Origin: Candidatus Tepidiaquacellales bacterium OLB4/UTCHB1
GTDB lineage: Bacteria > Bacteroidota > Ignavibacteria > Tepidaquicellales > Tepidaquicellaceae
Direction of reading: 5' to 3'
Assembly: GCA_002050165.1 (NCBI GenBank)
Contig: MWSW01000012.1
Location: forward strand, 310,001-374,000
Length of the DNA: 64,000 nucleotides
Shown here: positions 1 through 64,000 of the stretch, piece after piece
Layout of the letters: each line of letters starts with the position of its first letter
Numbering within the stretch: position 1 is the stretch's first letter
The notes under the pieces: generated by a model
Databases searched by the model: none
Told to the model about the DNA's origin: nothing
Seen by the model: the letters and a program-made list of their open reading frames with translations, nothing else
Position numbers and translations under genes: made by a program

Positions 1-1
1 T

Positions 2-235
2 AAACTTGAAGTACGGTTAAGTAACCTAATGGCTTTTGATGCTAAGTTGATTGGTACTTGGGGATGCAAACCAGAACTTTACCTTGAGGTTATTGACCTT
101 ATATCAACCGGCAAACTCGAGATTAGCCAATTTGTAGAAACATTCCCAATGTCAAAAATCAATGAGGTTTTCAGAGATACTCTTGATCATAAGTTTACTA
201 AACGCTCCGTGCTAGTGCCGGATTTTGATGAATAA
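2..235 (+). CDS. had: 6-hydroxycyclohex-1-ene-1-carbonyl-CoA dehydrogenase, C-terminal part
   Basis: Only the last ~77 codons are in the window; the reading frame is open to the left edge from base 2, so the ATG at 29 is internal. The tail (RLSNLMAFDAKLIGTWGC, then FVETFPMSKINEVF and a VLVPDF end) resembles the C-terminus of the zinc-type alcohol dehydrogenase that oxidises 6-hydroxycyclohex-1-ene-1-carbonyl-CoA with NAD in the benzoyl-CoA pathway. The family call rests mainly on context: the next two genes are the hydrolase and hydratase acting after and before it in the pathway, and the gap to oah is 15 nt, so they are probably co-transcribed. Another medium-chain dehydrogenase is possible but less likely. 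Confidence 0.75.
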   Translation, partial: KLEVRLSNLMAFDAKLIGTWGCKPELYLEVIDLISTGKLEISQFVETFPMSKINEVFRDTLDHKFTKRSVLVPDFDE

Positions 236-250
236 AATAAATCTAAATTA

Positions 251-1345
251 ATGGAATTAAAAAATCACAACCTGACAAATACGAAATACACTGAAATTAT
301 TTTTGAAAAACGACCTTGTCTCGACCATGATGGATCTAAAATTGAAGGTTTATTTAATGCATGGATCTGGTTAAATAATCCCCCTCAGTTCAATTCTTAT
401 ACTACGGCGGCGGTGAAAGAAATTATTCTTGCTTTTGGCGAAGCCTCAAACGATAGAAGTGTGGTTGCGGTGATTTTTACAGGGGTTGGCGATAAAGCTT
501 TTTGTACCGGTGGTAACACAAAAGAGTACGCAGAATATTACGCAGGGAATCCTCAGGAATATTCGCAATATATGCGTCTGTTCAATGATATGGTAAGCGC
601 CATACTTAAATGTGAGAAACCCGTAATCTGTAGAGTAAACGGGATGCGGATTGGCGGTGGTCAGGAAATCGGTATGGCATGCGACTTCAGTATATCGAGC
701 GATATGGCGAGGTTCGGACAAGCCGGACCAAAGCACGGAAGCGCTCCTATCGGAGGTGCTACAGATTTCTTGCCGCTCTTCATAGGAATCGAACGAGCTA
801 TGAGTTCATTAACATTGTGTGAACCGTTTTCTGCACATCAGGCATATTATTACGGAATCATAAACGAAATTGTCCCCGTTCTTAAGGTTAACGGCAAATA
901 TATTCCTAACCCGCTCGTCGTAACTGATAAAGTTACTGATAGCTTTGGAAAAGTAGTCTTTGGCTCATCAAAAACAGGAGATGATTTAAAATCGGGGAAA
1001 GAATTATTGGCATCAGCAGAAGTGGATCTAAGCTTACTTGACCGTTCAGTAAATATGCTTGCAGCTAAATTGCTCCACACATTTCCTAATTGTACCACAA
1101 AAACTATTTCAGAGGTGAGAAAGTTTAAACTCGAACACTGGGATAAAAATAAAGAGAGCAGTAGAGAATGGCTCGCGTTAAACATGATGACGGAAGCTAA
1201 AGCAGGTTTCAGGGCGTTCAATTTTGGGACAAAAGATAACCGCGAAGTAGATTTTATCAAACTCCGACAATTGCTTGCAGAAGGTGCTGAATGGAACGAT
1301 CAACTGCACGAAATTATTTCACCTCAGTTTAAAAAAGAAAATTAG
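251..1345 (+). CDS. oah: 6-oxocyclohex-1-ene-1-carbonyl-CoA hydrolase (BamA/Oah)
   Basis: This crotonase-fold enzyme adds two waters to 6-oxocyclohex-1-ene-1-carbonyl-CoA and opens the ring to pimelyl-type CoA product in anaerobic aromatic degradation. Its 364 aa are close to the family length and longer than ordinary enoyl-CoA hydratases. The diagnostic stretches FCTGGNTKEYAEYY (res 84-97) and VNGMRIGGGQEIG (res 129-141, oxyanion-hole region) are those of BamA proteins, as is FGQAGPKHGSAPIGGATDF further on. bamA is widely used as a marker gene for anaerobic aromatic degraders. It lies between had (15-nt gap) and dch (4-nt gap), so an operon is likely. The assignment is strong; expression conditions cannot be seen. 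Confidence 0.93.
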   Translation: MELKNHNLTNTKYTEIIFEKRPCLDHDGSKIEGLFNAWIWLNNPPQFNSYTTAAVKEIILAFGEASNDRSVVAVIFTGVGDKAFCTGGNTKEYAEYYAGNPQEYSQYMRLFNDMVSAILKCEKPVICRVNGMRIGGGQEIGMACDFSISSDMARFGQAGPKHGSAPIGGATDFLPLFIGIERAMSSLTLCEPFSAHQAYYYGIINEIVPVLKVNGKYIPNPLVVTDKVTDSFGKVVFGSSKTGDDLKSGKELLASAEVDLSLLDRSVNMLAAKLLHTFPNCTTKTISEVRKFKLEHWDKNKESSREWLALNMMTEAKAGFRAFNFGTKDNREVDFIKLRQLLAEGAEWNDQLHEIISPQFKKEN

Positions 1346-1349
1346 TCAA

Positions 1350-2123
1350 ATGAAAAAAGTAAAATTAAATTATAGCCATAAGAATTCAATCGCAACATTA
1401 ACCCTTGACGACGGCAAAGGAAATATTCTTGATAATGTAATGATGAACGAAATACTGGAATGTTTCGCTGAATTCAGAGAAAAGAAAAACTTAAAGATGA
1501 TCATCATTGAAGGCGCTGGCAAACACTTCTCATTTGGTGCAAGTGTTGAAGAACACACTAAAGCATTGGCCAGCTCCATGTTGAAAACTTTTCATAGTAT
1601 TTTCAGAACTATCAGTGAAATTAAAATCCCGACACTTGCAAAAGTTTCCGGACAGTGCCTGGGGGGAGGTATGGAACTGGCATTAATGTGTAATTTGATT
1701 TTCGCTGATAAGACCGCAAAATTCGCCCAACCTGAGATCACACTTGGTGTATTCCCCCCGCCAGCTTCATTGTTGCTTGAGTTGAAAATTGGGTACGCTA
1801 AAGCAGAAGAAATTTTATTAACCGGCAGAACATATAACGCTGAAGAAGCCCTTGGACTCGGCTTTATTAACAAGGTGTTTGACGATAAGGAGGAATTGAA
1901 CAAAGGAACGTTAAAATGGCTGACCGAATATATTCTCCCAAAGAGTGCTTCCTCTCTAAGAATTGCAGTCTCTGCTATGCGCTTTAAATTCAATCATATC
2001 CTCAGCAATTTCCTGCCTTATCTGGAAGAAATATATCTTGAAAAGCTTATGGAAACAAAAGACGCCAATGAAGGGATAAACGCATTTATTGAAAAAAGAA
2101 AGCCAGTCTGGAAAAATATGTGA
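1350..2123 (+). CDS. dch: cyclohexa-1,5-diene-1-carbonyl-CoA hydratase
   Basis: Crotonase-family hydratase that adds water to cyclohexa-1,5-diene-1-carbonyl-CoA, the product of benzoyl-CoA reductase, giving the substrate of Had. I start it at the ATG at 1350, four bases after the oah stop; an upstream in-frame ATG at 1275 would overlap oah by 70 bp and add residues not found in the family. The resulting 257 aa fits the family. Characteristic segments are FGASVEEH (res 62-69), GQCLGGGMEL (res 101-110, oxyanion hole) and PEITLGVFPP (res 128-137). The order had-oah-dch is that of known benzoyl-CoA clusters. A generic enoyl-CoA hydratase is the alternative, but FGASVEEH argues against it. Confidence 0.88.
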   Translation: MKKVKLNYSHKNSIATLTLDDGKGNILDNVMMNEILECFAEFREKKNLKMIIIEGAGKHFSFGASVEEHTKALASSMLKTFHSIFRTISEIKIPTLAKVSGQCLGGGMELALMCNLIFADKTAKFAQPEITLGVFPPPASLLLELKIGYAKAEEILLTGRTYNAEEALGLGFINKVFDDKEELNKGTLKWLTEYILPKSASSLRIAVSAMRFKFNHILSNFLPYLEEIYLEKLMETKDANEGINAFIEKRKPVWKNM

Positions 2124-2168
2124 ACTTAATTTATTGCCTCATTAAATTTCTCTTAACTTATCTTTGGT

Positions 2169-3119
2169 ATGAAAACCGTCCTGATAACTGGTGCTGCAGG
2201 AAACCTCGGCGGGTTACTCTCAGAGTATTTGAAAGATTGTGAAGTGCAGCTAAATTTAATGGTTCATAAGAAACCTTTAAAATCCGGAATTGAAAAGCTG
2301 CCAAATGTTAAAATCTTTAAAGCTGACCTTCACGACCCTGATTCATTGGATTTGCCGCTTCAAAATGTGGACGTTGTAGTTCACTTCGCCGGTGTACTTT
2401 TCAAACATAATCCTGAAAAATTCCTTCCGGTTACGAATGTGATTTATTTTAAGAACCTTCTTACCAAATGCATTGAACACCAGGTAAAGCGTGTAATACT
2501 TATTAGTTTTCCACATGTTGAGGGTGAGACTACACCTGATAATCCGGCAACGGGTCGTCTGGATGCATCTCCTACGTCAATCCATGCAAAAACGAGGCTT
2601 GAAGAAGAGAAATTACTGATCAAATTGTGTAATGGTACTGTTACTGAACCGGTATCGCTGAGAGTTGGTATGGTGTATGGCAGAGGAATCCTTATGATTG
2701 ACGGGGCAAGATGGTTCGCAAAATATTTTATGCTTGGAGTATGGGAAAAGCCAACATGGATTCACCTGATTTCGACTATTGATTATCTTGAGGCAAACAA
2801 GCAGGCGATTTTCAAAGACAATATTAAGGGTATTTACCATATAGGCGATGAAGGGGTTCAGACCTTGCAACAATTTCTGGACGATGCAACCCATCACTGG
2901 GGATACAAAAAACCATGGCGAATGCCCGTTGGCTTAATAATGGCTGCTGCCGGAATGTTCGAATTCTTTTCGAAGGTGTTTAATATAAGAAGCCCGCTTA
3001 CGCGCGATTTCATCCGGATTGGTTTACCTTCTTATTATGGCGATACTTCAAGAATGCGTAAAGAGTTGCTGCCTGTATTAAAATATAAAACTTATAAAGA
3101 GGGGATTCATACACTTTAA
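2169..3119 (+). CDS. NAD-dependent epimerase/dehydratase-like protein (extended SDR)
   Basis: Extended short-chain dehydrogenase/reductase of 316 aa. The N-terminal Rossmann motif GAAGNLGG (res 8-15) binds the nucleotide cofactor, and the DVVVHFAG and VGMVYGRG stretches are typical of the sugar-epimerase-like branch. The usual catalytic YxxxK seems altered: in the region reading SIHAKTRLEEE the lysine is kept but Ser stands where Tyr is expected, so ordinary SDR chemistry may be lost or use another residue. It starts 45 nt after dch on the same strand and may be read with it, but I see no direct link to benzoyl-CoA metabolism. The substrate is unknown. Confidence 0.75.
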   Translation: MKTVLITGAAGNLGGLLSEYLKDCEVQLNLMVHKKPLKSGIEKLPNVKIFKADLHDPDSLDLPLQNVDVVVHFAGVLFKHNPEKFLPVTNVIYFKNLLTKCIEHQVKRVILISFPHVEGETTPDNPATGRLDASPTSIHAKTRLEEEKLLIKLCNGTVTEPVSLRVGMVYGRGILMIDGARWFAKYFMLGVWEKPTWIHLISTIDYLEANKQAIFKDNIKGIYHIGDEGVQTLQQFLDDATHHWGYKKPWRMPVGLIMAAAGMFEFFSKVFNIRSPLTRDFIRIGLPSYYGDTSRMRKELLPVLKYKTYKEGIHTL

Positions 3120-3185
3120 GGTTGTTAAAAATTACTAATTGACCTGCAATAAACTATGTCAATTTCACGTTTATAACGTACTTCA

Positions 3186-3809
3186 ATGAAACTTTTCAAC
3201 CGGGAAAAACACTGGGAACACATTTACAACACTAGAAAAGCGGAAGAGACAAGCTGGTACCAACCCACGCCTTCAACCTCACTTGAGTTTATCAGTAAAT
3301 TCAGGTTAACTCCGGAGGCGAAAATTATTGATGTCGGCGGCGGTGACAGTCTCTTGATAGATAATTTAATTGACCTTGGTTTTAAAGACCTGACAGTACT
3401 GGATATCTCAATATCGGCCATAAACCGTGCACGGGCTAGATTAGGGAAGCGTGGAGATTTTGTAAAGTGGGTTAATTCAGATATTACAAAATATTTTCCT
3501 GAATCACCTTTTGATTTATGGCACGATAGAGCAACATTCCATTTTTTAACGGATGAGAAAGATATTAACAGTTACATACAAGTTGCAAAACGTGGGATAA
3601 AGTCTGCAGGTATAATGCTCATTGCAACATTTTCAAAAACTGCACCGGACAATTGCAGTGGATTGCCCGTAAAAAAATATTCCCGGGCATCGCTTTCAGC
3701 TGTAATGTCAGCGCATTTTAAGAAGTTGAAATGCGTTTCAGTAAACCACATTACGCCTTTTAATACCGTTCAGAACTTTACATTTTGTTCCTTTAAAAAA
3801 ACTGGTTAA
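3186..3809 (+). CDS. class I SAM-dependent methyltransferase
   Basis: 207-aa protein with the seven-strand methyltransferase fold. The SAM-binding glycine motif is IDVGGGDSLL (res 48-57), followed by an acidic residue ending strand 2 (TVLDIS) and a later FDLWHDRATFHFL motif. The N-terminus HWEHIYNTRKAEETSWYQ and the FDLWHDRA/FHFL stretch resemble a common family of small methyltransferases sometimes annotated as thiopurine or tellurite-resistance type. The acceptor cannot be told from sequence. It stands alone, 66 nt after the SDR and 22 nt before an outer-membrane protein gene. Confidence 0.85.
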   Translation: MKLFNREKHWEHIYNTRKAEETSWYQPTPSTSLEFISKFRLTPEAKIIDVGGGDSLLIDNLIDLGFKDLTVLDISISAINRARARLGKRGDFVKWVNSDITKYFPESPFDLWHDRATFHFLTDEKDINSYIQVAKRGIKSAGIMLIATFSKTAPDNCSGLPVKKYSRASLSAVMSAHFKKLKCVSVNHITPFNTVQNFTFCSFKKTG

Positions 3810-3831
3810 CAGTTTTAAAATAAAAATTAAA

Positions 3832-4455
3832 ATGCGATTATTCTTTAAAATTCCCCTTATTAACAATATACAAAAAAACAGCTGTATTTTGCTTGCTCTA
3901 TTTGTATTAAGCACTTTGAACCTTTATGCGCAGGTTAACTATAAACCATCATCTGGATATTCAGGTATTATTACAGATAGTAAGGATTATCTAGAAAGAT
4001 TTCGGCCGTCTGAATCAACTTCAAATATTAGTTTCTTGCTACTCGGCGCTACATCTCTTTTAGGACCAACTCTGGTTTTCGAGAATGGTAATACTTATTT
4101 GGGTTTTTCAAAAGGAGTATCAGCTTCAAAAGCTGGATACGGAAGGTTTACACTTGACTACACGCATGTTTTTAAAAATGAAAACCAAAATCAATTCAGG
4201 CTTTCGTATGATTATGATTTCCCGGTTTTCGGTAGCGACTTCATCGTTCTCATAGCATCAGCTGGTGTAGGTTACTTCAACGATACTAAAAATAATGGTT
4301 GGCTCGCTCAGGGGTCAACTGGTGGACTCATACTAATAGATGAAAATATTGTGTACTATCCTTTTATCCGTTATAGACACACTTTCATCCCAAAAAATAA
4401 TAAATCTGATATTGACGATATATCTTTAAGTTCAGCCGTAATATTTTATTTCTGA
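3832..4455 (+). CDS. predicted outer-membrane protein, unknown function
   Basis: 207-aa protein with an N-terminal signal peptide: a basic start, a hydrophobic core around res 17-31 (CILLALFVLSTLNLYA) and a likely cleavage before QVNYKPSS. The rest alternates polar and hydrophobic residues in short stretches rich in Tyr, Phe and Gly and ends in Phe (SSAVIFYF), as expected for a small outer-membrane beta-barrel whose C-terminal strand is read by the BAM complex. I recognise no family. It may be co-transcribed with the preceding methyltransferase. Confidence 0.65.
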   Translation: MRLFFKIPLINNIQKNSCILLALFVLSTLNLYAQVNYKPSSGYSGIITDSKDYLERFRPSESTSNISFLLLGATSLLGPTLVFENGNTYLGFSKGVSASKAGYGRFTLDYTHVFKNENQNQFRLSYDYDFPVFGSDFIVLIASAGVGYFNDTKNNGWLAQGSTGGLILIDENIVYYPFIRYRHTFIPKNNKSDIDDISLSSAVIFYF

Positions 4456-4587
4456 GATATTGAAATGGAAACTTTTCGCTTAAAATTAAATCGCAACTTT
4501 TGAGTTTTAAGAAATTCTTTGAAGTAAGGGTGAATGCGGATATAGTAATGCGTATATTGAATGTAAACTTAAATCCTGTATATAATG

Positions 4588-4659
4588 TACCCCCGAGAGG
4601 ATTCGAACCTCTAAATCCTGATCCGTAGTCAGGTGGTTTATCCATTAGCCTACGGGGGC
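4588..4659 (-). tRNA. tRNA-Arg (anticodon ACG)
   Basis: Read on the minus strand, the segment folds as a cloverleaf: acceptor GCCCCCG pairs with CGGGGGT, the anticodon stem CCTGA/TCAGG encloses loop CTACGGA with anticodon ACG, and the T-arm AGAGG-TTCGAAT-CCTCT is intact. ACG is read as ICG in bacteria and decodes CGU/CGC/CGA. The D-stem has one weak C-A position. CCA is not encoded. It lies between two plus-strand genes and is transcribed against them. Confidence 0.93.
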
Positions 4660-4727
4660 AGACTTAAAAATAATTTAACTTATCAGCTTAATCAATTTAT
4701 TAAGATTATCTAAACCTTTTTGTTTAA

Positions 4728-5369
4728 GTGGACATCAAGTTTCAATATTTTAAGACACAGCGGATAGCACGGGTTTTCACTAATGTAGTAAAACCAAGCA
4801 ATGTCAAGAAAATCATATTTGCATTTCATGGATACGGACAACTTGCTAACAATTTTATTTCTTCACTAACATTTCTCGATAATGGGAATACTCTAATTAT
4901 TGCCCCTGAAGGTCTATCCAGGTTTTATAATTCAGATAAAATTGGTGCCTCATGGATGACAAGCGAGGACAGAAATAATGAAATTCTGGATTACATAAAT
5001 TACCTTTCCGGGGTTTACGATGAGATAACTTCCATCCCTGAAATGTCTGAGCCTGAAATCGTTATTCTTGGGTTTTCACAAGGCGGACATACAGCAGCAC
5101 GGTTTTGCGCCCATTCCGGGAAAAGGGTTAATAAACTATTACTATGTTCATCAACTTTTCCGGATGATATACAACAGAGACATCTATCATCCTCCTTTTC
5201 AAATACTGAGATTTATTTTATCTCCGGAACGAACGATAAAATCTCACCTCAAAGCGAAATTTATGCATCAGCACAAGTATTAAAAGATCTAAATTTAAAT
5301 TTCAAAATTATAAATTTTGAAGGTGGTCACCAAATCAGCTCAGAAAAAGTTTTAGATATAATCGGCTAA
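4728..5369 (+). CDS. alpha/beta-hydrolase, phospholipase/carboxylesterase family
   Basis: 213-aa serine hydrolase. The nucleophile elbow GFSQGG puts the catalytic Ser at 117; Asp170 in SGTNDKISP and His201 in EGGHQISS complete the triad. The oxyanion-hole region FHGYGQLANNF (from res 33) is typical of small cytosolic carboxylesterases related to YpfH and acyl-protein thioesterases. No signal peptide is seen. The start is GTG; no better ATG fits the family. It converges with rpoD, separated by a terminator hairpin. The natural substrate is unknown. Confidence 0.85.
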   Translation: MDIKFQYFKTQRIARVFTNVVKPSNVKKIIFAFHGYGQLANNFISSLTFLDNGNTLIIAPEGLSRFYNSDKIGASWMTSEDRNNEILDYINYLSGVYDEITSIPEMSEPEIVILGFSQGGHTAARFCAHSGKRVNKLLLCSSTFPDDIQQRHLSSSFSNTEIYFISGTNDKISPQSEIYASAQVLKDLNLNFKIINFEGGHQISSEKVLDIIG

Positions 5370-5384
5370 ACGGCGTTCACATTC

Positions 5385-5412
5385 AAAAAAAAACAGCCCG
5401 GTAAACGGGCTG
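5385..5412 (-). terminator. rho-independent terminator of rpoD
   Basis: A 7-bp perfect stem (CAGCCCG at 5394-5400 with CGGGCTG at 5406-5412) with a 5-nt loop. Read on the minus strand it is followed by a run of T, so it ends transcription of rpoD about 30 bases after its stop. In the plus direction the following bases are not T-rich, so it is a weak terminator for the esterase gene. Confidence 0.85.
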
Positions 5413-5442
5413 AAAATTCTTCTACAATTTATAAATATTATA

Positions 5443-6297
5443 TTACCCTAAGTAGGTTTTCAACGGTCGGCTTCGTGATGCTTGTCTTAATCGTCTGATT
5501 GCCTTCTCCTTAATTTGCCTTACTCTCTCACGGGTTAATTTATATTTATCCCCGATCTCCTCTAAAGTAAGCGGATTCTCCTGAGCAAGACCGTAATACA
5601 ATTTTACAACTTCTTTCTCCCTTTGTGAAAGCGTATCGAGCGCTCTTTCGATTTCAATCCTCAATGAATCTTTCATCAGACTGGCATCCGGCATTTTTTC
5701 TGCTTTGTCCGGCATTATATCCAACAACTTCGTATCTTCACCGTGAGCACTGGGAGCGTCCATAGATATGTGCCCACCTGAATTCTTGAGAGTTTCCTGA
5801 ACCTCGTAAACTGACATATCAAGCTCGGTAGCGATTTCCAGAACATTTGGTGTACGCTCATTATTTTGTTCTAACTCACTGATGGTTTTTGCAATTTTAC
5901 TTTTTTGTTGGACAATATTTAGCGGCAATCTGACAACCCTCGATTGCTCTGCAAGAGCCTGAAGTATGGACTGCCTGATCCACCAAACGGCATAGGAGAT
6001 AAATTTAAAACCGCGCGTTTCATCAAATTTATTCGCCGCTTTTATTAAACCGAGATTTCCTTCATTTATAAGGTCGTTCAATGATAACCCCTGATTCTGA
6101 TACTGTTTTGCAACACTAACAACGAATCTTAGATTTGACTGAACCAATTTATCAAGTGCTGCTTTTTCACCTTTTCTTATCCGTTTCGCACATTCAATCT
6201 CTTCCGCTACCGAAAGCGGTGTAGTCTTACTTATTTCCTTAAGATAAATATCAGTTGACTGATTTTCTCTACTTGTATATTGTTTCCCAAGTTTCAT
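5443..6297 (-). CDS. rpoD: RNA polymerase primary sigma factor (short RpoD/SigA type)
   Basis: 284-aa group-1 sigma factor that directs RNA polymerase to housekeeping promoters. Region 1.2 ([16 protein letters not shown]), region 2 with the -10 melting segment ([16 protein letters not shown]), region 3, and region 4 with the -35-binding helix-turn-helix ([24 protein letters not shown]) are all present. Region 1.1 and the large non-conserved insert of proteobacterial RpoD are missing, as is normal for Bacteroidota and relatives. A terminator follows. It lies downstream of rplW on the same strand, about 400 nt away. Confidence 0.95.
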
Positions 6298-6700
6298 AAT
6301 GGATTTATTTGATTTTGTTTCCTTTTAAACGGGATTGAAATTTAATCCACAACATTAACAGAGTTCGCTCAAAATAATTTTTGAAGACTTCAATTTCAAC
6401 AACAACTTTTAATCGGATTAATTCCTTTTTTGTAATTAGCCAGGTAACAAAATAAGGAACTTAAAGAATTTGAAAAAAGTTCACTACTCGTCAATTACTG
6501 CGTAAATTCCCCTCCGGGGTAACGGTCAGATTCGGATTGATCTGCGTTTAAAAAACTCTAAATAATATTAACGAAAGTGTATTTGGTTATAATAACGAAA
6601 GCGAAGATTTAAACTTTCTTCGCTGTAAACTTCATGAGAACTCCTGAAACATTACACGCAAGCGAACTCACATGTTTCAAAAATTTTCGGAATTCTTTCC
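6298..6700. other. intergenic region between rplW and rpoD
   Basis: About 400 bases without a credible gene. It should hold the end of the ribosomal operon (weak hairpin at 6601-6623) and the promoter of rpoD, but I found no clear TAnnTTTG-type element. In a standard S10 operon rplB would follow rplW here; no trace of rplB can be read in any frame. Confidence 0.6.
6601..6623 (-). terminator. possible terminator after the ribosomal operon
   Basis: A perfect 7-bp stem (GCGAAGA with TCTTCGC) with a 9-nt loop, about 80 bases after the rplW stop. On the minus strand it is followed by TTTCGTTATT, a weak T tract, so it is a modest terminator candidate only. Confidence 0.4.
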
Positions 6701-6997
6701 CTAACTGGCTTCTCCGAAAAAGTCTATGTTATCATCTTTATGCAAAGTAACAAATGCTTTTTTCTTGTCCGCTCTATATCCTTCATATCTTCCGCGCCTC
6801 GTCAACATTTCTTTTTTCTTCCCTTTTAAGATTAAAGTTCTTACATTGGTTACCCTAACCTTAAATTTTTTTTCAACTGCGTCTTTAATTTCAATTTTAT
6901 TGGCATTTTTTGTTACTTCAAATACATAAACATTTCTCGCATCCTGAAGATTGGTGTTCTTTTCGGTTATCAGAGGTCTTTTCAATATTAGTTTCAT
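6701..6997 (-). CDS. rplW: 50S ribosomal protein L23
   Basis: 98-aa ribosomal protein that binds 23S rRNA near the exit tunnel and docks trigger factor and SRP. The start KRPLITEKNTNLQ and the later VRTLILKGKKKEMLTRRGRYEGYRADKKKAFVTL stretch (its RNA-binding loop and final strands) are diagnostic. It is one base after rplD and is the last gene of this operon: rplB and the rest of the S10/spc genes do not follow. Confidence 0.96.
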   Translation of the reverse strand: MKLILKRPLITEKNTNLQDARNVYVFEVTKNANKIEIKDAVEKKFKVRVTNVRTLILKGKKKEMLTRRGRYEGYRADKKKAFVTLHKDDNIDFFGEAS

Positions 6998-6998
6998 T

Positions 6999-7628
6999 TT
7001 ATGCTAATAAACTTTTGCAAAGATTTTCAACTGCTGATTTCTGGAGTAAAATCATTTTGTTGTTTAATAAATCATAAGTTGCGACCTTATCGGAAATTTT
7101 CACGTCGCACTTCGGTAAATTCCTACCGGATTTATACAGACTCGAATTATTCTCCGGCAAAAGGAGCAGAGTTTTTGTCGTTTCAAGTTTGAGCGCTTTC
7201 AGAATTGAATGGAGATCTTTTGTCTTTGGATTTTCAAATTTAAAATCTTCAACAACTTTAATTTGATTCTCTTTAGCTTTAATTGACAGCGCACTTTTTC
7301 TGGCAAGTCTTGCAGCTTTCTTTGGTAAAGATAACCTGTAATATCTCGGCTTAGGGCCAAAAATAGTACCACCACCTGCCATCAAAGGTGACCGGCTGGT
7401 TCCTTGTCTTGCTCTACCGGTTCCCTTTTGTCTGAACGGTTTCTTACCGCCACCCTTTACTTCAGACCGCTCTTTAGCTTTGCTGGTACCCTGCCTCTGA
7501 TTCGTCAGAAATACTCTCACCGCCTGGTAAATAAGGTGATTGTTCGGCTCAATATTAAAAATCTCATCCGGTAAATTTACCGTTTCAGATGATTCTGTGC
7601 CGTCAATTTTATAAACTTTGAGTTCCAT
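6999..7628 (-). CDS. rplD: 50S ribosomal protein L4
   Basis: 209-aa L4, a primary 23S rRNA-binding protein whose extended loop lines the exit tunnel. The loop region is visible around res 45-90 (RQGTSKAKERSEVKGGGKKP, then QKGTGRARQGT and MAGGGTIFGPKPR). In some bacteria L4 also represses its own operon; nothing here shows whether it does so. Spacing is 2 nt to rplC and 1 nt to rplW, consistent with translational coupling. Confidence 0.97.
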   Translation of the reverse strand: MELKVYKIDGTESSETVNLPDEIFNIEPNNHLIYQAVRVFLTNQRQGTSKAKERSEVKGGGKKPFRQKGTGRARQGTSRSPLMAGGGTIFGPKPRYYRLSLPKKAARLARKSALSIKAKENQIKVVEDFKFENPKTKDLHSILKALKLETTKTLLLLPENNSSLYKSGRNLPKCDVKISDKVATYDLLNNKMILLQKSAVENLCKSLLA

Positions 7629-7630
7629 TG

Positions 7631-8251
7631 TTAATCCTTTAAAATTTCTACCAAACTATTTATTGCACCTGGGACAGCTCCTTTAATCAGAAGTAGATTT
7701 GAATCATCAAATACCTTTATCACTTTTAAATTTCTTACAGTAGTTTTATTACCACCCATTCTACCTGCCATTTTCAGACCTTTGAAAACTCTCGATGGAT
7801 AAGAGCTTTGTCCTATTGAACCAGGCGCCCTCGAACGATCACTTTGGCCGTGCGTCTGTACTCCACCACCGAACCCATGCCTCTTCATTACACCTTGAAA
7901 ACCTTTACCCTTCGATATTCCGGAAACCTTTACCTTATCACCGGATTTGAATAAATTTACTTTAATCGAATCACCCGGTTTTTCTTCACTAACGGGATAG
8001 TCTCTGATTTCGTGCAAATACCTTTGCGGTGCAATATTCAACTTTGAGAATACTACACGCTGTGGTTTATTTACATTCTTTTCATGTTTAGTACCAAAAC
8101 CCAATTGAACCGCATTATATCCGTCCTTTTCGAGGGTTTTGATTTGTGTTATATGGCAAGGACCCGCTTCAATTACCGTACAGGGAACAGCTTCCCCGTT
8201 ATCGGTAAAAAATGTGGTCATTCCTAACTTTTTACCTAAAATTCCAACCAT
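7631..8251 (-). CDS. rplC: 50S ribosomal protein L3
   Basis: 206-aa L3, which helps assemble the 50S subunit and reaches toward the peptidyl-transferase centre. The opening MVGILGKKLGMTTFF and the central segment GFQGVMKRHGFGGG, followed by QTHGQSDRSRAPGSIGQ, are standard; the glutamine in GQSSYPSRVFKG is the residue methylated by PrmB in other bacteria. Gaps to rpsJ (21 nt) and rplD (2 nt) are short. Confidence 0.97.
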   Translation of the reverse strand: MVGILGKKLGMTTFFTDNGEAVPCTVIEAGPCHITQIKTLEKDGYNAVQLGFGTKHEKNVNKPQRVVFSKLNIAPQRYLHEIRDYPVSEEKPGDSIKVNLFKSGDKVKVSGISKGKGFQGVMKRHGFGGGVQTHGQSDRSRAPGSIGQSSYPSRVFKGLKMAGRMGGNKTTVRNLKVIKVFDDSNLLLIKGAVPGAINSLVEILKD

Positions 8252-8272
8252 GATTATAATTGTTTACTGAAC

Positions 8273-8581
8273 TTAAACCTTTAATTCGATTTCAACACCA
8301 CCGGGTGGATCAAGTTTGGTTAATGCATCTACCGTTTTAGACGATGAATTTAAAATGTCAATTAACCTCTTGTGTGACCTGGTTTCAAATTGCTCTCTCG
8401 ATTTCTTGTCAACATGCGGCGACCTTAAAACAGTATAGACGTTCTTTTTGGTTGGGAGTGGAATTGGTCCGCTCACAATTGCACCGGTTTGCTTAATCGT
8501 CTTTATAATTCGCTCAGTCCATTTATCGAGCAGGTTGTGATCGTAAGATTTAAGCTTTATTCTAATTTTTTGGGATGTCAC
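8273..8581 (-). CDS. rpsJ: 30S ribosomal protein S10
   Basis: 102-aa S10 of the 30S head, also NusE in transcription antitermination. [17 protein letters not shown] at the start and the [20 protein letters not shown] loop are diagnostic. It follows tuf by 23 nt, so the str and S10 operons are fused here, the usual arrangement when tuf precedes rpsJ. Confidence 0.97.
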
Positions 8582-8604
8582 TTAGTTGCGATTTACGTTT
8601 TGTT

Positions 8605-9816
8605 TTACTTTACGATTTTAGTTACAAGTCCCGCACCAACAGTTCTGCCACCTTCCCTGATAGCAAATTTCAAACCAACTTCCATAGCAATCGGAGCAAT
8701 GAGCTTTATCTTTAATCCTTCAACGTTGTCACCAGGCATTACCATCTGTACACCTTCAGGTAAAGTTACTTCACCCGTAACATCAGTCGTTCTGAAATAA
8801 AACTGAGGTCTGTAGTTTGTTGAAAAAGGTGTATGTCTTCCACCTTCTTCTTTTGACAAGATATAAACCTGACCTTCAAATTCAGTGTGCGGCGTTATTG
8901 AACCGGGCTTTGCAAGTACCATTCCCCTTTCAATCTCTTTTTTATCCACACCTCTCAGAAGCAATCCGCAGTTGTATCCGGCAACAGCTTCAGTAAGTTC
9001 TTTGTTGAACATCTCAGCGCCGGTAACTACAGTTTTCTTGTTTTGGCCGAGTCCGATAAGTTCTACTTCGTCACTTACTTTTACTTTACCTCTCTCAATT
9101 CTACCGGTTGCAACCGTACCTCTACCTGTAATTGAGAATACGTCCTCAACTGACATGAGGAATGGTTTATCAACTTCCCTTTGCGGTTCGTCTATGTATG
9201 AATCAACGGCATCCATTAATTCGAAAATACATTTTGCCCTTTCATCATCCGCTCCGGCTGTGTCTTCCAAAGCAGCTTCCATAGCCTTGAGCGCTGAACC
9301 GTGTATTACCGGAATTTCATCACCCGGGAATTCATATTTTGAAAGCAACTCCCTGACTTCGATTTCAACAAGCTCAATTAGTTCGGGATCTGCAATGTCA
9401 ACCTTGTTAAGGAATACAACAATTTTAGGAACGCCAACCTGTCTTGCAAGAAGGATGTGTTCACGGGTTTGCGGCATTGGTCCGTCAGTTGCTGCAACAA
9501 CAAGAATTGCACCATCCATTTGAGCAGCACCGGTAATCATATTTTTAACATAGTCAGCGTGTCCGGGACAGTCAACGTGAGCGTAGTGCCTTTTGTCTGT
9601 TTCATATTCAACGTGCGAAGTTGCAATAGTAATACCCCTTGCTTTCTCTTCAGGAGCTTTATCAATGTCATCGAACTTTTTGACATTTTTAACTAATCCT
9701 TTTTTCGCGAGGGTAATGTTGATTGCAGCGGTAAGAGTGGTTTTACCGTGGTCAACGTGGCCGATTGTTCCGATGTTTACGTGCGGTTTTGAAACATCAT
9801 ATTTCTCTTTTGCCAT
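8605..9816 (-). CDS. tuf: elongation factor Tu
   Basis: 403-aa GTPase that brings aminoacyl-tRNA to the ribosome. G1 GHVDHGKT (res 19-26), G2 around [13 protein letters not shown]3 DCPGH and G4 NKVD are all intact, followed by domains II and III. It is the only tuf copy in the window. A tRNA-Ile gene lies 40 nt upstream in the same direction. Confidence 0.98.
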
Positions 9817-9856
9817 TAAAGATTTCTCCTTATTTCTTTTTTTATTTTTTAATTTG

Positions 9857-9930
9857 TGGGTCAGGGAGGGATCGAACCTCCCACCTCGTGCTTATAAGGC
9901 ACGCGCTCTAACCGACTGAGCTACTGACCC
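9857..9930 (-). tRNA. tRNA-Ile (anticodon UAU)
   Basis: Complete cloverleaf on the minus strand: acceptor GGGTCAG/CTGACCC, D-stem GCTC/GAGC, anticodon stem CGTGC/GCACG around loop CTTATAA, five-base variable region, T-stem GGAGG/CCTCC, discriminator A; CCA not encoded. The anticodon is TAT (UAU), which reads AUA directly. Most bacteria instead read AUA with a CAU tRNA modified by TilS. It lies between fusA and tuf on the same strand and is probably cut out of the operon transcript. Confidence 0.92.
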
Positions 9931-10074
9931 AGTTAATTCGGAAAACCCTCTCCTCTTCCCGTATGTGACGTACACCTGCGGGGTTTGAGAGCGTTTTTAT
10001 AAAGCGTTTCCCGTGCCTGATTGACAAAGGTTATTTACGCCGTATGCGTCTGACCCGTGTTAAAGAACTTTATT

Positions 10075-12171
10075 CTATGCTACTGCGGCTTTACTGCCTT
10101 TTTGTTTCTCTATTATTTGCTCCGATACAGTTTTCGGCGCTTCCTCATAGCTGGAAAATTGCATTGTGTATATCGCCCTGCCCTGTGTCATTGACCGTAA
10201 TATGGTTGCGTATCCGAACATTTCGGAAAGTGGAACCATTGCCTTCACTACCTGTGCATCGCTCCTTTGACTCATCCCTTCGATTCTTCCCCTACGCGAA
10301 CTGAGATCGCCCATTACGTCACCCATGTACTCGTCCGGAGTTACAACTTCAACTTCCATTATTGGTTCTAATATAACCGGATCCGCCTTCTTTGCGGCCT
10401 CTTTGAATGCTATCGATCCGGCAACTTTAAATGCCATTTCAGATGAATCAACATTGTGATATGAACCGTCATACAATTTTACTTTTACGTCCTCAACCGG
10501 ATAACCCGCGAGAACGCCGTTTTTCATTGCATCCTGAATTCCGTTTGAAACGGGCTGTATATACTCTTTCGGAATGACACCGCCGACAATTGCATTCTCA
10601 AATACATATCCTTTTCCTTTTTCGTTGGGTTCAATTTCAATCCAGACGTGACCGAACTGACCGCGACCACCGGATTGCCTGACAAATTTACCCTCTTGCT
10701 GAACGGATTTTCTTATAGTTTCCTTATATGCAACCTGTGGTTTACCGACATTTGCCTCTACTTTAAATTCCCGCTTTAACCTGTCCACAAGAATTTCAAG
10801 GTGAAGTTCACCCATTCCTGCAATTAACGTTTGACCTGTTTCGTGATCAGTGCTCACTTTAAACGTTGGGTCTTCATCCGATAATTTACTTAGTGATTCA
10901 CCAAGTTTATCCAAATCAGCTTTAGTCTTTGGTTCAATTGCAATCTGAATGACCGGCTCTGGAAATTGAATTTTCTCGAGTACGATGGGATCTGATTCAT
11001 CGCACAAAGTATCACCGGTTCTTGTATTCTTAAGTCCGACCGCTGCGGCAATATCACCACAATAAACTTCTTCAATATCGTCCCTGTGGTTGGCATGCAT
11101 CTGAAGGATTCTGCCGATTCTCTCTTTTTTCTCAGAGATAGAATTGTACACATAGCTACCCGCTTTACAGGTACCGGAGTAAACTCTGAAGAAAGTAAGT
11201 TTTCCGACAAACGGGTCAGTCATTATTTTGAATGCAAGCGCTGTAAACTTTTCGTCATCAGATATTTTTCTCAGTACCTTGTCATCCGAATGCGCATGAT
11301 GACCTTCAATCGAACCAATATCCAACGGTGATGGAAGCAAATCAACAACCTTATCGAGAAGAGACTGAATTCCTTTGTTCTTGAAAGACGATCCGCACAA
11401 AACGGGAATGATTTTAACTTCAATCGTCGCCTTGCGCAAAACGTTCATTATTTCGTCAACTTTTATTTCTTCGCCTTCAAGAAATTTCTCAAGCAAAGTA
11501 TCGTCAACATCTGCAACAGCTTCAAGCAGGTTTTGCCTGTATTCATTTGCCTGGTCAATTAACGCTTCCGGAATTTCAACATCCTCAAAACTTGCACCTA
11601 ACGTATCATCATTATATAAACGTGCTTTCATAGTTACCAGGTCAATAATTCCGTTAAACATATCGCCTTGACCTATTGGCAATTGAATAGGGACTGCGTT
11701 TGCCTTTAATCTGTCTTTCATCATCTGAACAGCATTAAAGAAATTCGCTCCGACCCTGTCCATTTTATTTACGAATGCTATTCTCGGAACTTTATACTTA
11801 TCCGCTTGTCGCCAAACGGTTTCAGATTGTGGTTCAACACCGCCCACGGAACAGAAAAGCGCAACTGCGCCATCCAACACCCTAAGCGACCTCTCTACTT
11901 CAGCGGTAAAATCAACGTGTCCCGGTGTATCAATAATGTTAATCCTGTGGTTTTTCCATGAACATGTAGTTGCTGCGGAAGTAATCGTAATTCCCCTTTC
12001 CTTTTCTTGCTCCATCCAATCCATAGTAGCGCCACCGTCGTGAACTTCACCCATTCTGTGAACTCTTCCGGTATAATATAAAATCCGTTCGGTTGTAGTT
12101 GTCTTCCCGGCGTCAATATGAGCCATAATCCCAATGTTTCTTGTCTTTTCTAATGAGACCTTTCTAGTCAT
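10075..12171 (-). CDS. fusA: elongation factor G
   Basis: 698-aa GTPase catalysing translocation and, with RRF, ribosome recycling. G1 [15 protein letters not shown] (res 17-31), [11 protein letters not shown] (switch I), DTPGHVDF (G3) and NKMDR (G4) are intact, followed by domains II to V including the domain IV region [14 protein letters not shown]. The tail ending in KGSKAAVA is slightly extended. It sits between rpsG (43-nt gap) and tRNA-Ile in the str operon. Confidence 0.98.
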
Positions 12172-12214
12172 TTTGAAATATTATCGTTTGTAATTAAAAA
12201 AAATCTGGTAAAGG

Positions 12215-12682
12215 TTACCATTTAAAATGGGCAAATGCTTTATTCGCCTCAGCCATCTTATGTACGTCTTCACGTTTTTTAACCGAAGCACCTTCACCAA
12301 CCGAGGCAGCCATAAGCTCATTTGCAAGTCTTAATGACATAGACTTCTCGTTCCTTGCCCTTGAATAAGTTAATAACCATTTAATAGCTAATGCTATCCG
12401 CCTGTCAGGTCTTACTTCAGACGGGATCTGATAGTTTGAACCGCCGACCCGCCTGCTTCTCACCTCAATACCTGGTTGAACATTGTTAATCGCTTTCCTG
12501 AATACCTCCAACGGCTCACCTTTGGTCTTCTCCTCAATAATTGAAAACGCATCGTAAAGTATTGACTGAGCTTTTATTTTTTTCCCGTCACGCATTATAC
12601 TGTTAATAAACCTTCCCACGAGTACATCGTTGTATCTCGGGTCTGGCATTCTTTCCCTCTTTTCAGCTCTTTTTCTTCTCAT
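12215..12682 (-). CDS. rpsG: 30S ribosomal protein S7
   Basis: 155-aa S7, which nucleates assembly of the 30S head by binding the 3' domain of 16S rRNA. It starts [19 protein letters not shown] and carries the family motifs [14 protein letters not shown] and [20 protein letters not shown]. It lies 12 nt after rpsL in the usual rpsL-rpsG-fusA order. Confidence 0.97.
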
Positions 12683-12694
12683 TTTTTAAACTTA

Positions 12695-13078
12695 TTAATT
12701 AGTCGCTTCTTTTGGTTTTTTAACACCATACTTTGATCGCGCTTTTTTTCGTTTATCAACACCGGCTGTGTCGAGCGCTCCGCGAACAATATGGTACCTC
12801 ACCCCCGGAAGGTCTTTAACTCTTCCTCCCCTTATTAATACAATTGAATGCTCCTGAAGATTGTGACCTTCACCGGGGATGTAAGCTGAAACTTCGATCT
12901 GATTTGATAACCTTACCCTTGCAACTTTCCTTAAAGCTGAGTTTGGCTTTTTGGGCGTTGTTGTGTAAACGCGCGTGCATACACCCCTTTTCTGAGGGCA
13001 GGCATCCATCACAGGAGATTTACTTTTGTACTCCTTGTCTTTTCTGCCTTTTCTTATTAATTGGTTGATAGTTGGCAA
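12695..13078 (-). CDS. rpsL: 30S ribosomal protein S12 (UUG start)
   Basis: 127-aa S12 of the decoding centre; [16 protein letters not shown] and the loop with [28 protein letters not shown] are intact. The protein should begin [11 protein letters not shown], and the codon at that place is TTG at 13078. A longer frame begins at another TTG (13120), but those three bases are the end of the promoter's -7 box, so it cannot be translated from this promoter. Lys is present at the usual K43-type streptomycin position within TTTPKKPNS, so the sequence is wild type there. It is the first gene of the str/S10 operon. Confidence 0.95.
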
Positions 13079-13117
13079 TTCTGTTCTGTAATTGTTATTA
13101 AAATTTTTACGAAACAA

Positions 13118-13148
13118 CAAAAATACTCATTTAATCCAATTTAGTCAA
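13118..13148 (-). promoter_or_regulatory. rpsL: Bacteroidota-type promoter of the rpsL operon
   Basis: On the minus strand TTG (13146-13148) is followed after 20 bases by TATTTTTG (13118-13125), which fits the TTTG/TTG-N19-21-TAnnTTTG promoter form of Bacteroidota. The expected transcript start is a few bases further, giving a leader of roughly 30-35 nt before the TTG start at 13078. The last bases of the -7 box are the alternative upstream TTG codon, which settles the rpsL start. Confidence 0.65.
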
Positions 13149-13231
13149 TAAATTAAATCAGCCACTCGATTAATTTTATAGCAGTTCCCGGTAGTTTTTA
13201 AACGCAGTGTTTTTGAGTTGCTTAATGGACT

Positions 13232-14923
13232 TTATAAATTCAGGTTCACCATCAAACTAATAAAGCTTAAATCCTCTTTCTTGGATTTTGTAATGTTGTT
13301 CTCTAACCTGTAATTGTAAAAAATTCCAAACGTCAGGTTTTTGATTGTTTCAATCTCTGCGATAAGTGAAATATTGTCAGTGTTAATCCTTATTCCGTCA
13401 AGAAATTTTGCTTCACTAGGATCAGTACCTTCGATGTATGGTGTATTAACATCTCCACCGACATTTTTTATCAATGTTCCGTTTTCATCATATACATTTT
13501 CGCCTTTTCTCGTATGACTATAACGGGCTTTCAATCTTATTTTATCTGTAAAATTGTATGATGCATCAAAGATTATCTGATCAGCGTTAGGACCTATATT
13601 GTTTCCGATAATCTCTTCCCAAGACGTGAATGCAGCTTTTACAGACCGATGAGAATATACGTAAGGTCTGATGAAAGTATATTCCGAAAATAAAGTCAAA
13701 TTCGAAATTCCAAACAGTTCATAAGTGTAAGCACCAAATTGAATTGCTGTCTTATTGGTTGCTTTGTTGAATTCAAATGGATTGGAAATTATATTTTCAT
13801 CGAGAAAAAAAGTCCCCTGAAACTGTAACCCCTTTATAAAATGAGTCTGAAAGTCAAAGTATATCGCGCCGTTATCCCTGTCCTGCAGTGAGTGTTCAAC
13901 GAATTTGTAAAATATTAACGGATTCAGATATGCCAGCTCAAGCGGTCTGGCGTAAATTATGACTTCACCTATCCCTATATCAAACAACTCCGGAATGGAT
14001 ATTTTTAATCTGTTCGTCGCTACGTACTTTGTATATCTGTCCTCTATAGACGGGAAAAATGCGCCTACTGTAGAGGCTGTCATTGAAGAAAAGTTTACAA
14101 TACCGTATTGAAAATTAAATTTGATAAAATCCATATCCGCATGCTGACCTGAGAGGACTAAACTTTTTGAATACCCTAAACCGACTTTGGTCTTCTCCCG
14201 ACCGAGTTGTAAGGATATTTTCATGTCATCAAGTGGTTTGGCTTCATATTTCAGATAACCTGTAGCAAAGTCGTAACTCCTGACACTTTCCTCCGGCAAG
14301 TTCTCCCTGAATTTAAAATTGTACCTTAACCTCCCGTCAATTTGTGAAGCTAAATCACCGTCACCCGTTAGACCTCCTTTAGTTACACTAAACTGATATC
14401 CTAGTTTTTCAAACAATGTCCCGTCGGCATATATACCGAAATCAAATAACCTTGCATTTTTCTTACTGTCTGGCTTCAGCATTGCCGAGTAACTGAAATT
14501 AGTTATGAAGTTAAAGAAAAAACTATTTCCGTTATCTCTGAAAGTATACAAGTATTTTTCTTTATCAGATAGCAGCTCAGACGTTTCACCTTTAAAACCA
14601 TATTTACTTTTAATCAGTTGAAACGAATTTTCATCGTTCATCACTTTATAATCATACTGAACCTGATATCTGTATAACAGTTTACGATCAACTTCGCTGA
14701 GTTCATCCTTTTTACTTTCAATCTCTCCCAAAAAATCTGATATATCGTCCTTCGATAAATTCGGATTATCGTCTCTTATACTTCCAATCAAACCCTTTAC
14801 GCTCATATTTTTCAGAAAATTGTAAACCGGTTCATCAATGGGAACATTTTCAATCTGTGCGTTTAAAGCTTTTCCACAGATAAATAAAATTAAAACCAGA
14901 TATGAAAATTTCTTAAATGTCAT
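13232..14923 (-). CDS. outer-membrane beta-barrel protein (Wzi/porin-like)
   Basis: 563 aa with a signal peptide (FSYLVLILFICGKALNAQ, cleavage near res 22). About 100 predicted periplasmic residues rich in charge (LSKDDISDFLGEIESKKDEL) precede a long stretch of alternating amphipathic strands with Tyr/Phe at strand ends, closing with SFISLMVNLNL, a barrel end. The organisation, and PLELAYLNPLIFYKFVEHS, recall Wzi-like capsule-assembly barrels, but that is a weak resemblance. Its start overlaps the end of yigZ by 11 nt, so it is translated with the cdaA-pcm-yigZ group; a functional link is not obvious. Confidence 0.65.
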   Translation of the reverse strand: MTFKKFSYLVLILFICGKALNAQIENVPIDEPVYNFLKNMSVKGLIGSIRDDNPNLSKDDISDFLGEIESKKDELSEVDRKLLYRYQVQYDYKVMNDENSFQLIKSKYGFKGETSELLSDKEKYLYTFRDNGNSFFFNFITNFSYSAMLKPDSKKNARLFDFGIYADGTLFEKLGYQFSVTKGGLTGDGDLASQIDGRLRYNFKFRENLPEESVRSYDFATGYLKYEAKPLDDMKISLQLGREKTKVGLGYSKSLVLSGQHADMDFIKFNFQYGIVNFSSMTASTVGAFFPSIEDRYTKYVATNRLKISIPELFDIGIGEVIIYARPLELAYLNPLIFYKFVEHSLQDRDNGAIYFDFQTHFIKGLQFQGTFFLDENIISNPFEFNKATNKTAIQFGAYTYELFGISNLTLFSEYTFIRPYVYSHRSVKAAFTSWEEIIGNNIGPNADQIIFDASYNFTDKIRLKARYSHTRKGENVYDENGTLIKNVGGDVNTPYIEGTDPSEAKFLDGIRINTDNISLIAEIETIKNLTFGIFYNYRLENNITKSKKEDLSFISLMVNLNL

Positions 14924-15524
14924 GATTAAATTTAATTGTTCCGTTTGAAATTTCTTTTAGTGCTTTTCTGAATGCAGGTTCAATAGTTTTCGGATATTCA
15001 ATAAGAAGTTTTACGCTAACATCTGAATTATTTTTGATGACCTTGCAATTATTTAACTCAATCTGGCGTAAAACCTGATTCAAATACCTATACTCAAAAT
15101 CGAGGGAGACCTGTTTCGTTTCTACAACAACAGAGATCTCTGCATTTTTCAAGCAAAGGTCGGCAGCTTCAAAATACGCCCGCCTCAATCCACCGACTCC
15201 AAGTTTCGTCCCGCCAAAATATCTGGTAACAACAACAGCAGAATTCAGGAGTTCATATTTCCCAATAGCCTCAGCAATGGGTTTTCCCGAACTCAACGAC
15301 GGTTCGCCATCGTCAGAATATCTTGCTTTCTCAATGTTTCTTTCGATAATTTTATATGCAAACGGATGATGTCTCGCATCAAAATAATGTTTCTTAATTT
15401 CTCCGAGTTTCACAGTGAACTCCTTTTCACTTGCGGCATGGAACGCAGTCGCAATGAACTTTGACTTTTGAACTTTAATCTCCGTCACATTTTCCGTTGC
15501 GAGCGTTTTGTACTCACTTATCAT
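14913..15524 (-). CDS. yigZ: YigZ/IMPACT family protein
   Basis: 203-aa member of the UPF0029/IMPACT family. The N-terminal domain has the signature RYSDDGEPSLSSGKPI and then VVVTRYFGGTKLGVGGLRRA; a shorter ferredoxin-like domain follows (res ~135-203). Bacterial members are non-essential and of uncertain function, related to the eukaryotic regulator of GCN2. The start overlaps pcm and the end overlaps the outer-membrane barrel gene, each by 11 nt, which points to translational coupling. Confidence 0.9.
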   Translation of the reverse strand: MISEYKTLATENVTEIKVQKSKFIATAFHAASEKEFTVKLGEIKKHYFDARHHPFAYKIIERNIEKARYSDDGEPSLSSGKPIAEAIGKYELLNSAVVVTRYFGGTKLGVGGLRRAYFEAADLCLKNAEISVVVETKQVSLDFEYRYLNQVLRQIELNNCKVIKNNSDVSVKLLIEYPKTIEPAFRKALKEISNGTIKFNHDI

Positions 15525-16173
15525 CCCATGCTTCCTCGCCGATTAATGGCACAAATCTGAAATCATCGAATGTCTTATACAAATACTTCGGTTCACCCTC
15601 ATCGGTCATTTTCTTTATCACCTCATACATTACTTGTCCCTTCTCATCACCTACAGGTATAACCAGCTTCCCGTTATCCGAAAGCTGTTCCAATAGCGAT
15701 TTTGGGATCTTCGGGCTACCCGCTGTTACAATAATTTTATTATATGGTGCATATTCTCTCCACCCGCGTGAGCCGTCAGCGCATTTCAATTTCACTTTGT
15801 ACCCGAGATTATTTAAACGTTCTTTTGCTGTTTGGTGTAAATCCTCTAACCGTTCGACGGAATAAACATCAGCACCCATTTCACACAGTATGGCTGCCTG
15901 ATAACCGGAACCAGTTCCGATTTCCAGTACCTTATCGTTATCTTTAACATCAAGAAGTTGCGTCATGTATGCAACGGTAAACGGCTGCGAGATTGTCTGA
16001 TTAGAATTTATCGGTAGGGCGTTGTTATCGTAAGCGAACCTGAGGAAATCCTTTCCTACGAATAACTCTCTTCTGACTTTGAGAAATGCTTTTAACAGCT
16101 TTGTGTTACTAATCCCGAGTGATTTTAATTCCTCAACTAACTTTGCCCTTTCCTCTGAACGTAAATCATGCAT
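15514..16173 (-). CDS. pcm: protein-L-isoaspartate O-methyltransferase
   Basis: Methylates isoaspartyl residues of damaged proteins so that they can return to normal aspartate. I start at ATG 16173, one base after the cdaA stop (TGA-A-ATG), giving 219 aa, the usual length; an upstream ATG at 16260 would add 29 residues lying inside cdaA. Motifs: RRELFVGKDFLRFAYDNNALPI and QTISQPFTVAYMTQLL (substrate side), LEIGTGSGYQAAIL (SAM motif I, res 83-96) and KIIVTAGSPKIP. It forms a tight group with cdaA and yigZ. Confidence 0.93.
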   Translation of the reverse strand: MHDLRSEERAKLVEELKSLGISNTKLLKAFLKVRRELFVGKDFLRFAYDNNALPINSNQTISQPFTVAYMTQLLDVKDNDKVLEIGTGSGYQAAILCEMGADVYSVERLEDLHQTAKERLNNLGYKVKLKCADGSRGWREYAPYNKIIVTAGSPKIPKSLLEQLSDNGKLVIPVGDEKGQVMYEVIKKMTDEGEPKYLYKTFDDFRFVPLIGEEAWDDK

Positions 16174-16174
16174 T

Positions 16175-17008
16175 TCAATTTTTATCTTTTTGGCGATCAA
16201 CGTTTTCACCGCCGAAGTTTGAGAAAATGGTTTTCGCTTCATTAATCTTAGCCATTTCATTTTTCAACCTCGATTTAAGGTCATCAGTATCTTTGCATTG
16301 ATAAAGTTTACCATCTATAGCTAGCGATATACTTCGAGTTTCCTCAGAAATTATAACTACGACCGCGTCAGAAATTTCAGTTACCCCAACACCAGCCCGA
16401 TGTCTCGTACCGAGCCTGCGGTTTATCATTTCCTGATTTTCCGAGAGTGGTAACAGGCACCGTGCCGCCTCAATCTTATCGTTGTTGATTAATACTGCGC
16501 CGTCGTGAAGCGGTGATTTCGGATTGAAAATTGAAATGAGCAATTCCTTATTTATTTTTGACTGAAGCAGCTCACCGGTTTCAGCAATATTCTGTAACCC
16601 TGTTGTCCTTATGATTACAAACAATGCTCCCCAACCTTTCGCCTGCAATTCAACAGCCGCCTCAACTATCTCAGTTACATTTTCGTTTACATCCCATTTG
16701 GTAAATAATCTCGAGAATCTGGATTTCCCGATTATCAACAGCAATCTGCGAATTTCGGGTTGAAATAAAATTATAAATGCAATAACCCAGATATCGGTCA
16801 GTCTTCCCAGCAACCATCCTAACGCCTCCAGGTTCAATAATTGCGCAATAATTGAAAACCCGATGATGAGAAGGAGTGCAATAAATATCTGTGATGCAAT
16901 CGTCCCTCGCATTATGGTATATAGCTTGTAAAAGATATACGAAACTATAAGTATATCTATCAGGTCAGCTAAACTGAACGTGAGGAAACTGATCTTGAAT
17001 AAATCCAT
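16175..17008 (-). CDS. cdaA: diadenylate cyclase CdaA (c-di-AMP synthase)
   Basis: 277-aa membrane enzyme that condenses two ATP to cyclic di-AMP, a messenger controlling potassium, osmotic balance and wall stress. Three hydrophobic segments lie in res ~10-95, followed by the DisA_N catalytic domain. The active-site motifs are complete: DGA in PLHDGAVLI (res 169-171) and RHR in GTRHRAGVG (res 202-204). The gene begins the cdaA-pcm-yigZ group and is divergent from scpA, about 110 bases away. No cdaR neighbour is present, unlike in Firmicutes. Confidence 0.94.
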   Translation of the reverse strand: MDLFKISFLTFSLADLIDILIVSYIFYKLYTIMRGTIASQIFIALLLIIGFSIIAQLLNLEALGWLLGRLTDIWVIAFIILFQPEIRRLLLIIGKSRFSRLFTKWDVNENVTEIVEAAVELQAKGWGALFVIIRTTGLQNIAETGELLQSKINKELLISIFNPKSPLHDGAVLINNDKIEAARCLLPLSENQEMINRRLGTRHRAGVGVTEISDAVVVIISEETRSISLAIDGKLYQCKDTDDLKSRLKNEMAKINEAKTIFSNFGGENVDRQKDKN

Positions 17009-17117
17009 AGGCGCCTCAAGGTAAATATTTTAGTCAACGAATTAAATGTAATTGTGCCAACATCAGACTATTGACAACTTCATTTAATTTAAATCACTTC
17101 ATTGGTATATTGTTTTA

Positions 17118-17927
17118 ATGTCAACTGAATTTGAAAATTTACCGGATGGGAATTCCGTTCGTGCATATATTCCAAAATCCCGCGAATATTACGCAAGGCT
17201 TGATGAGTTCGAAGGACCGTTGGATATTCTGTTGCACTTCATTAAAGAAGACGAAATAGATATTTTCAATATCCCTATTTCAAAAATCACGAAGGATTAT
17301 CTAGGTTACATCGAATACACACAAAGTCTCGATATAGAGCTTGCCGGTGAATTTTTACTAATGGCAGCTGAACTGATGAAAATAAAAGCGCGGATGCTTT
17401 TACCTCAGATAACTCTTGAAGGTGATGAAATTGAAGAAGATCCGAGATTAACTCTCGTAAAGAAACTGCTCGAATATAAACGTTTCAAAGAAGCAACGGC
17501 GAACCTGTCCGAACTTGAGCAAAGCGCGAAGACCAATTACGTACGCGGTAACAATTCAAACGATTATCGTGAATTTGAATCTAACGACGAAATTGACCCG
17601 TCCCTGAAAAACCTGACAATACTTAACCTTATCAAAGCATACCACACGGTAGTAAAGGGAATTAAAAGAGAAATTGTCCACTCAATTGAAACTCTTGATA
17701 TAACTGCTGAGACCAAGAGACTTGAATTAATTGAATACTTTGGCTCCGGTAAAGAAGTCGAGTTCAACACTTTTGTATCGGGTATAAACAGAAGACTCGA
17801 ATTTGTCTGTACGTTTCTCGCTGTCCTTCAGCTTGCGCTTGAGGGCTTCCTCGAAATTATAGTTGACAATCAGGACCGTTCATTGTTTATAATCAGGAAA
17901 CGATTAGAGGCGAACGGAGAAATATGA
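17118..17927 (+). CDS. scpA: segregation and condensation protein A
   Basis: 269-aa kleisin that bridges the SMC heads and binds ScpB in the chromosome-condensing complex. The N-terminal segment YYARLDEFEGPLDILLHFIKE, then IDIFNIPISKITKDYL and LAGEFLLMAAELMKIKARMLL are diagnostic of the SMC-neck binding half; the C-terminal winged helix ends in LIIVDNQDRSLFII-like sequence. The stop overlaps the scpB start by 4 nt (ATGA), normal for this pair. Confidence 0.94.
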   Translation: MSTEFENLPDGNSVRAYIPKSREYYARLDEFEGPLDILLHFIKEDEIDIFNIPISKITKDYLGYIEYTQSLDIELAGEFLLMAAELMKIKARMLLPQITLEGDEIEEDPRLTLVKKLLEYKRFKEATANLSELEQSAKTNYVRGNNSNDYREFESNDEIDPSLKNLTILNLIKAYHTVVKGIKREIVHSIETLDITAETKRLELIEYFGSGKEVEFNTFVSGINRRLEFVCTFLAVLQLALEGFLEIIVDNQDRSLFIIRKRLEANGEI

Positions 17928-18628
17928 ACGACGAATTTAAAAATATTATTGAATCCCTGATTTTTGCTTCGGACGAAGAATTATCGGTCAAACAAATTTC
18001 GGACATTCTCGGCAGTTTCAATAAACCAATATCAGCGACTGAAATTGAAAATATAATTGATAAGCTGAATTTCGGATATAAAGCGAACGGCAATGCATTC
18101 AGGATAATCAAAGTTGCCGGCGGATACCAATTTGCAACAAGAAAAGAATATGCATTTTTCGTCGGAAAACTTTTCACCGAAAGACAAAAGAAAAAACTTT
18201 CAACATCATCCCTTGAAACGCTTGCAATCATCGCTTACAAGCAACCTATTACCCGATCGGAAATAGAATTCATCCGCGGTGTCAACGTTGATTATATTGT
18301 AAACTCGTTGCTCGAACGGGATCTTATCAATATCATCGGGAGAGCAGATTCACCGGGCAAACCTATTCTTTACGGAACTACAAAAAACTTCCTTAAAGTA
18401 CTGGGCATAAACTCTGTCGAAGAGCTGCCAAAACTCAGGGAAATAAATGACATTCTGAAAAATGAAAAAATTGAAGGTTTAACCGAGGAAGACATTGACC
18501 TCTTCAACTCAATTAACTCACCTGATCCAACCTCGAAAAATGAAAATGATACAGAGAACCTTCCTATAAATTTTGATCAGAGAAACGATAATGACAGGAA
18601 AGATGAGCGGAACGATGAGGTTGAATAA
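17924..18628 (+). CDS. scpB: segregation and condensation protein B
   Basis: 234-aa partner of ScpA, with two winged-helix domains: FKNIIESLIFASDEELSVKQ opens the first, and SLETLAIIAYKQPITRSEIE followed by RGVNVDYIVNSLLERDLI marks the second. The last ~50 residues are an acidic, asparagine-rich tail (DRKDERNDEVE end), typically disordered. It overlaps scpA by 4 nt and the next gene by 14 nt, so the three are one operon. Confidence 0.94.
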   Translation: MNDEFKNIIESLIFASDEELSVKQISDILGSFNKPISATEIENIIDKLNFGYKANGNAFRIIKVAGGYQFATRKEYAFFVGKLFTERQKKKLSTSSLETLAIIAYKQPITRSEIEFIRGVNVDYIVNSLLERDLINIIGRADSPGKPILYGTTKNFLKVLGINSVEELPKLREINDILKNEKIEGLTEEDIDLFNSINSPDPTSKNENDTENLPINFDQRNDNDRKDERNDEVE

Positions 18629-19334
18629 ATTTATCTCAAATAACGGAAGTATAGCACGGCGCACTGCTGAAGAATATATCAGGCAAGGCAGAGTTACCAT
18701 TAACAATATGACTGTAACCGATCCCGCTTTCAATATTATTGAAAATAAGGATAAAGTCAGGGTTGACGGCGAGCTTGTAAAAACTTCCCGGAAAAAAGTT
18801 TACATTGTATTGAACAAACCAAGAAAAGTAATCTCCGGTGTATCAGACGATAAACATCGTACAACGGTAACTGACCTGATAAAGTCCAAGGAAAAAATTT
18901 TCCCGGTCGGGAGGTTGGATTACGATACTTCCGGATTGATACTTTTGACAAACGACGGTGAATTTGCAAACAGGCTAATGCACCCAAGATATAAAGTAGA
19001 GAAAACCTACCGGGTGAAATTATCCAAGCCTATTGAAGAAAAACATAAGTTGTTAATACAAAAAGGTGTCAGGTTAGGCAGGAAGGTAACAGCGCCTGCT
19101 TATATTTCGTTTATCAACCCGAAAGATAAAAGGTACATCAATATAACAATCCACGAGGGCATGAACCGGCAGGTAAGAAAGGTTTTCGAGTCTTTCGGAT
19201 ACTTTGTTGATAAACTTGAGAGAATTAAATACGGCTACCTTACACTCAGGGGACTTGCATCCGGGCAATGGCGACACCTTGAACCTAAAGAAATTCAAAG
19301 TTTAACGAAGATTTGTAAACCGGAGGAAAAATAA
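18615..19334 (+). CDS. rluB: 23S rRNA pseudouridine synthase, RluB/RsuA family
   Basis: Isomerises a uridine to pseudouridine in rRNA. I start at ATG 18615 (MRLNKFISNNGSIARR), where the S4 RNA-binding domain begins; an in-frame ATG at 18573 would add 14 residues unlike the family and overlap scpB by 56 nt. The catalytic Asp lies in VGRLDYDTSGLILLTNDGEF; VEKTYRVKL and GMNRQVRKVFESFGY are other family motifs. The 239-aa size fits. RluB is the usual enzyme next to scpAB, but the exact target (2605 or a 16S site) cannot be fixed by sequence alone. Confidence 0.9.
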   Translation: MRLNKFISNNGSIARRTAEEYIRQGRVTINNMTVTDPAFNIIENKDKVRVDGELVKTSRKKVYIVLNKPRKVISGVSDDKHRTTVTDLIKSKEKIFPVGRLDYDTSGLILLTNDGEFANRLMHPRYKVEKTYRVKLSKPIEEKHKLLIQKGVRLGRKVTAPAYISFINPKDKRYINITIHEGMNRQVRKVFESFGYFVDKLERIKYGYLTLRGLASGQWRHLEPKEIQSLTKICKPEEK

Positions 19335-19402
19335 TTCTAATTCCCAACCGGTATTTATGAAATAAACTACAAAAATTATTAAGCGAAATATTTAAATCAT
19401 TA

Positions 19403-20980
19403 ATGTCATCTGAACAAAACGAACTTATAAAGCGACGGCTCGAGGAATTAAATGAAATTAGGGAAATGGGTATCAACCCGTATCCACACAATTACGAGGT
19501 TACCGCTAAAGCTTCAACTGTCATCAATTCTTACAAAGATCCGGTTGATGACGACGAGGCATTGAAACGAAAGGACAACATCGTGTCCGTCGCAGGCAGG
19601 ATTATGTCAATCAGAAAAATGGGTAAAGCTTCATTTTGCCATATAATTGACGATACAGGGAAGATACAATTCTATATAAAAAAAGATGAAGTCGGTGAGA
19701 AACAGTATTCTCTTTTCAAACTTTTGGATATTGGCGATATAGTCGGCGTAAAGGGTTATGCATTTCGAACCAAGACCGGTGAGATTTCTATTCACGCGAT
19801 TGAAATTAAAATTCTTACAAAATCCATTAAACCTCTTCCGGTTGTTAAAGAGGAAATTACCGAAAGTGGGGAGAAAGTAATTCACGATGCATTCGCCGAC
19901 GTTGAACTTCGTTATCGTCAGCGCTATATTGACCTCATAGTAAATGAAAATGTGAGGTCAACTTTCATAAAGCGTACAAAAATTATCCAGGCAATTAAAA
20001 GGACCCTTGAAGAAGAAAACTTCCTCGAAGTTGAAACTCCTACATTGCAGACGATTTACGGCGGTGCAAATGCAAAACCATTTTCCACTCATCACAATGC
20101 GCTCGATATTCAACTTTACCTGAGAATTTCAAATGAACTGTTTCTCAAACGGCTTATTGTCGGCGGGTTTGAGCGTGTGTTTGAATTCGTGAAAGATTTC
20201 AGAAATGAAGGTATTGACCGGACTCACAACCCGGAGTTTACGCAAGTTGAATGGTATCAGGCTTACGGTGATTATTTCAACAGTATGGACTTGTTTGAAA
20301 AAATTGTTGAGCGCGCTGCCATCTCTGCCAACGGTACTACGAAAATTGTTTATCAGGGTGTGGAAATTGATTTAAAACGACCGTGGAAACGGCTTAAAAT
20401 GGTAGATGTAATTAAAGATAAAACCGGTATAGATGTTCAAAATACCGCGCTATCTGAACTCATTGATTACATAAAGTCGAACCAGATCAACTTCGATCCG
20501 GCAATTGCTTCAAACAAAGGTCTCATTACGGCTACACTGTTCGATGAGTGCTGTGAAAGCGAGTTGATACAACCGACGTTCGTCATTGATCACCCGATTG
20601 ACACGACACCGTTATGTAAACCACTTCGCGAATATTCACCTGCGCAATTACAGGAAATGGAGAATGATCCTGAGCAGATTATTTTCGTCGAACGGTTTGA
20701 ACCATACATTAACGGTTGGGAGCTCGGTAATTCGTACACCGAGTTAAACGACCCCGTCTTACAACGCCGATTGCTCGAACAGCAGGTTGAACGCGGAAGG
20801 GGTGGCGAAGAGGAAACGCATCCGCTCGACGAGGATTTCATTAACGCAATTGAAATTGGAATGCCACCTACCACCGGCGCAGGACTTGGTGTTGACCGAC
20901 TCGTTATGTTACTGACTGATTCACATTCAATTCGGGATGTTATCCTCTTCCCTCTAATGAAACCAATTATTAAACCATAA
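19403..20980 (+). CDS. lysS: lysyl-tRNA synthetase, class II
   Basis: 525 aa charging tRNA-Lys. The N-terminal OB-fold anticodon-binding domain covers res ~55-150 (VSVAGRIMSIRKMGKASFCHI). Class II motif 1 is near RSTFIKRTKIIQAIKRTLEEENFLEVETP, motif 2 is FEFVKDFRNEGIDRTHNPEFT, and motif 3 is GAGLGVDRLVMLLTDSHSIRDVILFP. A 68-nt gap separates it from rluB. It may have its own promoter, but I do not see a clear one. Confidence 0.97.
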   Translation: MSSEQNELIKRRLEELNEIREMGINPYPHNYEVTAKASTVINSYKDPVDDDEALKRKDNIVSVAGRIMSIRKMGKASFCHIIDDTGKIQFYIKKDEVGEKQYSLFKLLDIGDIVGVKGYAFRTKTGEISIHAIEIKILTKSIKPLPVVKEEITESGEKVIHDAFADVELRYRQRYIDLIVNENVRSTFIKRTKIIQAIKRTLEEENFLEVETPTLQTIYGGANAKPFSTHHNALDIQLYLRISNELFLKRLIVGGFERVFEFVKDFRNEGIDRTHNPEFTQVEWYQAYGDYFNSMDLFEKIVERAAISANGTTKIVYQGVEIDLKRPWKRLKMVDVIKDKTGIDVQNTALSELIDYIKSNQINFDPAIASNKGLITATLFDECCESELIQPTFVIDHPIDTTPLCKPLREYSPAQLQEMENDPEQIIFVERFEPYINGWELGNSYTELNDPVLQRRLLEQQVERGRGGEEETHPLDEDFINAIEIGMPPTTGAGLGVDRLVMLLTDSHSIRDVILFPLMKPIIKP

Positions 20981-20989
20981 ATAAATACA

Positions 20990-22348
20990 ATGAAATTTTA
21001 TAACAACATTACGGAATTATTTGGCAACACACCGCTGGTAAAACTTAACAAACTCACTACCGGTATAAAAGCAACAGTACTTGCGAAACTCGAATCGTTC
21101 AATCCCGGAGGGAGCGTTAAAGACAGAATCGGATACTCAATGATCAAAGCTGCCGAAGAAGACGGTACACTTAAACCTGGCGGAACTATCGTTGAATCAA
21201 CGAGCGGTAATACCGGTATCGGGTTGGCTCTTGCAGCATCTCAAAAAGGGTATAAATGTATTTTCGTTATGACCGAGAAAGTTTCAAATGAAAAAAGAAA
21301 TCTTCTCAAAGCTCTCGGCGCTGATATTGTGATACAACCGATGACAGCAAAATACGGCGACCCCGAACACTATGTGATAAAAGCAATTGACATTGCATCA
21401 AAAACTCCAAACGCAATTTACATCAACCAATACGGTAATCCAAGCAATCCCAAGATGCATTACGACACGACCGGTCCGGAAATCTGGCGGGATACTGACG
21501 GAAAGGTCACTCACTTCGTCGCAGGTATCGGAACCGGTGGTACAATTTCAGGAACGGGTAGATTTCTGAAAGACCAGAACCCGAACATTAAAGTTATTGG
21601 TGCGGATCCGTTGGGTTCAATTTTTAAAACTCTTAAAGATTCCGGCGTTACTCCGGAACCTATTCCCTACCTTATTGAAGGAATTGGACAGGATATATTG
21701 CCCGATAACGTTGACTTCTCGGTGATTGATGAAATAATCAATGTTCCTGACGATGTGTCTGTTTCTTATACGAGATTACTTACCAGGGAGGAAGGTATCT
21801 TTTGCGGCGGATCTACCGGTACTATAGTTTATACCGCATTGCAGGTTGCAAAAAAACTTTCCGAAAATGACGTAGTTGTCTTTATTGTTTGCGATACGGG
21901 TGAAAGGTACCTGTCGAAATATCACTCTGAGAAATGGCTCCGGGAAAAACGACTCCTCAAAACATCACAAATAGACATCAATACTATCATCACAACCAAA
22001 CATTCGGCGAATCTACCTCCGGTTATCTCCGTTGCAAGCGGTGACCCGGTTTACCTCGCTTTGGAAAAAATTGATGCAAATAATATCTCTACTATCCCCG
22101 TGATAGACGACGGTGTTTGTACAGGCTCTGTCAGGGAATCTGACATTATCAAAAAAATCATGGATGACCGTACGATAGCCGATAAACCTGTCAGCTCATT
22201 TATGTCAAACAGCTTACCGGCTGTTGATAAACATTGCGGACTTTCCGAAGCACTTAATTTACTGAAATCGGATAATGCCATACTTGTTACTGAATTCGGT
22301 AAAGTGATAGGTATAGTAACCCGCTATGATGTATTGGATTTTGTATAA
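20990..22348 (+). CDS. cystathionine beta-synthase (PLP domain plus CBS pair)
   Basis: 452-aa PLP enzyme. The catalytic domain carries the lysine in FNPGGSVKDR (Lys44), the STSGNTG phosphate/carboxylate loop and the GTGGTISGTGRF cofactor cradle. A C-terminal tandem CBS domain starts near res 335 (PVISVASGDPVYLAL and ITRYDVLDF-like end). Cysteine synthases lack the CBS pair, so with the cystathionine lyase directly downstream this is best read as cystathionine beta-synthase, joining serine and homocysteine. It starts 9 nt after lysS. Use of O-acetylserine as a second substrate is possible. Confidence 0.85.
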   Translation: MKFYNNITELFGNTPLVKLNKLTTGIKATVLAKLESFNPGGSVKDRIGYSMIKAAEEDGTLKPGGTIVESTSGNTGIGLALAASQKGYKCIFVMTEKVSNEKRNLLKALGADIVIQPMTAKYGDPEHYVIKAIDIASKTPNAIYINQYGNPSNPKMHYDTTGPEIWRDTDGKVTHFVAGIGTGGTISGTGRFLKDQNPNIKVIGADPLGSIFKTLKDSGVTPEPIPYLIEGIGQDILPDNVDFSVIDEIINVPDDVSVSYTRLLTREEGIFCGGSTGTIVYTALQVAKKLSENDVVVFIVCDTGERYLSKYHSEKWLREKRLLKTSQIDINTIITTKHSANLPPVISVASGDPVYLALEKIDANNISTIPVIDDGVCTGSVRESDIIKKIMDDRTIADKPVSSFMSNSLPAVDKHCGLSEALNLLKSDNAILVTEFGKVIGIVTRYDVLDFV

Positions 22349-22363
22349 ACCTTAAAAAACTTT

Positions 22364-23503
22364 ATGAAATTTTCAACCAAACAAATCCATGCCGGGCAAC
22401 ATCCCGAAGGCGTTACCGGCGCCGTAATTACGCCGATTTTCCAAACTTCAACCTATTCAAATTCAAAGCTTGGAGAGACTAAAGGGTTCGATTACGGCAG
22501 GACTATTAACCCAACACGTACAGCACTGGAACAAAATCTCGCTGCGCTTGAAAACGGTAAATTTGGATTTTGCTTTTCTTCGGGAATGGCGGCTGTCCAA
22601 ACAGTTGCAATGACGTTGAAGAGTGGTGACCATGTAATTTGCACCAGCAACGTTTACGGAGGGACATACCGGCTATTTGAACAGATAATGGTTAACCTCG
22701 GAATTGAATTTTCTTATGTTGATACCTCAGATACAAACGAAACACTTAACGCCATCAAGAACAATACCCGTTTGATTTACATTGAAACACCGACTAACCC
22801 GATGTTGCAGCTCACTGACCTGAAAGCAACTGTCGGAATTGCGAAATCAAAAGGGATTATGACATGCGTTGATAACACGTTCATGAGCCCGTATTTCCAG
22901 AATCCACTTGATCTCGGAGTTGATATTGTACTGCACAGTTCCACCAAATATATTAATGGTCACAGCGATGTGATTGGCGGTTGTATTATCACTTCAGATG
23001 AAAGAATTGCAGACCGGTTAAAGTTTCTCCAGAATTCTTCCGGAGCCATCCCCTCACCGTTTGACTGCTGGCTCATACTTCGCGCTACCAAAACGCTTGC
23101 CCAACGAATGCGATGCCATAACGAAAATGCGCTTGCAATTTGTAAAGTACTGAAAGAGAGCGGAAAAATCCGGAAGGTCATTTATCCCGGAGATGAATCT
23201 CATCCCCAACACGAGCTCGCAAAGAAACAAATGAGCGGATTCGGAGGGATTATTTCAGTTGACCTCGACTCTTACGATAAAGCGGTTAATTTCTGCAACG
23301 CTCTGAACATCTTCCAAATTGCAGAATCTCTCGGCGGTGTGGAATCGCTCGTTTGCCATCCTGTTTCAATGACGCATGGCAGTGTACCCAAAGATCTCAG
23401 AGAAAAAATCGGGCTTACCGACGGGCTCGTAAGGCTATCTGTCGGAATAGAAGATGAAGACGATCTGACAGAGGATGTATTGAGAGCCCTGAGCAATTTG
23501 TAA
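22364..23503 (+). CDS. cystathionine gamma-lyase (Cys/Met metabolism PLP enzyme)
   Basis: 379-aa fold-type I PLP enzyme. The Schiff-base lysine is in HSSTKYINGHSDVIGG (Lys195). FDYGRTINPTRTALE, SSGMAA and ETPTNPMLQLTDL are family landmarks, and SLGGVESLVCHP is near the end. Members split cystathionine or use O-substituted homoserine; the beta-synthase 15 nt upstream favours gamma-lyase, giving cysteine, ammonia and 2-oxobutyrate (reverse transsulfuration). Cystathionine gamma-synthase is the main alternative. Confidence 0.84.
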   Translation: MKFSTKQIHAGQHPEGVTGAVITPIFQTSTYSNSKLGETKGFDYGRTINPTRTALEQNLAALENGKFGFCFSSGMAAVQTVAMTLKSGDHVICTSNVYGGTYRLFEQIMVNLGIEFSYVDTSDTNETLNAIKNNTRLIYIETPTNPMLQLTDLKATVGIAKSKGIMTCVDNTFMSPYFQNPLDLGVDIVLHSSTKYINGHSDVIGGCIITSDERIADRLKFLQNSSGAIPSPFDCWLILRATKTLAQRMRCHNENALAICKVLKESGKIRKVIYPGDESHPQHELAKKQMSGFGGIISVDLDSYDKAVNFCNALNIFQIAESLGGVESLVCHPVSMTHGSVPKDLREKIGLTDGLVRLSVGIEDEDDLTEDVLRALSNL

Positions 23504-24315
23504 TGAAAAACTTATTTGTTAGCTTAATATTTCTTTGCACAACCTGGTTAAATTTTGCTTCAGGCGATTCTCTCCAGGTGAATGACGATATTGATGTAAA
23601 CCTCTTTCGGGCTATAAACAGCATTGAGAGCCCGGTACTTGAATCGGTGATAAAAATTTCCGACCGATCCATCATACCGGGCGCAATCATTACCCCACCG
23701 CTTTTTTACTTTGCTGCAAGAAGTGGCAATAATTATTACGATGAGAATTCCGCCGTATTGCTCGGCGTATCGAACATTTTCACCGGTATTACAGTCCTCG
23801 CAACTAAACACATTTTCAAGCGCGATCGCCCGTTTCAAAAGATTAAAAATGTAAATATGCGGGGGAAAGATCCGTTTTTGGATAAATATTCTTTTCCATC
23901 AGGACATACAGCGTTTGCATTTTCTACTGCCGGGATTTTATCGCTTAGGTATAGTAACGAGCCGATTCTTATTGCAGGTTTATATTCGTACGCTTTTCTG
24001 ATTGGTTTCGGCAGGGTGTATTTAGGAGTCCATTACCCTTCAGATGTACTGGGGGGAATGGTTCTCGGGTCCGCAAATGCGCTCCTTACTTTTGGGATAA
24101 GAAAAGGCGTTATAGATGCCAAGAACAAAATTTTTAATGAAGAAAATCGCCCCGATATAAACGAACAGATAAATGTTCCCGGTTTTGCTTTGCTCGGCGC
24201 GTTTGCAGGTGCAGAAATTTTAAATGCGGTTTTTCAAAATTCCGAAAGCAGATTATTGAAAAAAACAAGTTTTGATTTTACCGGTGAATCCATTGCACTA
24301 AGGATAAAATTTTAG
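23503..24315 (+). CDS. PAP2-family membrane phosphatase
   Basis: 270-aa protein with an N-terminal signal or membrane segment (NLFVSLIFLCTTWLNFASG). The three acid-phosphatase motifs are present: KRDRPFQ (from res 106), PSGHTAFAF (from res 132) and GRVYLGVHYPSDVLGG (catalytic His). Hydrophobic helices lie between them. The active site faces the periplasm in this family, which removes phosphate from undecaprenyl pyrophosphate, phosphatidate or LPS lipid A; which one cannot be told. Its start overlaps the lyase stop (TAATG); it converges with queE, their ends overlapping by 4 nt. Confidence 0.85.
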   Translation: MKNLFVSLIFLCTTWLNFASGDSLQVNDDIDVNLFRAINSIESPVLESVIKISDRSIIPGAIITPPLFYFAARSGNNYYDENSAVLLGVSNIFTGITVLATKHIFKRDRPFQKIKNVNMRGKDPFLDKYSFPSGHTAFAFSTAGILSLRYSNEPILIAGLYSYAFLIGFGRVYLGVHYPSDVLGGMVLGSANALLTFGIRKGVIDAKNKIFNEENRPDINEQINVPGFALLGAFAGAEILNAVFQNSESRLLKKTSFDFTGESIALRIKF

Positions 24316-25055
24316 ACCCCCCTTTTATTGCCCCAGATCATGATATGAAGGCGGTCAGTGTAATTCCATCCGTGCCTGATTGCAGTTTCCGCCGTTTCCA
24401 TACGCTTCAGCTCCAGTTCATTACCGGTTATCCCTTCAGGCATCAGATATACATCGCTGTTTCTGAAACCGGACAATATCTGAAACTGCTTAATTTCTCC
24501 TACGTCGCTTACCCCGGTATAAACAAACTTCCACTGTACATCCACCAGACCGAGGCGATGAAGCGAATTAATCTGTTTAAGCGCATCGGGGTTTATCCTT
24601 TGGCGTTCATGGCTCTCGCGGTGAGAAGTATCAATCGGGACAGATGAAGCGAGTTTCGGGCTGACGCTTATAAGGTCAAACGATTCGAGATATTTGCCGG
24701 GATAAGTTCCGTTAGTTTCGAGCGTAATATGAATGCCGGGATTAACTTTCCGGAGTTCATTGCAAAGGTCAATGAGCTTTTCACCGTACATCCCCGGCTC
24801 GCCGCCTGTTATCACTACATTGGGTGGAGGATTCACACTGTACGCTTTCACAATTTCACTAATTGGAATTATACCGAGGTTATCTTTATTGTCCGGGAAC
24901 CAGCTCGTATATGGCGTATCGCATAAATTACCGCTGCTGAATTTACACCTGAGGTTGCAATGATTTGTGCGTATAAAAAAAGACAGGGATCCGGCTCGTT
25001 TACCTTCTCCCTGAATTGATAGAAACATTTCCGAAATTTTCAGTCCGGCCGACAT
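24312..25055 (-). CDS. queE: 7-carboxy-7-deazaguanine synthase-like radical SAM protein
   Basis: 247-aa radical SAM enzyme that contracts carboxy-tetrahydropterin to carboxy-deazaguanine for queuosine. The QueE start SEMFLSIQGEGKRAG, the ITGGEPGMYG motif and LETNGTYP are conserved. The cluster-binding cysteines are Cys33, Cys37 and Cys45, a C-x3-C-x7-C spacing instead of the radical SAM standard C-x3-C-x2-C; the following DTPYTSW matches QueE. Length variation in this loop is known in QueE. It follows DUF3108 without a gap. No other queuosine gene is in the window. Confidence 0.85.
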   Translation of the reverse strand: MSAGLKISEMFLSIQGEGKRAGSLSFFIRTNHCNLRCKFSSGNLCDTPYTSWFPDNKDNLGIIPISEIVKAYSVNPPPNVVITGGEPGMYGEKLIDLCNELRKVNPGIHITLETNGTYPGKYLESFDLISVSPKLASSVPIDTSHRESHERQRINPDALKQINSLHRLGLVDVQWKFVYTGVSDVGEIKQFQILSGFRNSDVYLMPEGITGNELELKRMETAETAIRHGWNYTDRLHIMIWGNKRGV

Positions 25056-25886
25056 TTATTTTATCCTTGCATTGAGCGGACCGGCTAACCCGCTATACTG
25101 CTGAAGTTCAATGTCAATCGCGCCAACCACAACTTTTGTTTTTACTTTAACCGGGATTTTCCGGTCATCGTCGGTAAGCCAGACAATCAGGTTTCCTTCG
25201 CTTTTAAACAATCCGCCTTCAAGCACAAGCGGTTCGAGAATGATTGTTTTGAACTCCCCCGCATCAACTTCAACTGTTTCACGACCGAGAAATTTCACAT
25301 CGAGCGGATATGTCTTATCCTTAGAAAAATTTTGCAATTTGATTATATCGCCCTCCTTCATTCCCGAATAATCAAATGTCCTCGAATAATAAAATGCGCT
25401 CAGTACGTCCTGAACATATTCAGGTACCTGAAATTCTCCTTCAAATTTTTTCGGTTCCGTTTCTCCCGTGTACGCCCTGACGAGTTTATTTTCCTGATCG
25501 AAAATCGCTTCAAAATCCCTCTTGTAATTCCCCTCCCGGATGTGCTGTTCAAACTTCCAGGGGAATAACCCTTCTTTATCCATAAGGGTCAGATAACTAT
25601 CCCTGACTTTGTAAACCCAATCGAAGCTTTCTGATGAATTAACGTTAACACTTATTTGATATGCCTGTCTGCCGTTGATAGTAACAGTATTAGGAGCAAT
25701 TTCCATAATTGCAGTTCCTGCGGTCACAAAGCCGTAGGATATTTCAAAAATAAGCCGTTCACCCGGTCCAAAAGCATTTTGTTCAACTATCCTGAACTTC
25801 GGTTTGGTTGTATCCTGTGATTGTGCGGATGCAACAGTTGAAAGGAGTAATAAATTGAAAAGAATTTTGATTGCCGGTATTTTCAT
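25056..25886 (-). CDS. DUF3108 domain protein, exported
   Basis: 276 aa with a signal peptide (IKILFNLLLLSTVASAQ, cleavage near res 21). The rest is one DUF3108 domain: FGPGERLIFEISYGFVTAG at the start, then FEQHIREGNYKRDFEAIFD and the C-terminal LIVWLTDDDRKIPVKV. The family is periplasmic or outer-membrane associated, beta-rich, and has no assigned activity. It is the third gene of the LON-GT9-DUF3108-queE run (29 nt after GT9, immediately before queE). Confidence 0.88.
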   Translation of the reverse strand: MKIPAIKILFNLLLLSTVASAQSQDTTKPKFRIVEQNAFGPGERLIFEISYGFVTAGTAIMEIAPNTVTINGRQAYQISVNVNSSESFDWVYKVRDSYLTLMDKEGLFPWKFEQHIREGNYKRDFEAIFDQENKLVRAYTGETEPKKFEGEFQVPEYVQDVLSAFYYSRTFDYSGMKEGDIIKLQNFSKDKTYPLDVKFLGRETVEVDAGEFKTIILEPLVLEGGLFKSEGNLIVWLTDDDRKIPVKVKTKVVVGAIDIELQQYSGLAGPLNARIK

Positions 25887-25915
25887 GATTATTTAATTAG
25901 TTCAAATTAATTATG

Positions 25916-26914
25916 TCAATTCAATTTTAAAAGTAATTTCAGGCTTTTGATTATCTCATCCGGTGAGATCAACCCCATTTTCGAACTGCCATTGCCCGGT
26001 GTTAGTATAACCGCGCTATCGCTTAAAGGTTTCCACCTTTCCGGTTTCATAGGTACGATATCGGGATAAAACCCGATCACCTTCTTATTTAACGATCCTG
26101 CAATGTGAATCGGTCCGGTTGAATTTGAAACAAATACCTCAGATGAATTAATTAACGCCGCAAGCTCTCTTATGTTTAATTTTCCGCTTGTGTCATTTAA
26201 TTCTATACCGGTGTTTTGTCTGACCGCGTTAACAATTTGTTGACAGGTACTCTTTTCCTCGATCGTTCCTGTGAGAATAACTTTTAATTTATCGTCGGTC
26301 GTTAAATACTGAGATAAAAATGAGATTACATTCGAAATCGGCAGATCAAACGCTGATCCCCTCGAACCCGGATGTAATACTATAAACGGGTTATTCCCTA
26401 TTGACAGCTTCAATAATACTTCTTCAATATTAACATCGGATAAGTCAAAATCAAAGTGCCTTCTGTATTCAACTTCAGGTTTTATAGCCCTTAGAAGATT
26501 TAAATTATATTCTGATTCATGGTAAGTACATTCCCGCCTGTGTTGTTTCACTTTACGGTTGAATAAAAATGAATACCAACGGTACGCCGTGCCGACTCGT
26601 ACGCCAACCCTTGAAACAAAAGCACGGTATGCTTCATCAAATTCTGGTTTTGCCGCAATGAACAAATCGTACCCACCTTCAGCAAACAGCTGCTTGAGTT
26701 GTCCGGAACTATTCTTTACTATCAGGCGATCAATGAATGGCAGTCTCGAAAATAAAGCAGCGGGTATTCCTGTAGTCAGATGGTGAATTTCCGAATCGGG
26801 GAATGCTTTTCTTGCCGCAAAAAGTAAAGGAAGGGTTAATATATTATCGCCAAGGTTATCTGACCGGGCAATTATGATTTTGGAGATCCCTTGAATTTCA
26901 CCTTCCATCGTCAT
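25916..26914 (-). CDS. glycosyltransferase family 9 (heptosyltransferase-like)
   Basis: 332-aa GT-B enzyme. The N-terminus KIIIARSDNLGDNILTLPLL is the classic start of ADP-heptose:LPS heptosyltransferases; FIVLHPGSRGSAFDLP lies at the start of the C-terminal half, and LINSSEVFVSNSTGPIHIAGSLNKKVIGFYP is the nucleotide-sugar binding region. Likely role: adding a heptose or related sugar to the LPS core on the inner membrane. Its start overlaps the LON-domain gene by 4 nt. Confidence 0.88.
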   Translation of the reverse strand: MTMEGEIQGISKIIIARSDNLGDNILTLPLLFAARKAFPDSEIHHLTTGIPAALFSRLPFIDRLIVKNSSGQLKQLFAEGGYDLFIAAKPEFDEAYRAFVSRVGVRVGTAYRWYSFLFNRKVKQHRRECTYHESEYNLNLLRAIKPEVEYRRHFDFDLSDVNIEEVLLKLSIGNNPFIVLHPGSRGSAFDLPISNVISFLSQYLTTDDKLKVILTGTIEEKSTCQQIVNAVRQNTGIELNDTSGKLNIRELAALINSSEVFVSNSTGPIHIAGSLNKKVIGFYPDIVPMKPERWKPLSDSAVILTPGNGSSKMGLISPDEIIKSLKLLLKLN

Positions 26915-27555
26915 TGAATGTAACCATCGGATTTGATGATGTTTTCAATGCGCTCTGCGTCCTTGAGTTGAGAGTGTATCCGTTCGAGGTGCACAATCAT
27001 ATATTCCAGCCTCTCGTTTTCTGTGTCAATAGTAAGCAGGCGCTGGCGCTCTGATAAATTCAATCCACACTTTTGGGCCATGTGAAAACTTACCGAATGT
27101 GTGCCATCCTTCCACTTTACATCGTATTTGTTAACCGTATTGATTTGACCGCGATATACCTTCAGGATTATCCCGTTATATAACTCAACCGCTTTATTGA
27201 ACACCAATTCATCGTAGTTTATATTTACCGTATCCAGATATTCTATTTCTGAATACATCAACCCCATCTCATTGTAATCCCGGTTTATAATCCTGAATCG
27301 TCGCACACCTTTTACAACAATATACATTTCACCGTTTGAATTTTCATTAACTACTTCAAATACATTTGCCGTACTTCCGATTAAATTTAAATCGCCATTT
27401 GATTTCAAATTCACTCCAAAAACCGAGCGATTTTTTCTGCAATCGTTAATCATTCTTTTATACCGCTCCTCGAATATGAACAATGGTATAAGCGACTGCG
27501 GGAACAAGACCACTTTCAATGGGAAAATCGGAATATTATCAGTTCTGTCGTTCAT
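26911..27555 (-). CDS. LON peptidase substrate-binding domain protein
   Basis: 214-aa stand-alone LON N-terminal domain: IPIFPLKVVLFPQSLIPLFIFEERYKRMI at res 9-37 is diagnostic, and FGVNLKSNGDLNLIGSTANV follows. It lacks the AAA and protease domains, so it is not Lon itself; such proteins may bind unfolded protein or small ligands, but their role is unknown. It heads the LON-GT9-DUF3108-queE group, just downstream of a terminator. Confidence 0.87.
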   Translation of the reverse strand: MNDRTDNIPIFPLKVVLFPQSLIPLFIFEERYKRMINDCRKNRSVFGVNLKSNGDLNLIGSTANVFEVVNENSNGEMYIVVKGVRRFRIINRDYNEMGLMYSEIEYLDTVNINYDELVFNKAVELYNGIILKVYRGQINTVNKYDVKWKDGTHSVSFHMAQKCGLNLSERQRLLTIDTENERLEYMIVHLERIHSQLKDAERIENIIKSDGYIQ

Positions 27556-27556
27556 A

Positions 27557-27588
27557 CAAAAAAAATCCGGGAGAGAACTAACCCGGAT
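27557..27588 (-). terminator. rho-independent terminator after the lipoprotein genes
   Basis: Stem ATCCGGG (27565-27571) pairs with CCCGGAT (27582-27588) with a 10-nt loop; on the minus strand an 8-9 base T run follows. It ends the SOD-lipoprotein-lipoprotein transcript, so the LON gene, whose start is two bases beyond the run, needs a promoter in this short space. Confidence 0.85.
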
Positions 27589-27612
27589 GAAATTTTAAAT
27601 ATGAAATTCAAA

Positions 27613-28122
27613 TTAATTGTAAGTTACAACTACTGAAGAAATGCCCTTTTCCGTATCTCTGCCGAGCATCAGGCTGACTTCTTTTTCACCTTTCTTCCAG
27701 CCTATTAATCCACCCTGATCGGTAATTAACATTTCGCCCCCTTCGCTAAGTTCATATCCGGCGTCTTTCAACTTTGATTTATAATAATCAACAATCGCCG
27801 GAATTGATTCAGTTGACTCAAAAGTTACGACTGTACCTTCGGAGGAATTCAGCGAACCGAGGACTTTACCTCCGGGAGGTTGTGGCACGTCTTCCGGATA
27901 ATCCGGCGGCAATCCCGGCGTCATCCCGAGATCGTTGGATGAATCAACTTTCTTTTTATCTTCTACCGGCTTCTTATTAACCTCCCCTTCGGTCTGTTGA
28001 CCATTTTCTTTTACTTTATCACCCGTATTCTCAACTGTCGGTTTATCTTTATCGTTTTTTTCACCGCAGGAATTTACTGAAACTAAAAGAAACAAAAGTG
28101 GGATTATTATTATAACTCTCAT
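27613..28122 (-). CDS. putative lipoprotein with acidic linker, unknown function
   Basis: 169 aa from ATG 28122; another ATG at 28146 would put 8 residues before the signal peptide and overlap the gene upstream. IIIIPLLFLLVSVNSC is a lipoprotein signal with Cys after VNS (lipobox). A charged, Lys/Glu/Asp-rich linker (res ~20-65) follows, then LPPDYPEDVPQPPGGKV and a compact domain (VTFESTESIPAIVDYYKSKL, then DAGYELSEGG) of a type seen in many short exported proteins of unknown function. It lies 11 nt after another lipoprotein gene. Confidence 0.7.
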   Translation of the reverse strand: MRVIIIIPLLFLLVSVNSCGEKNDKDKPTVENTGDKVKENGQQTEGEVNKKPVEDKKKVDSSNDLGMTPGLPPDYPEDVPQPPGGKVLGSLNSSEGTVVTFESTESIPAIVDYYKSKLKDAGYELSEGGEMLITDQGGLIGWKKGEKEVSLMLGRDTEKGISSVVVTYN

Positions 28123-28133
28123 ATTGTTAATTT

Positions 28134-28691
28134 TTAATTGTAACATCTGATAGCTTCGAAGTTACCCGCTATCCAACTTTTGGCTTCATCATTAAAACAC
28201 ATTGCAATTCTGCCCTTCACCCTGTTTTCAGTCATCTCCTCAATAACGAGCGCCAAATTCCAGTCAACCCTTACAACAGAAATATCTTCTTTACCGTCGA
28301 AATAATGAAAATCAGCCACAAAGCCATCGAGGCTTTTCGAAAAATCTTCTTTTATGAGTTCACCGGTTTGAATTTCAGCGCCTTTACGCATCAGTTGAAA
28401 TGCATCGTCGTTTTCAACGTAACCGCAGTTCTGACCGGGCTTCTTATTACCGAAGTTAAATACATTATCACCGCTGCCCCGCCATTGTTCAAAATTAATG
28501 TATTCAAAACTTACCTCTTTCCCGTTTAAAACCCCTTTCAGATTGTGGTTTGGTATATCGGATATTTTAACGCTCTCAGACCAAACGAACCCTTCAGGTC
28601 GCTTTTCATCTATGGGTTTATCAGTCTGTTCAACACATGAGGAAATCAGCGGTAGAATGAGAATTACAATGGCAACAAATAATTTCGTCAT
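28134..28691 (-). CDS. putative lipoprotein, unknown function
   Basis: 185 aa. TKLFVAIVILILPLISSC at the start is a lipoprotein signal peptide with the lipid-attachment Cys after ISS. The mature part has no motif I recognise; a stretch with VRVDWNLALVIEEMTENRVKGRIAMCF looks like beta-structure. It begins one base after the superoxide dismutase stop, so the two are co-translated and the lipoprotein may share the extracytoplasmic location of the dismutase. Confidence 0.7.
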   Translation of the reverse strand: MTKLFVAIVILILPLISSCVEQTDKPIDEKRPEGFVWSESVKISDIPNHNLKGVLNGKEVSFEYINFEQWRGSGDNVFNFGNKKPGQNCGYVENDDAFQLMRKGAEIQTGELIKEDFSKSLDGFVADFHYFDGKEDISVVRVDWNLALVIEEMTENRVKGRIAMCFNDEAKSWIAGNFEAIRCYN

Positions 28692-28692
28692 T

Positions 28693-29448
28693 TTATTTCA
28701 AAGCAAATTTTTTAAATCTATCGTTAATTCTCCCCCAGTGAAGGTTATCGATAAAGTTGTCAATATATGTACCGCGTGCCGGACCGTCTTTATGGTAATA
28801 AGCGTGCTCGAAGACATCGCACGGTATTATTGGAATTCCGCCCCATATTGCTCCGTAGTGGTGTTCGTCCACAAGCACATTGATTAACCTGCCACTGTAA
28901 AGCAAATCGTACGCAAGCACTCCCCAGCCGGAAAGTTTAGCAGAAACCGCAGCCGCTTTGAAATCTGCACGCCAGTTTTCCATGCTCCCGAATTCTTTAA
29001 CTATTGCATCGGATATTTCCGGTCCCTTTGACGGATCGCCATCACCACCAATGACGTCCCAATAAATTTCATGTAAAAGCGCTCCGGCGTGATTCCAGGT
29101 AAACCGGCGCTTCAGTTCTCCAACTTCACTGTAATTTCCGTTCGCTTTCGACCGGTCGGCGGATTGTAAGCCGGATTCAATCTTGTTGAGAGCGGTTACA
29201 TATCCTTTCTGGTGCACATTGTAATGCCAGTTTGCCGTATCCTTATCTATTACATTGCTTAACAAAATCTCCGCTTCCGCGTCCGAATAAGGGCGCTTAG
29301 CAAATTTCCATTCATAAACCGAACCGGATTTTTCAGTAGTCTCGGACTTCAGATTTGATATTATCCCCGGGGCGAAAGAAAGCGCCGTTACACCCATTGC
29401 GCCCCTCTTTATGAATTCCCTCCGGGAGCTTTTATTTCTTTTGCTCAT
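28693..29448 (-). CDS. Fe/Mn superoxide dismutase with Tat signal
   Basis: 251 aa, about 45 longer than cytosolic SODs because of an N-terminal twin-arginine signal (SSRREFIKRGAMGVTALSFAPG, RR at res 9-10). The metal ligands are all present: His75 in NWHYNVHQKGYV, His126 in LLHEIYW, Asp211 and His215 in CDVFEHAYY. The enzyme should be folded with its metal in the cytoplasm and then exported. Whether it uses Fe or Mn cannot be decided. Two lipoprotein genes follow in the same transcript. Confidence 0.92.
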   Translation of the reverse strand: MSKRNKSSRREFIKRGAMGVTALSFAPGIISNLKSETTEKSGSVYEWKFAKRPYSDAEAEILLSNVIDKDTANWHYNVHQKGYVTALNKIESGLQSADRSKANGNYSEVGELKRRFTWNHAGALLHEIYWDVIGGDGDPSKGPEISDAIVKEFGSMENWRADFKAAAVSAKLSGWGVLAYDLLYSGRLINVLVDEHHYGAIWGGIPIIPCDVFEHAYYHKDGPARGTYIDNFIDNLHWGRINDRFKKFALK

Positions 29449-29497
29449 TTCGCTTAAAGTAAAAAATTTAATTTAAAAATTGAAGTATCTTTGTTAA

Positions 29498-29537
29498 ATA
29501 AAAACACACAATATAAATAATGAAATAATATTGTGTG
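29498..29537 (-). terminator. rho-independent terminator of the iscA operon
   Basis: Perfect 10-bp stem CACACAATAT/ATATTGTGTG (29505-29514 with 29528-29537) and, on the minus strand, a following TTTTTATTT tract. It ends the Rrf2-desulfurase-IscA transcript 20 bases after the iscA-like stop and separates it from the dismutase gene. Confidence 0.8.
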
Positions 29538-29557
29538 CCGGATAATTTAATAAAATT

Positions 29558-29929
29558 TTAAATTCCGAACGAGCTGCCGCAACCACAGGTCTTTTTGGCG
29601 TTCGGGTTATTAAAGATGAAACCCTTTCCGGTTAATCCATCCGAATAATCAATTTCAGTACCCTGAAGGTAAAGGAAACTTTTCATGTCAATTAATATTT
29701 TAATATTACCTATCTCAATGATTTCATCCGTCGGTCGCTCCTCGCAATCGAAACCTAATGTATATGTTAAGCCGGAACAACCACCACCTCTGACGCCTAC
29801 CCGCAAACCGTAACTTCCTACCAGATTGCTTTCAGCCATTATCTTTTCAATTTCCTTCACTGCCTTCGGGGTAACGTGAACATCTTCGCTTACCCCCGGG
29901 ATAAATTCATTATTTTGTGAATCTGTCAT
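29558..29929 (-). CDS. iscA: HesB/IscA-type iron-sulfur assembly protein
   Basis: 123-aa A-type carrier that passes Fe-S clusters to target proteins. The three conserved cysteines are Cys51 in GGGCSGLTY and Cys115/Cys117 in KTCGCGSSF. It is 10 nt downstream of the desulfurase gene. IscA, SufA and ErpA cannot be told apart with certainty; the Rrf2-desulfurase context suits an isc-like operon, although iscU is not present. Confidence 0.9.
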   Translation of the reverse strand: MTDSQNNEFIPGVSEDVHVTPKAVKEIEKIMAESNLVGSYGLRVGVRGGGCSGLTYTLGFDCEERPTDEIIEIGNIKILIDMKSFLYLQGTEIDYSDGLTGKGFIFNNPNAKKTCGCGSSFGI

Positions 29930-29939
29930 TAGTCATTAG

Positions 29940-31136
29940 TTAGTTTGGTTTACTTTCAGAATTCCTCAACTCCCACTTCGGGCTTTCAGATCTGATGTTT
30001 TGTACTGTGGAAACTAATTTTTCAATGAGATAATTGACTTCAGCTTGTGTTGTAAATCTTCCGAAACCCAATCTGATGGTGCTCATTGCCTGTTCTTTCG
30101 TTAATCCTATACCTTTCAGGACGTGCGATATTTCCATGTCGCCGGATGAACAGGCGCTTCCGGTTGAAAAACAAATTTCATTCATCCCTGATATAAGGAG
30201 TTGCGAATCTACACAATCAAATCCTACGCTTAAGTTCCCCGGCAGGCGGTTGACGGGGTCACCATTGATGAAACTGTCCTCAATGTTTTTTATTGCATTT
30301 ATAACCGAATCCCTGTAACTCTTTAGCCTTTCTGCTTCAGTTTCCAATTCATTTTGACAAAGCTCGCACGCTTTTCCGAAACCTACAATACCGGGTACGT
30401 TTAAAGTTCCACTCCTCAAATCCGATTCGTGTCCGCCACCGTGAATCTGTTTCGTTAGCTCCAATCCGGGTCGGTCTTTATTTAAATACAACCCGCCGGT
30501 TCCTTTAGGACCGTACAACTTGTGCGCGCTGAACGACATAAGATCTATCCCGGATTGCTTAACGTTGAGTTTAACCTTCCCCATTGCCTGAGTTGCGTCT
30601 GAATGAAATAATACATTTCGGCTCTTGCAAATATCCGCAATCTCCCTGATATTCTCTATCGTTCCGATCTCGTTGTTTGCTGCCATGATTGAAACAAGAA
30701 TAGTGACGGGAGTTATTGACCTTGCCAGTTCGTCAATATCAATTCGTCCGAATCTGTCAACGTTCAGAAGTGTTATCTTAAAGCCCCGGTTGCTCAGGTA
30801 ATTTACCGTATCGAGAACCGCGCTGTGCTCAATGCGCGAAGTTATAATGTGGTTACCTTTATTGAAGTTTGATTCTGCAACACCTTTAATGGCGAGATTA
30901 ACTGATTCTGTTGCGCCGGCAGTAAAAATTATTTCTTCGGGAGATGCCCCTATTAACGATGCAACGCGCGCTCTCCCCTCACGGACAGCATATTCTGCCT
31001 CCCATCCGAACCTGTGTGTCATGCTTGATGAATTACCAAACTTTATTCTGAAATATGGCAGCATCTCTTCCAAGACCCGCTCATCAACAGGCGTTGTCGC
31101 GTTATAATCGAAATACAATGGGAAATTCAACATCAC
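29940..31136 (-). CDS. iscS: cysteine desulfurase (NifS/IscS type)
   Basis: 398-aa PLP enzyme that takes sulfur from cysteine for Fe-S clusters and thiolation. FDYNATTPVDERV at the start, GATESVN, the Schiff-base Lys206 in SAHKLYGPKG, and the active-site loop Cys in STGSACSSGD (group I) are all visible. An unusually small operon surrounds it: rrf2 3 nt upstream, iscA-like 10 nt downstream, no iscU, hscA/B or fdx. The group could equally be called nifS. Confidence 0.92.
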   Translation of the reverse strand: MMLNFPLYFDYNATTPVDERVLEEMLPYFRIKFGNSSSMTHRFGWEAEYAVREGRARVASLIGASPEEIIFTAGATESVNLAIKGVAESNFNKGNHIITSRIEHSAVLDTVNYLSNRGFKITLLNVDRFGRIDIDELARSITPVTILVSIMAANNEIGTIENIREIADICKSRNVLFHSDATQAMGKVKLNVKQSGIDLMSFSAHKLYGPKGTGGLYLNKDRPGLELTKQIHGGGHESDLRSGTLNVPGIVGFGKACELCQNELETEAERLKSYRDSVINAIKNIEDSFINGDPVNRLPGNLSVGFDCVDSQLLISGMNEICFSTGSACSSGDMEISHVLKGIGLTKEQAMSTIRLGFGRFTTQAEVNYLIEKLVSTVQNIRSESPKWELRNSESKPN

Positions 31137-31139
31137 ACA

Positions 31140-31541
31140 TTATACTAAATCCGAAACTTTCTTTTTATTGAAAAAGTTTTGCAACTCGTTCTGTATCTTA
31201 TGCATCGGATCTTTAATTGAACAATTATCGAATATGATGCAGTTGTCCTTCGTTTTCCCCTGCTGACATTCGGTTAAACTTATTCCTCCGTCTATCGCTG
31301 ATATTACCTGCTGAATTGTAATTTGATCAGGATCTTTGTCCAATTTGTAACCACCGTTCATCCCAAGGCTTGAGCTTAATAAGCCGCACTTCTTCAGCTT
31401 TTGCAATACTTTCGATAGCAGTTCGTACGGAACGTTATATTTGTCGGAAATCTGCTTTGAGGTGAATACTTCATTAGGTTTTTCAGCAAATAACTTCAGC
31501 GCAATCAGGGCATATTCAACTTTTTTTGATATTTTAATCAT
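31140..31541 (-). CDS. iscR: Rrf2-family regulator, IscR-like
   Basis: 133-aa winged-helix repressor. The N-terminal MIKISKKVEYALIALKLFAE and LLSKVLQKLKKCGLLSSSLGMNGGYKL form the DNA-binding part. Three cysteines, Cys92, Cys101 and Cys107 (C-x8-C-x5-C), match the cluster ligands of IscR-type members, so it probably senses Fe-S supply. An IscR-like palindrome lies 15 bases before its start, suggesting autoregulation of the whole operon. The symbol is by resemblance; other Rrf2 sensors (NsrR, RsrR) use similar cysteines. Confidence 0.83.
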   Translation of the reverse strand: MIKISKKVEYALIALKLFAEKPNEVFTSKQISDKYNVPYELLSKVLQKLKKCGLLSSSLGMNGGYKLDKDPDQITIQQVISAIDGGISLTECQQGKTKDNCIIFDNCSIKDPMHKIQNELQNFFNKKKVSDLV

Positions 31542-31555
31542 CTGAACTGAAATTG

Positions 31556-31568
31556 GACTAATATAGTC
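31556..31568. promoter_or_regulatory. IscR type-1-like operator
   Basis: GACTAATATAGTC is a perfect 13-bp palindrome and fits the core GACTRWWWYAGTC of E. coli IscR type-1 sites. It lies 15 bases upstream of the rrf2 start, where a bound repressor would block the promoter. The match is by eye; the flanking ATA/TAT parts of the consensus are only partly kept. Confidence 0.65.
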
Positions 31569-31619
31569 GTATTTATAAGCAAAAAAAAGTTATATCAATG
31601 GTAAATTTAAAATACGCTG

Positions 31620-31692
31620 AAAATCCCTTGCGACCTCCGCCTGAAAAAAAAGCGCAATAAAAAACGGGCGCCGGTGTTTCCACCGATGCCCG
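31620..31692 (-). terminator. rho-independent terminator of the first T9SS gene (repeat copy 1)
   Basis: On the minus strand a 12-bp stem with one mismatch (CGGGCATCGGTG / CACCGGCGCCCG; 31665-31692) is followed by TTTTTTATTGCGC and a second T8 tract. It is nearly identical over ~70 bp to the elements at 34096-34169 and 40784-40859, each just after a T9SS gene. Confidence 0.9.
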
Positions 31693-31721
31693 CCGATAGG
31701 GGAATTACTAACTAACAATTG

Positions 31722-33887
31722 TTACTTGATAAGAGCCATTTTCTTCGTGATTACATTGTTCTTAGTTATCAATCTGTAGAAATATATTCCGCTTGCAAGT
31801 TTTGATGCATTGAAATCATAAGTGTAATATCCCGGAACCAGTGTTTCGTTTACAAGAGTTGCTACTTCTCTACCCGCCATGTCAATAATGTTAAGTTTCA
31901 CCAACCCTTCTACAGGAATCTGGAAGTCTATCTTCGTTGTCGGGTTGAACGGGTTCGGGTAGTTCTGCGATAAATCGAACACTGTCGGTATTCCTATTTC
32001 AACTACATTTTTCAAGTTATGGTCTGCGGTTACATTTCCATCGAAATCAACCTGAACGAGGCGATACTCATACTTGCCCGTTACGAGCTTCTTGTCGGTA
32101 AATGTGTAAGTCCTCTCTTCGTGAACCGTACCGCTGCCTTTCACGCTGCCAACGGTTTTCCACTGCGCTTCAGGGTTATTGACCCTTCGCTGGATATCAA
32201 ACCTCTCATTGTTTTCCTCCCAACCGGTTGTCCATGTGAGGGTAACATCATTCTTGTAAACACTTGCATCGAAAGCAAGCAGGTCAACCGGGAGCATATG
32301 CTCGTTAGGACCGAACGCTAAAGCGAGGTTTGACCCGAAAATCGGACCATGGTTTATAATTTCCCCGCTTGAATTTCTGAACCTGTATTGTAACATCTGT
32401 GAAGCGTCGGCACCTGTACCTTCCAGACCAATCAAATGTTGACGCAAAGTATTCGCGTTATATCGGGATTTAAATTCAGAACCGGAGTAATCATCGCTGT
32501 ATCTGAAGATTACCCTCGAATTCATTGTCGGGGTATTGGAATGCTGAATCACAATCTGAAACGATACATAATTGTCAGACGACGTTCCGCCACGAACATA
32601 AGCGCTGTCGTAGGAAATAACCAGATAGTCGTTCTTAATCTCATACCACAAGCGTCCGGACGTTGGTGCATTGACATGACCAAAATCAATATCTAACCAG
32701 AGCGGGAAAAGGGCAGTATCCACGTTAGTAGCGCTCGGTAATCCGTTGGTAGGTGGATCATGATCATAATTAGGAAATTCTAGAGGAAATTGAGTAAACC
32801 CGATAATTCCGTTCGTTCCTATATAGAAATTAGTATAATCGTTGCCAAAGAACTTTATTGAGTTCCCGGGGGGTAGCTGACCTGTAATATCAAACCTGCC
32901 ATCATCTACAGATCCTGCAAAAGCAACACAGTAAGTCTGGTTAGCTATAAGTGTTACACTATCACCTGAGGGAGATGTCCATTCGTACGTTGGGTGAGAA
33001 GGTGCGCCGGTAGCGAGCGAGTTCGCAAAGTAATACAGGTTATCGCCGGTTTGACCGTTACTGCCGTAGCTCGCCTGAACCCCGATCCCATCAAGAGGGA
33101 TATTGGTTGTGGCATCAAGCAAATCGTCAGTGATAACCATATTAGTTGAAGCGGTGTCGTCTGCCGGGACAATGAATTTAACCGTTACATAAATATGTGC
33201 TGCGGTATCAATTGCTGCAGGATATGTATTTGTATCAATAAGCCTGAAATACGTAGTGTCAGATATTACTATACTGCTAATGTTCAAAGTACCGATACCG
33301 GAGTTAGAAATGTCGAATACCTGCGATGCAGTATCACCGGTTAATAAAGTTCCGAAATCTTTCGAACCCGGAGATACACTTAACATAGGTTCTGTAGGTT
33401 GCGTGATGACAACAGAGTAATCTTCTGCTTCACCCCAACCACCGGTTACGCAGGGCGTGGGATATGAGTACCATGTCATGCAAACCCTCATCCGGGTTGT
33501 ATCGAGAATTGCGGAGCCGGGTACGGTGATATCCATTGTGTATGTTCCGCCAGTTATAGGTATCGGGTAGCTGTATTGCTCTGTAGTGTCAAGGGTGTAA
33601 TCGCCGTTCCAGTCGAACCAGGCGCGGAAATATTCTAAGCCTCCCTCTACTACGGTGAATGACAGTGTGTAAGTATTACCTCTTAAGATATTGGCGAAAT
33701 GCGTAGCGGATGAATCCATATAACCACCTGAACATTCTGATGTAACGTTCAGGTCGCTGAAGGTTACATTGGAAATGTAGTCCCAAGTGCAGTCTGGCTG
33801 AGGGATGCAGTACTGCGAGTAAGAATCTTTCACATTTAGTGAAAGCAGAAAGAGAGCAGAGAATAAAATTGATAGTAAGAGTTTCAT
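31722..33887 (-). CDS. T9SS-secreted protein with GEVED domain
   Basis: 721 aa from ATG 33887, which is preceded by AAGGGGG; a longer frame from 33953 would add 22 residues before the signal peptide. Order: signal peptide ([18 protein letters not shown]); GEVED-type domain (res ~30-155, with WFDWNGDYTLDTTE and GEAEDYSV); an Ig-like choice-of-anchor domain (PMLSVSPGSKDFGTLLTGD); a nidogen-like central part; a fibronectin-like stretch (VTLTWTTGWEENNERF); the T9SS type A sorting domain (NYPNPFNPTTKIDFQIP to the Lys end). It is exported by T9SS and fixed to the surface or released. Function unknown, probably adhesive or structural. Confidence 0.88.
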   Translation of the reverse strand: MKLLLSILFSALFLLSLNVKDSYSQYCIPQPDCTWDYISNVTFSDLNVTSECSGGYMDSSATHFANILRGNTYTLSFTVVEGGLEYFRAWFDWNGDYTLDTTEQYSYPIPITGGTYTMDITVPGSAILDTTRMRVCMTWYSYPTPCVTGGWGEAEDYSVVITQPTEPMLSVSPGSKDFGTLLTGDTASQVFDISNSGIGTLNISSIVISDTTYFRLIDTNTYPAAIDTAAHIYVTVKFIVPADDTASTNMVITDDLLDATTNIPLDGIGVQASYGSNGQTGDNLYYFANSLATGAPSHPTYEWTSPSGDSVTLIANQTYCVAFAGSVDDGRFDITGQLPPGNSIKFFGNDYTNFYIGTNGIIGFTQFPLEFPNYDHDPPTNGLPSATNVDTALFPLWLDIDFGHVNAPTSGRLWYEIKNDYLVISYDSAYVRGGTSSDNYVSFQIVIQHSNTPTMNSRVIFRYSDDYSGSEFKSRYNANTLRQHLIGLEGTGADASQMLQYRFRNSSGEIINHGPIFGSNLALAFGPNEHMLPVDLLAFDASVYKNDVTLTWTTGWEENNERFDIQRRVNNPEAQWKTVGSVKGSGTVHEERTYTFTDKKLVTGKYEYRLVQVDFDGNVTADHNLKNVVEIGIPTVFDLSQNYPNPFNPTTKIDFQIPVEGLVKLNIIDMAGREVATLVNETLVPGYYTYDFNASKLASGIYFYRLITKNNVITKKMALIK

Positions 33888-34196
33888 TTTTCCCCCTTTT
33901 AAATGTTTGTTTAATGTAGGGAGCAATTTAAATAAAAAAAAATAAAAAAGCAAACGAGATTATTAATTTATTGTAAAATTTTCTGAGCAGGGGAAAAACA
34001 GAACTTTTCCTCTAAAAAATCACCTCAGGAAAACCGCGCTAAAACCCGCAAATAGCGCAAAGAAGAAAACTACTACATACGACCTGCTTGCATATAAAAA
34101 TCCATTGCTACCTCCGCCTGAAAAAAAAGCGCAATAAAAAACGGGCGCCGGTGTTTCCACCGATGCCCGCTGTTAACTGAGGGTTACTACCTATCG
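33888..34196. other. intergenic region between T9SS genes
   Basis: About 310 bases without a gene. It carries the terminator copy for the 2073-aa protein (34096-34169) and the upstream region of the 721-aa protein, including AAGGGGG before its ATG. Short GCGCAAAG-type words near 34045-34065 resemble scraps of the CTGCG-rich repeats at 49045-50009. Confidence 0.6.
34096..34169 (-). terminator. rho-independent terminator of the large T9SS gene (repeat copy 2)
   Basis: Same hairpin as at 31665-31692 (here 34142-34169) with the same T tracts, 28 bases after the stop of the 2073-aa gene. With copy 3 it also shares ACCTGCTTGCATATAAAAATC upstream, so the repeat here is slightly longer than the terminator itself. 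Confidence 0.9.
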
Positions 34197-34446
34197 TTAT
34201 TTAATCAATACCATTCGCTTCGTCTGTATGTTATCATTTGAAACCAACCTGTAGAAGTAAACCCCGCTTGCGAGTGTTGACGCGTTGAAATCATAAGTGT
34301 AATACCCGGGCATCAATGTCTCGTTTACAAGCGTTGCTACCTCCCTGCCCGACAGGTCGAAGATTACAAGCTTCGTCATTCCTTCTACAGGGATCTGGAA
34401 GTCTATCTTCGTTGACGGGTTGAACGGGTTCGGGTAGTTCTGCGAC
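34197..34446 (-). repeat. T9SS sorting-domain repeat, copy A
   Basis: These 250 bases, coding the C-terminal sorting signal of the 2073-aa protein, align without gaps to 40890-41139 with 7 differences counted by eye (about 97% identity), although the rest of the two proteins is unrelated. Confidence 0.9.
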
Positions 34447-37400
34447 AGCGCAAATTCCGTCGGGATTCCCACTTCAACTACGCTTCCCAGGTTATGGTCT
34501 GCGGTTATATTTCCGTCGAAATCAACCTGAACGAGGCGATACTCATACTTGCCCGTTACGAGCCTCTTGTCGTGATACGAGTAGTTCCTCTGCTCGTGAA
34601 CCGTTCCGCTTCCTTTTACCGAACCGACCGTCTGCCACGATGCCTCGGTTTCGGCAGGTCTGCGCTGTACGTCAAATTTCATGTTGTTCTCTTCCCATGC
34701 CGTTGACCAGTTCAGCATTACATTGTTGCGGTCAACAGTGGCGTTGAACTCAATCAGGTCAACAGGCAATGTACCGTCAGCGGCAGCAATTCCAAACTGG
34801 CTGAATCCGCTAATTCCGTTTGCCCTCAACCTCACCGGTACGCCTGACTCGTATTCGGTTATTGTCGTGAGACATACCCACGGACCGCTTTGGTCAACAC
34901 GTTTTACAATATACAACGAATCGTACGTTACAACACCGAGTTGCCCGCGGATATCAAGGACTATATCGTAAGTTGCCTCCGAAACGTAGTCATCACCGGA
35001 GAAGGAAATCTCCCAGTATCTGTTTGAAATTACGTCAGGAGTATAAATAGCGCCGTTAAACGTGGTCGCCGATACGTTCGGCTCAAACGTATTGTTCAGC
35101 GGGAAATCCGTGAAATGGGAAATCACAAGGGTACCCGTTGAAGCGTCCGGACTTATACCGGGTTCATGATGTTTGCTTATCTCATTTTTGTCAACTTCGG
35201 ATAACTGAATCTTATTATCCGCAAATTTAAGCTCACCGATAATCGTACCTTCCGGTCTTACGATTTCACTGATTTTACCGTCAAGCTGCGGTGTGGTACC
35301 GCCTCCGAGACCGGGCCTGAGGGCAGTGAAAATAACCTGTGCGGAATCGGTTGACAAATCTCCGTAAGCACCGGTTGCCGCAACCGGAATAATTGAAACG
35401 TTGGCAGAGTTTGTTACATCTATATTGTCAATCCACATATTATTTCCGTAAGCGGTAATTGCATTAAACCCGATTACAATCTTCTGCCCCGCGTAAGCGG
35501 AGAGGTCCAATACCTCGTGTCGCCAATCGGTGGCTGCCCCCGGTGTGTAGGGTGATGTATTATCATTGGGGAGAGTTGCAAGCGAAGGCACGCTCGAATA
35601 GGATTTATCAAGAAGCGGCGCATCGTAAGTCATACCGCCATCCGTCGAAACCCTGACCTCTAAACCATCATCCTGACCCGTATATGACCTGTATGTAACG
35701 TAAAAAGAAAGTATCGGGTTACTTGTACCCGTAAGGTCAATTATCGGAGTCCTGAGGTATTGGTAACCTGATGAAACACCATAGAAATTAGCTTTTGCCA
35801 TTTGATCGGCAGCCGTTCCCGCCGGATTGACGCCTGTTGCATAGATCCAGATGTTTGCTGTACCCGAGCTGGTATAAAAAGCCGGTGTCGTAAATTCCTC
35901 AAAATATGGTACTGACAACGGATTTACAAGGACTACAATAACCGAGGACGTATCGTTTAATGCATTCCCGTCTCCTGCGAGGGAGGGATAAACTTTAACA
36001 GTACCGACTCCGTCGCTTGGTGAGGATAATTGGTTTGCGCCGGTGAAGGTAACAAGTATTGAATCGCCCGGAGCTAACGGACCGGCTACAGATACCGGAC
36101 CGACTGCCGGATTACTGTCAAGTTTGAAATAAACATCAATGCCTGATGCAGCACCGGTACCGAAATTTTTCAGATAAGCTGAAACATCCGATCCCGAACG
36201 GTCAACTATCTGCCCGCTTCCCGGAGCAATAATTGAAGATATTCCAACGTCTAACGACGGTGGCGCTACGCCATCCTCGTACGCCCCTATCGTTGGTGTA
36301 GTCGCATGCCTCGATACACCAAGGTAATCAACCGTATAACCTGGTAAATTCACACCTGCTAAGAGTAGCGGCGAAGACGTTGATGGTCGCAAATCAACAT
36401 CACTGTAAAAATCGGGGTCACTGGCTAACGAGTTAACATCCTGACCGGTTGCGGTTTGCCAACTCGCCAATGTACTTTGATCGCTACCACCGATGTAACC
36501 CAATACTGCCCTCGTTCCACTTGCATAGTAATCGTTGTAGTTAATTGAAGTGTAAGCGGTGTTCGGAGCCAGACTGTATATCGAGTACATATAACCTGAA
36601 GAAATGTTACCGGGATCTGCTGTAACAGAGAATACATTGTTCACTAAATACAATGAACTTGTACCCGAAGCAACGTATATGCAACCGTGCCTGTCAGTAG
36701 AACTTGTAGTAGTCCTGTTATCTGAAATATGTATGGAGTTGTAATAAACCTCGTACAACGACCCCGAATTTATCATTATACCCCATGAATTGTTTGATGG
36801 AGACGACGATCCATGCCCCTTTAAACCATAGATTACGTTATTTACTACTTTGATATTTCCATAACTACCCCCGATATCGAAGACTAATCCCTTACCTGCC
36901 CTGAAGTTTGTGGCGCTATGTTCAATATTGTAAATTTTATTCCTCGAAACTTCTGAATTATTAAATCCGTCGCTGAACTCCATACCATTAACTTGTGCTG
37001 TGCTGGCATTGACTATATTGGAAATTTCATTAAGTGTAATCAATGCATCTTCAGAGTAGCCGGCGAAAAGCCCCGTAAATCCTGCACCGGTGATTGTATT
37101 GTTGGTAACTTCCAAGGAGTCATTCGGATTTGTAGATGTACCGACTGCATAGATCCCGTAATAAACATTGGAAATTACATTGCTGTCAATTGTGAGGTTA
37201 TCGTTATCCTCTCCTTCGCCTGTAGTTGATACGGTTGGACCGCCCGCGAATATACCGAATACGGAAGTTACCGTAGTTGAACCACCCGTGATATTGCAGT
37301 TTCTGATTGTAACGTCCTCAGAGCCTGCGCCTGCACCATTGCTAATGATCTGAAATACCGTACTGTTCGCTGAAGTACTGTTGTTGACAAATGTGAGGTA

Positions 37401-40400
37401 TCTTCCGCCGCTTGAACCGCGACCGTCAAACATTACGTCATCCGCACCGTTAATTCTTATCAATCCGCCGGATACTGTACCGGAGATTGTCCTGTTAACA
37501 TCTGCGCTTGATTTTATCGTAATCGTGTACATCGCTTCCTCCATAGTTTCATTCAGCGCTACATCCCCCGATTCTGTCAAATCGGAAGTTATAAGTACGG
37601 TAAGGTTACCGGTAACCACGTTATCATTAATCGCTTTGAATAGCCCCTGGCTATCATCACCGGTTAGTGAAGTGTAAGTTTCCCCTGAGCCGACATTAAC
37701 AGTAGAACTCATTCCGGTTACTATTACATAGCTGAACGGAGAAGACGGAGGTACTGAAGCTGCAGGAGGATTAGCAGAATAGCCACCTGACCCCGTTAAT
37801 GGCTCTGTAGTTACGTTAGGTGTGCCTGCCATATCCTGCGCGGCTACGTAATAATATACCGTATCGCCGGTTGCAACTACACCGCTGATCGTGAAATCGT
37901 AGTTGCTTCCGCCGGTATGCGTACCTGTTGCGGGCGTAAACGGTCCGGCGCTGTTATTTATGCTCCAATACAATACCGGAAGACCTATACCCGAAGTCGG
38001 AACGCCCGATGCGTCTGTTATTGAGGCGGTCAATGTGCGTGGACCCAGGAGTGTCGTATTGTTGAGCGGCGTTACCGTAATTAACGGTGGAAATAAATCC
38101 CCGGCAGGTGTACCGACAAATTCCTCCGCCCCAATATCAGGAGTTGTGGCGGACCGTGAGGTTCCGTAGTAATCGTCGCCGATTGAAATAGGGGTACTGA
38201 CCGGAGCGCCACCGCTCTCGAGCAGGGTCGCCGTCGCCGTATTAATATGCAAATCGTTAGGTGCTGAGATAAATGGCGGTAGTTCAGTTACCGACTGCAT
38301 TTCCCTCGGAGATACGTGCGTCTTGTAATCGGCTAATGTCTGGAGCATATTTGTCCCGTCAGTAAAGATTAAATTGCCCGGACCGGGTGTCCCCGAATAA
38401 AAACAGTTATTGTTCCCGTCTGAGAAGTTATTCAAATCTGTCGCTGAGCTCCTTCTGAACGCTGTAACTGATCCCGTGCCTGCCGGGATTGACATATTAA
38501 CCACTACGTTATTGTGCATATCAAGCGCCGCGGTGGTCGCTGTTCCATTGTACATGTGATATATCCCGGTAGTACCGAAGTTTGCTCCGACAGACGTTGC
38601 ATCTAAATATATCGTGTTGTAATAAATACCAATGGTACTGTTCGTGGTTGTAGAAGTGCTGTTTATCCCGCGTATCGCGTCGGTGCTTTCACTATTCGGA
38701 GCTTGCAATGAGTGAATGTAGTTATTGTAAACATACGTCGTGCCGCTTGCAATAGTAACGCCTGTCACTACCGCTGCAGTTGTATTGTTCACGTTGTTCG
38801 TGAGATCGGAAATTGAATTCTTGTAAATCCTAACGTCTGAGCCAAGTTGAGTACGGATACCAAAGACTTCTCCACTGACGCCCCTCAAATCATATATTGA
38901 ATTTGAGTATATATTCTTAGTTGCCGAAGAAACTGTATATGTGTATATACCATAATTACGGGAAGAAGTACTTGTATTGGACCCATCAATAAATAAGTGA
39001 CTAAACGTGTTTCCATAAATTGATTCACTTTTCGGTGAACCTAAATTGTAATATCCGTACATATAACAAGCAGAGGCCCCTGAAGTTGCAGATAACGAAT
39101 TTGAGTCAACGGTATTATAAGTTAACTCTACCGTATCTCCTGAAGCGCGTATGCAATACATATTTCCATGAGTTCCGGTTTTTTCGTTTCTTATTACATA
39201 ATTTTGATTCATCGTTATTTTGGATCCGGGGGTTGTACCTCCACCGGCATCAATTCCTGTAAAAGCTCCCGTCCCTGAAAGGGAGTTGTCAGCAACTATG
39301 TTATTTGAAATGTTAATGTACTTTGTAGTTGTGCTGGAGTGCTGAATAGCAGTAAAGGCACCCGTTGTGGCGAGGGTCCTTACGCAATCACTGACATTGT
39401 TGTTTGAAATGGACACAGTATTATCGGTACCATTCGTACCTGGGGACACATAAATACCATACATACTTGAGCCCGTCGCATCGCTCAAAACTTCCACAAT
39501 GTTTGAATCAATTGTAATATCGGAATTGTAACTTGTAGAGTTGAAAATTCCGTAACCTGTTGCAGTAAACGGGGATACAGTATTATTTACCGAATTCCCC
39601 ACTATTCTCTGACCGTCGTGGTAAATTACATAAATCCCGTAACAAGTTGCGGATGCGTTGCCCCCGAAATTCGCAATCGTATTACCTGCGCCGTTCATCC
39701 CGACTGTAAAATTCTGGTCGTAATAATCGTAAGGCGCAGTCGCATCATTATGTCCCCTTATCAGGATTCCGACGAAAACAGATTCAACGCTGTTGTTAAT
39801 AATTGTCACATTTTCGTGTCTTCCACCGGTCGAGGTAAGAGTAATGCCGGTTGCCGATGATGTGGTAGAATTCGAATCGTTATTTGAGGAATATATCCCG
39901 ACTACATACGAGCTTGTCCCCTTTGTCATATCAATGTTACAATTTTGAATAGTAACATATTTACAACCATCGTCAGTGTTTGCTTTCCTCAGGTAGTATC
40001 CGTATTCAATTCCCTGCAAAGACGTAGCGACGTCAATTCCGTCAAATCGGACGTAATCTGAACCGTCCAAAATGATGACTGCATCACCCTGTGCGCCGAG
40101 CGTTGAGGTCGAAAGCGACCCGCCGTCAGTTCTGGTAATCAATGGGTTAGAGCCGGCGCCATTTTTAATAAAGATTATTGGATCAACTGCCGTTCCTGTT
40201 GCTTTAATATTAATTGGCGCAGTCGTTAATTCGGTATGCCCTGCTGCCACCTGAAACGTTACTCCGCCACTGCCGACACCGGCAGCGTTAAGGGCGGTAA
40301 CCGCGTCAAGTATTGTAGCGTAATCCCCCGGGATGGACTTCGTCCCGGATAACTGAGCATTAGATTTAATGCTAAACAGAATCAAAAATAAAAATGCGAA

Positions 40401-40418
40401 TGAGAAAACCTTTCTCAT
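34197..40418 (-). CDS. giant T9SS-secreted beta-helix protein
   Basis: 2073 aa from ATG 40418, preceded by AAAAGGAGG at good spacing; the TTG at 40436 overlaps that ribosome site and is rejected. Order: signal peptide (VFSFAFLFLILFSIKSNAQ); a long right-handed beta-helix (res ~25-770, many NN(x)I/YGIY turns such as NISNNNV and YGIYVSP); an Ig-like domain (~775-880); a second helix (~905-1390, DVTIRNCNITGG); a CARDB-like domain (~1390-1490); a cleaved-adhesin/choice-of-anchor J domain (~1500-1675); a fibronectin-like part; the T9SS type A sorting domain (from ~1988). Likely a very large surface adhesin or polysaccharide-binding protein; no catalytic residues recognised. Confidence 0.88.
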   Translation of the reverse strand: MRKVFSFAFLFLILFSIKSNAQLSGTKSIPGDYATILDAVTALNAAGVGSGGVTFQVAAGHTELTTAPINIKATGTAVDPIIFIKNGAGSNPLITRTDGGSLSTSTLGAQGDAVIILDGSDYVRFDGIDVATSLQGIEYGYYLRKANTDDGCKYVTIQNCNIDMTKGTSSYVVGIYSSNNDSNSTTSSATGITLTSTGGRHENVTIINNSVESVFVGILIRGHNDATAPYDYYDQNFTVGMNGAGNTIANFGGNASATCYGIYVIYHDGQRIVGNSVNNTVSPFTATGYGIFNSTSYNSDITIDSNIVEVLSDATGSSMYGIYVSPGTNGTDNTVSISNNNVSDCVRTLATTGAFTAIQHSSTTTKYINISNNIVADNSLSGTGAFTGIDAGGGTTPGSKITMNQNYVIRNEKTGTHGNMYCIRASGDTVELTYNTVDSNSLSATSGASACYMYGYYNLGSPKSESIYGNTFSHLFIDGSNTSTSSRNYGIYTYTVSSATKNIYSNSIYDLRGVSGEVFGIRTQLGSDVRIYKNSISDLTNNVNNTTAAVVTGVTIASGTTYVYNNYIHSLQAPNSESTDAIRGINSTSTTTNSTIGIYYNTIYLDATSVGANFGTTGIYHMYNGTATTAALDMHNNVVVNMSIPAGTGSVTAFRRSSATDLNNFSDGNNNCFYSGTPGPGNLIFTDGTNMLQTLADYKTHVSPREMQSVTELPPFISAPNDLHINTATATLLESGGAPVSTPISIGDDYYGTSRSATTPDIGAEEFVGTPAGDLFPPLITVTPLNNTTLLGPRTLTASITDASGVPTSGIGLPVLYWSINNSAGPFTPATGTHTGGSNYDFTISGVVATGDTVYYYVAAQDMAGTPNVTTEPLTGSGGYSANPPAASVPPSSPFSYVIVTGMSSTVNVGSGETYTSLTGDDSQGLFKAINDNVVTGNLTVLITSDLTESGDVALNETMEEAMYTITIKSSADVNRTISGTVSGGLIRINGADDVMFDGRGSSGGRYLTFVNNSTSANSTVFQIISNGAGAGSEDVTIRNCNITGGSTTVTSVFGIFAGGPTVSTTGEGEDNDNLTIDSNVISNVYYGIYAVGTSTNPNDSLEVTNNTITGAGFTGLFAGYSEDALITLNEISNIVNASTAQVNGMEFSDGFNNSEVSRNKIYNIEHSATNFRAGKGLVFDIGGSYGNIKVVNNVIYGLKGHGSSSPSNNSWGIMINSGSLYEVYYNSIHISDNRTTTSSTDRHGCIYVASGTSSLYLVNNVFSVTADPGNISSGYMYSIYSLAPNTAYTSINYNDYYASGTRAVLGYIGGSDQSTLASWQTATGQDVNSLASDPDFYSDVDLRPSTSSPLLLAGVNLPGYTVDYLGVSRHATTPTIGAYEDGVAPPSLDVGISSIIAPGSGQIVDRSGSDVSAYLKNFGTGAASGIDVYFKLDSNPAVGPVSVAGPLAPGDSILVTFTGANQLSSPSDGVGTVKVYPSLAGDGNALNDTSSVIVVLVNPLSVPYFEEFTTPAFYTSSGTANIWIYATGVNPAGTAADQMAKANFYGVSSGYQYLRTPIIDLTGTSNPILSFYVTYRSYTGQDDGLEVRVSTDGGMTYDAPLLDKSYSSVPSLATLPNDNTSPYTPGAATDWRHEVLDLSAYAGQKIVIGFNAITAYGNNMWIDNIDVTNSANVSIIPVAATGAYGDLSTDSAQVIFTALRPGLGGGTTPQLDGKISEIVRPEGTIIGELKFADNKIQLSEVDKNEISKHHEPGISPDASTGTLVISHFTDFPLNNTFEPNVSATTFNGAIYTPDVISNRYWEISFSGDDYVSEATYDIVLDIRGQLGVVTYDSLYIVKRVDQSGPWVCLTTITEYESGVPVRLRANGISGFSQFGIAAADGTLPVDLIEFNATVDRNNVMLNWSTAWEENNMKFDVQRRPAETEASWQTVGSVKGSGTVHEQRNYSYHDKRLVTGKYEYRLVQVDFDGNITADHNLGSVVEVGIPTEFALSQNYPNPFNPSTKIDFQIPVEGMTKLVIFDLSGREVATLVNETLMPGYYTYDFNASTLASGVYFYRLVSNDNIQTKRMVLIK

Positions 40419-40889
40419 GATGCCTCCTTTTGACAAGTTTTAAATTTTGGTTGAAATAAAAGGTGTGATATAGGCGCTATGCGCAGAAAACTATTGTGAC
40501 TGCAAAGTAAATTGCAGGTTAAATTTGTATCAGTTTCCATTAACACCCCCGGTATTTTTTGAGGTTTGTTATTCTAATTCAATTTAATATTATTATCAAG
40601 TGAAATTTTATGCTATAAAATAATTTTCGAAACGGGATTGAACAATCCTCTTAAAAAATTCTCTACACCAACGTTACACCATCTCCCGCGGAACTGTGCT
40701 GTCTTTCGCAGAACCGCGACATCTGCGCGCAAAGAAAGAAACTGCGATTTACTTCCTGCTACTTGCTACCTGCTTGCATATAAAAATCCCTTGAGACCTC
40801 CGCGCGGAAAAAAAAGCGCAATAAAAAACGGGCGCCGGTGTTTTTTCCACCGATGCCCGCTGTTATTAACAGAGGATTAATACCTATCG
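40419..40889. other. intergenic region between T9SS genes
   Basis: About 470 bases with no convincing gene; a short plus-strand frame at 40638-40880 runs through the terminator repeat and is not credible. It holds the ribosome site of the 2073-aa gene (40423-40431), an AT-rich probable promoter region, a CTGCG/CGCAGA-word scrap near 40697-40750, and terminator copy 3. Confidence 0.6.
40784..40859 (-). terminator. rho-independent terminator of the third T9SS gene (repeat copy 3)
   Basis: Hairpin at 40829-40859 with the same stem as copies 1 and 2 and a loop three bases longer, followed on the minus strand by the same T tracts; 30 bases after the stop of the 740-aa gene. Homology to copy 2 extends left to about 40770. 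Confidence 0.9.
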
Positions 40890-41139
40890 TTATTTAATCA
40901 ATACCATTCGCTTCGTCTGTATGTTATCATTTGAAACCAACCTGTAAACGTAAACCCCGCTTGCGAGTGTTGACGCGTTGAAATCATATGTGTAATACCC
41001 GGGCATCAATGTCTCGTTTACAAGCGTTGCTACTTCCCTGCCCGACAGGTCGAAGATTACAAGCTTCGTCATCCCTTCTACAGGAATCTGGAAGTCTATC
41101 TTCGTTGTCGGGTTGAACGGGTTCGGGTAGTTCTGCGAC
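40890..41139 (-). repeat. T9SS sorting-domain repeat, copy B
   Basis: Partner of 34197-34446 (7 differences in 250 bases, no gaps). Together with the downstream terminator the repeated block is about 370 bp. Confidence 0.9.
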
Positions 41140-43112
41140 AAATCGAATTTCTCCGGTACGCCGATTTCAACGTAACTGCCAAGTTCAAAGTCGGCGGACG
41201 AATTACCGTTGAGGTCGTACTGCACAAGTTTATACTCGTACCTGCCGGTAGTCAGATTTTTATCGGTAAACGAATACGAAGTAACAGTGTTTGTCGTTCC
41301 CGCGCCTTTGACCACACCGACCTTTGTCCATTCGGCATCCCCGACAGCGTGAACCCTTCGCAATACTTCAAACCTGTCGTTGTTCTCCTCCCAGGTAGTC
41401 TGCCAGCTGAGCGTTACATTGTTCCTGTCGGTCACCGCCGTGAAGTTGGTTATATCCACATCGAGCGGACCTTCAAACTGGAGTGTTGTACCTGTACCAA
41501 CGTTGGGATTTCTGGTATCTACAGTTCCGTTCCATACCCCATCTTCATCGGAATTAAATTTTACAAAATCGCCGGGTGCCTCAGGTAGGGCGAATACTTC
41601 CCTTTCCTCGAGCCTCCTCACACCTGAATCGAGGTCGTTTGGTATTATCAGGCCCCAATAGTAATCATTAGTATCAACGTTATTGCGCCAACCTGCAAGA
41701 TAATCGGTTACTGCGGTTAGGTTTAAGCCATCGCTTTCAATAACTCCACTCGATAGCGGTCGGTTGCTACCATCTACTTTTGAATAAGCAAGAACAATAT
41801 TACCGGGCGCGCCGGCGGCGCCGTAATATGCCGAATTACCCCAGAAAAATGAACATTGTTCCGAATTACCGGAGGTCGTACCGTAATCCAGAACTGTAAC
41901 CGGTGTAGTCAAAGTATGTCTGCTGTCAATTGAGCTGCCGCCCGCACCGTCATTGAGCAATATGCGCATATATACGTCTTCATTTTGATCAAACGTTGTA
42001 TCACTATTCTGTTCAAGTATAAACCATCCGGAATAAGACCCGCTCGCATCTGTTGTAAACTGAAAATAGTTCGAACTCATATCCACACTGGTTTTTCTTT
42101 CAAATTTTTGGGTTGAGTGGTTCGGTATTATATTCCCCCCTGCACCATCGTTGTCCTGGTCGCGCTCATTTACCCCTTTCACATAGTACCGGTAAGTGGT
42201 GCTCGCATCAAGGTGGCTTAAGGTCGCAAAGAACGGGGTCATCATACGGTTTGTACCCGTCGTCATGAATTGCGGCAAGATGCTTGCTGAAAATGTGCCC
42301 AGCGGATTATCGGCTATCTCGTTAGTGTAATATATCTCATCCACAAAGAAATGCGCCTCATTACCCGTACTGCTTGCACCATATATCATAAACGAATTAA
42401 TATTGGTATCATTCGGTAATTCTGCCTTATCAAGTATTATAGGATTGTCGTATTGATGATTAACAAATAACATTGTTTTGTTGGGCTCAATTATCCGCCT
42501 GCCATAGAAATTAAAAGTATCATTTGCAGTCGAATTATTGCAATAAATATGGATAACATCATCGTTCCCCTGATAAATCGGACCCGGTATCGTGCCAGAC
42601 CAGATGTTGCTATCGCGATTTACTATCTGGACTGTATCGTCAGAAAACGTTATTTTCAACCCCAAAAAAGTTTGAGAACCTTGAAAACCGTTATTATCCG
42701 AGAATCTAGTTCCGTTGCCGGTAATGATGTAGAATTCACCGCTATTGGCAGAATCGCCTGCGAGGGTTTGAGAACCAAAGCCAATTCTAAATCGCATAGA
42801 GAAGGATTTACCTCCGGTAAATTCATAAATGCTGAACTTATTGACAGATGTACCGATAGGCGCCTGAATTCTCAATTCAGAACCACCGTTTCCGGAATAC
42901 AAATAACCCGGGTTCATTAAATCAAACCTGCCAGCACCGCTTCCTACCCTCACCCTCGCCGTACCGGAAGGTGGTGTTGGCAGAAAAGTTGTAGATATAC
43001 CTGATTTCAATGAATCTACTGCGGTGCCGAAGTCATAATACCACGGTTGGCTGAACGCATCAACCGAACAGAGAATAAACAGAATGCTAAAAAGAGTAAT
43101 TGTTTTTTTCAT
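40890..43112 (-). CDS. T9SS-secreted protein, unknown function
   Basis: 740 aa. Signal peptide (TITLFSILFILCSVDAFSQ, cleavage near res 21), an N-terminal jelly-roll-like region (WYYDFGTAVDSLKSGIS to about res 270), a middle part with DRDNGAGGN-type acidic loops, a fibronectin-like segment (NVTLSWQTTWEENNDRF) and the T9SS type A sorting domain (NYPNPFNPTTKIDFQIP to KRMVLIK). No enzyme motif is seen. The last 83 codons are almost the same as those of the 2073-aa protein. Confidence 0.86.
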   Translation of the reverse strand: MKKTITLFSILFILCSVDAFSQPWYYDFGTAVDSLKSGISTTFLPTPPSGTARVRVGSGAGRFDLMNPGYLYSGNGGSELRIQAPIGTSVNKFSIYEFTGGKSFSMRFRIGFGSQTLAGDSANSGEFYIITGNGTRFSDNNGFQGSQTFLGLKITFSDDTVQIVNRDSNIWSGTIPGPIYQGNDDVIHIYCNNSTANDTFNFYGRRIIEPNKTMLFVNHQYDNPIILDKAELPNDTNINSFMIYGASSTGNEAHFFVDEIYYTNEIADNPLGTFSASILPQFMTTGTNRMMTPFFATLSHLDASTTYRYYVKGVNERDQDNDGAGGNIIPNHSTQKFERKTSVDMSSNYFQFTTDASGSYSGWFILEQNSDTTFDQNEDVYMRILLNDGAGGSSIDSRHTLTTPVTVLDYGTTSGNSEQCSFFWGNSAYYGAAGAPGNIVLAYSKVDGSNRPLSSGVIESDGLNLTAVTDYLAGWRNNVDTNDYYWGLIIPNDLDSGVRRLEEREVFALPEAPGDFVKFNSDEDGVWNGTVDTRNPNVGTGTTLQFEGPLDVDITNFTAVTDRNNVTLSWQTTWEENNDRFEVLRRVHAVGDAEWTKVGVVKGAGTTNTVTSYSFTDKNLTTGRYEYKLVQYDLNGNSSADFELGSYVEIGVPEKFDLSQNYPNPFNPTTKIDFQIPVEGMTKLVIFDLSGREVATLVNETLMPGYYTYDFNASTLASGVYVYRLVSNDNIQTKRMVLIK

Positions 43113-43298
43113 GGCTTTAATGTTAAAGTGTTAGTTAAATTTTCCCGTTTCGATTAGTTTCGTGATTGTAAGTATTTTCTAAGAACTGTTCAAGTCATAG
43201 AAATGAATACGAGAAAAAAACTTTGAGTAAAAAAACTTCACCGTCTCTGCGTGAAAACTTCTGCCGCCTTTGTGATATAAAAAGCGCAATACTATTAA

Positions 43299-44849
43299 TC
43301 AGCCTGGTCTTTCGGCGATAACGCGGATTTGAAAGCCATTGCCGGTTTTGAATAAATACCAAAATCCGAAATACGAAGACGGACCGTGCCGGAAACTGTA
43401 TGGCACCTGCAGAACTTCATTCTTACGGCGTATCACTGCCTCGTAATCAGCAATGTAAATCCCTGCGATGAAATCCCGGAATGTACTGCCCTTCTGGTCA
43501 GGTTTATTGAATGTGTAAGTTGAGTAGTGTGTAATTGCGTAATCGGTGAAATATTCGTTCAGCCTGCCGGAGGTGACGTAATCGCGGTATTCAAAACTGT
43601 TGATAAACCCGTCGCCATTGACAACCTTTCTTTCAGAGAAAAATCCCGTTAATCCGCTGAAATCCGTTTGGAATATTCTGTCACTTTCGTGTGTGGATTG
43701 CTTTAACAACTGTGAATAATGGTAAACTGAATCGAATTTATCGCTATCAATTCGGAGCACATAAAACCCGACAACGGCGACGATTGTCAATCCGGCAACT
43801 ACCGGCTTGTAAAACCTGCCGGTCTGTATGAAAGCCAAAACAAGTATTAGCAATGCGATGTAATCGGGCATTGTAATATACCACTCCCGCAACCCGTAGT
43901 TATTGAACACTATGTGCAAACAACAAAACGCAACAGAACCGAGACAGGCAAATAGCAAAGTTACGGAAAACTCCCGCTGATATACATTCCGCCTGTAAAC
44001 AAACACCACCGCCGATAATACGACAATCAGAAACCTGCTCGTAATATTGAGGAGATTGTGCAGGTTGTAAAACAACTTATGGAAGTTTTTCATGATAACG
44101 GTATCGGGAAAAGCATTAGAAATAGCGGCTGAGATCTGAAAGATATAACCGTAGGAGAGATAATTGTACACGAAATACAAAATCGCAGTCGAACCGGTAA
44201 CTAATGTTACAATAGCCATCTCCCGCCACCTTACCTCCGGCCGGATTGTTACGACCTCTGCCAGGATCAAGGCAGGGATGACTGAGTAAAGCAAGTCAGT
44301 CCGCGCAAGGAACAGCAAAGCCAACAAACCCGCGCGCAGGAACGGCTTGCTTTTGGAAACGCGGGCTTCGTTTGCACGCGCTAAGAAGTAAACCGAGATG
44401 ATTAAAATCGCAGGATGAGACTCAACCCCGAAATCCCTTATCAGCACTGGTATTACAAGCGCAAGCGCAAGGATTAAAAACGACCTCCGTAGTGTCCCGC
44501 GCGGAACAATAAGCGAAAGCAATTTGAAATTAACGCTGAGAATTCCGGCACAAAACGCAAGATGTACAAAGAATACCACCCGCATGACAACTTCGGGACT
44601 GAGCTGAACGAATAATTTCATAACGGTAAATGTAAGCGCGAGTAAGCCAAACCAGAGGGGATGATAACCGTTCGTTTCGTTTATTCCGTCGAATGTTGAA
44701 CCCATCCCCGTTGCGAGATTAACGGCTGTCTTCATGTAAAAAAAAGAGTCGTCATGAAAAAAATTCATAACCACGCCTGCAGGTAGGATGAAGGATAACG
44801 TTATTGCGCCTGCAATTAACGCAAATATCAAAACCGGTGCGGATTTCAA
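43299..44849 (-). CDS. polytopic membrane protein, GT-C glycosyltransferase-like
   Basis: 516 aa with about ten hydrophobic helices. After the first helix comes FHDDSFFYMKTAVNLATGMGSTFDGINETNGYHPLWFGLLA: the acidic DD in the first external loop and the NGYHPLW stretch are typical of GT-C-fold enzymes that use polyprenyl-phosphate sugars on the periplasmic side. A soluble C-terminal part of ~110 residues follows. Acceptor unknown. It is divergent from the O-antigen polymerase/ligase gene at 45089. Confidence 0.72.
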   Translation of the reverse strand: MKSAPVLIFALIAGAITLSFILPAGVVMNFFHDDSFFYMKTAVNLATGMGSTFDGINETNGYHPLWFGLLALTFTVMKLFVQLSPEVVMRVVFFVHLAFCAGILSVNFKLLSLIVPRGTLRRSFLILALALVIPVLIRDFGVESHPAILIISVYFLARANEARVSKSKPFLRAGLLALLFLARTDLLYSVIPALILAEVVTIRPEVRWREMAIVTLVTGSTAILYFVYNYLSYGYIFQISAAISNAFPDTVIMKNFHKLFYNLHNLLNITSRFLIVVLSAVVFVYRRNVYQREFSVTLLFACLGSVAFCCLHIVFNNYGLREWYITMPDYIALLILVLAFIQTGRFYKPVVAGLTIVAVVGFYVLRIDSDKFDSVYHYSQLLKQSTHESDRIFQTDFSGLTGFFSERKVVNGDGFINSFEYRDYVTSGRLNEYFTDYAITHYSTYTFNKPDQKGSTFRDFIAGIYIADYEAVIRRKNEVLQVPYSFRHGPSSYFGFWYLFKTGNGFQIRVIAERPG

Positions 44850-45088
44850 CTAATTCAGCTTTTCGTTAATATGCAACAAAGATAAAATTCCTGAATCGTT
44901 TCTTCAAACCATCTCCACCTTAATTTTCGGCATTTGCGGGAAACTTCTACAGCCCGAACGCAACAGCGCTGCTGAACCATCAGCAATAAACGGATTCACC
45001 GGCAATAAACCAAATTGAATTTCCTTTCTCACCGCATAGGGGTAAATTGTAAACGCACTTTACATTTTTTTATCAGGGAATAATAATA

Positions 45089-46312
45089 TTGAGATTCTTA
45101 CTTCGCAACGCACCGGAGTCAATTCTGACGGGTATTGTTTTCGTTTCGTTATCTGCAAGTATGATGTCTGCTTACACGACATCTCAGCTCGTCATAAAAA
45201 TAATATTCACGCTACTGACTGCGGCAACGGTTTTTGTAGTCCGCAGGGAAATACCGGCATTAATTGTAACCGACCGTTCAATCCGGAAATTATTAGCATT
45301 TTCCGGTGCAATTAATATTGCGTTCGCTCTAACACTGTTATACACCTCAAACTTCCCGTTCGGCCTGATGAAACTTCTGAACTTCACCGTAATGTCGGTA
45401 CTGGTGGCGCTTTTTTATATTTACATGAAAACCTCTACAGCAGGCTCGTTTAAAATTGCATTATACACTATAGCGATTATAATGCTGATTTTCATCGTAA
45501 CTTCGGCAATAATTTCTCCGTTCATCTACACGACCAAATACTCGTTCAGCATTGACCGGTGGAGCCACATTATCAGCGGCAGGGTCATTGCCGGAGTTAT
45601 AGTTATGTTCGCGATGATTGTAGTTTCCGGGAAAGATTATATCAACGATCGTTTCGCAATTGTATTCTTCGTGTGCGCAATGTTCGGGCTGGTATTCACC
45701 GGGTCGAGGCTTTCGGTAATCACCACTGCAATTACTTTGTTGTTACTGATTGCATACGCTTTTAAAAAACAAAAAGCAACTTCGATAAAAATCAAAATTG
45801 CTTCATTATTCTTCCTGATGGCAGGATTCTTTATACTGCTGTCAAAGTCAAACGATCCCTCAGTCGGGCGTTATGGCTACCTGCTTGAGATTAACAAGGA
45901 CAGTGTAAAGGAAATGATAGACGGTGCAATGAAGTCCCGCATCTCGGGTTATCAGACCGGTCTGAAAATCGTAACGCAATATCCCTTGCTGGGCAAAGGC
46001 ATCGGCGGATTTAAGGACGACCCTAATTATTATCTGACAACTTACCTGCAATATCCGCACAATATTTTTCTTGAAGTCGCGTCGGAATTCGGGTTACCCG
46101 CGCTGGCGCTGTTTTTGGCTTTTGTCATTGGGCTGTTAATCCGGTCTTACAAAAAATCGCCCTGCCTGTGCATCTTCCTGATTTTTTCGCTGACGTTTGC
46201 AATGTTCTCGAAAGATATCCCGACACAAACTTTCTTCTGGATGGGAGTTGCGTTGTACTTCTTAGACTCTGCAATACCGGTTAATAGTGAACGCTCCGGA
46301 ACAACCGCATAA
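45089..46312 (+). CDS. O-antigen ligase/polymerase family protein (Wzy_C)
   Basis: 407 aa with about eleven membrane helices. The large periplasmic loop before the last helices has the Wzy_C pattern: GKGIGGFKDDPNYYLTTY and YPHNIFLEVASEFGLPAL, the HN-containing motif shared by WaaL ligases and Wzy polymerases. The start is TTG. It is the only plus-strand gene in this part and lies 776 nt from the nearest downstream gene's end on the other strand in opposite orientation. Ligase and polymerase cannot be told apart here. Confidence 0.82.
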   Translation: MRFLLRNAPESILTGIVFVSLSASMMSAYTTSQLVIKIIFTLLTAATVFVVRREIPALIVTDRSIRKLLAFSGAINIAFALTLLYTSNFPFGLMKLLNFTVMSVLVALFYIYMKTSTAGSFKIALYTIAIIMLIFIVTSAIISPFIYTTKYSFSIDRWSHIISGRVIAGVIVMFAMIVVSGKDYINDRFAIVFFVCAMFGLVFTGSRLSVITTAITLLLLIAYAFKKQKATSIKIKIASLFFLMAGFFILLSKSNDPSVGRYGYLLEINKDSVKEMIDGAMKSRISGYQTGLKIVTQYPLLGKGIGGFKDDPNYYLTTYLQYPHNIFLEVASEFGLPALALFLAFVIGLLIRSYKKSPCLCIFLIFSLTFAMFSKDIPTQTFFWMGVALYFLDSAIPVNSERSGTTA

Positions 46313-46410
46313 AAAACTTAAAATGCGCCGGCGACAAGCCTGTGTTCAAACCACTTACTCGATACAGTTCCTCCCGCTTTATTGAATTGTGATATTTTCA
46401 ATTCGTGGAT

Positions 46411-47649
46411 TTATAAATTAACATTCATTATAGAATAGAAGTACGATGCGCCGGTAATTACCTGTAACAGCAGCCAAATCCGCAGGACTGATGGTTTCAG
46501 TTCACCGCTGAATACGAGAAGGTAAGCGCAGACAATTAACGGTAAAAGGTGTCTTTCAGAAGGAAGTTGGTTTAAAGTAAATCCGAAAGCTAAAATGATG
46601 AAGATAATATATAACAGCCGGCTTTTATCTTCACTAATCATCTTATAAAATATATAAAAGGAGCTAATTCCAAGGAATACTAAAAAAGCTTTCGCAATAA
46701 ATCCAACTAAACTGCTATAGCTGTTAATTATAGAAAGAACGTGAAATGTATAGCCCGAAATTCCTCCGGGTGTGGGTGCGCTAACCCACAAAGGGAAGTA
46801 AAAGAAAACCAGAAGAAAACTTAATACAAAAAATAAGGTTAATATCTTCAAGTTAGTGTCTCTGATTTTATAAATAAGAAAGGGGAATAAGCAGCTTCCC
46901 AAGACTGCTAAAACACCGGTAAGGTTTTTCAGACTGAATGCAGCGCCCCATGCAGCGTACGAAGGATGCGTAAGTCCACCCCAAATCAAAAAAAGTATCC
47001 CCGGGAGTACAAACGGGAGAATAAAAAGGAGAAGTTCCTGCCATATAAATCTTAGCTCCGACTGCTTATATCTTCGATAAAAAAGAATAGGAAAATAAAA
47101 AACGAGTACAATCAAATAAAACTGTTGGCATAATACAGCAAGAGATAGGGACAATCCACTTATAAAGAATCCGGTTTTATCTTTTCTAAAGGAAAAGTAA
47201 ATAAATATTAAAAAAAAGAATAATCCGTAGATCGACATGAAGTAAGCAAATGATGGTTTTAGGAAATAGGGATAAAAGAAAAATACAGGAATAAAAAAAT
47301 TAATTAATGCTTTGCTTTCCAATAGAAGTGTCAATATTAATACGGTAAGAAACGAAACGGCCATATTCAGTAATCTGGCGGAATAGAGAGAGGGCTTAAT
47401 GCTAAATATTTTCAAAATTATGGTGTCTATGATATATGGTAAGGGGGTGTTGGCAACTTTATAATTCGGGGTGCTGACAGTAGTTAAAATACCGTCATGA
47501 AAAAATGAGTTTAATGTGGGCAAGTGTGATTCTTTCTCATCTAAATGTATGTTGGCGGTTTGTAAGGAGATAAACCCAAATAGAAAGTAAATTAGTATTA
47601 CTGCAATTATTGTGTAGCGTTTAGTTGCGTTAGTAAATGGGTAACTCAT
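46411..47649 (-). CDS. polytopic membrane protein, possible GT-C glycosyltransferase
   Basis: 412 aa, about eleven hydrophobic helices. The first external loop HLDEKESHLPTLNSFFHDG carries acidic residues as in GT-C enzymes, and NTPLPYIIDTIILKI follows. This arrangement recalls ALG10-like and mannosyltransferase-type proteins, but no family can be named with confidence. The low-GC, Ile/Phe-rich composition is unlike its neighbour at 43299. It converges with the plus-strand O-antigen gene. Confidence 0.6.
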   Translation of the reverse strand: MSYPFTNATKRYTIIAVILIYFLFGFISLQTANIHLDEKESHLPTLNSFFHDGILTTVSTPNYKVANTPLPYIIDTIILKIFSIKPSLYSARLLNMAVSFLTVLILTLLLESKALINFFIPVFFFYPYFLKPSFAYFMSIYGLFFFLIFIYFSFRKDKTGFFISGLSLSLAVLCQQFYLIVLVFYFPILFYRRYKQSELRFIWQELLLFILPFVLPGILFLIWGGLTHPSYAAWGAAFSLKNLTGVLAVLGSCLFPFLIYKIRDTNLKILTLFFVLSFLLVFFYFPLWVSAPTPGGISGYTFHVLSIINSYSSLVGFIAKAFLVFLGISSFYIFYKMISEDKSRLLYIIFIILAFGFTLNQLPSERHLLPLIVCAYLLVFSGELKPSVLRIWLLLQVITGASYFYSIMNVNL

Positions 47650-47967
47650 CGTTCAATTGTCATTCGACAATGTAATTGTCAATTGTTATTTTTAGGATTC
47701 TATATACTTGATGCCCGCCTTCGCTTCAGCTTCGACGGATAAATCGGTAGGCAAGTGAGTAAATGGGTTAATTAATAATGATTCTCTTTATGATGTTTTT
47801 TAGGTTTTGGAGTATTAGTTCTTGCGTCCAGGGAATTAGTTTGTCGTTCCATCTTTGAGGGTGGATGGTGAATTGTTGGCAGTAGCTTTTTTTCCCGTGC
47901 TTTGCAAGAGGTGGGTTGTGAATGGACGTGGTGTATAACCGGAAGATAACTTGCCTGCACGGCTAAG
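47650..47967. other. intergenic region with imperfect palindromes
   Basis: 318 bases with no credible gene (a 62-codon minus-strand frame at 47772-47960 has no plausible protein character). A small hairpin (ATTGTC-ATTC-GACAAT, 47656-47671) lies within a CAATTG-flanked segment at 47654-47685, and a GC-rich imperfect hairpin (CCGCCTTCGC...GCTTCGACGG) lies near 47715-47740. Neither has a T tract. They look like scraps of dispersed intergenic repeats. Confidence 0.5.
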
Positions 47968-48540
47968 TTAAAACTGATAGATTAGCCCGAGAGACATGCC
48001 GGGTAAAATATCCGTATTCCCCTGATAGATATCCCACCCGATAATAGCAGCTATATCAAATGATGCCTTAAACTTATCCGCTACTTTGTAATTGTTCTGC
48101 ATTCCAAGATTCGCGCAAAAGTTCGGTTTGTCGTAGAAATGATTGTAGAAGAACCCCGGTCCGGCGTGTATGTTTAAATCCCAATCCCTGTTTTTTCTTT
48201 CCGGGTTTAATGTATTATTTACATTTAAGATTGCCTCGCCGTAAACATAGTTGTAGTGATGTTTCTCATCGTCTGCTATCGTGTAAAAATAAAATCCCTT
48301 TAACCCAACCTGAAAACCAAGATTGTCAAAATACCACTTCCCTGCTGTAACATTAACTAATGGCGAATAATTGGAGCTGACAAAATCCTCATCCTTAATG
48401 CCGGACATTTGGGTACCGAAGCTAAGTGAAATGAAGTACGTTGGTTTGAGCCGGTCAGATGATGTTAGCAATTGAGCAAAGGTCTTGCTTATTGATAAAA
48501 AAAATAGCAGTAAACCTATTATGAGGTATTTCGATTTCAA
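47968..48540 (-). CDS. predicted small outer-membrane barrel
   Basis: 190 aa with a signal peptide (LIIGLLLFFLSISKTFAQ, cleavage near res 22). The mature protein alternates strands with aromatic ends (YFISLSFGTQMSG, YNYVYGEAILNVN, DLNIHAGPGFFYNHFYD) and ends SLGLIYQF with a terminal Phe, as expected for an eight-stranded barrel. Family not recognised. It is upstream of the GT-C-like gene on the same strand but 318 bases away. Confidence 0.7.
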   Translation of the reverse strand: MKSKYLIIGLLLFFLSISKTFAQLLTSSDRLKPTYFISLSFGTQMSGIKDEDFVSSNYSPLVNVTAGKWYFDNLGFQVGLKGFYFYTIADDEKHHYNYVYGEAILNVNNTLNPERKNRDWDLNIHAGPGFFYNHFYDKPNFCANLGMQNNYKVADKFKASFDIAAIIGWDIYQGNTDILPGMSLGLIYQF

Positions 48541-48573
48541 GATTCTTTAGTTATTAAAGTACGAAGAATTGCG

Positions 48574-48601
48574 AAGTAATTAGTAGAAAGTAAGGAGTAA
48601 G
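48574..48601. repeat. AGTAA-type inverted repeat, left arm
   Basis: The segment (AAGTAATTAGTAGAAAG, continuing to 48601) matches the reverse complement of 49000-49027 in the pattern AGTAATTAGTA-N3-4-AGTAA-N2-AGTAA. The pair encloses the four-helix-bundle pseudogene. Confidence 0.75.
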
Positions 48602-48609
48602 TAGGAAGC

Positions 48610-48993
48610 TTAGCTACTGCAAAACTTTTCAGGTTGATTTATCATTGAGTTAAGCATTTTAGCCACTTCATCGTACTTGGTTATGAAATATTCATGCTTT
48701 TCTTCAGAAATGTATTTGTGATCTTTAGAAAAATCCAACCAAACTGTTGTTTCAGAAGTCTCACCATCAGATTCAATCAACTTATTAACGAACGATTTCG
48801 GGTATCGTCTTCTACTCTAAGCTTCAGAAATATTAGTTGGCACGGATCGCGAGGATCGTCTAATTTGGTCAACTAGTGAATATTTTTCTTCTTTTGGAAA
48901 AGTTTTAGTTATTTCGAAGATCTCAACAGCTAGTTTGTACGACAATCGGTAAACAATTAAATCTCTAAATCCTCTATAATTTTTATTCACCAT
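48610..48993 (-). pseudogene. four-helix-bundle protein (S23/IVP family), nonsense mutation
   Basis: Frame from ATG 48993 to TAA at 48610 encodes 127 codons interrupted by one TAG at codon 59 (48817-48819). Around it: YRGFRDLIVYRLSYKLAVEI, KTFPKEEKYSL, QIRRSSRSVPTNISEA then TAG then SRRRYPKSFVNKLIESDGE, ending KYDEVAKMLNSMI. This is the 23S-intervening-sequence/four-helix-bundle family, where Trp is common at the place of the TAG (EAW), so TGG to TAG is the simplest cause. The rest of the frame is intact, so the change is recent or a sequencing error. Family proteins are pentameric helix bundles of uncertain role. Confidence 0.85.
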
Positions 48994-48999
48994 TCTTTT

Positions 49000-49027
49000 T
49001 TTACTTTTTACTGATTACTAATTACTG
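49000..49027. repeat. AGTAA-type inverted repeat, right arm
   Basis: Counterpart of 48574-48601; its reverse complement reads CAGTAATTAGTAATCAG and continues AGTAA-type. It directly abuts the first 18 bases of a truncated GxxExxY copy. Confidence 0.75.
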
Positions 49028-49044
49028 TTTTCTGTTTTTTCCAT
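49028..49044 (-). pseudogene. remnant of a third GxxExxY gene (first six codons)
   Basis: Read on the minus strand: ATGGAAAAAACAGAAAA, i.e. MEKTEN as in the two full copies, then the AGTAA repeat arm replaces the rest. It sits 454 bases from the start of the next full copy, exactly the array period. Confidence 0.7.
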
Positions 49045-49114
49045 GTATTTCTGCGCTCCTCTGCGAGATCTGCGTGATAAAATTTCTCGCTGAGCTTCGC
49101 AGAATTTCGCAGAT

Positions 49115-49498
49115 TTATAAATTGTTTACGATTCTTATAATTTCTTTATTAATGTCATCTGTGTTGAAGTTGACTAATAGTCCTAACTTTAAGTCGGTGA
49201 GCTTGAGATATGTAAGTAGTTGTTTGTGATGAACCGGTGCAAGTGCTTCTACAGATTTTATTTCTACAATAACTAAATCATCAACCAGTAAATCTAATCT
49301 AAAGCCTAATTCCATTATTTGGTCTTCGTATTTTACAGGTAAACCTACTTGGGTTTTTACTTTTCTGCCAAGTTTTATGAGTTCATAAGCGAGTGCTTTT
49401 TCATAAACTGATTCGAGTAAACCGGGACCGAGATTTTTGTAAACTTTAAAGATCGCACCACGAATATCATAGGATATTTTATTTTCTGTTTTCTCCAT
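49115..49498 (-). CDS. GxxExxY protein, copy 1
   Basis: 127 aa. GPGLLESVYEKALAYEL is the family's name motif (GLLESVY), followed by GFRLDLLVDDLVIVEIKSVEAL, a beta-strand core with D, E and K resembling the PDDEXK nuclease fold. The protein is identical to copy 2. Members are frequent in Bacteroidota and in other genomes with many short repeats; their job is not known, and nuclease activity is only suggested. Leader repeats lie on both sides. Confidence 0.88.
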   Translation of the reverse strand: MEKTENKISYDIRGAIFKVYKNLGPGLLESVYEKALAYELIKLGRKVKTQVGLPVKYEDQIMELGFRLDLLVDDLVIVEIKSVEALAPVHHKQLLTYLKLTDLKLGLLVNFNTDDINKEIIRIVNNL

Positions 49499-49568
49499 GT
49501 ATTTCTGCGCTCCTCTGCGAGATCTGCGTGATAAAATTTCTCGCTGAGCTTCGCAGAATTTCGCAGAT

Positions 49569-49952
49569 TTATAAATTGTTCACGATTCTTATAATTTCTT
49601 TATTAATGTCATCTGTGTTGAAGTTGACTAATAGTCCTAACTTTAAGTCGGTGAGCTTGAGATATGTAAGTAGTTGTTTGTGATGAACCGGTGCAAGTGC
49701 TTCTACAGATTTTATTTCTACAATAACTAAATCATCAACCAGTAAATCTAATCTAAAGCCTAGTTCCATTATTTGGTCTTCGTATTTTACAGGTAAACCT
49801 ACTTGGGTTTTAACTTTTCTGCCAAGTTTTATGAGTTCATAAGCGAGTGCTTTTTCATAAACTGATTCGAGTAAACCGGGACCGAGATTTTTGTAAACTT
49901 TAAAGATCGCACCACGAATATCATAGGATATTTTATTTTCTGTTTTCTCCAT
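49569..49952 (-). CDS. GxxExxY protein, copy 2
   Basis: 127 aa, the same protein as copy 1. The three base differences (near 49587, 49765 and 49810) are silent in Val, Leu and Val codons. It is the first unit of the array in transcription order and begins 66 bases after the stop of the amidotransferase gene upstream. Confidence 0.88.
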   Translation of the reverse strand: MEKTENKISYDIRGAIFKVYKNLGPGLLESVYEKALAYELIKLGRKVKTQVGLPVKYEDQIMELGFRLDLLVDDLVIVEIKSVEALAPVHHKQLLTYLKLTDLKLGLLVNFNTDDINKEIIRIVNNL

Positions 49953-50018
49953 GTATTTCTGCGCTCCTCTGCGAGATCTGCGTGATAAAATTTCTCGCTG
50001 AGCTTCGCGGAATATAGA

Positions 50019-52058
50019 TTAATACAGTTTTGGGATTTGATTTATCCTTTTTATCACTGTCTCAAAATCTAATCCGACAATCTCCAGATACCAGCGCAAT
50101 GATTCATAACGCGGATGATTTTCCTCGATAACTAATCGCAAAGCTTCATCCCGATTAAACATCCCTTCCCTTATTTGATTGCTCCGGAATGTATCATACT
50201 CGCTAAACCCTGCGACTGTACAATAAACATAATTGTAAAATCCTGCCGTCCCGTCTCCAATTCTCCACGTGGCATTTGTATCAATAGCTGTTTCCCATTT
50301 GTATTCATCAATAATAAGATTTTCAATTTCCCGTTCATCCCACTGATAGTAATCAAACATGTGGTAATAATCGCGCTTCTTTGCTAAGTAACGCGAAGCA
50401 AAAGAACCCAGCGTATCAAATATTGACTGGTTAAGATACGACGGACTCTTTAAAATATTTTTTCCGACATACCCGAAGAGCCTCATCTGATCGAAAACCG
50501 AAATCGAATAAATTCTCTTTTTATTAAACCTCAGTGGCAACCCGCAAAATCCAACTTTGAAATCAGTATTCTCCAACGGATTAATTCCCCAAATGTTAAG
50601 CTTAATGTCATTTTGCTTTTTGACCTTTTCTGTGTAATAAAAGAAAAACTTATCGCCCGCCATAAACAATGGAATCATTCCAAGCTCGGGGTTCTTCAGC
50701 CATGCAGAAATATTCTTCCTGATGTTCTCGCGTTTCCAGTGAATGTCAGCTGAGATGATAATATTTTCAACGCCCATTTTTCCTGTAACCCGCGCGATAT
50801 TCCGGCGCCCAAGGTCATTTACCATCCCCCAATCATAAGTAAAAGCAATCGGATTAAGTTTCAAAATATTTTTAGCAATATGTAAAACATAAGTGCTGTC
50901 GCGTCCACCGCTGTATGGAATGAGGCAATCCGGCTGACCGTCTTTTCGGCGGTATGGATTGACCAATTCCTGCAATTCTTCAATTGGTTTCGGCTGATTC
51001 TTTTTAACGTAGTTATTACATATATTACACACACCCTTTTCATCAAATTCAATAAATGGAAATGTTTCGGGTAAAACGCACTTTGTGCATCGCTTCAGTT
51101 TTGAAATTTTCTCTATATTGTATTCGAGCAGTTTCCTATCCGAATCCGCAGAAACAGCCGTTGTGAACTTACCGGGATCAACAACTGCATGCAACTGCTT
51201 GCCCGGAGGCACATAATTTGTTACCTGAATTTCATACTCTCCGCTCCGGTTATCTGCAAATGAAATATTTTTTTCATCGGTCAGTCCAAACTCATTCACT
51301 TTGAAATCTGTATAGCTTATAAGAAAACCCCTGCCGGCTGGAACCTGCCTTAAACTAAAATCCGTTGAAAAGAAATTCCGGTTTTTCTTAAGTAAATTAT
51401 TTAAGATGTTTCTTTCGGAACCGAAAACAAACAAGTCGCGATGATTAGTCATCACGTAAAGGGAGCCGTTATTTGTGAATACAGCAAATTCGTCACGGTC
51501 ATTAAACATGAACCCCGTTGATACCGTCCCGAATACAAGTGAATTTGCTTTATTAAACGCTTGAACCACTGCTGAACCTTCGTTCAGAAATTTCCTTATT
51601 AGAGCAAACAGAACTTCGGTATCAATTTCATATTCCCGCGTCAGGTTAATGTCGTTCTCCCAAAGTTCGTCATCGTTAACAATAATCCCATTGTGTACAC
51701 CGACAATTCCGCTTTTGATTACTGGCTGATTGTTTACAGGTTCAAGTTGCGTTCCGTTTGTAACGAGCCTCGCGTGTCCGAGGGCTGAAAATACACCTTT
51801 GACCAGTTCATCTGCGGATTTTTCCTCATTTATAATTTTATCTTTCAGACGGGCGTAGTCCTCCGTGCCTAAAAGTTCATCAATTGAAACAGGTCCCTTT
51901 AGAACCTCAATTCTCGTTTCAGATTCGAACCTGTATGCAAGACCTGATGAGTCCTTTCCCCTTACCTGCGAGAACTTCGCAAGGTCCTCAAGGATTTTTA
52001 CAAGGTTGCGTTTATTATACTTACCCTCTTTCGCTATTATGCCGAATATGCCGCACAC
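50019..52058 (-). CDS. fused class-II glutaminase / WbpG-type sugar amidotransferase
   Basis: 679 aa. Domain 1 (res 1-~260): Ntn glutaminase with nucleophile Cys2 (MCGIFGII), GHARLVTNG (94-102), HNGIIVN (122-128) and DTEVLF (146-151), the set found in GFAT and asparagine synthetase. Domain 2 (from ~320): four-Cys knuckle Cys324/327/344/347 (RCTKC and VCNIC), then the PP-loop ATPase motif SGGRDST (383-389) and a WbpG-like body. It likely uses glutamine ammonia to amidate an ATP-activated sugar carboxyl or amide. From memory, WbpS-type proteins making uronamides in O-antigen clusters have this build. No membrane segments. Paralogue at 57068. Confidence 0.82.
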   Translation of the reverse strand: MCGIFGIIAKEGKYNKRNLVKILEDLAKFSQVRGKDSSGLAYRFESETRIEVLKGPVSIDELLGTEDYARLKDKIINEEKSADELVKGVFSALGHARLVTNGTQLEPVNNQPVIKSGIVGVHNGIIVNDDELWENDINLTREYEIDTEVLFALIRKFLNEGSAVVQAFNKANSLVFGTVSTGFMFNDRDEFAVFTNNGSLYVMTNHRDLFVFGSERNILNNLLKKNRNFFSTDFSLRQVPAGRGFLISYTDFKVNEFGLTDEKNISFADNRSGEYEIQVTNYVPPGKQLHAVVDPGKFTTAVSADSDRKLLEYNIEKISKLKRCTKCVLPETFPFIEFDEKGVCNICNNYVKKNQPKPIEELQELVNPYRRKDGQPDCLIPYSGGRDSTYVLHIAKNILKLNPIAFTYDWGMVNDLGRRNIARVTGKMGVENIIISADIHWKRENIRKNISAWLKNPELGMIPLFMAGDKFFFYYTEKVKKQNDIKLNIWGINPLENTDFKVGFCGLPLRFNKKRIYSISVFDQMRLFGYVGKNILKSPSYLNQSIFDTLGSFASRYLAKKRDYYHMFDYYQWDEREIENLIIDEYKWETAIDTNATWRIGDGTAGFYNYVYCTVAGFSEYDTFRSNQIREGMFNRDEALRLVIEENHPRYESLRWYLEIVGLDFETVIKRINQIPKLY

Positions 52059-52261
52059 TTAATTCTAATCTTTTGAATTTAATTGTATTATAGCTGTCTG
52101 AAAGCACAATTTAATTATCATTGTTGTTTATAACTTTACATTAACTATTAAATCAATGTTAGCAGTTTCAGCCAACATTCACTCTCAAATTAACTTTTAA
52201 ACGGCGCTAAAAGTTTTGAATTCTGAAACCGTTTGTGATTTTGAAATTCAACAATCTCGAA

Positions 52262-53365
52262 TCATTTAAAGTCTTCAAAACAATCTGGATTTTCCTTTAC
52301 CACTTTCACGCTATCCGGATAATTCTCAAAGAGCCAAATCATAAACTTCGAGAGGTCAATGTGGTCTTTCAGAAAATTTTCCCTCTTCATTTGAAATTCA
52401 CTATCGAGATTCTGATTGTTCAACAACTCGTTTAAATAACCAATAATTTCCCGATCATTGCCCGGAAAAAATCCTTTCAATAAACCGTACTTATCCGATA
52501 ATATTTTATATTGTTCGAAATCAGCGTACCAATCGTCAATTTCAACTGCCGGTGTTCCCAAAACTGCAGCTTCAGCGCACATTGTTGTACTGTCAGATAT
52601 AAACAACCTTGAATAGTATATATAATGAGACATATTCATCTTGTCAATCGGGTAAACATATTTTTGCAAAGCCTCCGGCAGATCGCGTTGAGAATTTATT
52701 ATAACTTTTCCGTGTTCGCTGAGCAGGTTTACAATAGAAACCAGCAAGTCATCAACAAGCCCCCTTTTACCCACATCGTGAGTTGACGTCGCGGAGACAC
52801 ACCGTATCAGGAAATATTTTTTTGCAAGCGATTGAAGTTCGGGGCTCAATTTTGCAACATCGGGAGTAAAACTGTTCGGATGCAAGTGTGCTAGAGATTT
52901 TAGTCCGGGATAACCAATTTTCTTGTATTTGAAAAATCCCATATACGAAACTGACGGGCACAATACATAATTTGCTGTTGCAATCAATACAACAGATTCG
53001 GGAACAGCTTTTAAATCATCATCTGTAAAGAAAATAACCGGTGTACGTTTCAACCTTGCCGTCAGAGTTACCAGATCATCGGTAATTATTAAATCGTATT
53101 TTTTACCGCGGGTATATTTGAGCAACCTGTAAAGTGTGCGAAAAGAATTCACCGCAGCATTCAGATAAGTATGGAGATTAGGAATCCTTCGACCCTCGGG
53201 AAATAAATTGTGATAATCCCAACCTTCAGATTTCACAAGGTCCTCGACAATATCCTTCGAAATGATTGCTACATCAACCCTATGCCCTCGATTAAGCAAC
53301 TCATTTATTGTAATTCTAAACGCGTGAAATTTCGCAGGGTGAATGAAATAAAATAAGAAGCGCAT
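52262..53365 (-). CDS. DUF354-like GT-B family protein
   Basis: 367 aa. The N-terminus FLFYFIHPAKFHAFRITINELLNRGHRVDVAIIS is that of DUF354 proteins, which have the GT-B fold of UDP-GlcNAc 2-epimerase and glycosyltransferases; SRLFISDSTTMCAEAAVLGTPAVEIDDW is the C-terminal ligand loop. Its stop-to-start contact with the epimerase gene (no gap) and the polysaccharide context suggest a sugar transferase or epimerase-like step. Substrate unknown. Confidence 0.75.
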   Translation of the reverse strand: MRFLFYFIHPAKFHAFRITINELLNRGHRVDVAIISKDIVEDLVKSEGWDYHNLFPEGRRIPNLHTYLNAAVNSFRTLYRLLKYTRGKKYDLIITDDLVTLTARLKRTPVIFFTDDDLKAVPESVVLIATANYVLCPSVSYMGFFKYKKIGYPGLKSLAHLHPNSFTPDVAKLSPELQSLAKKYFLIRCVSATSTHDVGKRGLVDDLLVSIVNLLSEHGKVIINSQRDLPEALQKYVYPIDKMNMSHYIYYSRLFISDSTTMCAEAAVLGTPAVEIDDWYADFEQYKILSDKYGLLKGFFPGNDREIIGYLNELLNNQNLDSEFQMKRENFLKDHIDLSKFMIWLFENYPDSVKVVKENPDCFEDFK

Positions 53366-54421
53366 TTAGGATTTGCCTTTTAAAAATTCCTCAACGAGAT
53401 TAAACATCTTTAATGCAACATCTTCGCCGAAAATTGGGGGATGGTGTTCTGGAATCTGAAAATTTCTAATTTCTTCAATTGAGCCTTCATTAAAATTATC
53501 AAGTAACAAATTCCAGCCTGCTTCAACCGTCTCAACCCATTCGGTTTCGCTTCTGATAGTGATACAAGGTTTCTTTAAAATATAAGATTCTTTTTGAATA
53601 CCACCTGAATCTGTTATTACTTTCAGTGCGTTTTTTTGAAGGGCAACAAAATCAAAATAACTTAACGGTTCAATAAAAATAATGTTCCTGAATTGTTCGG
53701 ATCTATCTAAACTTTTCATCGTCCTGGGATGAATAGGAAATATAATTTTTTCATTAAGAAGGTCAATATGTTTAAGTATATATACTAATTTTCCTTTGTC
53801 ATCAACATTGTAAGGCCGATGTAAAGTTAATAAATAATATTCGTCAGACTTAATATTGAATTTTGAAAGAATGTCAGTGTTGCAGTGCAATTCCGCAAAT
53901 TTTAATGAATCATTCATAATATCACCGGTATTGAATGCTTTCGCAAGTAAACCTTCATTGTTTAGATTTCGCATCGCATTTTCCGTTGGAGCGAAAAGAA
54001 AATCTGAAACGTGATCTGCAACAGTTCGATTTAATTCTTCAGGCATAGACTTGTTAAAACTCCTTAATCCAGCTTCAATGTGTATTAATGGTATATGGAG
54101 TTTTGAAGATACTAATGCACCGGCGAGAGTTGAATTTGTATCACCAAAAATAATAACGAGATCCGGAATGTCGTTTATAATAATTCGTTCCAGTTCAATC
54201 ATCATTCTGCCAGTTTGATTTCCATGGTTTCCGCTGTTGATATTCAGGTTATAGTCAGGAACAGGAATTTCTAAGTCAATAAAAAAAAACTCTGACATCT
54301 CTTTATCGAAATGCTGACCGGTATGAATAATTATTTCATCAAATGAGCCTCTTATAAGTTTTGAAAGCGGCGCAAGCTTAATAAATTGAGGTCTGGCTCC
54401 GACTATAGATACAATTTTCAC
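53366..54421 (-). CDS. UDP-GlcNAc 2-epimerase family (WecB/WbpI type)
   Basis: 351 aa, non-hydrolysing GT-B epimerase. IVGARPQFIKLAPLSKLI, HTGQHFDKEMS, GDTNSTLAGALVSSKLHIPLIHIEAGLRSFN and MPEELNRTVADHVSD are diagnostic, and ITDSGGIQKESYILKKPC is the UDP-binding end. Members act on UDP-GlcNAc (WecB) or UDP-2,3-diacetamido-glucuronic acid (WbpI); the amidotransferase context favours the second, but sequence alone does not decide. It follows the WbpG-like gene and abuts DUF354. Confidence 0.87.
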   Translation of the reverse strand: MKIVSIVGARPQFIKLAPLSKLIRGSFDEIIIHTGQHFDKEMSEFFFIDLEIPVPDYNLNINSGNHGNQTGRMMIELERIIINDIPDLVIIFGDTNSTLAGALVSSKLHIPLIHIEAGLRSFNKSMPEELNRTVADHVSDFLFAPTENAMRNLNNEGLLAKAFNTGDIMNDSLKFAELHCNTDILSKFNIKSDEYYLLTLHRPYNVDDKGKLVYILKHIDLLNEKIIFPIHPRTMKSLDRSEQFRNIIFIEPLSYFDFVALQKNALKVITDSGGIQKESYILKKPCITIRSETEWVETVEAGWNLLLDNFNEGSIEEIRNFQIPEHHPPIFGEDVALKMFNLVEEFLKGKS

Positions 54422-54521
54422 TGTGGATATTAAATATATTATATAAAATCAACTTTTAACTTATAGTTTTGAAAGCATCACTTTTTCACGATATTTTAAA
54501 CTTTGAAAATTAAAATGTACA

Positions 54522-55685
54522 TTAACTGTTTATCTTCTTTTTCCTGACTTCTAGTTGTATAAAGTGAGCCGGTAAATGATGAACAAATAATTTTATTAAT
54601 GGTTTTGTAACCCAGTATAATTTTTCAATCAAGTTACTGTAAGACGGATAATCGTGAAAACTTTTATTCTCAGAATTCCAATAAATAGAAAATTCCTCCG
54701 GAGTCATATCAAGTTTTTTTATCGTGAATAGTTTATCATTCTCCATTTGTTTCAAGTCGTAAGGACTTTCTTTTATCAATTTTAATGCCTTTTCTCTTGT
54801 CAAATCACCACTGAGAATTTGAGCTGAAAAGGTTATAATTCTCTTATCCATTCCAAACTTTTGCGGCATCCAGTAAGCAATTGCAAATTTGGTGAATGCA
54901 TTTTCATGGTGATGTCCACCGTAATATTTCCAGTTATATTTTTCAATCAATAATTTCTGCGCTTCCGACTTTTTGTAATCTAAATAGAAAAACGGGTAAA
55001 TCATTTTTATCCCTTTGACATATCCAAGATATGCATTCTCAAAAATTGAAATGTTAGGGAATGTTTTCAGTTTTTTTGTACCGAATTTTTTCTGAATATA
55101 TTTTATTTGTTTCGAATCCCCATAAGTCCATTCATTTGGTTGGCTTCCTTCCGACCTGAAATCATGACCAATTAATATATATTTTATATTTTCACGGTTC
55201 GCAATTCTATATAGAACCGATTTAATTGCCTGATCAGTCGGGAAATCAATCCACGGTAAACCAGCTTTGATATATGATTTCTGAATATCTTTTATTTCTT
55301 CGTAATCTATTACATAAGTTTCAAGATCAATCTTCAGCGCGTTAGTAACATTTTTTATATTTTGTACACTTACATCTGAACTCCAACCATTATCTAATGT
55401 AACAGCTAAAGGTCTCAAGCCTTGCTTTATGGCTAAGTGCATTAAATATGAACTGTCAGTCCCACCACTAACTCCGATTATACAATCATATTTTTTATTT
55501 TTACCGGCAAGTTTAATCTCACTTAAATATTTATCCCAGTCATCCTTTCCTTTTTGACCACGAGGATATTGTTCAACGTATTTATCGAACATTTTTGCGT
55601 AATTTGAAACGCCGTTTTCATCAAACTCAATTCCAGGGATTGTTGAATCCCATAAACCCCTTTGACATATTTTATATTCACTCAT
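54522..55685 (-). CDS. WbpG-like N-acetyl sugar amidotransferase, knuckle lost
   Basis: 387 aa PP-loop protein of the WbpG/PseA type: GIEFDENGVSNYAKMFDKY at the start, PP-loop VSGGTDSSY (res 72-80), VTLDNGWSSDVSVQNI and GHDFRSEG. In typical members a CxxC...CxxC knuckle lies here; this one reads CQRG (Cys7, Gly10) and SNYA (Ser27, Ala30), so three of the four cysteines are missing. WbpG works with the glutaminase HisH2 and HisF2 to form an acetamidino group; no hisH or hisF is in the window, so ammonia must come from elsewhere. A subfamily without the knuckle may exist. Confidence 0.83.
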   Translation of the reverse strand: MSEYKICQRGLWDSTIPGIEFDENGVSNYAKMFDKYVEQYPRGQKGKDDWDKYLSEIKLAGKNKKYDCIIGVSGGTDSSYLMHLAIKQGLRPLAVTLDNGWSSDVSVQNIKNVTNALKIDLETYVIDYEEIKDIQKSYIKAGLPWIDFPTDQAIKSVLYRIANRENIKYILIGHDFRSEGSQPNEWTYGDSKQIKYIQKKFGTKKLKTFPNISIFENAYLGYVKGIKMIYPFFYLDYKKSEAQKLLIEKYNWKYYGGHHHENAFTKFAIAYWMPQKFGMDKRIITFSAQILSGDLTREKALKLIKESPYDLKQMENDKLFTIKKLDMTPEEFSIYWNSENKSFHDYPSYSNLIEKLYWVTKPLIKLFVHHLPAHFIQLEVRKKKINS

Positions 55686-55864
55686 CTATCTTTGATTTTT
55701 TTATAACTTTTTTGTAAACGGTTCTATAAAATCAATATCTTTGTGATATTATAGAATTTCAATGTTTAGTTAATAAAATACCTATATAGATCGATATTGT
55801 AACTTTTTAAAACTTTTGTATGTGAAATGTAAGACTGAAAGGCAAAATTATGTAAACTTATCCT

Positions 55865-56992
55865 TTAAACTCTAACAGTGACCAATTCATTTACCATATT
55901 TATTAATTCACTTGCATATTTTTCGTACGAATATTTTAAAGCAATTTTATCGCAATTACTTTTGTAATTTTGGATTTCTTCTACTGTTAACGACTTAATT
56001 TTTTTTGCCATTGAGGCAGGTTCAAAATTTTCGGCGACAATTCCAATGTTTTCTTTCATTACAATTTTTTCCATTTCAGTAGATGGTCCTATTGCGATAG
56101 CTAATCTACTTTGTATAAAATCAAAAAATTTATTTGGTAAAGCGAATTTTAAGTTTTCATTCGTCGGAGGTAAAATATATAAGCCTATATCGAAATTATT
56201 TAATGTTGATATAATTTCATCAAATGGTACGTGATCTTTGAATATAATGTTATTAATATGCCTACACATTTTTTTTAATTTTTTGAAATAAAAATAATTC
56301 AGTCGTGAAGATTGTAAAAAAAATGTAAGCTCATAATTATCCCCGAGCTCTTTTAAAACGTTGATCATTTTTTCTATTTTTCTTGTAGGTGTAACAATAC
56401 CGTGATGAACTAATTTAATTTTCTGGGGATTTACAAGTGTTGGTTTTATGTTATGGAATTTTGGCAAGTTTGTAACAACAATAGACTTAATTCCCCACTT
56501 TTCAAGATACCTTTTTGATATATTTTCGGAAACTGATATTGTAACTGATGGAATTTTAGAATACGTTTTCATAATGTATTCTCTAAATTTTTTATTTATT
56601 CTTCCAAGTGGTGTTCCGCTTTCTTCTTCCGGAAAATATTCATGAGCATCAAGTATTATTTTGGCATTATGGTCAATTTTCAATGCTAAAGGTATTGCAA
56701 GCTCATTATGAGCGATGATACAATCAAATCTGCAACCTTTAAGCTGATTAACTATTTCAATCCTTTCATCAGTCCAGAAATATTTTTCATAATTTTTCGT
56801 GAATAAGTATCTAAGGTCCAATGCTTCTTTTAAGATCGATCTTTTATTTAGTTTGTAAAACTTCTGCTCTTCATTGGACGCTTTTAATCCGATGCTGGTT
56901 ACTTCAAATTTCTCCTTTAAAATTTTTATTTGTTTTAATGGACGAGGATCACTGTTTAATTCTGTATATGCAATGATCAATACTTTATACAT
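55865..56992 (-). CDS. glycosyltransferase, GT-B family 4-like
   Basis: 375 aa. The start YKVLIIAYTELNSDPRPLKQI and FDCIIAHNELAIPLALKI mark the acceptor half; ILDAHEYFPEEESG is in the middle, and FDIGLYILPPTNENLKFALPNKFFDFIQSRLAIAIG is the donor-binding end with the acidic residue ENLK/FALPNKFFDF typical of family 4. It probably adds one sugar of the repeat unit on the cytoplasmic face. Donor and linkage unknown. No transmembrane segment. Confidence 0.82.
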   Translation of the reverse strand: MYKVLIIAYTELNSDPRPLKQIKILKEKFEVTSIGLKASNEEQKFYKLNKRSILKEALDLRYLFTKNYEKYFWTDERIEIVNQLKGCRFDCIIAHNELAIPLALKIDHNAKIILDAHEYFPEEESGTPLGRINKKFREYIMKTYSKIPSVTISVSENISKRYLEKWGIKSIVVTNLPKFHNIKPTLVNPQKIKLVHHGIVTPTRKIEKMINVLKELGDNYELTFFLQSSRLNYFYFKKLKKMCRHINNIIFKDHVPFDEIISTLNNFDIGLYILPPTNENLKFALPNKFFDFIQSRLAIAIGPSTEMEKIVMKENIGIVAENFEPASMAKKIKSLTVEEIQNYKSNCDKIALKYSYEKYASELINMVNELVTVRV

Positions 56993-57067
56993 TCATTATC
57001 AGGATTTGATTTTTTAATTCAGCGGTCGTTATTTTGTAAAATATTAAGTTTATTATAAAGATTTTAA

Positions 57068-58879
57068 TCAGTACATAGACGGAATTGCGTTGACTGTAGA
57101 AATAACCTCCTTATAATCGAGACCGACTGCGTCGAGATACCACCTGATATTCTGATATCTGGGCATGTTTTCATCGTTAACAATTTTCAGGGCTTCATCT
57201 CTCGAAATTTGTCCTTCCCGAATCTGGTTACTTCTGAATGTGTCGTGTTCCGTAAAACCCGCAATTTTATAATACAGATAATTATAGAAAGCGGCAGTTC
57301 CGTCTCCGATTCGCCATGTAGTATTTGTATCGGGGGCCAGTTCCCAGTCGTATTCTTTAAGAGTTTCGTCAATGACCTTCTCATCCCATCGCCAGAAATC
57401 ATAAATGTGGAAGTAATCCTTTTTCTCAGTAAAACTTCTGTAATATTCGCCTGAAATAGTATCCCAGAGCGACCGGTTGAAGTAACCCGGACTTTTCAGC
57501 ATTGCTTTCAGCCGCAGGTACTGATAGACGAGTTGTTTTGAAACGCCGTGCATATAAACCCGCTTCTCTTCAAAATCAGGTTTAACACCGAGGAAACCTG
57601 CTTTAAAGTGAGTAACTTCAAGTGGATTCACACCCCAGAGATTCAGATTTATATTGGTCTGACGTTTAATGGTTTCAACATGTCTGAAGAAATGTTTATC
57701 GCCCGCTGTGAAGATACTTATCATTCCGAGGTGCGGTGATTTCAGCCAAGCCCTCAGATTCAGTGCGATATTCCTGCGTTTCTTCGAGATGTCATCAGCG
57801 ACTATAATATTTTCAACGCCGAGAATCGAACACATTCTGCTGATGTTCCGCCTGCCCAGGTCTGTTACCATTCCCCAATCGTATGTATAAGTTATTGGCT
57901 TCATTTTGAGTTCGTTCACAATCAGGTGCAAACCATAACAGCTATCACGTCCGCCTGAAAAGGGTACGATGCAATCTGCACCGGTATTCCTGCGGTATGG
58001 TTCAACAAGTTTAAACAGCTCCTCTTTCGGTCGAGGGGTATTTCTGAGCTTGTAATTATGGCAGTAATTGCAAACACCTTCTGAATCGAAACTGATAAAT
58101 GGCATGGTTTCCGGTAACAGGCATTTTGTGCACCGCTTGAGCGAATGCTCCCGATGTATAAGCATCTTTTCTTCTTCTGCAAAATTCTTGAACGACGGTA
58201 TTAAGTTCTCCGTTCTTAGACGATTGTCATTTATTTTTATATCCTTTGAAACCGGAATATCTAAAATCAAGCCTTCGTCCATTACCTGAACAACACCTTC
58301 GCAACCTATTTCTTCAAGCGGATACCTCTCTGATGAAAAATATAAATCGCCTGATATTTTACCCGCGTACAGGCTACCGTTATTTGAAAAAAGCAAAAGT
58401 TTCCCATCCTTGGGAATTGTCAGAGCACAGGAAATAGTTCCTTTGCAAACTGATAAAATTTTTGCGGGCAAATCCGCTATCTTTCCGCCGCCTTTTATCT
58501 GGCTTATTGCAACGCCTATCATGGTTTCCGAATCAATCTGAAATTCGGGAGTTAAATTCACCGCATCCCAAACCTCCTGTTCATTTACTATTATACCGTT
58601 GTGTATCAAACATATCCCATCGCGAACAACGGGCTGATTATCAAATAGCCCATTCGTTATTAAACGGCTGTGACCCATTACAAATTTCGTGAACTTATTG
58701 TTCACATCCTTTAATAACTTGTTGATATCAAAGTCTGCCCTTCTGACTACGTAGCCATCACAATTGAAATAAAAAAGTCCGCTTGAGTCGCGTCCTCTCT
58801 GTCTTGCATGATTTGCGAGAAATTTTAAATGGCTTTTATTTATCTCCCCTTTGGCTATTATTCCGAATATACCGCACAT
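57068..58879 (-). CDS. second fused class-II glutaminase / WbpG-type sugar amidotransferase
   Basis: 603 aa, same architecture as 50019-52058 but with a shorter N-terminal domain. Glutaminase: Cys2 (MCGIFGII), GHSRLITNG (69-77), HNGIIVN (93-99), DSETM (116-120). Then the knuckle Cys250/253/270/273, PP-loop SGGRDSC (308-314) and DTFRSNQIREGQISRDEALKI near the end, all shared with the paralogue. Two intact copies in one cluster suggest two amidated sugars or two positions. All visible catalytic motifs are complete, so both should work. Confidence 0.82.
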   Translation of the reverse strand: MCGIFGIIAKGEINKSHLKFLANHARQRGRDSSGLFYFNCDGYVVRRADFDINKLLKDVNNKFTKFVMGHSRLITNGLFDNQPVVRDGICLIHNGIIVNEQEVWDAVNLTPEFQIDSETMIGVAISQIKGGGKIADLPAKILSVCKGTISCALTIPKDGKLLLFSNNGSLYAGKISGDLYFSSERYPLEEIGCEGVVQVMDEGLILDIPVSKDIKINDNRLRTENLIPSFKNFAEEEKMLIHREHSLKRCTKCLLPETMPFISFDSEGVCNYCHNYKLRNTPRPKEELFKLVEPYRRNTGADCIVPFSGGRDSCYGLHLIVNELKMKPITYTYDWGMVTDLGRRNISRMCSILGVENIIVADDISKKRRNIALNLRAWLKSPHLGMISIFTAGDKHFFRHVETIKRQTNINLNLWGVNPLEVTHFKAGFLGVKPDFEEKRVYMHGVSKQLVYQYLRLKAMLKSPGYFNRSLWDTISGEYYRSFTEKKDYFHIYDFWRWDEKVIDETLKEYDWELAPDTNTTWRIGDGTAAFYNYLYYKIAGFTEHDTFRSNQIREGQISRDEALKIVNDENMPRYQNIRWYLDAVGLDYKEVISTVNAIPSMY

Positions 58880-58969
58880 TTTTTTCCAGTTTATTTTTTT
58901 TAATAAATGACTTTTTTAAATATTTTCTCTCTATTTCTTTTTAGAGATATCAGAGAACCTTGTCTGCCA

Positions 58970-60064
58970 TTAATTGAAGTTTACCTTCTCCAAAAAACGT
59001 TTTTCAATTTTTTCCCAACAGAAGTTTTCCTTAAGATTCAGGGTGCAGTTCTCCCACATTTTTTTTGATACAATAGAAGTTACCGCTTCGCTGATTTGAG
59101 TTGATGAAACTTCACTTACGCAATTACCAATGCAATTACCTTCAACGATGGGTTTTAGACCTGGATAGTCGTTTGTAATGACCGACATACCTGCCTGTAT
59201 GTACTGAAAAATTTTATTAGGAGCACAGTAATAATTATTTAGATTTGTATTGTCATAAAAAGCAAAACCGATGTGATAAGCTGAAAGAAAATCGTAGATT
59301 TTTTCATCATTGATTGGTTCTCTAAACTTAACATTATTAATTTTTTTGTCAATTATAATATGTTTTAACTTTTTCTTATAACTTTCATCGCCGAACCCTA
59401 TAAACTCCAGAGCGACATTTTCAATACTTTTAAATGCGATTATAATTTCTTCAATACTGCGTCCTTCAGATAATCCACCAAAGTAAACAGCTTTTAATCC
59501 GTTAGGTTTTATTGTGGTGCTATCACTATTTAAATATGGATAATTTTCAATTACAATTTGATTAGACTTTCCGTTTATTACTCTATACTTTTCTTTAAAA
59601 TAATTCATTCTGTTCTGTTCTGCGTGGATTATCAGATTGCAAAATTGAATCGAAAACCTTTGAATGATATTCCAAACAATCTTTTTTATCCCGCTGTGTG
59701 TCTCAACAGAAAGTTCGTTTGAATCAAATACCAGTTTTGAACCTTTTAATAATTTCATTATCACGCCTGATAATAAAATTGATAACTCCCTGCAGATAAT
59801 CACATTGTATTTGTCCTTTACTTTGAATCCCAATGAAATGTTAAACCAAATAAGTGATAGAAAATTCAGCATCGGAGACTTTCCCGTTTTAATTCTGAAT
59901 TTTAATATTTCATACGGGTAATCATATTCCGGATTTCCGCTAAATAAACCGTTAGCCACAGTAACTTTGTACCCATTCTCAATAAGTGCATTGATTTGTC
60001 TTTTTGCTCTGGAGAGGTAATTAAAATTGCCGTGACAAATGTAGAGCACCGATTTAGCCGGCAA
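58970..60064 (-). CDS. glycosyltransferase, GT-B family 4-like
   Basis: 364 aa. SVLYICHGNFNYLSRAKRQINALIENGYKV opens the first Rossmann half; KAVYFGGLSEGRSIEEIIIAF starts the second, and HIGFAFYDNTNLNNYYCAPNKIFQYIQAGMSVI is the donor site with the conserved APNK motif. Likely one of the sugar-adding enzymes of the repeat unit. Its start overlaps the polymerase gene by 11 nt. Confidence 0.83.
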   Translation of the reverse strand: MPAKSVLYICHGNFNYLSRAKRQINALIENGYKVTVANGLFSGNPEYDYPYEILKFRIKTGKSPMLNFLSLIWFNISLGFKVKDKYNVIICRELSILLSGVIMKLLKGSKLVFDSNELSVETHSGIKKIVWNIIQRFSIQFCNLIIHAEQNRMNYFKEKYRVINGKSNQIVIENYPYLNSDSTTIKPNGLKAVYFGGLSEGRSIEEIIIAFKSIENVALEFIGFGDESYKKKLKHIIIDKKINNVKFREPINDEKIYDFLSAYHIGFAFYDNTNLNNYYCAPNKIFQYIQAGMSVITNDYPGLKPIVEGNCIGNCVSEVSSTQISEAVTSIVSKKMWENCTLNLKENFCWEKIEKRFLEKVNFN

Positions 60065-61277
60065 ATTGCCTCCGTTGCCTGTTTACGTCAATCAGAATAT
60101 TCATGTATAAATAAATCAATAAAAACCCCATATAGAAAAAATCGTTTAACCGGGCTGTTAAATTAATAAAAACAAATAGCGGCAATACAATTAAAAATAA
60201 ATTATATCCGGACATTTTTTTTATCTCAACTGATTTCTTATGGAACTGATATACAACCAAAAACCACAGAAACAAACCCACTAAACCTCCCTGAAAGAAC
60301 AAATCCCAGATACCGCTGTGATACCTTCTGATATTGCCGTAAAAGAATTCCACCATATAACTTGAGGCACCGGTGCCGGTTAATATGTTATGCTCACCGA
60401 GATACATTGTGAAAAAATCGAAAGGATCGGTTGTCCTGCCCGAAGCATCGGCGAGCATTCTCACCTGAAAGAAATCGGAATTAATAATCTCATCATAAAA
60501 CTGAACTGCAAGGAGCGCTACTAAAATCATCGAGAAAAAATACGTCGGGATTGCTGAACGCGATTTTATACCGACAAATGCTAAAAAAAAAATCATTATG
60601 ATCAACTGCGAAATTATAATGTACCTTGAGAAAGTGAGAAAACCTGCAATCAGAATCATCACAATTGGAATTACTTTTTTGAATTCTGAGAATTTCCTGA
60701 AATTGAAAAGTAGCGGGAACAGGACGAATATGAAAAAGAGCCCGGATTGATTTTGCATAAGCGAGTCGAAGATTGAACCGTTTCGCCAGAATCCCGAAAA
60801 ATCAACTTTACTTAACATGCTGTAACGGCCGGGCGGTACGAAAAGTGCCGGATTTATAAAATACTGAAGCAGGGATCCGGCAAGTGTAATTGCGACCATG
60901 ACGTACATAACCTTGTAAATCCTTTTCAAGTCACTCTCATTGTACTGCAAATTATCAATTAAAAAAATTACGAAAATGGAACTTGCATAAAGTGAAATGT
61001 CGGTTTTTACTATTTTATGAAAATTACCGGTAACAAACGCATTGACTAGAATAAACAAGTAGTATAAAATTAAAAAGATGAAGGTTTTGCTGAAATTTTT
61101 ATTTTTGAGGTTAATCATGAGATAAACGGATAATCCGGAAAGAATGAATAACCAGAGCATATCAGAATTAACAGCACCGATTGCAAATTGAAATTCGGGT
61201 GTGATAGGACCGAGCAACGGGAAGAGGAAGAGATAACCGTAAATTATTATTTTTTTAAAAGAGGAGTTATATTTCAA
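60054..61277 (-). CDS. O-antigen polymerase-type membrane protein
   Basis: 407 aa with about eleven membrane helices. The periplasmic loop near res 300-330 (EHNILTGTGASSYMVEFFYGN followed by YHSGIWDLFFQGGLVGLFLWF) has the pattern of Wzy/WaaL proteins, with His and an NIL/GxG turn. It lies within the cluster next to glycosyltransferases, so it is the better candidate for the repeat-unit polymerase; the plus-strand protein at 45089 would then be a ligase. No flippase gene is in the window. Confidence 0.8.
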   Translation of the reverse strand: MKYNSSFKKIIIYGYLFLFPLLGPITPEFQFAIGAVNSDMLWLFILSGLSVYLMINLKNKNFSKTFIFLILYYLFILVNAFVTGNFHKIVKTDISLYASSIFVIFLIDNLQYNESDLKRIYKVMYVMVAITLAGSLLQYFINPALFVPPGRYSMLSKVDFSGFWRNGSIFDSLMQNQSGLFFIFVLFPLLFNFRKFSEFKKVIPIVMILIAGFLTFSRYIIISQLIIMIFFLAFVGIKSRSAIPTYFFSMILVALLAVQFYDEIINSDFFQVRMLADASGRTTDPFDFFTMYLGEHNILTGTGASSYMVEFFYGNIRRYHSGIWDLFFQGGLVGLFLWFLVVYQFHKKSVEIKKMSGYNLFLIVLPLFVFINLTARLNDFFYMGFLLIYLYMNILIDVNRQRRQFAG

Positions 61278-61310
61278 TGCAGTGGTAAATTGTGAATGAT
61301 TAGAATAAAG

Positions 61311-62123
61311 TTAAATTTTCCGGAAGTATCTGCAGGCTCGGGTAGTATAATTAAGGAAGTGGCTTTCCTTCCGGGATTCAAAAAATTCATCAACTGCCTT
61401 CTTACATCCTTCATATAAACCGTAATCATCAAAAATTACAAATCCCCCGGGAACAACTTTATCGTATAAGTTCTCAATACATACTTTTGTTGAATCGTAC
61501 CAATCACCGTCAAGTCTCAGTATCGCGATAGATTTTATATTTTGCTTATCTGCGGGTACAGTGTTCTGGAACCATCCCTTGTGATAAAATACTTTGTCAG
61601 GCGGATATCCAATTACATTTTCTATTAAGTTTGAACACTCGGATAAATTTCCTGGTCCTCCGAAATCATCGTAAATGCCTTTAAGAGGTTTAAGCTCTCC
61701 TTTTGTCAATGCATCTTTCCCAAGTTTGTTCTTAACTTCGTTGATGGCGACCTGTCCGTCAACTTTCTCATCAGGTGCGCAAATTTCCTCAAACGCATCG
61801 AAAAGGTGCAAATTCCGTCTGCTCTCATTCCACTTCAGATTAGCCAACGCCATTAATCCGACAGCGCCGCCTTTCCATACTCCACACTCGACGAAATCGC
61901 CGGGAATTCCTGTTTTCTCTATGAATACAACCTGCTCATAAAGGGTTATTAAAGACATATACGGGAGCATTGTTTGCCGTCTGACAACATTTATTGCATC
62001 GCGGGCGTAATCTTCAAATTCAAAGCCCACCTTTTCACCGAGTTCTGAAAAAGCGGAACTCTTTGATTTTCGGCTAATATTGTAACCCAATTTGCCGAAT
62101 ATATTGGAGATAAGTGCCTTCAT
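61311..62123 (-). CDS. TylF/MycF-like sugar O-methyltransferase
   Basis: 270 aa. GDFVECGVWKGGAVGLMALANL is the SAM site of the TylF family, followed by LHLFDAFEEICAPDEKVDG and the metal-binding region ILRLDGDWYDSTKVCIENLYD, GGFVIFDDYGLYEGCKKAVDEF, with the Asp residues that hold Mg. Members methylate sugar hydroxyls. Here it probably caps or decorates the polysaccharide. Overlaps wecE by 4 nt. Confidence 0.87.
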   Translation of the reverse strand: MKALISNIFGKLGYNISRKSKSSAFSELGEKVGFEFEDYARDAINVVRRQTMLPYMSLITLYEQVVFIEKTGIPGDFVECGVWKGGAVGLMALANLKWNESRRNLHLFDAFEEICAPDEKVDGQVAINEVKNKLGKDALTKGELKPLKGIYDDFGGPGNLSECSNLIENVIGYPPDKVFYHKGWFQNTVPADKQNIKSIAILRLDGDWYDSTKVCIENLYDKVVPGGFVIFDDYGLYEGCKKAVDEFFESRKESHFLNYTTRACRYFRKI

Positions 62124-63253
62124 TTAAAATTTTTAATTAGATTAATAATTCGTGAAATTTCGTCGTCGGTTAATTCGAAGTAAAATGGTAACCTCAATAA
62201 AGTTTCTGAATATCTGTCTGCATTTGGGAGCTCAGCCCCGGAATACTGAAGTTTAAAAAATTCCGACTGGTGCAAGCTCAGGTAATGGAATACTGCGTAA
62301 ACTCCATTTTTTTTCAAATATGCTATCAAGCTGTCCCTTTGTTCAGGTTTACTACAAATCATGTAAAACATATGCCCGTTATTTGTGGCATATTCAGGAA
62401 TTACCGGAAGTTGTACATTATTTTCAAGTGCCCAATCTGTCAAGCCTTCGAAATAAATATTAAAAATTTCCTTTCTGCGATGTTGGATTCTTTCCAGATT
62501 TTCTAACTGAGCCCAAAGATATGCGGCAATTATTTCGGAAGGCAGAAACGAAGAACCGATATCAACCCAGCCGTATTTGTTAACTTCGCCTCTGAAAAAT
62601 TCTGCACGGTTAGTTCCTTTTTCCCAGATTATTTCTGAACGATTGATAAAATCTTTCTTATTAATTGCAAGCAAACCACCCTCACCTGAATTAACATTCT
62701 TTGTTTCGTGAAAGGAAAATGTCGCAAGATCACCAATACTTCCAAGTGGTTTCCCCTTGTAAAAAGAATCAACAGCATGAGCAGCATCCTCAATTACCAA
62801 TAAATTGTGTCTATGAGCAATCTTCATTATTTTATCCATATCACAGGCTACACCGGCGTAATGGACCGGTACAATTGCTTTCGTTTTCGGTGTAACCAAA
62901 CTTTCGATTTTATCTTCATCAATTCCGGGATGATCTGCCCTGCTATCGGCAAAAACTATCTTCGCGCCACGCGTTAAAAATGCAACAGCGGTTGAAACAA
63001 AAGTAAATGAGGGGATAATTACTTCATCTCCGTGTTTCATACCCGATAGCATTGCGCTCATTTCAAGCGCATCAGTGCAGGATGTGGTAAGCAGAGCCTT
63101 TTTGAAACCGTAGTTTCCTTCGAAATATTTCTGACATTTTTGTGTGAATATCCCATTACCAGAAATTTTCCCCGAATAAACTGCCTGATACATGTAATGC
63201 ATTTCTTTACCAGTCAGATAGGGCTTATTAAATGGGATGTTATATTCTTTCAT
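62120..63253 (-). CDS. wecE: dTDP-4-amino-4,6-dideoxygalactose transaminase
   Basis: 377-aa PLP aminotransferase converting dTDP-4-keto-6-deoxyglucose with glutamate to dTDP-Fuc4N. The match to E. coli WecE/RffA runs along the protein: IPFNKPYLTGKEMHYM, LLTTSCTDALEM, VHYAGVACDMDKIM, the Schiff-base Lys185 in FHETKN, and EKGTNRAEFFRGEVNKYGWVDIGSS. The stereochemistry (Fuc4N or Qui4N) rests on this resemblance. Upstream on the strand is the wecD-like acetyltransferase, the next step of the same pathway. Confidence 0.9.
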   Translation of the reverse strand: MKEYNIPFNKPYLTGKEMHYMYQAVYSGKISGNGIFTQKCQKYFEGNYGFKKALLTTSCTDALEMSAMLSGMKHGDEVIIPSFTFVSTAVAFLTRGAKIVFADSRADHPGIDEDKIESLVTPKTKAIVPVHYAGVACDMDKIMKIAHRHNLLVIEDAAHAVDSFYKGKPLGSIGDLATFSFHETKNVNSGEGGLLAINKKDFINRSEIIWEKGTNRAEFFRGEVNKYGWVDIGSSFLPSEIIAAYLWAQLENLERIQHRRKEIFNIYFEGLTDWALENNVQLPVIPEYATNNGHMFYMICSKPEQRDSLIAYLKKNGVYAVFHYLSLHQSEFFKLQYSGAELPNADRYSETLLRLPFYFELTDDEISRIINLIKNFK

Positions 63254-63339
63254 TGAAATCTGGTCCTAAATCTTTTTAAAATGTAGTCGCTTTTATCCGT
63301 GTCTCTTTTCATTTCAATAATCTTAATCAACCCTTTACC

Positions 63340-63487
63340 ACATATAACGTTCCTCTGATTGGCGATGCGGTGTAATTTTATTACAAAAGTTCAATAGAAT
63401 TCCAAATGTTGAACCTTGCTCAAATGTTTCATAGAAACAATTCAGCCACCATATTGCCAATCCGATGTAATGCGTAGTTATTTTTTC
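63340..63487. repeat. imperfect inverted repeat between wecD and wecE
   Basis: GATTGGC at 63357-63363 and GCCAATC at 63456-63462, with TAAC near 63344 matched by GTTA near 63477, form arms about 25 bases long around a ~90-base centre. No gene fits the 224-base interval. The outline resembles an integron attC site, but the end boxes do not fit GTTRRRY, so no such claim is made. Confidence 0.4.
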
Positions 63488-64000
63488 CAAATATGATAAA
63501 AGAATTCTACTGTTTCCACTTTGTAGCCACATCTTTCATATAGTCTGCACGCTGGATAATTGTCTCCTTGGGTGACAACTTGTATAGACTTATACCCTTT
63601 GTCTGAAAACCACTTTTCAGCACTTTCCATAAGTATTCTTCCATATCCATTTCCACGAAAGAGATAGTCAACTGCGATTATTCCAATATCTGCTCTATTA
63701 TTTTTTTCTCCTAATGTAACAAAGCCTTTTAAATCGGTTTTTTCTAATAATACGAGAACTTCTTTTGCAATTTTGTGATTTAATGAATTAATCATCCATA
63801 ATGAATACATTTCTTCATATTTCTCTTTACCTATTTTTTTGTCAACATTAAATCTGGAATATATACCACTTTGAATTGCCAGTTCAATCAACTTGTCCTT
63901 AAAAGGTGTGCTTACACTTGAATTAACTGAATGTATTGAATTGTGAAAAATCGAGGCGCTATTTATGTCTTTAACATAGGTGGTCTTTTTGTCTACTAAT
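63478..64000 (-). CDS. wecD: dTDP-4-amino-4,6-dideoxy sugar N-acetyltransferase, partial (WecD-like GNAT)
   Basis: Only the last ~174 codons are present; the frame is open to the right edge, so the TTG at 63891 is internal. GNAT core: VLVLLEKTDLKGFVTLGEKN, IIAVDYLFRGNGYGRILMESAEKW (acetyl-CoA loop RGNGYG), VVTQGDNYPACRLYERCGYKVE and FFYHIW at the end, as in WecD. It should acetylate the 4-amino group made by WecE, giving dTDP-Fuc4NAc. The separation from wecE is 224 bases. Confidence 0.85.
   Translation of the reverse strand, partial: LVDKKTTYVKDINSASIFHNSIHSVNSSVSTPFKDKLIELAIQSGIYSRFNVDKKIGKEKYEEMYSLWMINSLNHKIAKEVLVLLEKTDLKGFVTLGEKNNRADIGIIAVDYLFRGNGYGRILMESAEKWFSDKGYKSIQVVTQGDNYPACRLYERCGYKVETVEFFYHIWKK

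Follow-up and report, generated by a model that had tools for sequence, protein, structure and literature searches.

Class-II glutaminases fused to NASAT-type PP-loop domains in a polysaccharide cluster, candidate enzymes for acetamidino sugar formation

In amidotransferases of the family treated here, the glutaminase passes ammonia to a PP-loop domain, where ATP primes an oxygen for displacement. Acetamidino and uronamide groups alter the charge and antigenic character of surface sugars. According to PMC10607449, acetamidino groups are formed by WbpG and WbuX, two members of the N-acetyl sugar amidotransferases (NASATs). WbpS is a protein of the AsnB family, similar to TIGR03108 (PMC7468200). 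According to the initial annotation of the DNA studied here, WbpG-type enzymes usually pair with a separate class-I glutaminase. Most of the loci that we sampled agree: hisH and/or hisF lies directly beside the stand-alone NASAT gene in about 20 of 30 loci of 4 kb.

Two fused proteins in the window

We analysed a stretch of 64,000 nucleotides (the window) from Candidatus Tepidiaquacellales bacterium OLB4/UTCHB1. Two single-chain amidotransferases had been claimed in it, and both open reading frames are present on the minus strand, at the coordinates given for them. The polysaccharide cluster around them contains the following genes.

50019-52058, minus strand: class-II glutaminase plus NASAT, 679 aa (profile HMMs, identity comparison, tree)
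52262-53365, minus strand: DUF354-like glycosyltransferase, named by resemblance (no Pfam or NCBIfam match)
53366-54421, minus strand: WbpI/WecB-type non-hydrolysing NDP-HexNAc 2-epimerase (Pfam and NCBIfam profiles, identity to E. coli)
54522-55685, minus strand: stand-alone NASAT of the WbpG/WbuX family (TIGR03573, 223.5 bits, above cut-off; tree)
55865-56992, minus strand: GT4-type glycosyltransferase (weak Pfam match)
57068-58879, minus strand: 603 aa, class-II glutaminase (residues 1 to about 210) plus NASAT/WbpG-type PP-loop synthase (residues about 244 to 603) (HMMs, alignment, AlphaFold2)
58970-60064, minus strand: GT-B glycosyltransferase, directly upstream of the preceding fused gene (Pfam match)
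60054-61277, minus strand: Wzy-like polymerase (Wzy_C, below cut-off)
61311-62123, minus strand: TylF-type methyltransferase (Pfam match)
62120-63253, minus strand: WecE-type sugar aminotransferase (549.6 bits, cut-off 375)
63478-63891, minus strand: GNAT acetyltransferase (profile match)

Beyond the window, Wzx-, Wzc- and Wza-like genes, read by eye, continue the cluster. Homologues of the DUF354-like glycosyltransferase flank fused genes in loci L021, L087 and (by eye) L132.

Both fused proteins are an intact class-II (Ntn) glutaminase joined to a PP-loop domain of the WbpG/WbuX type (NASAT). They are 44% identical in a pairwise protein comparison. Profile HMMs, an AlphaFold2 model, active-site conservation in 75 members and the tree clade lead to this assignment. 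The Pfam families GATase_6 and GATase_7 match the N-terminal halves, with the 679-aa protein above both cut-offs and the 603-aa protein slightly below. TIGR03573 (WbuX, N-acetyl sugar amidotransferase) matches the C-terminal halves, at residues 322-654 of the 679-aa protein and 248-582 of the 603-aa protein. Both score 137 bits; the values recorded for the fused type, 137-142 bits over nearly the entire model, lie below the family cut-off of 203. Judged by sequence, the fused proteins are homologous to TIGR03573 members yet outside the curated subfamily.

Inspection of the pair reveals the motifs Cys2, GH(A/S)RL(V/I)TNG, HNGI, ID(T/S)E, CTKC...CNxC and SGGRDS. The start codon of the 679-aa protein is GTG, so its Cys directly follows the initiator Met. 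Among 75 homologues, the glutaminase residues Cys2, Arg72, His93-Asn94-Gly95, Asp116 and Glu118 are 100% conserved. The same is true of the knuckle cysteines C250, C253, C270 and C273 and of the PP-loop SGGRDS. The fused family thus presents the tetracysteine motif of NASAT/WbuX, CxxC...[GN]xCxxC. Outside these motifs, N345, G416, E421, Y534 and R560 are common to fused and stand-alone NASATs. Their sharing supports a true NASAT descent of the fused domain, despite the score below the cut-off.

The AlphaFold2 model of the 603-aa protein, built from 40 family members, has a mean pLDDT of 90.6 and a pTM of 0.90. Its residues 2-208 match the GlmS and PurF glutaminases (VIA-align, Z 22-24). Residues 244-603 match the NASAT 8WEX (Z 22.6, 317 residues aligned). 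Foldseek concurs. Likewise, a sequence search of the PDB leads from the C-terminal half to 8WEX, which is a Legionella NASAT, and from the N-terminal half to GlmS. The domain reading of the initial annotation, including the CxxC...CxxC knuckle, is therefore backed by HMMs, motifs, model and conservation. The HMM search and structure prediction that it proposed give a GlmS/PurF-like N-terminal half and a NASAT C-terminal half.

Database labels of the family are inconsistent: 'glucosamine 6-phosphate synthetase', which is the RefSeq name of the E. coli copies, stands beside 'hypothetical protein' and '7-cyano-7-deazaguanine synthase'. The N-terminal half is indeed homologous to the glutaminase of GlmS and AsnB. 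Nevertheless, the GlmS and AsnB models align to the glutaminase part alone in both proteins (GlmS to the first 220 residues or so), and TIGR01536 matches the same half only. Neither protein has a match to Asn_synthase (PF00733), TIGR03108 or SIS domains among the Pfam and NCBIfam profiles. The C-terminal half, which could have belonged to the AsnB or GFAT family, has the NASAT fold instead. A glucosamine-6-phosphate synthase or an asparagine synthetase is contradicted by this domain content, and we consider such an identity extremely improbable.

Other features lie next to the cluster. Two tandem copies of a 454-bp unit lie at 49028-50013, each with a gene for a 127-aa PDDEXK_3 (GxxExxY) protein. 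The two genes (49115-49498 and 49569-49952) encode identical proteins, and behind them the 78-nt flank appears for the third time. A related gene also adjoins a gene of the 679-aa type in L132. At 47968-48540 there is a secreted protein of 190 aa, possibly an outer-membrane barrel, with no Pfam match. Two other genomes encode homologues of it (L132:10763-11344 and L133:10163-10732; identity 57% and 49%) with the motif GIKDEDF(V/I)SSNYSPL, each immediately downstream of a gene of the 679-aa type, which makes it a conserved neighbour. Three large secreted proteins at 31722-43112 have a C-terminal domain like that of type IX secretion (SQNYPNPFNPTTKIDFQIPVEG...). The linking sugar of the P. gingivalis type IX secretion system is a product of the Wbp pathway, so these proteins may have a link to the polysaccharide cluster.

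Distribution of the fused family and its stand-alone relatives

A scan with one genome per species found 421 stretches that match the fused family. The best 80 of these 421 share 63-76% identity with the 603-aa protein. They come from Proteobacteria, Bacteroidetes, Planctomycetes, Leptospiraceae, Verrucomicrobia and others. Fused-type matches occur in only two of 299 drawn Pseudomonadota genomes, and these two include the centre genome; the family is thus scattered and rare per genome. By tblastn, no phage relatives were found. Plasmid relatives are few, with three near full length.

In the tree, the fused NASAT domains sampled all fall into a single clade (support 100/99), distant from WbpG. 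The 679-aa and 603-aa types are subclades of it, and the 679-aa protein of the window groups with the G124 and G132 copies. Two long stand-alone sequences (L137 and L138) are placed near the fused clade with weak support.

The window also holds the stand-alone WbpG-like protein that had been noticed before, at 54522-55685. It has lost three of its four zinc-knuckle cysteines, a feature that had gone unmentioned, and it lacks the tetracysteine motif. Two other NASATs (L013:13090-14244 and L087:5714-6886) form a cysteine-poor subclade with it, all with three of the four knuckle cysteines lost. Each of the three shares its locus with a NASAT, fused or stand-alone, whose knuckle is complete. The cysteine-poor NASAT may be a partner or a second-site enzyme.

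There is no hisH or hisF within the window. The sole HisH over the cut-off in this genome, together with the best HisF, lies at C8:460-461.6 kb; the fused genes are about 95 kb away. The order there is HisH/HisF, a NASAT, a DUF354-like glycosyltransferase and a second NASAT. The stand-alone NASAT of the window may use this single HisH/HisF pair. No HisF of the genome reaches the histidine-pathway cut-off, and the lone HisH over its cut-off sits in a sugar cluster; histidine biosynthesis may therefore be absent.

Among 80 loci with a fused gene, HisH is near it in 16 and a WbpS-like AsnB protein in 17. Given these co-occurrences, the fused enzyme does not merely stand in for HisH or WbpS. The fused gene shares its locus with WbpG-HisHF in 20/80 cases, with WbpS in 17/80 and with both in 2/80, counts that favour neither amidine nor amide.

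Link to the wbp pathway and the proposed reaction

A WbpD homologue (E<=1e-50) is present in 48 of 50 genomes that carry the fused gene and in 31 of 297 controls. The controls were the 299 drawn Pseudomonadota genomes, 33 of them with WbpD; two carriers among those 33 were set aside. Fisher's test gives p of about 4e-35, a value that ignores relatedness and compares carriers from more phyla than the control. The WbpD match lies within 25 kb of the fused gene in 44 of the 50 carriers, usually 5-20 kb upstream and in the same orientation, although a few of these neighbourhoods may be coincidental since contig identity was inferred from coordinates.

In two E. coli genomes the fused gene is part of the O-antigen cluster, which is flanked by galF and gnd. 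The cluster consists of WbpB-like, TviB/WbpA, WbpD-like and WbpE-like genes, Wzx, Wzy, a glycosyltransferase, a WecB/WbpI-like epimerase, the fused gene and a second glycosyltransferase. No other dedicated sugar pathway is found in these two clusters. They also hold no wbpG, hisH2 or hisF2; HisH and HisF are in the histidine operon only. The window epimerase is 47% identical to the one that adjoins the E. coli fused gene. As for the genome of the window, its WbpA-, WbpE-, WbpB- and WbpD-like genes form an operon at C2:71.6-78 kb, on a different contig from the window cluster.

The initial annotation proposed action on a polysaccharide sugar. The carrier statistics and the E. coli clusters support it and make the link specific to the diNAc-uronic-acid pathway of wbp. 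PP-loop enzymes are versatile, and one plasmid relative bears the label 7-cyano-7-deazaguanine synthase, so a QueC-like action on a nucleobase, a peptide or a lipid has been weighed. But the loci inspected closely, which could have pointed to non-sugar substrates, belong to glycan clusters that encode glycosyltransferases, Wzx/Wzy or sugar transferases. The very strong tie to the wbp pathway also speaks against it. We regard a non-sugar substrate as improbable.

We lean, with moderate confidence, towards the fused enzymes converting a UDP-2,3-diacetamido-hexuronic acid to its 3-acetamidino form without HisH/HisF. The Ntn domain, with its N-terminal Cys, would hydrolyse glutamine. Ammonia would then move within the chain from the glutaminase to the NASAT domain. 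There, the PP-loop and ATP would activate the N-acetyl group of the sugar, yielding AMP and PPi, and ammonia would displace the activated oxygen to leave an acetamidino group. The substrate is probably UDP-2,3-diacetamido-2,3-dideoxy-hexuronic acid, as GlcNAc3NAcA or as its WbpI epimer ManNAc3NAcA. Glycosyltransferases encoded nearby would then incorporate the product into a unit of an O-antigen or exopolysaccharide. One fused chain would do the work of WbpG, HisH2 and HisF2 in P. aeruginosa. By analogy with described enzymes, we infer the glutaminase activity, the in-chain ammonia transfer, the ATP chemistry, the exact substrate and the amidine rather than the uronamide. Several observations weigh against this reading: HisH or a WbpS-like protein accompanies the fused gene in some loci, the NASAT domain scores below the curated cut-off in a clade remote from WbpG, and the wbp operon of this genome is on another contig than the window cluster.

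The alternative that deserves most weight is a uronamide: the NASAT-fold synthase would attach the nitrogen to the carboxylate at C6 of the same diNAc-hexuronic acid, or of a different HexNAcA. WbpS converts the same wbp precursor to a uronamide in P. gingivalis (PMC7468200), and HexNAcA becomes HexNAcAN in H. pullorum (PMC6025236). A glutaminase and an ATP-dependent synthase in one protein is also the layout of WbpS, and the separate HisH of 16 loci could serve amidine formation. On the other hand, the characterised NASAT members that PMC10607449 names make acetamidino groups, and a WbpS-like protein already accompanies the fused gene in 17 of the 80 loci. An acetamidino product is favoured because such groups are attributed to WbpG and WbuX, and because the uronamide-forming WbpS is AsnB-type. 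We hold the uronamide to be unlikely, at about one chance among a few. Somewhat more doubtful still is a broader view, a NASAT-fold synthase wired to a class-II glutaminase for a reaction other than acetamidine formation (a uronamide on the diNAc-hexuronic acid, for example), in which the two fused paralogues and the stand-alone NASAT with its reduced knuckle would each add a different nitrogen to one glycan. The idea of several amidated sugars in the window glycan is hypothetical, and the cluster with its three NASAT proteins is compatible with it.

Comparison with known systems

No paper on the fused enzyme was found in the full-text literature searched, which lies largely outside subscription journals. 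Nor did we find biochemistry or a published glycan structure for any carrier; the E. coli O-antigen papers that the search gave name acetimidoyl sugars in their reference lists only. The architecture of class-II glutaminase plus NASAT is apparently undescribed in the searchable literature. It is a new combination of known domains, in which the job of two or three proteins is made self-contained. If the acetamidino reading is true, in vitro work and glycan engineering could use one enzyme in place of three proteins. A function would then be assigned to a family whose present labels are glucosamine-6-phosphate synthetase, QueC or hypothetical, and O-antigen structures could be better predicted from sequence. 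The layout of class-II glutaminase plus PP-loop synthase recurs here with a different synthase lineage.

AsnB, GlmS/GFAT and PurF share with the fused proteins the N-terminal Ntn glutaminase and its N-terminal Cys. However, their synthase halves are Asn_synthase, SIS and phosphoribosyltransferase domains. WbpS, WbqG and PGN_1234 (AsnB family, TIGR03108-like) are also single chains with a class-II glutaminase. They form uronamides and act on HexNAc-uronic acids, including the sugar of the Wbp pathway. Their synthase half belongs to the asparagine-synthetase family, whereas that of the fused proteins is a NASAT. The earlier comparison with WbpS thus stands for the glutaminase half and fails for the AsnB-type synthase half (PMC7468200), which rules out WbpS as a direct homologue.

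WbpG, WbuX and the Legionella enzyme LpNASAT 8WEX (TIGR03573) resemble the fused C-terminal half in the PP-loop, the zinc knuckle, the N/G/E/Y/R residues, the fold and the polysaccharide context. They differ in being stand-alone and mostly beside hisH/hisF, while the fused proteins form a separate clade below the curated cut-off. Finally, WbpG with HisH2 and HisF2 of P. aeruginosa O5 (the ManNAc3NAmA pathway) likely shares with the fused enzymes the precursor pathway and the type of product. Unlike the fused chain, it keeps its class-I glutaminase and its HisF-like subunit as separate proteins.
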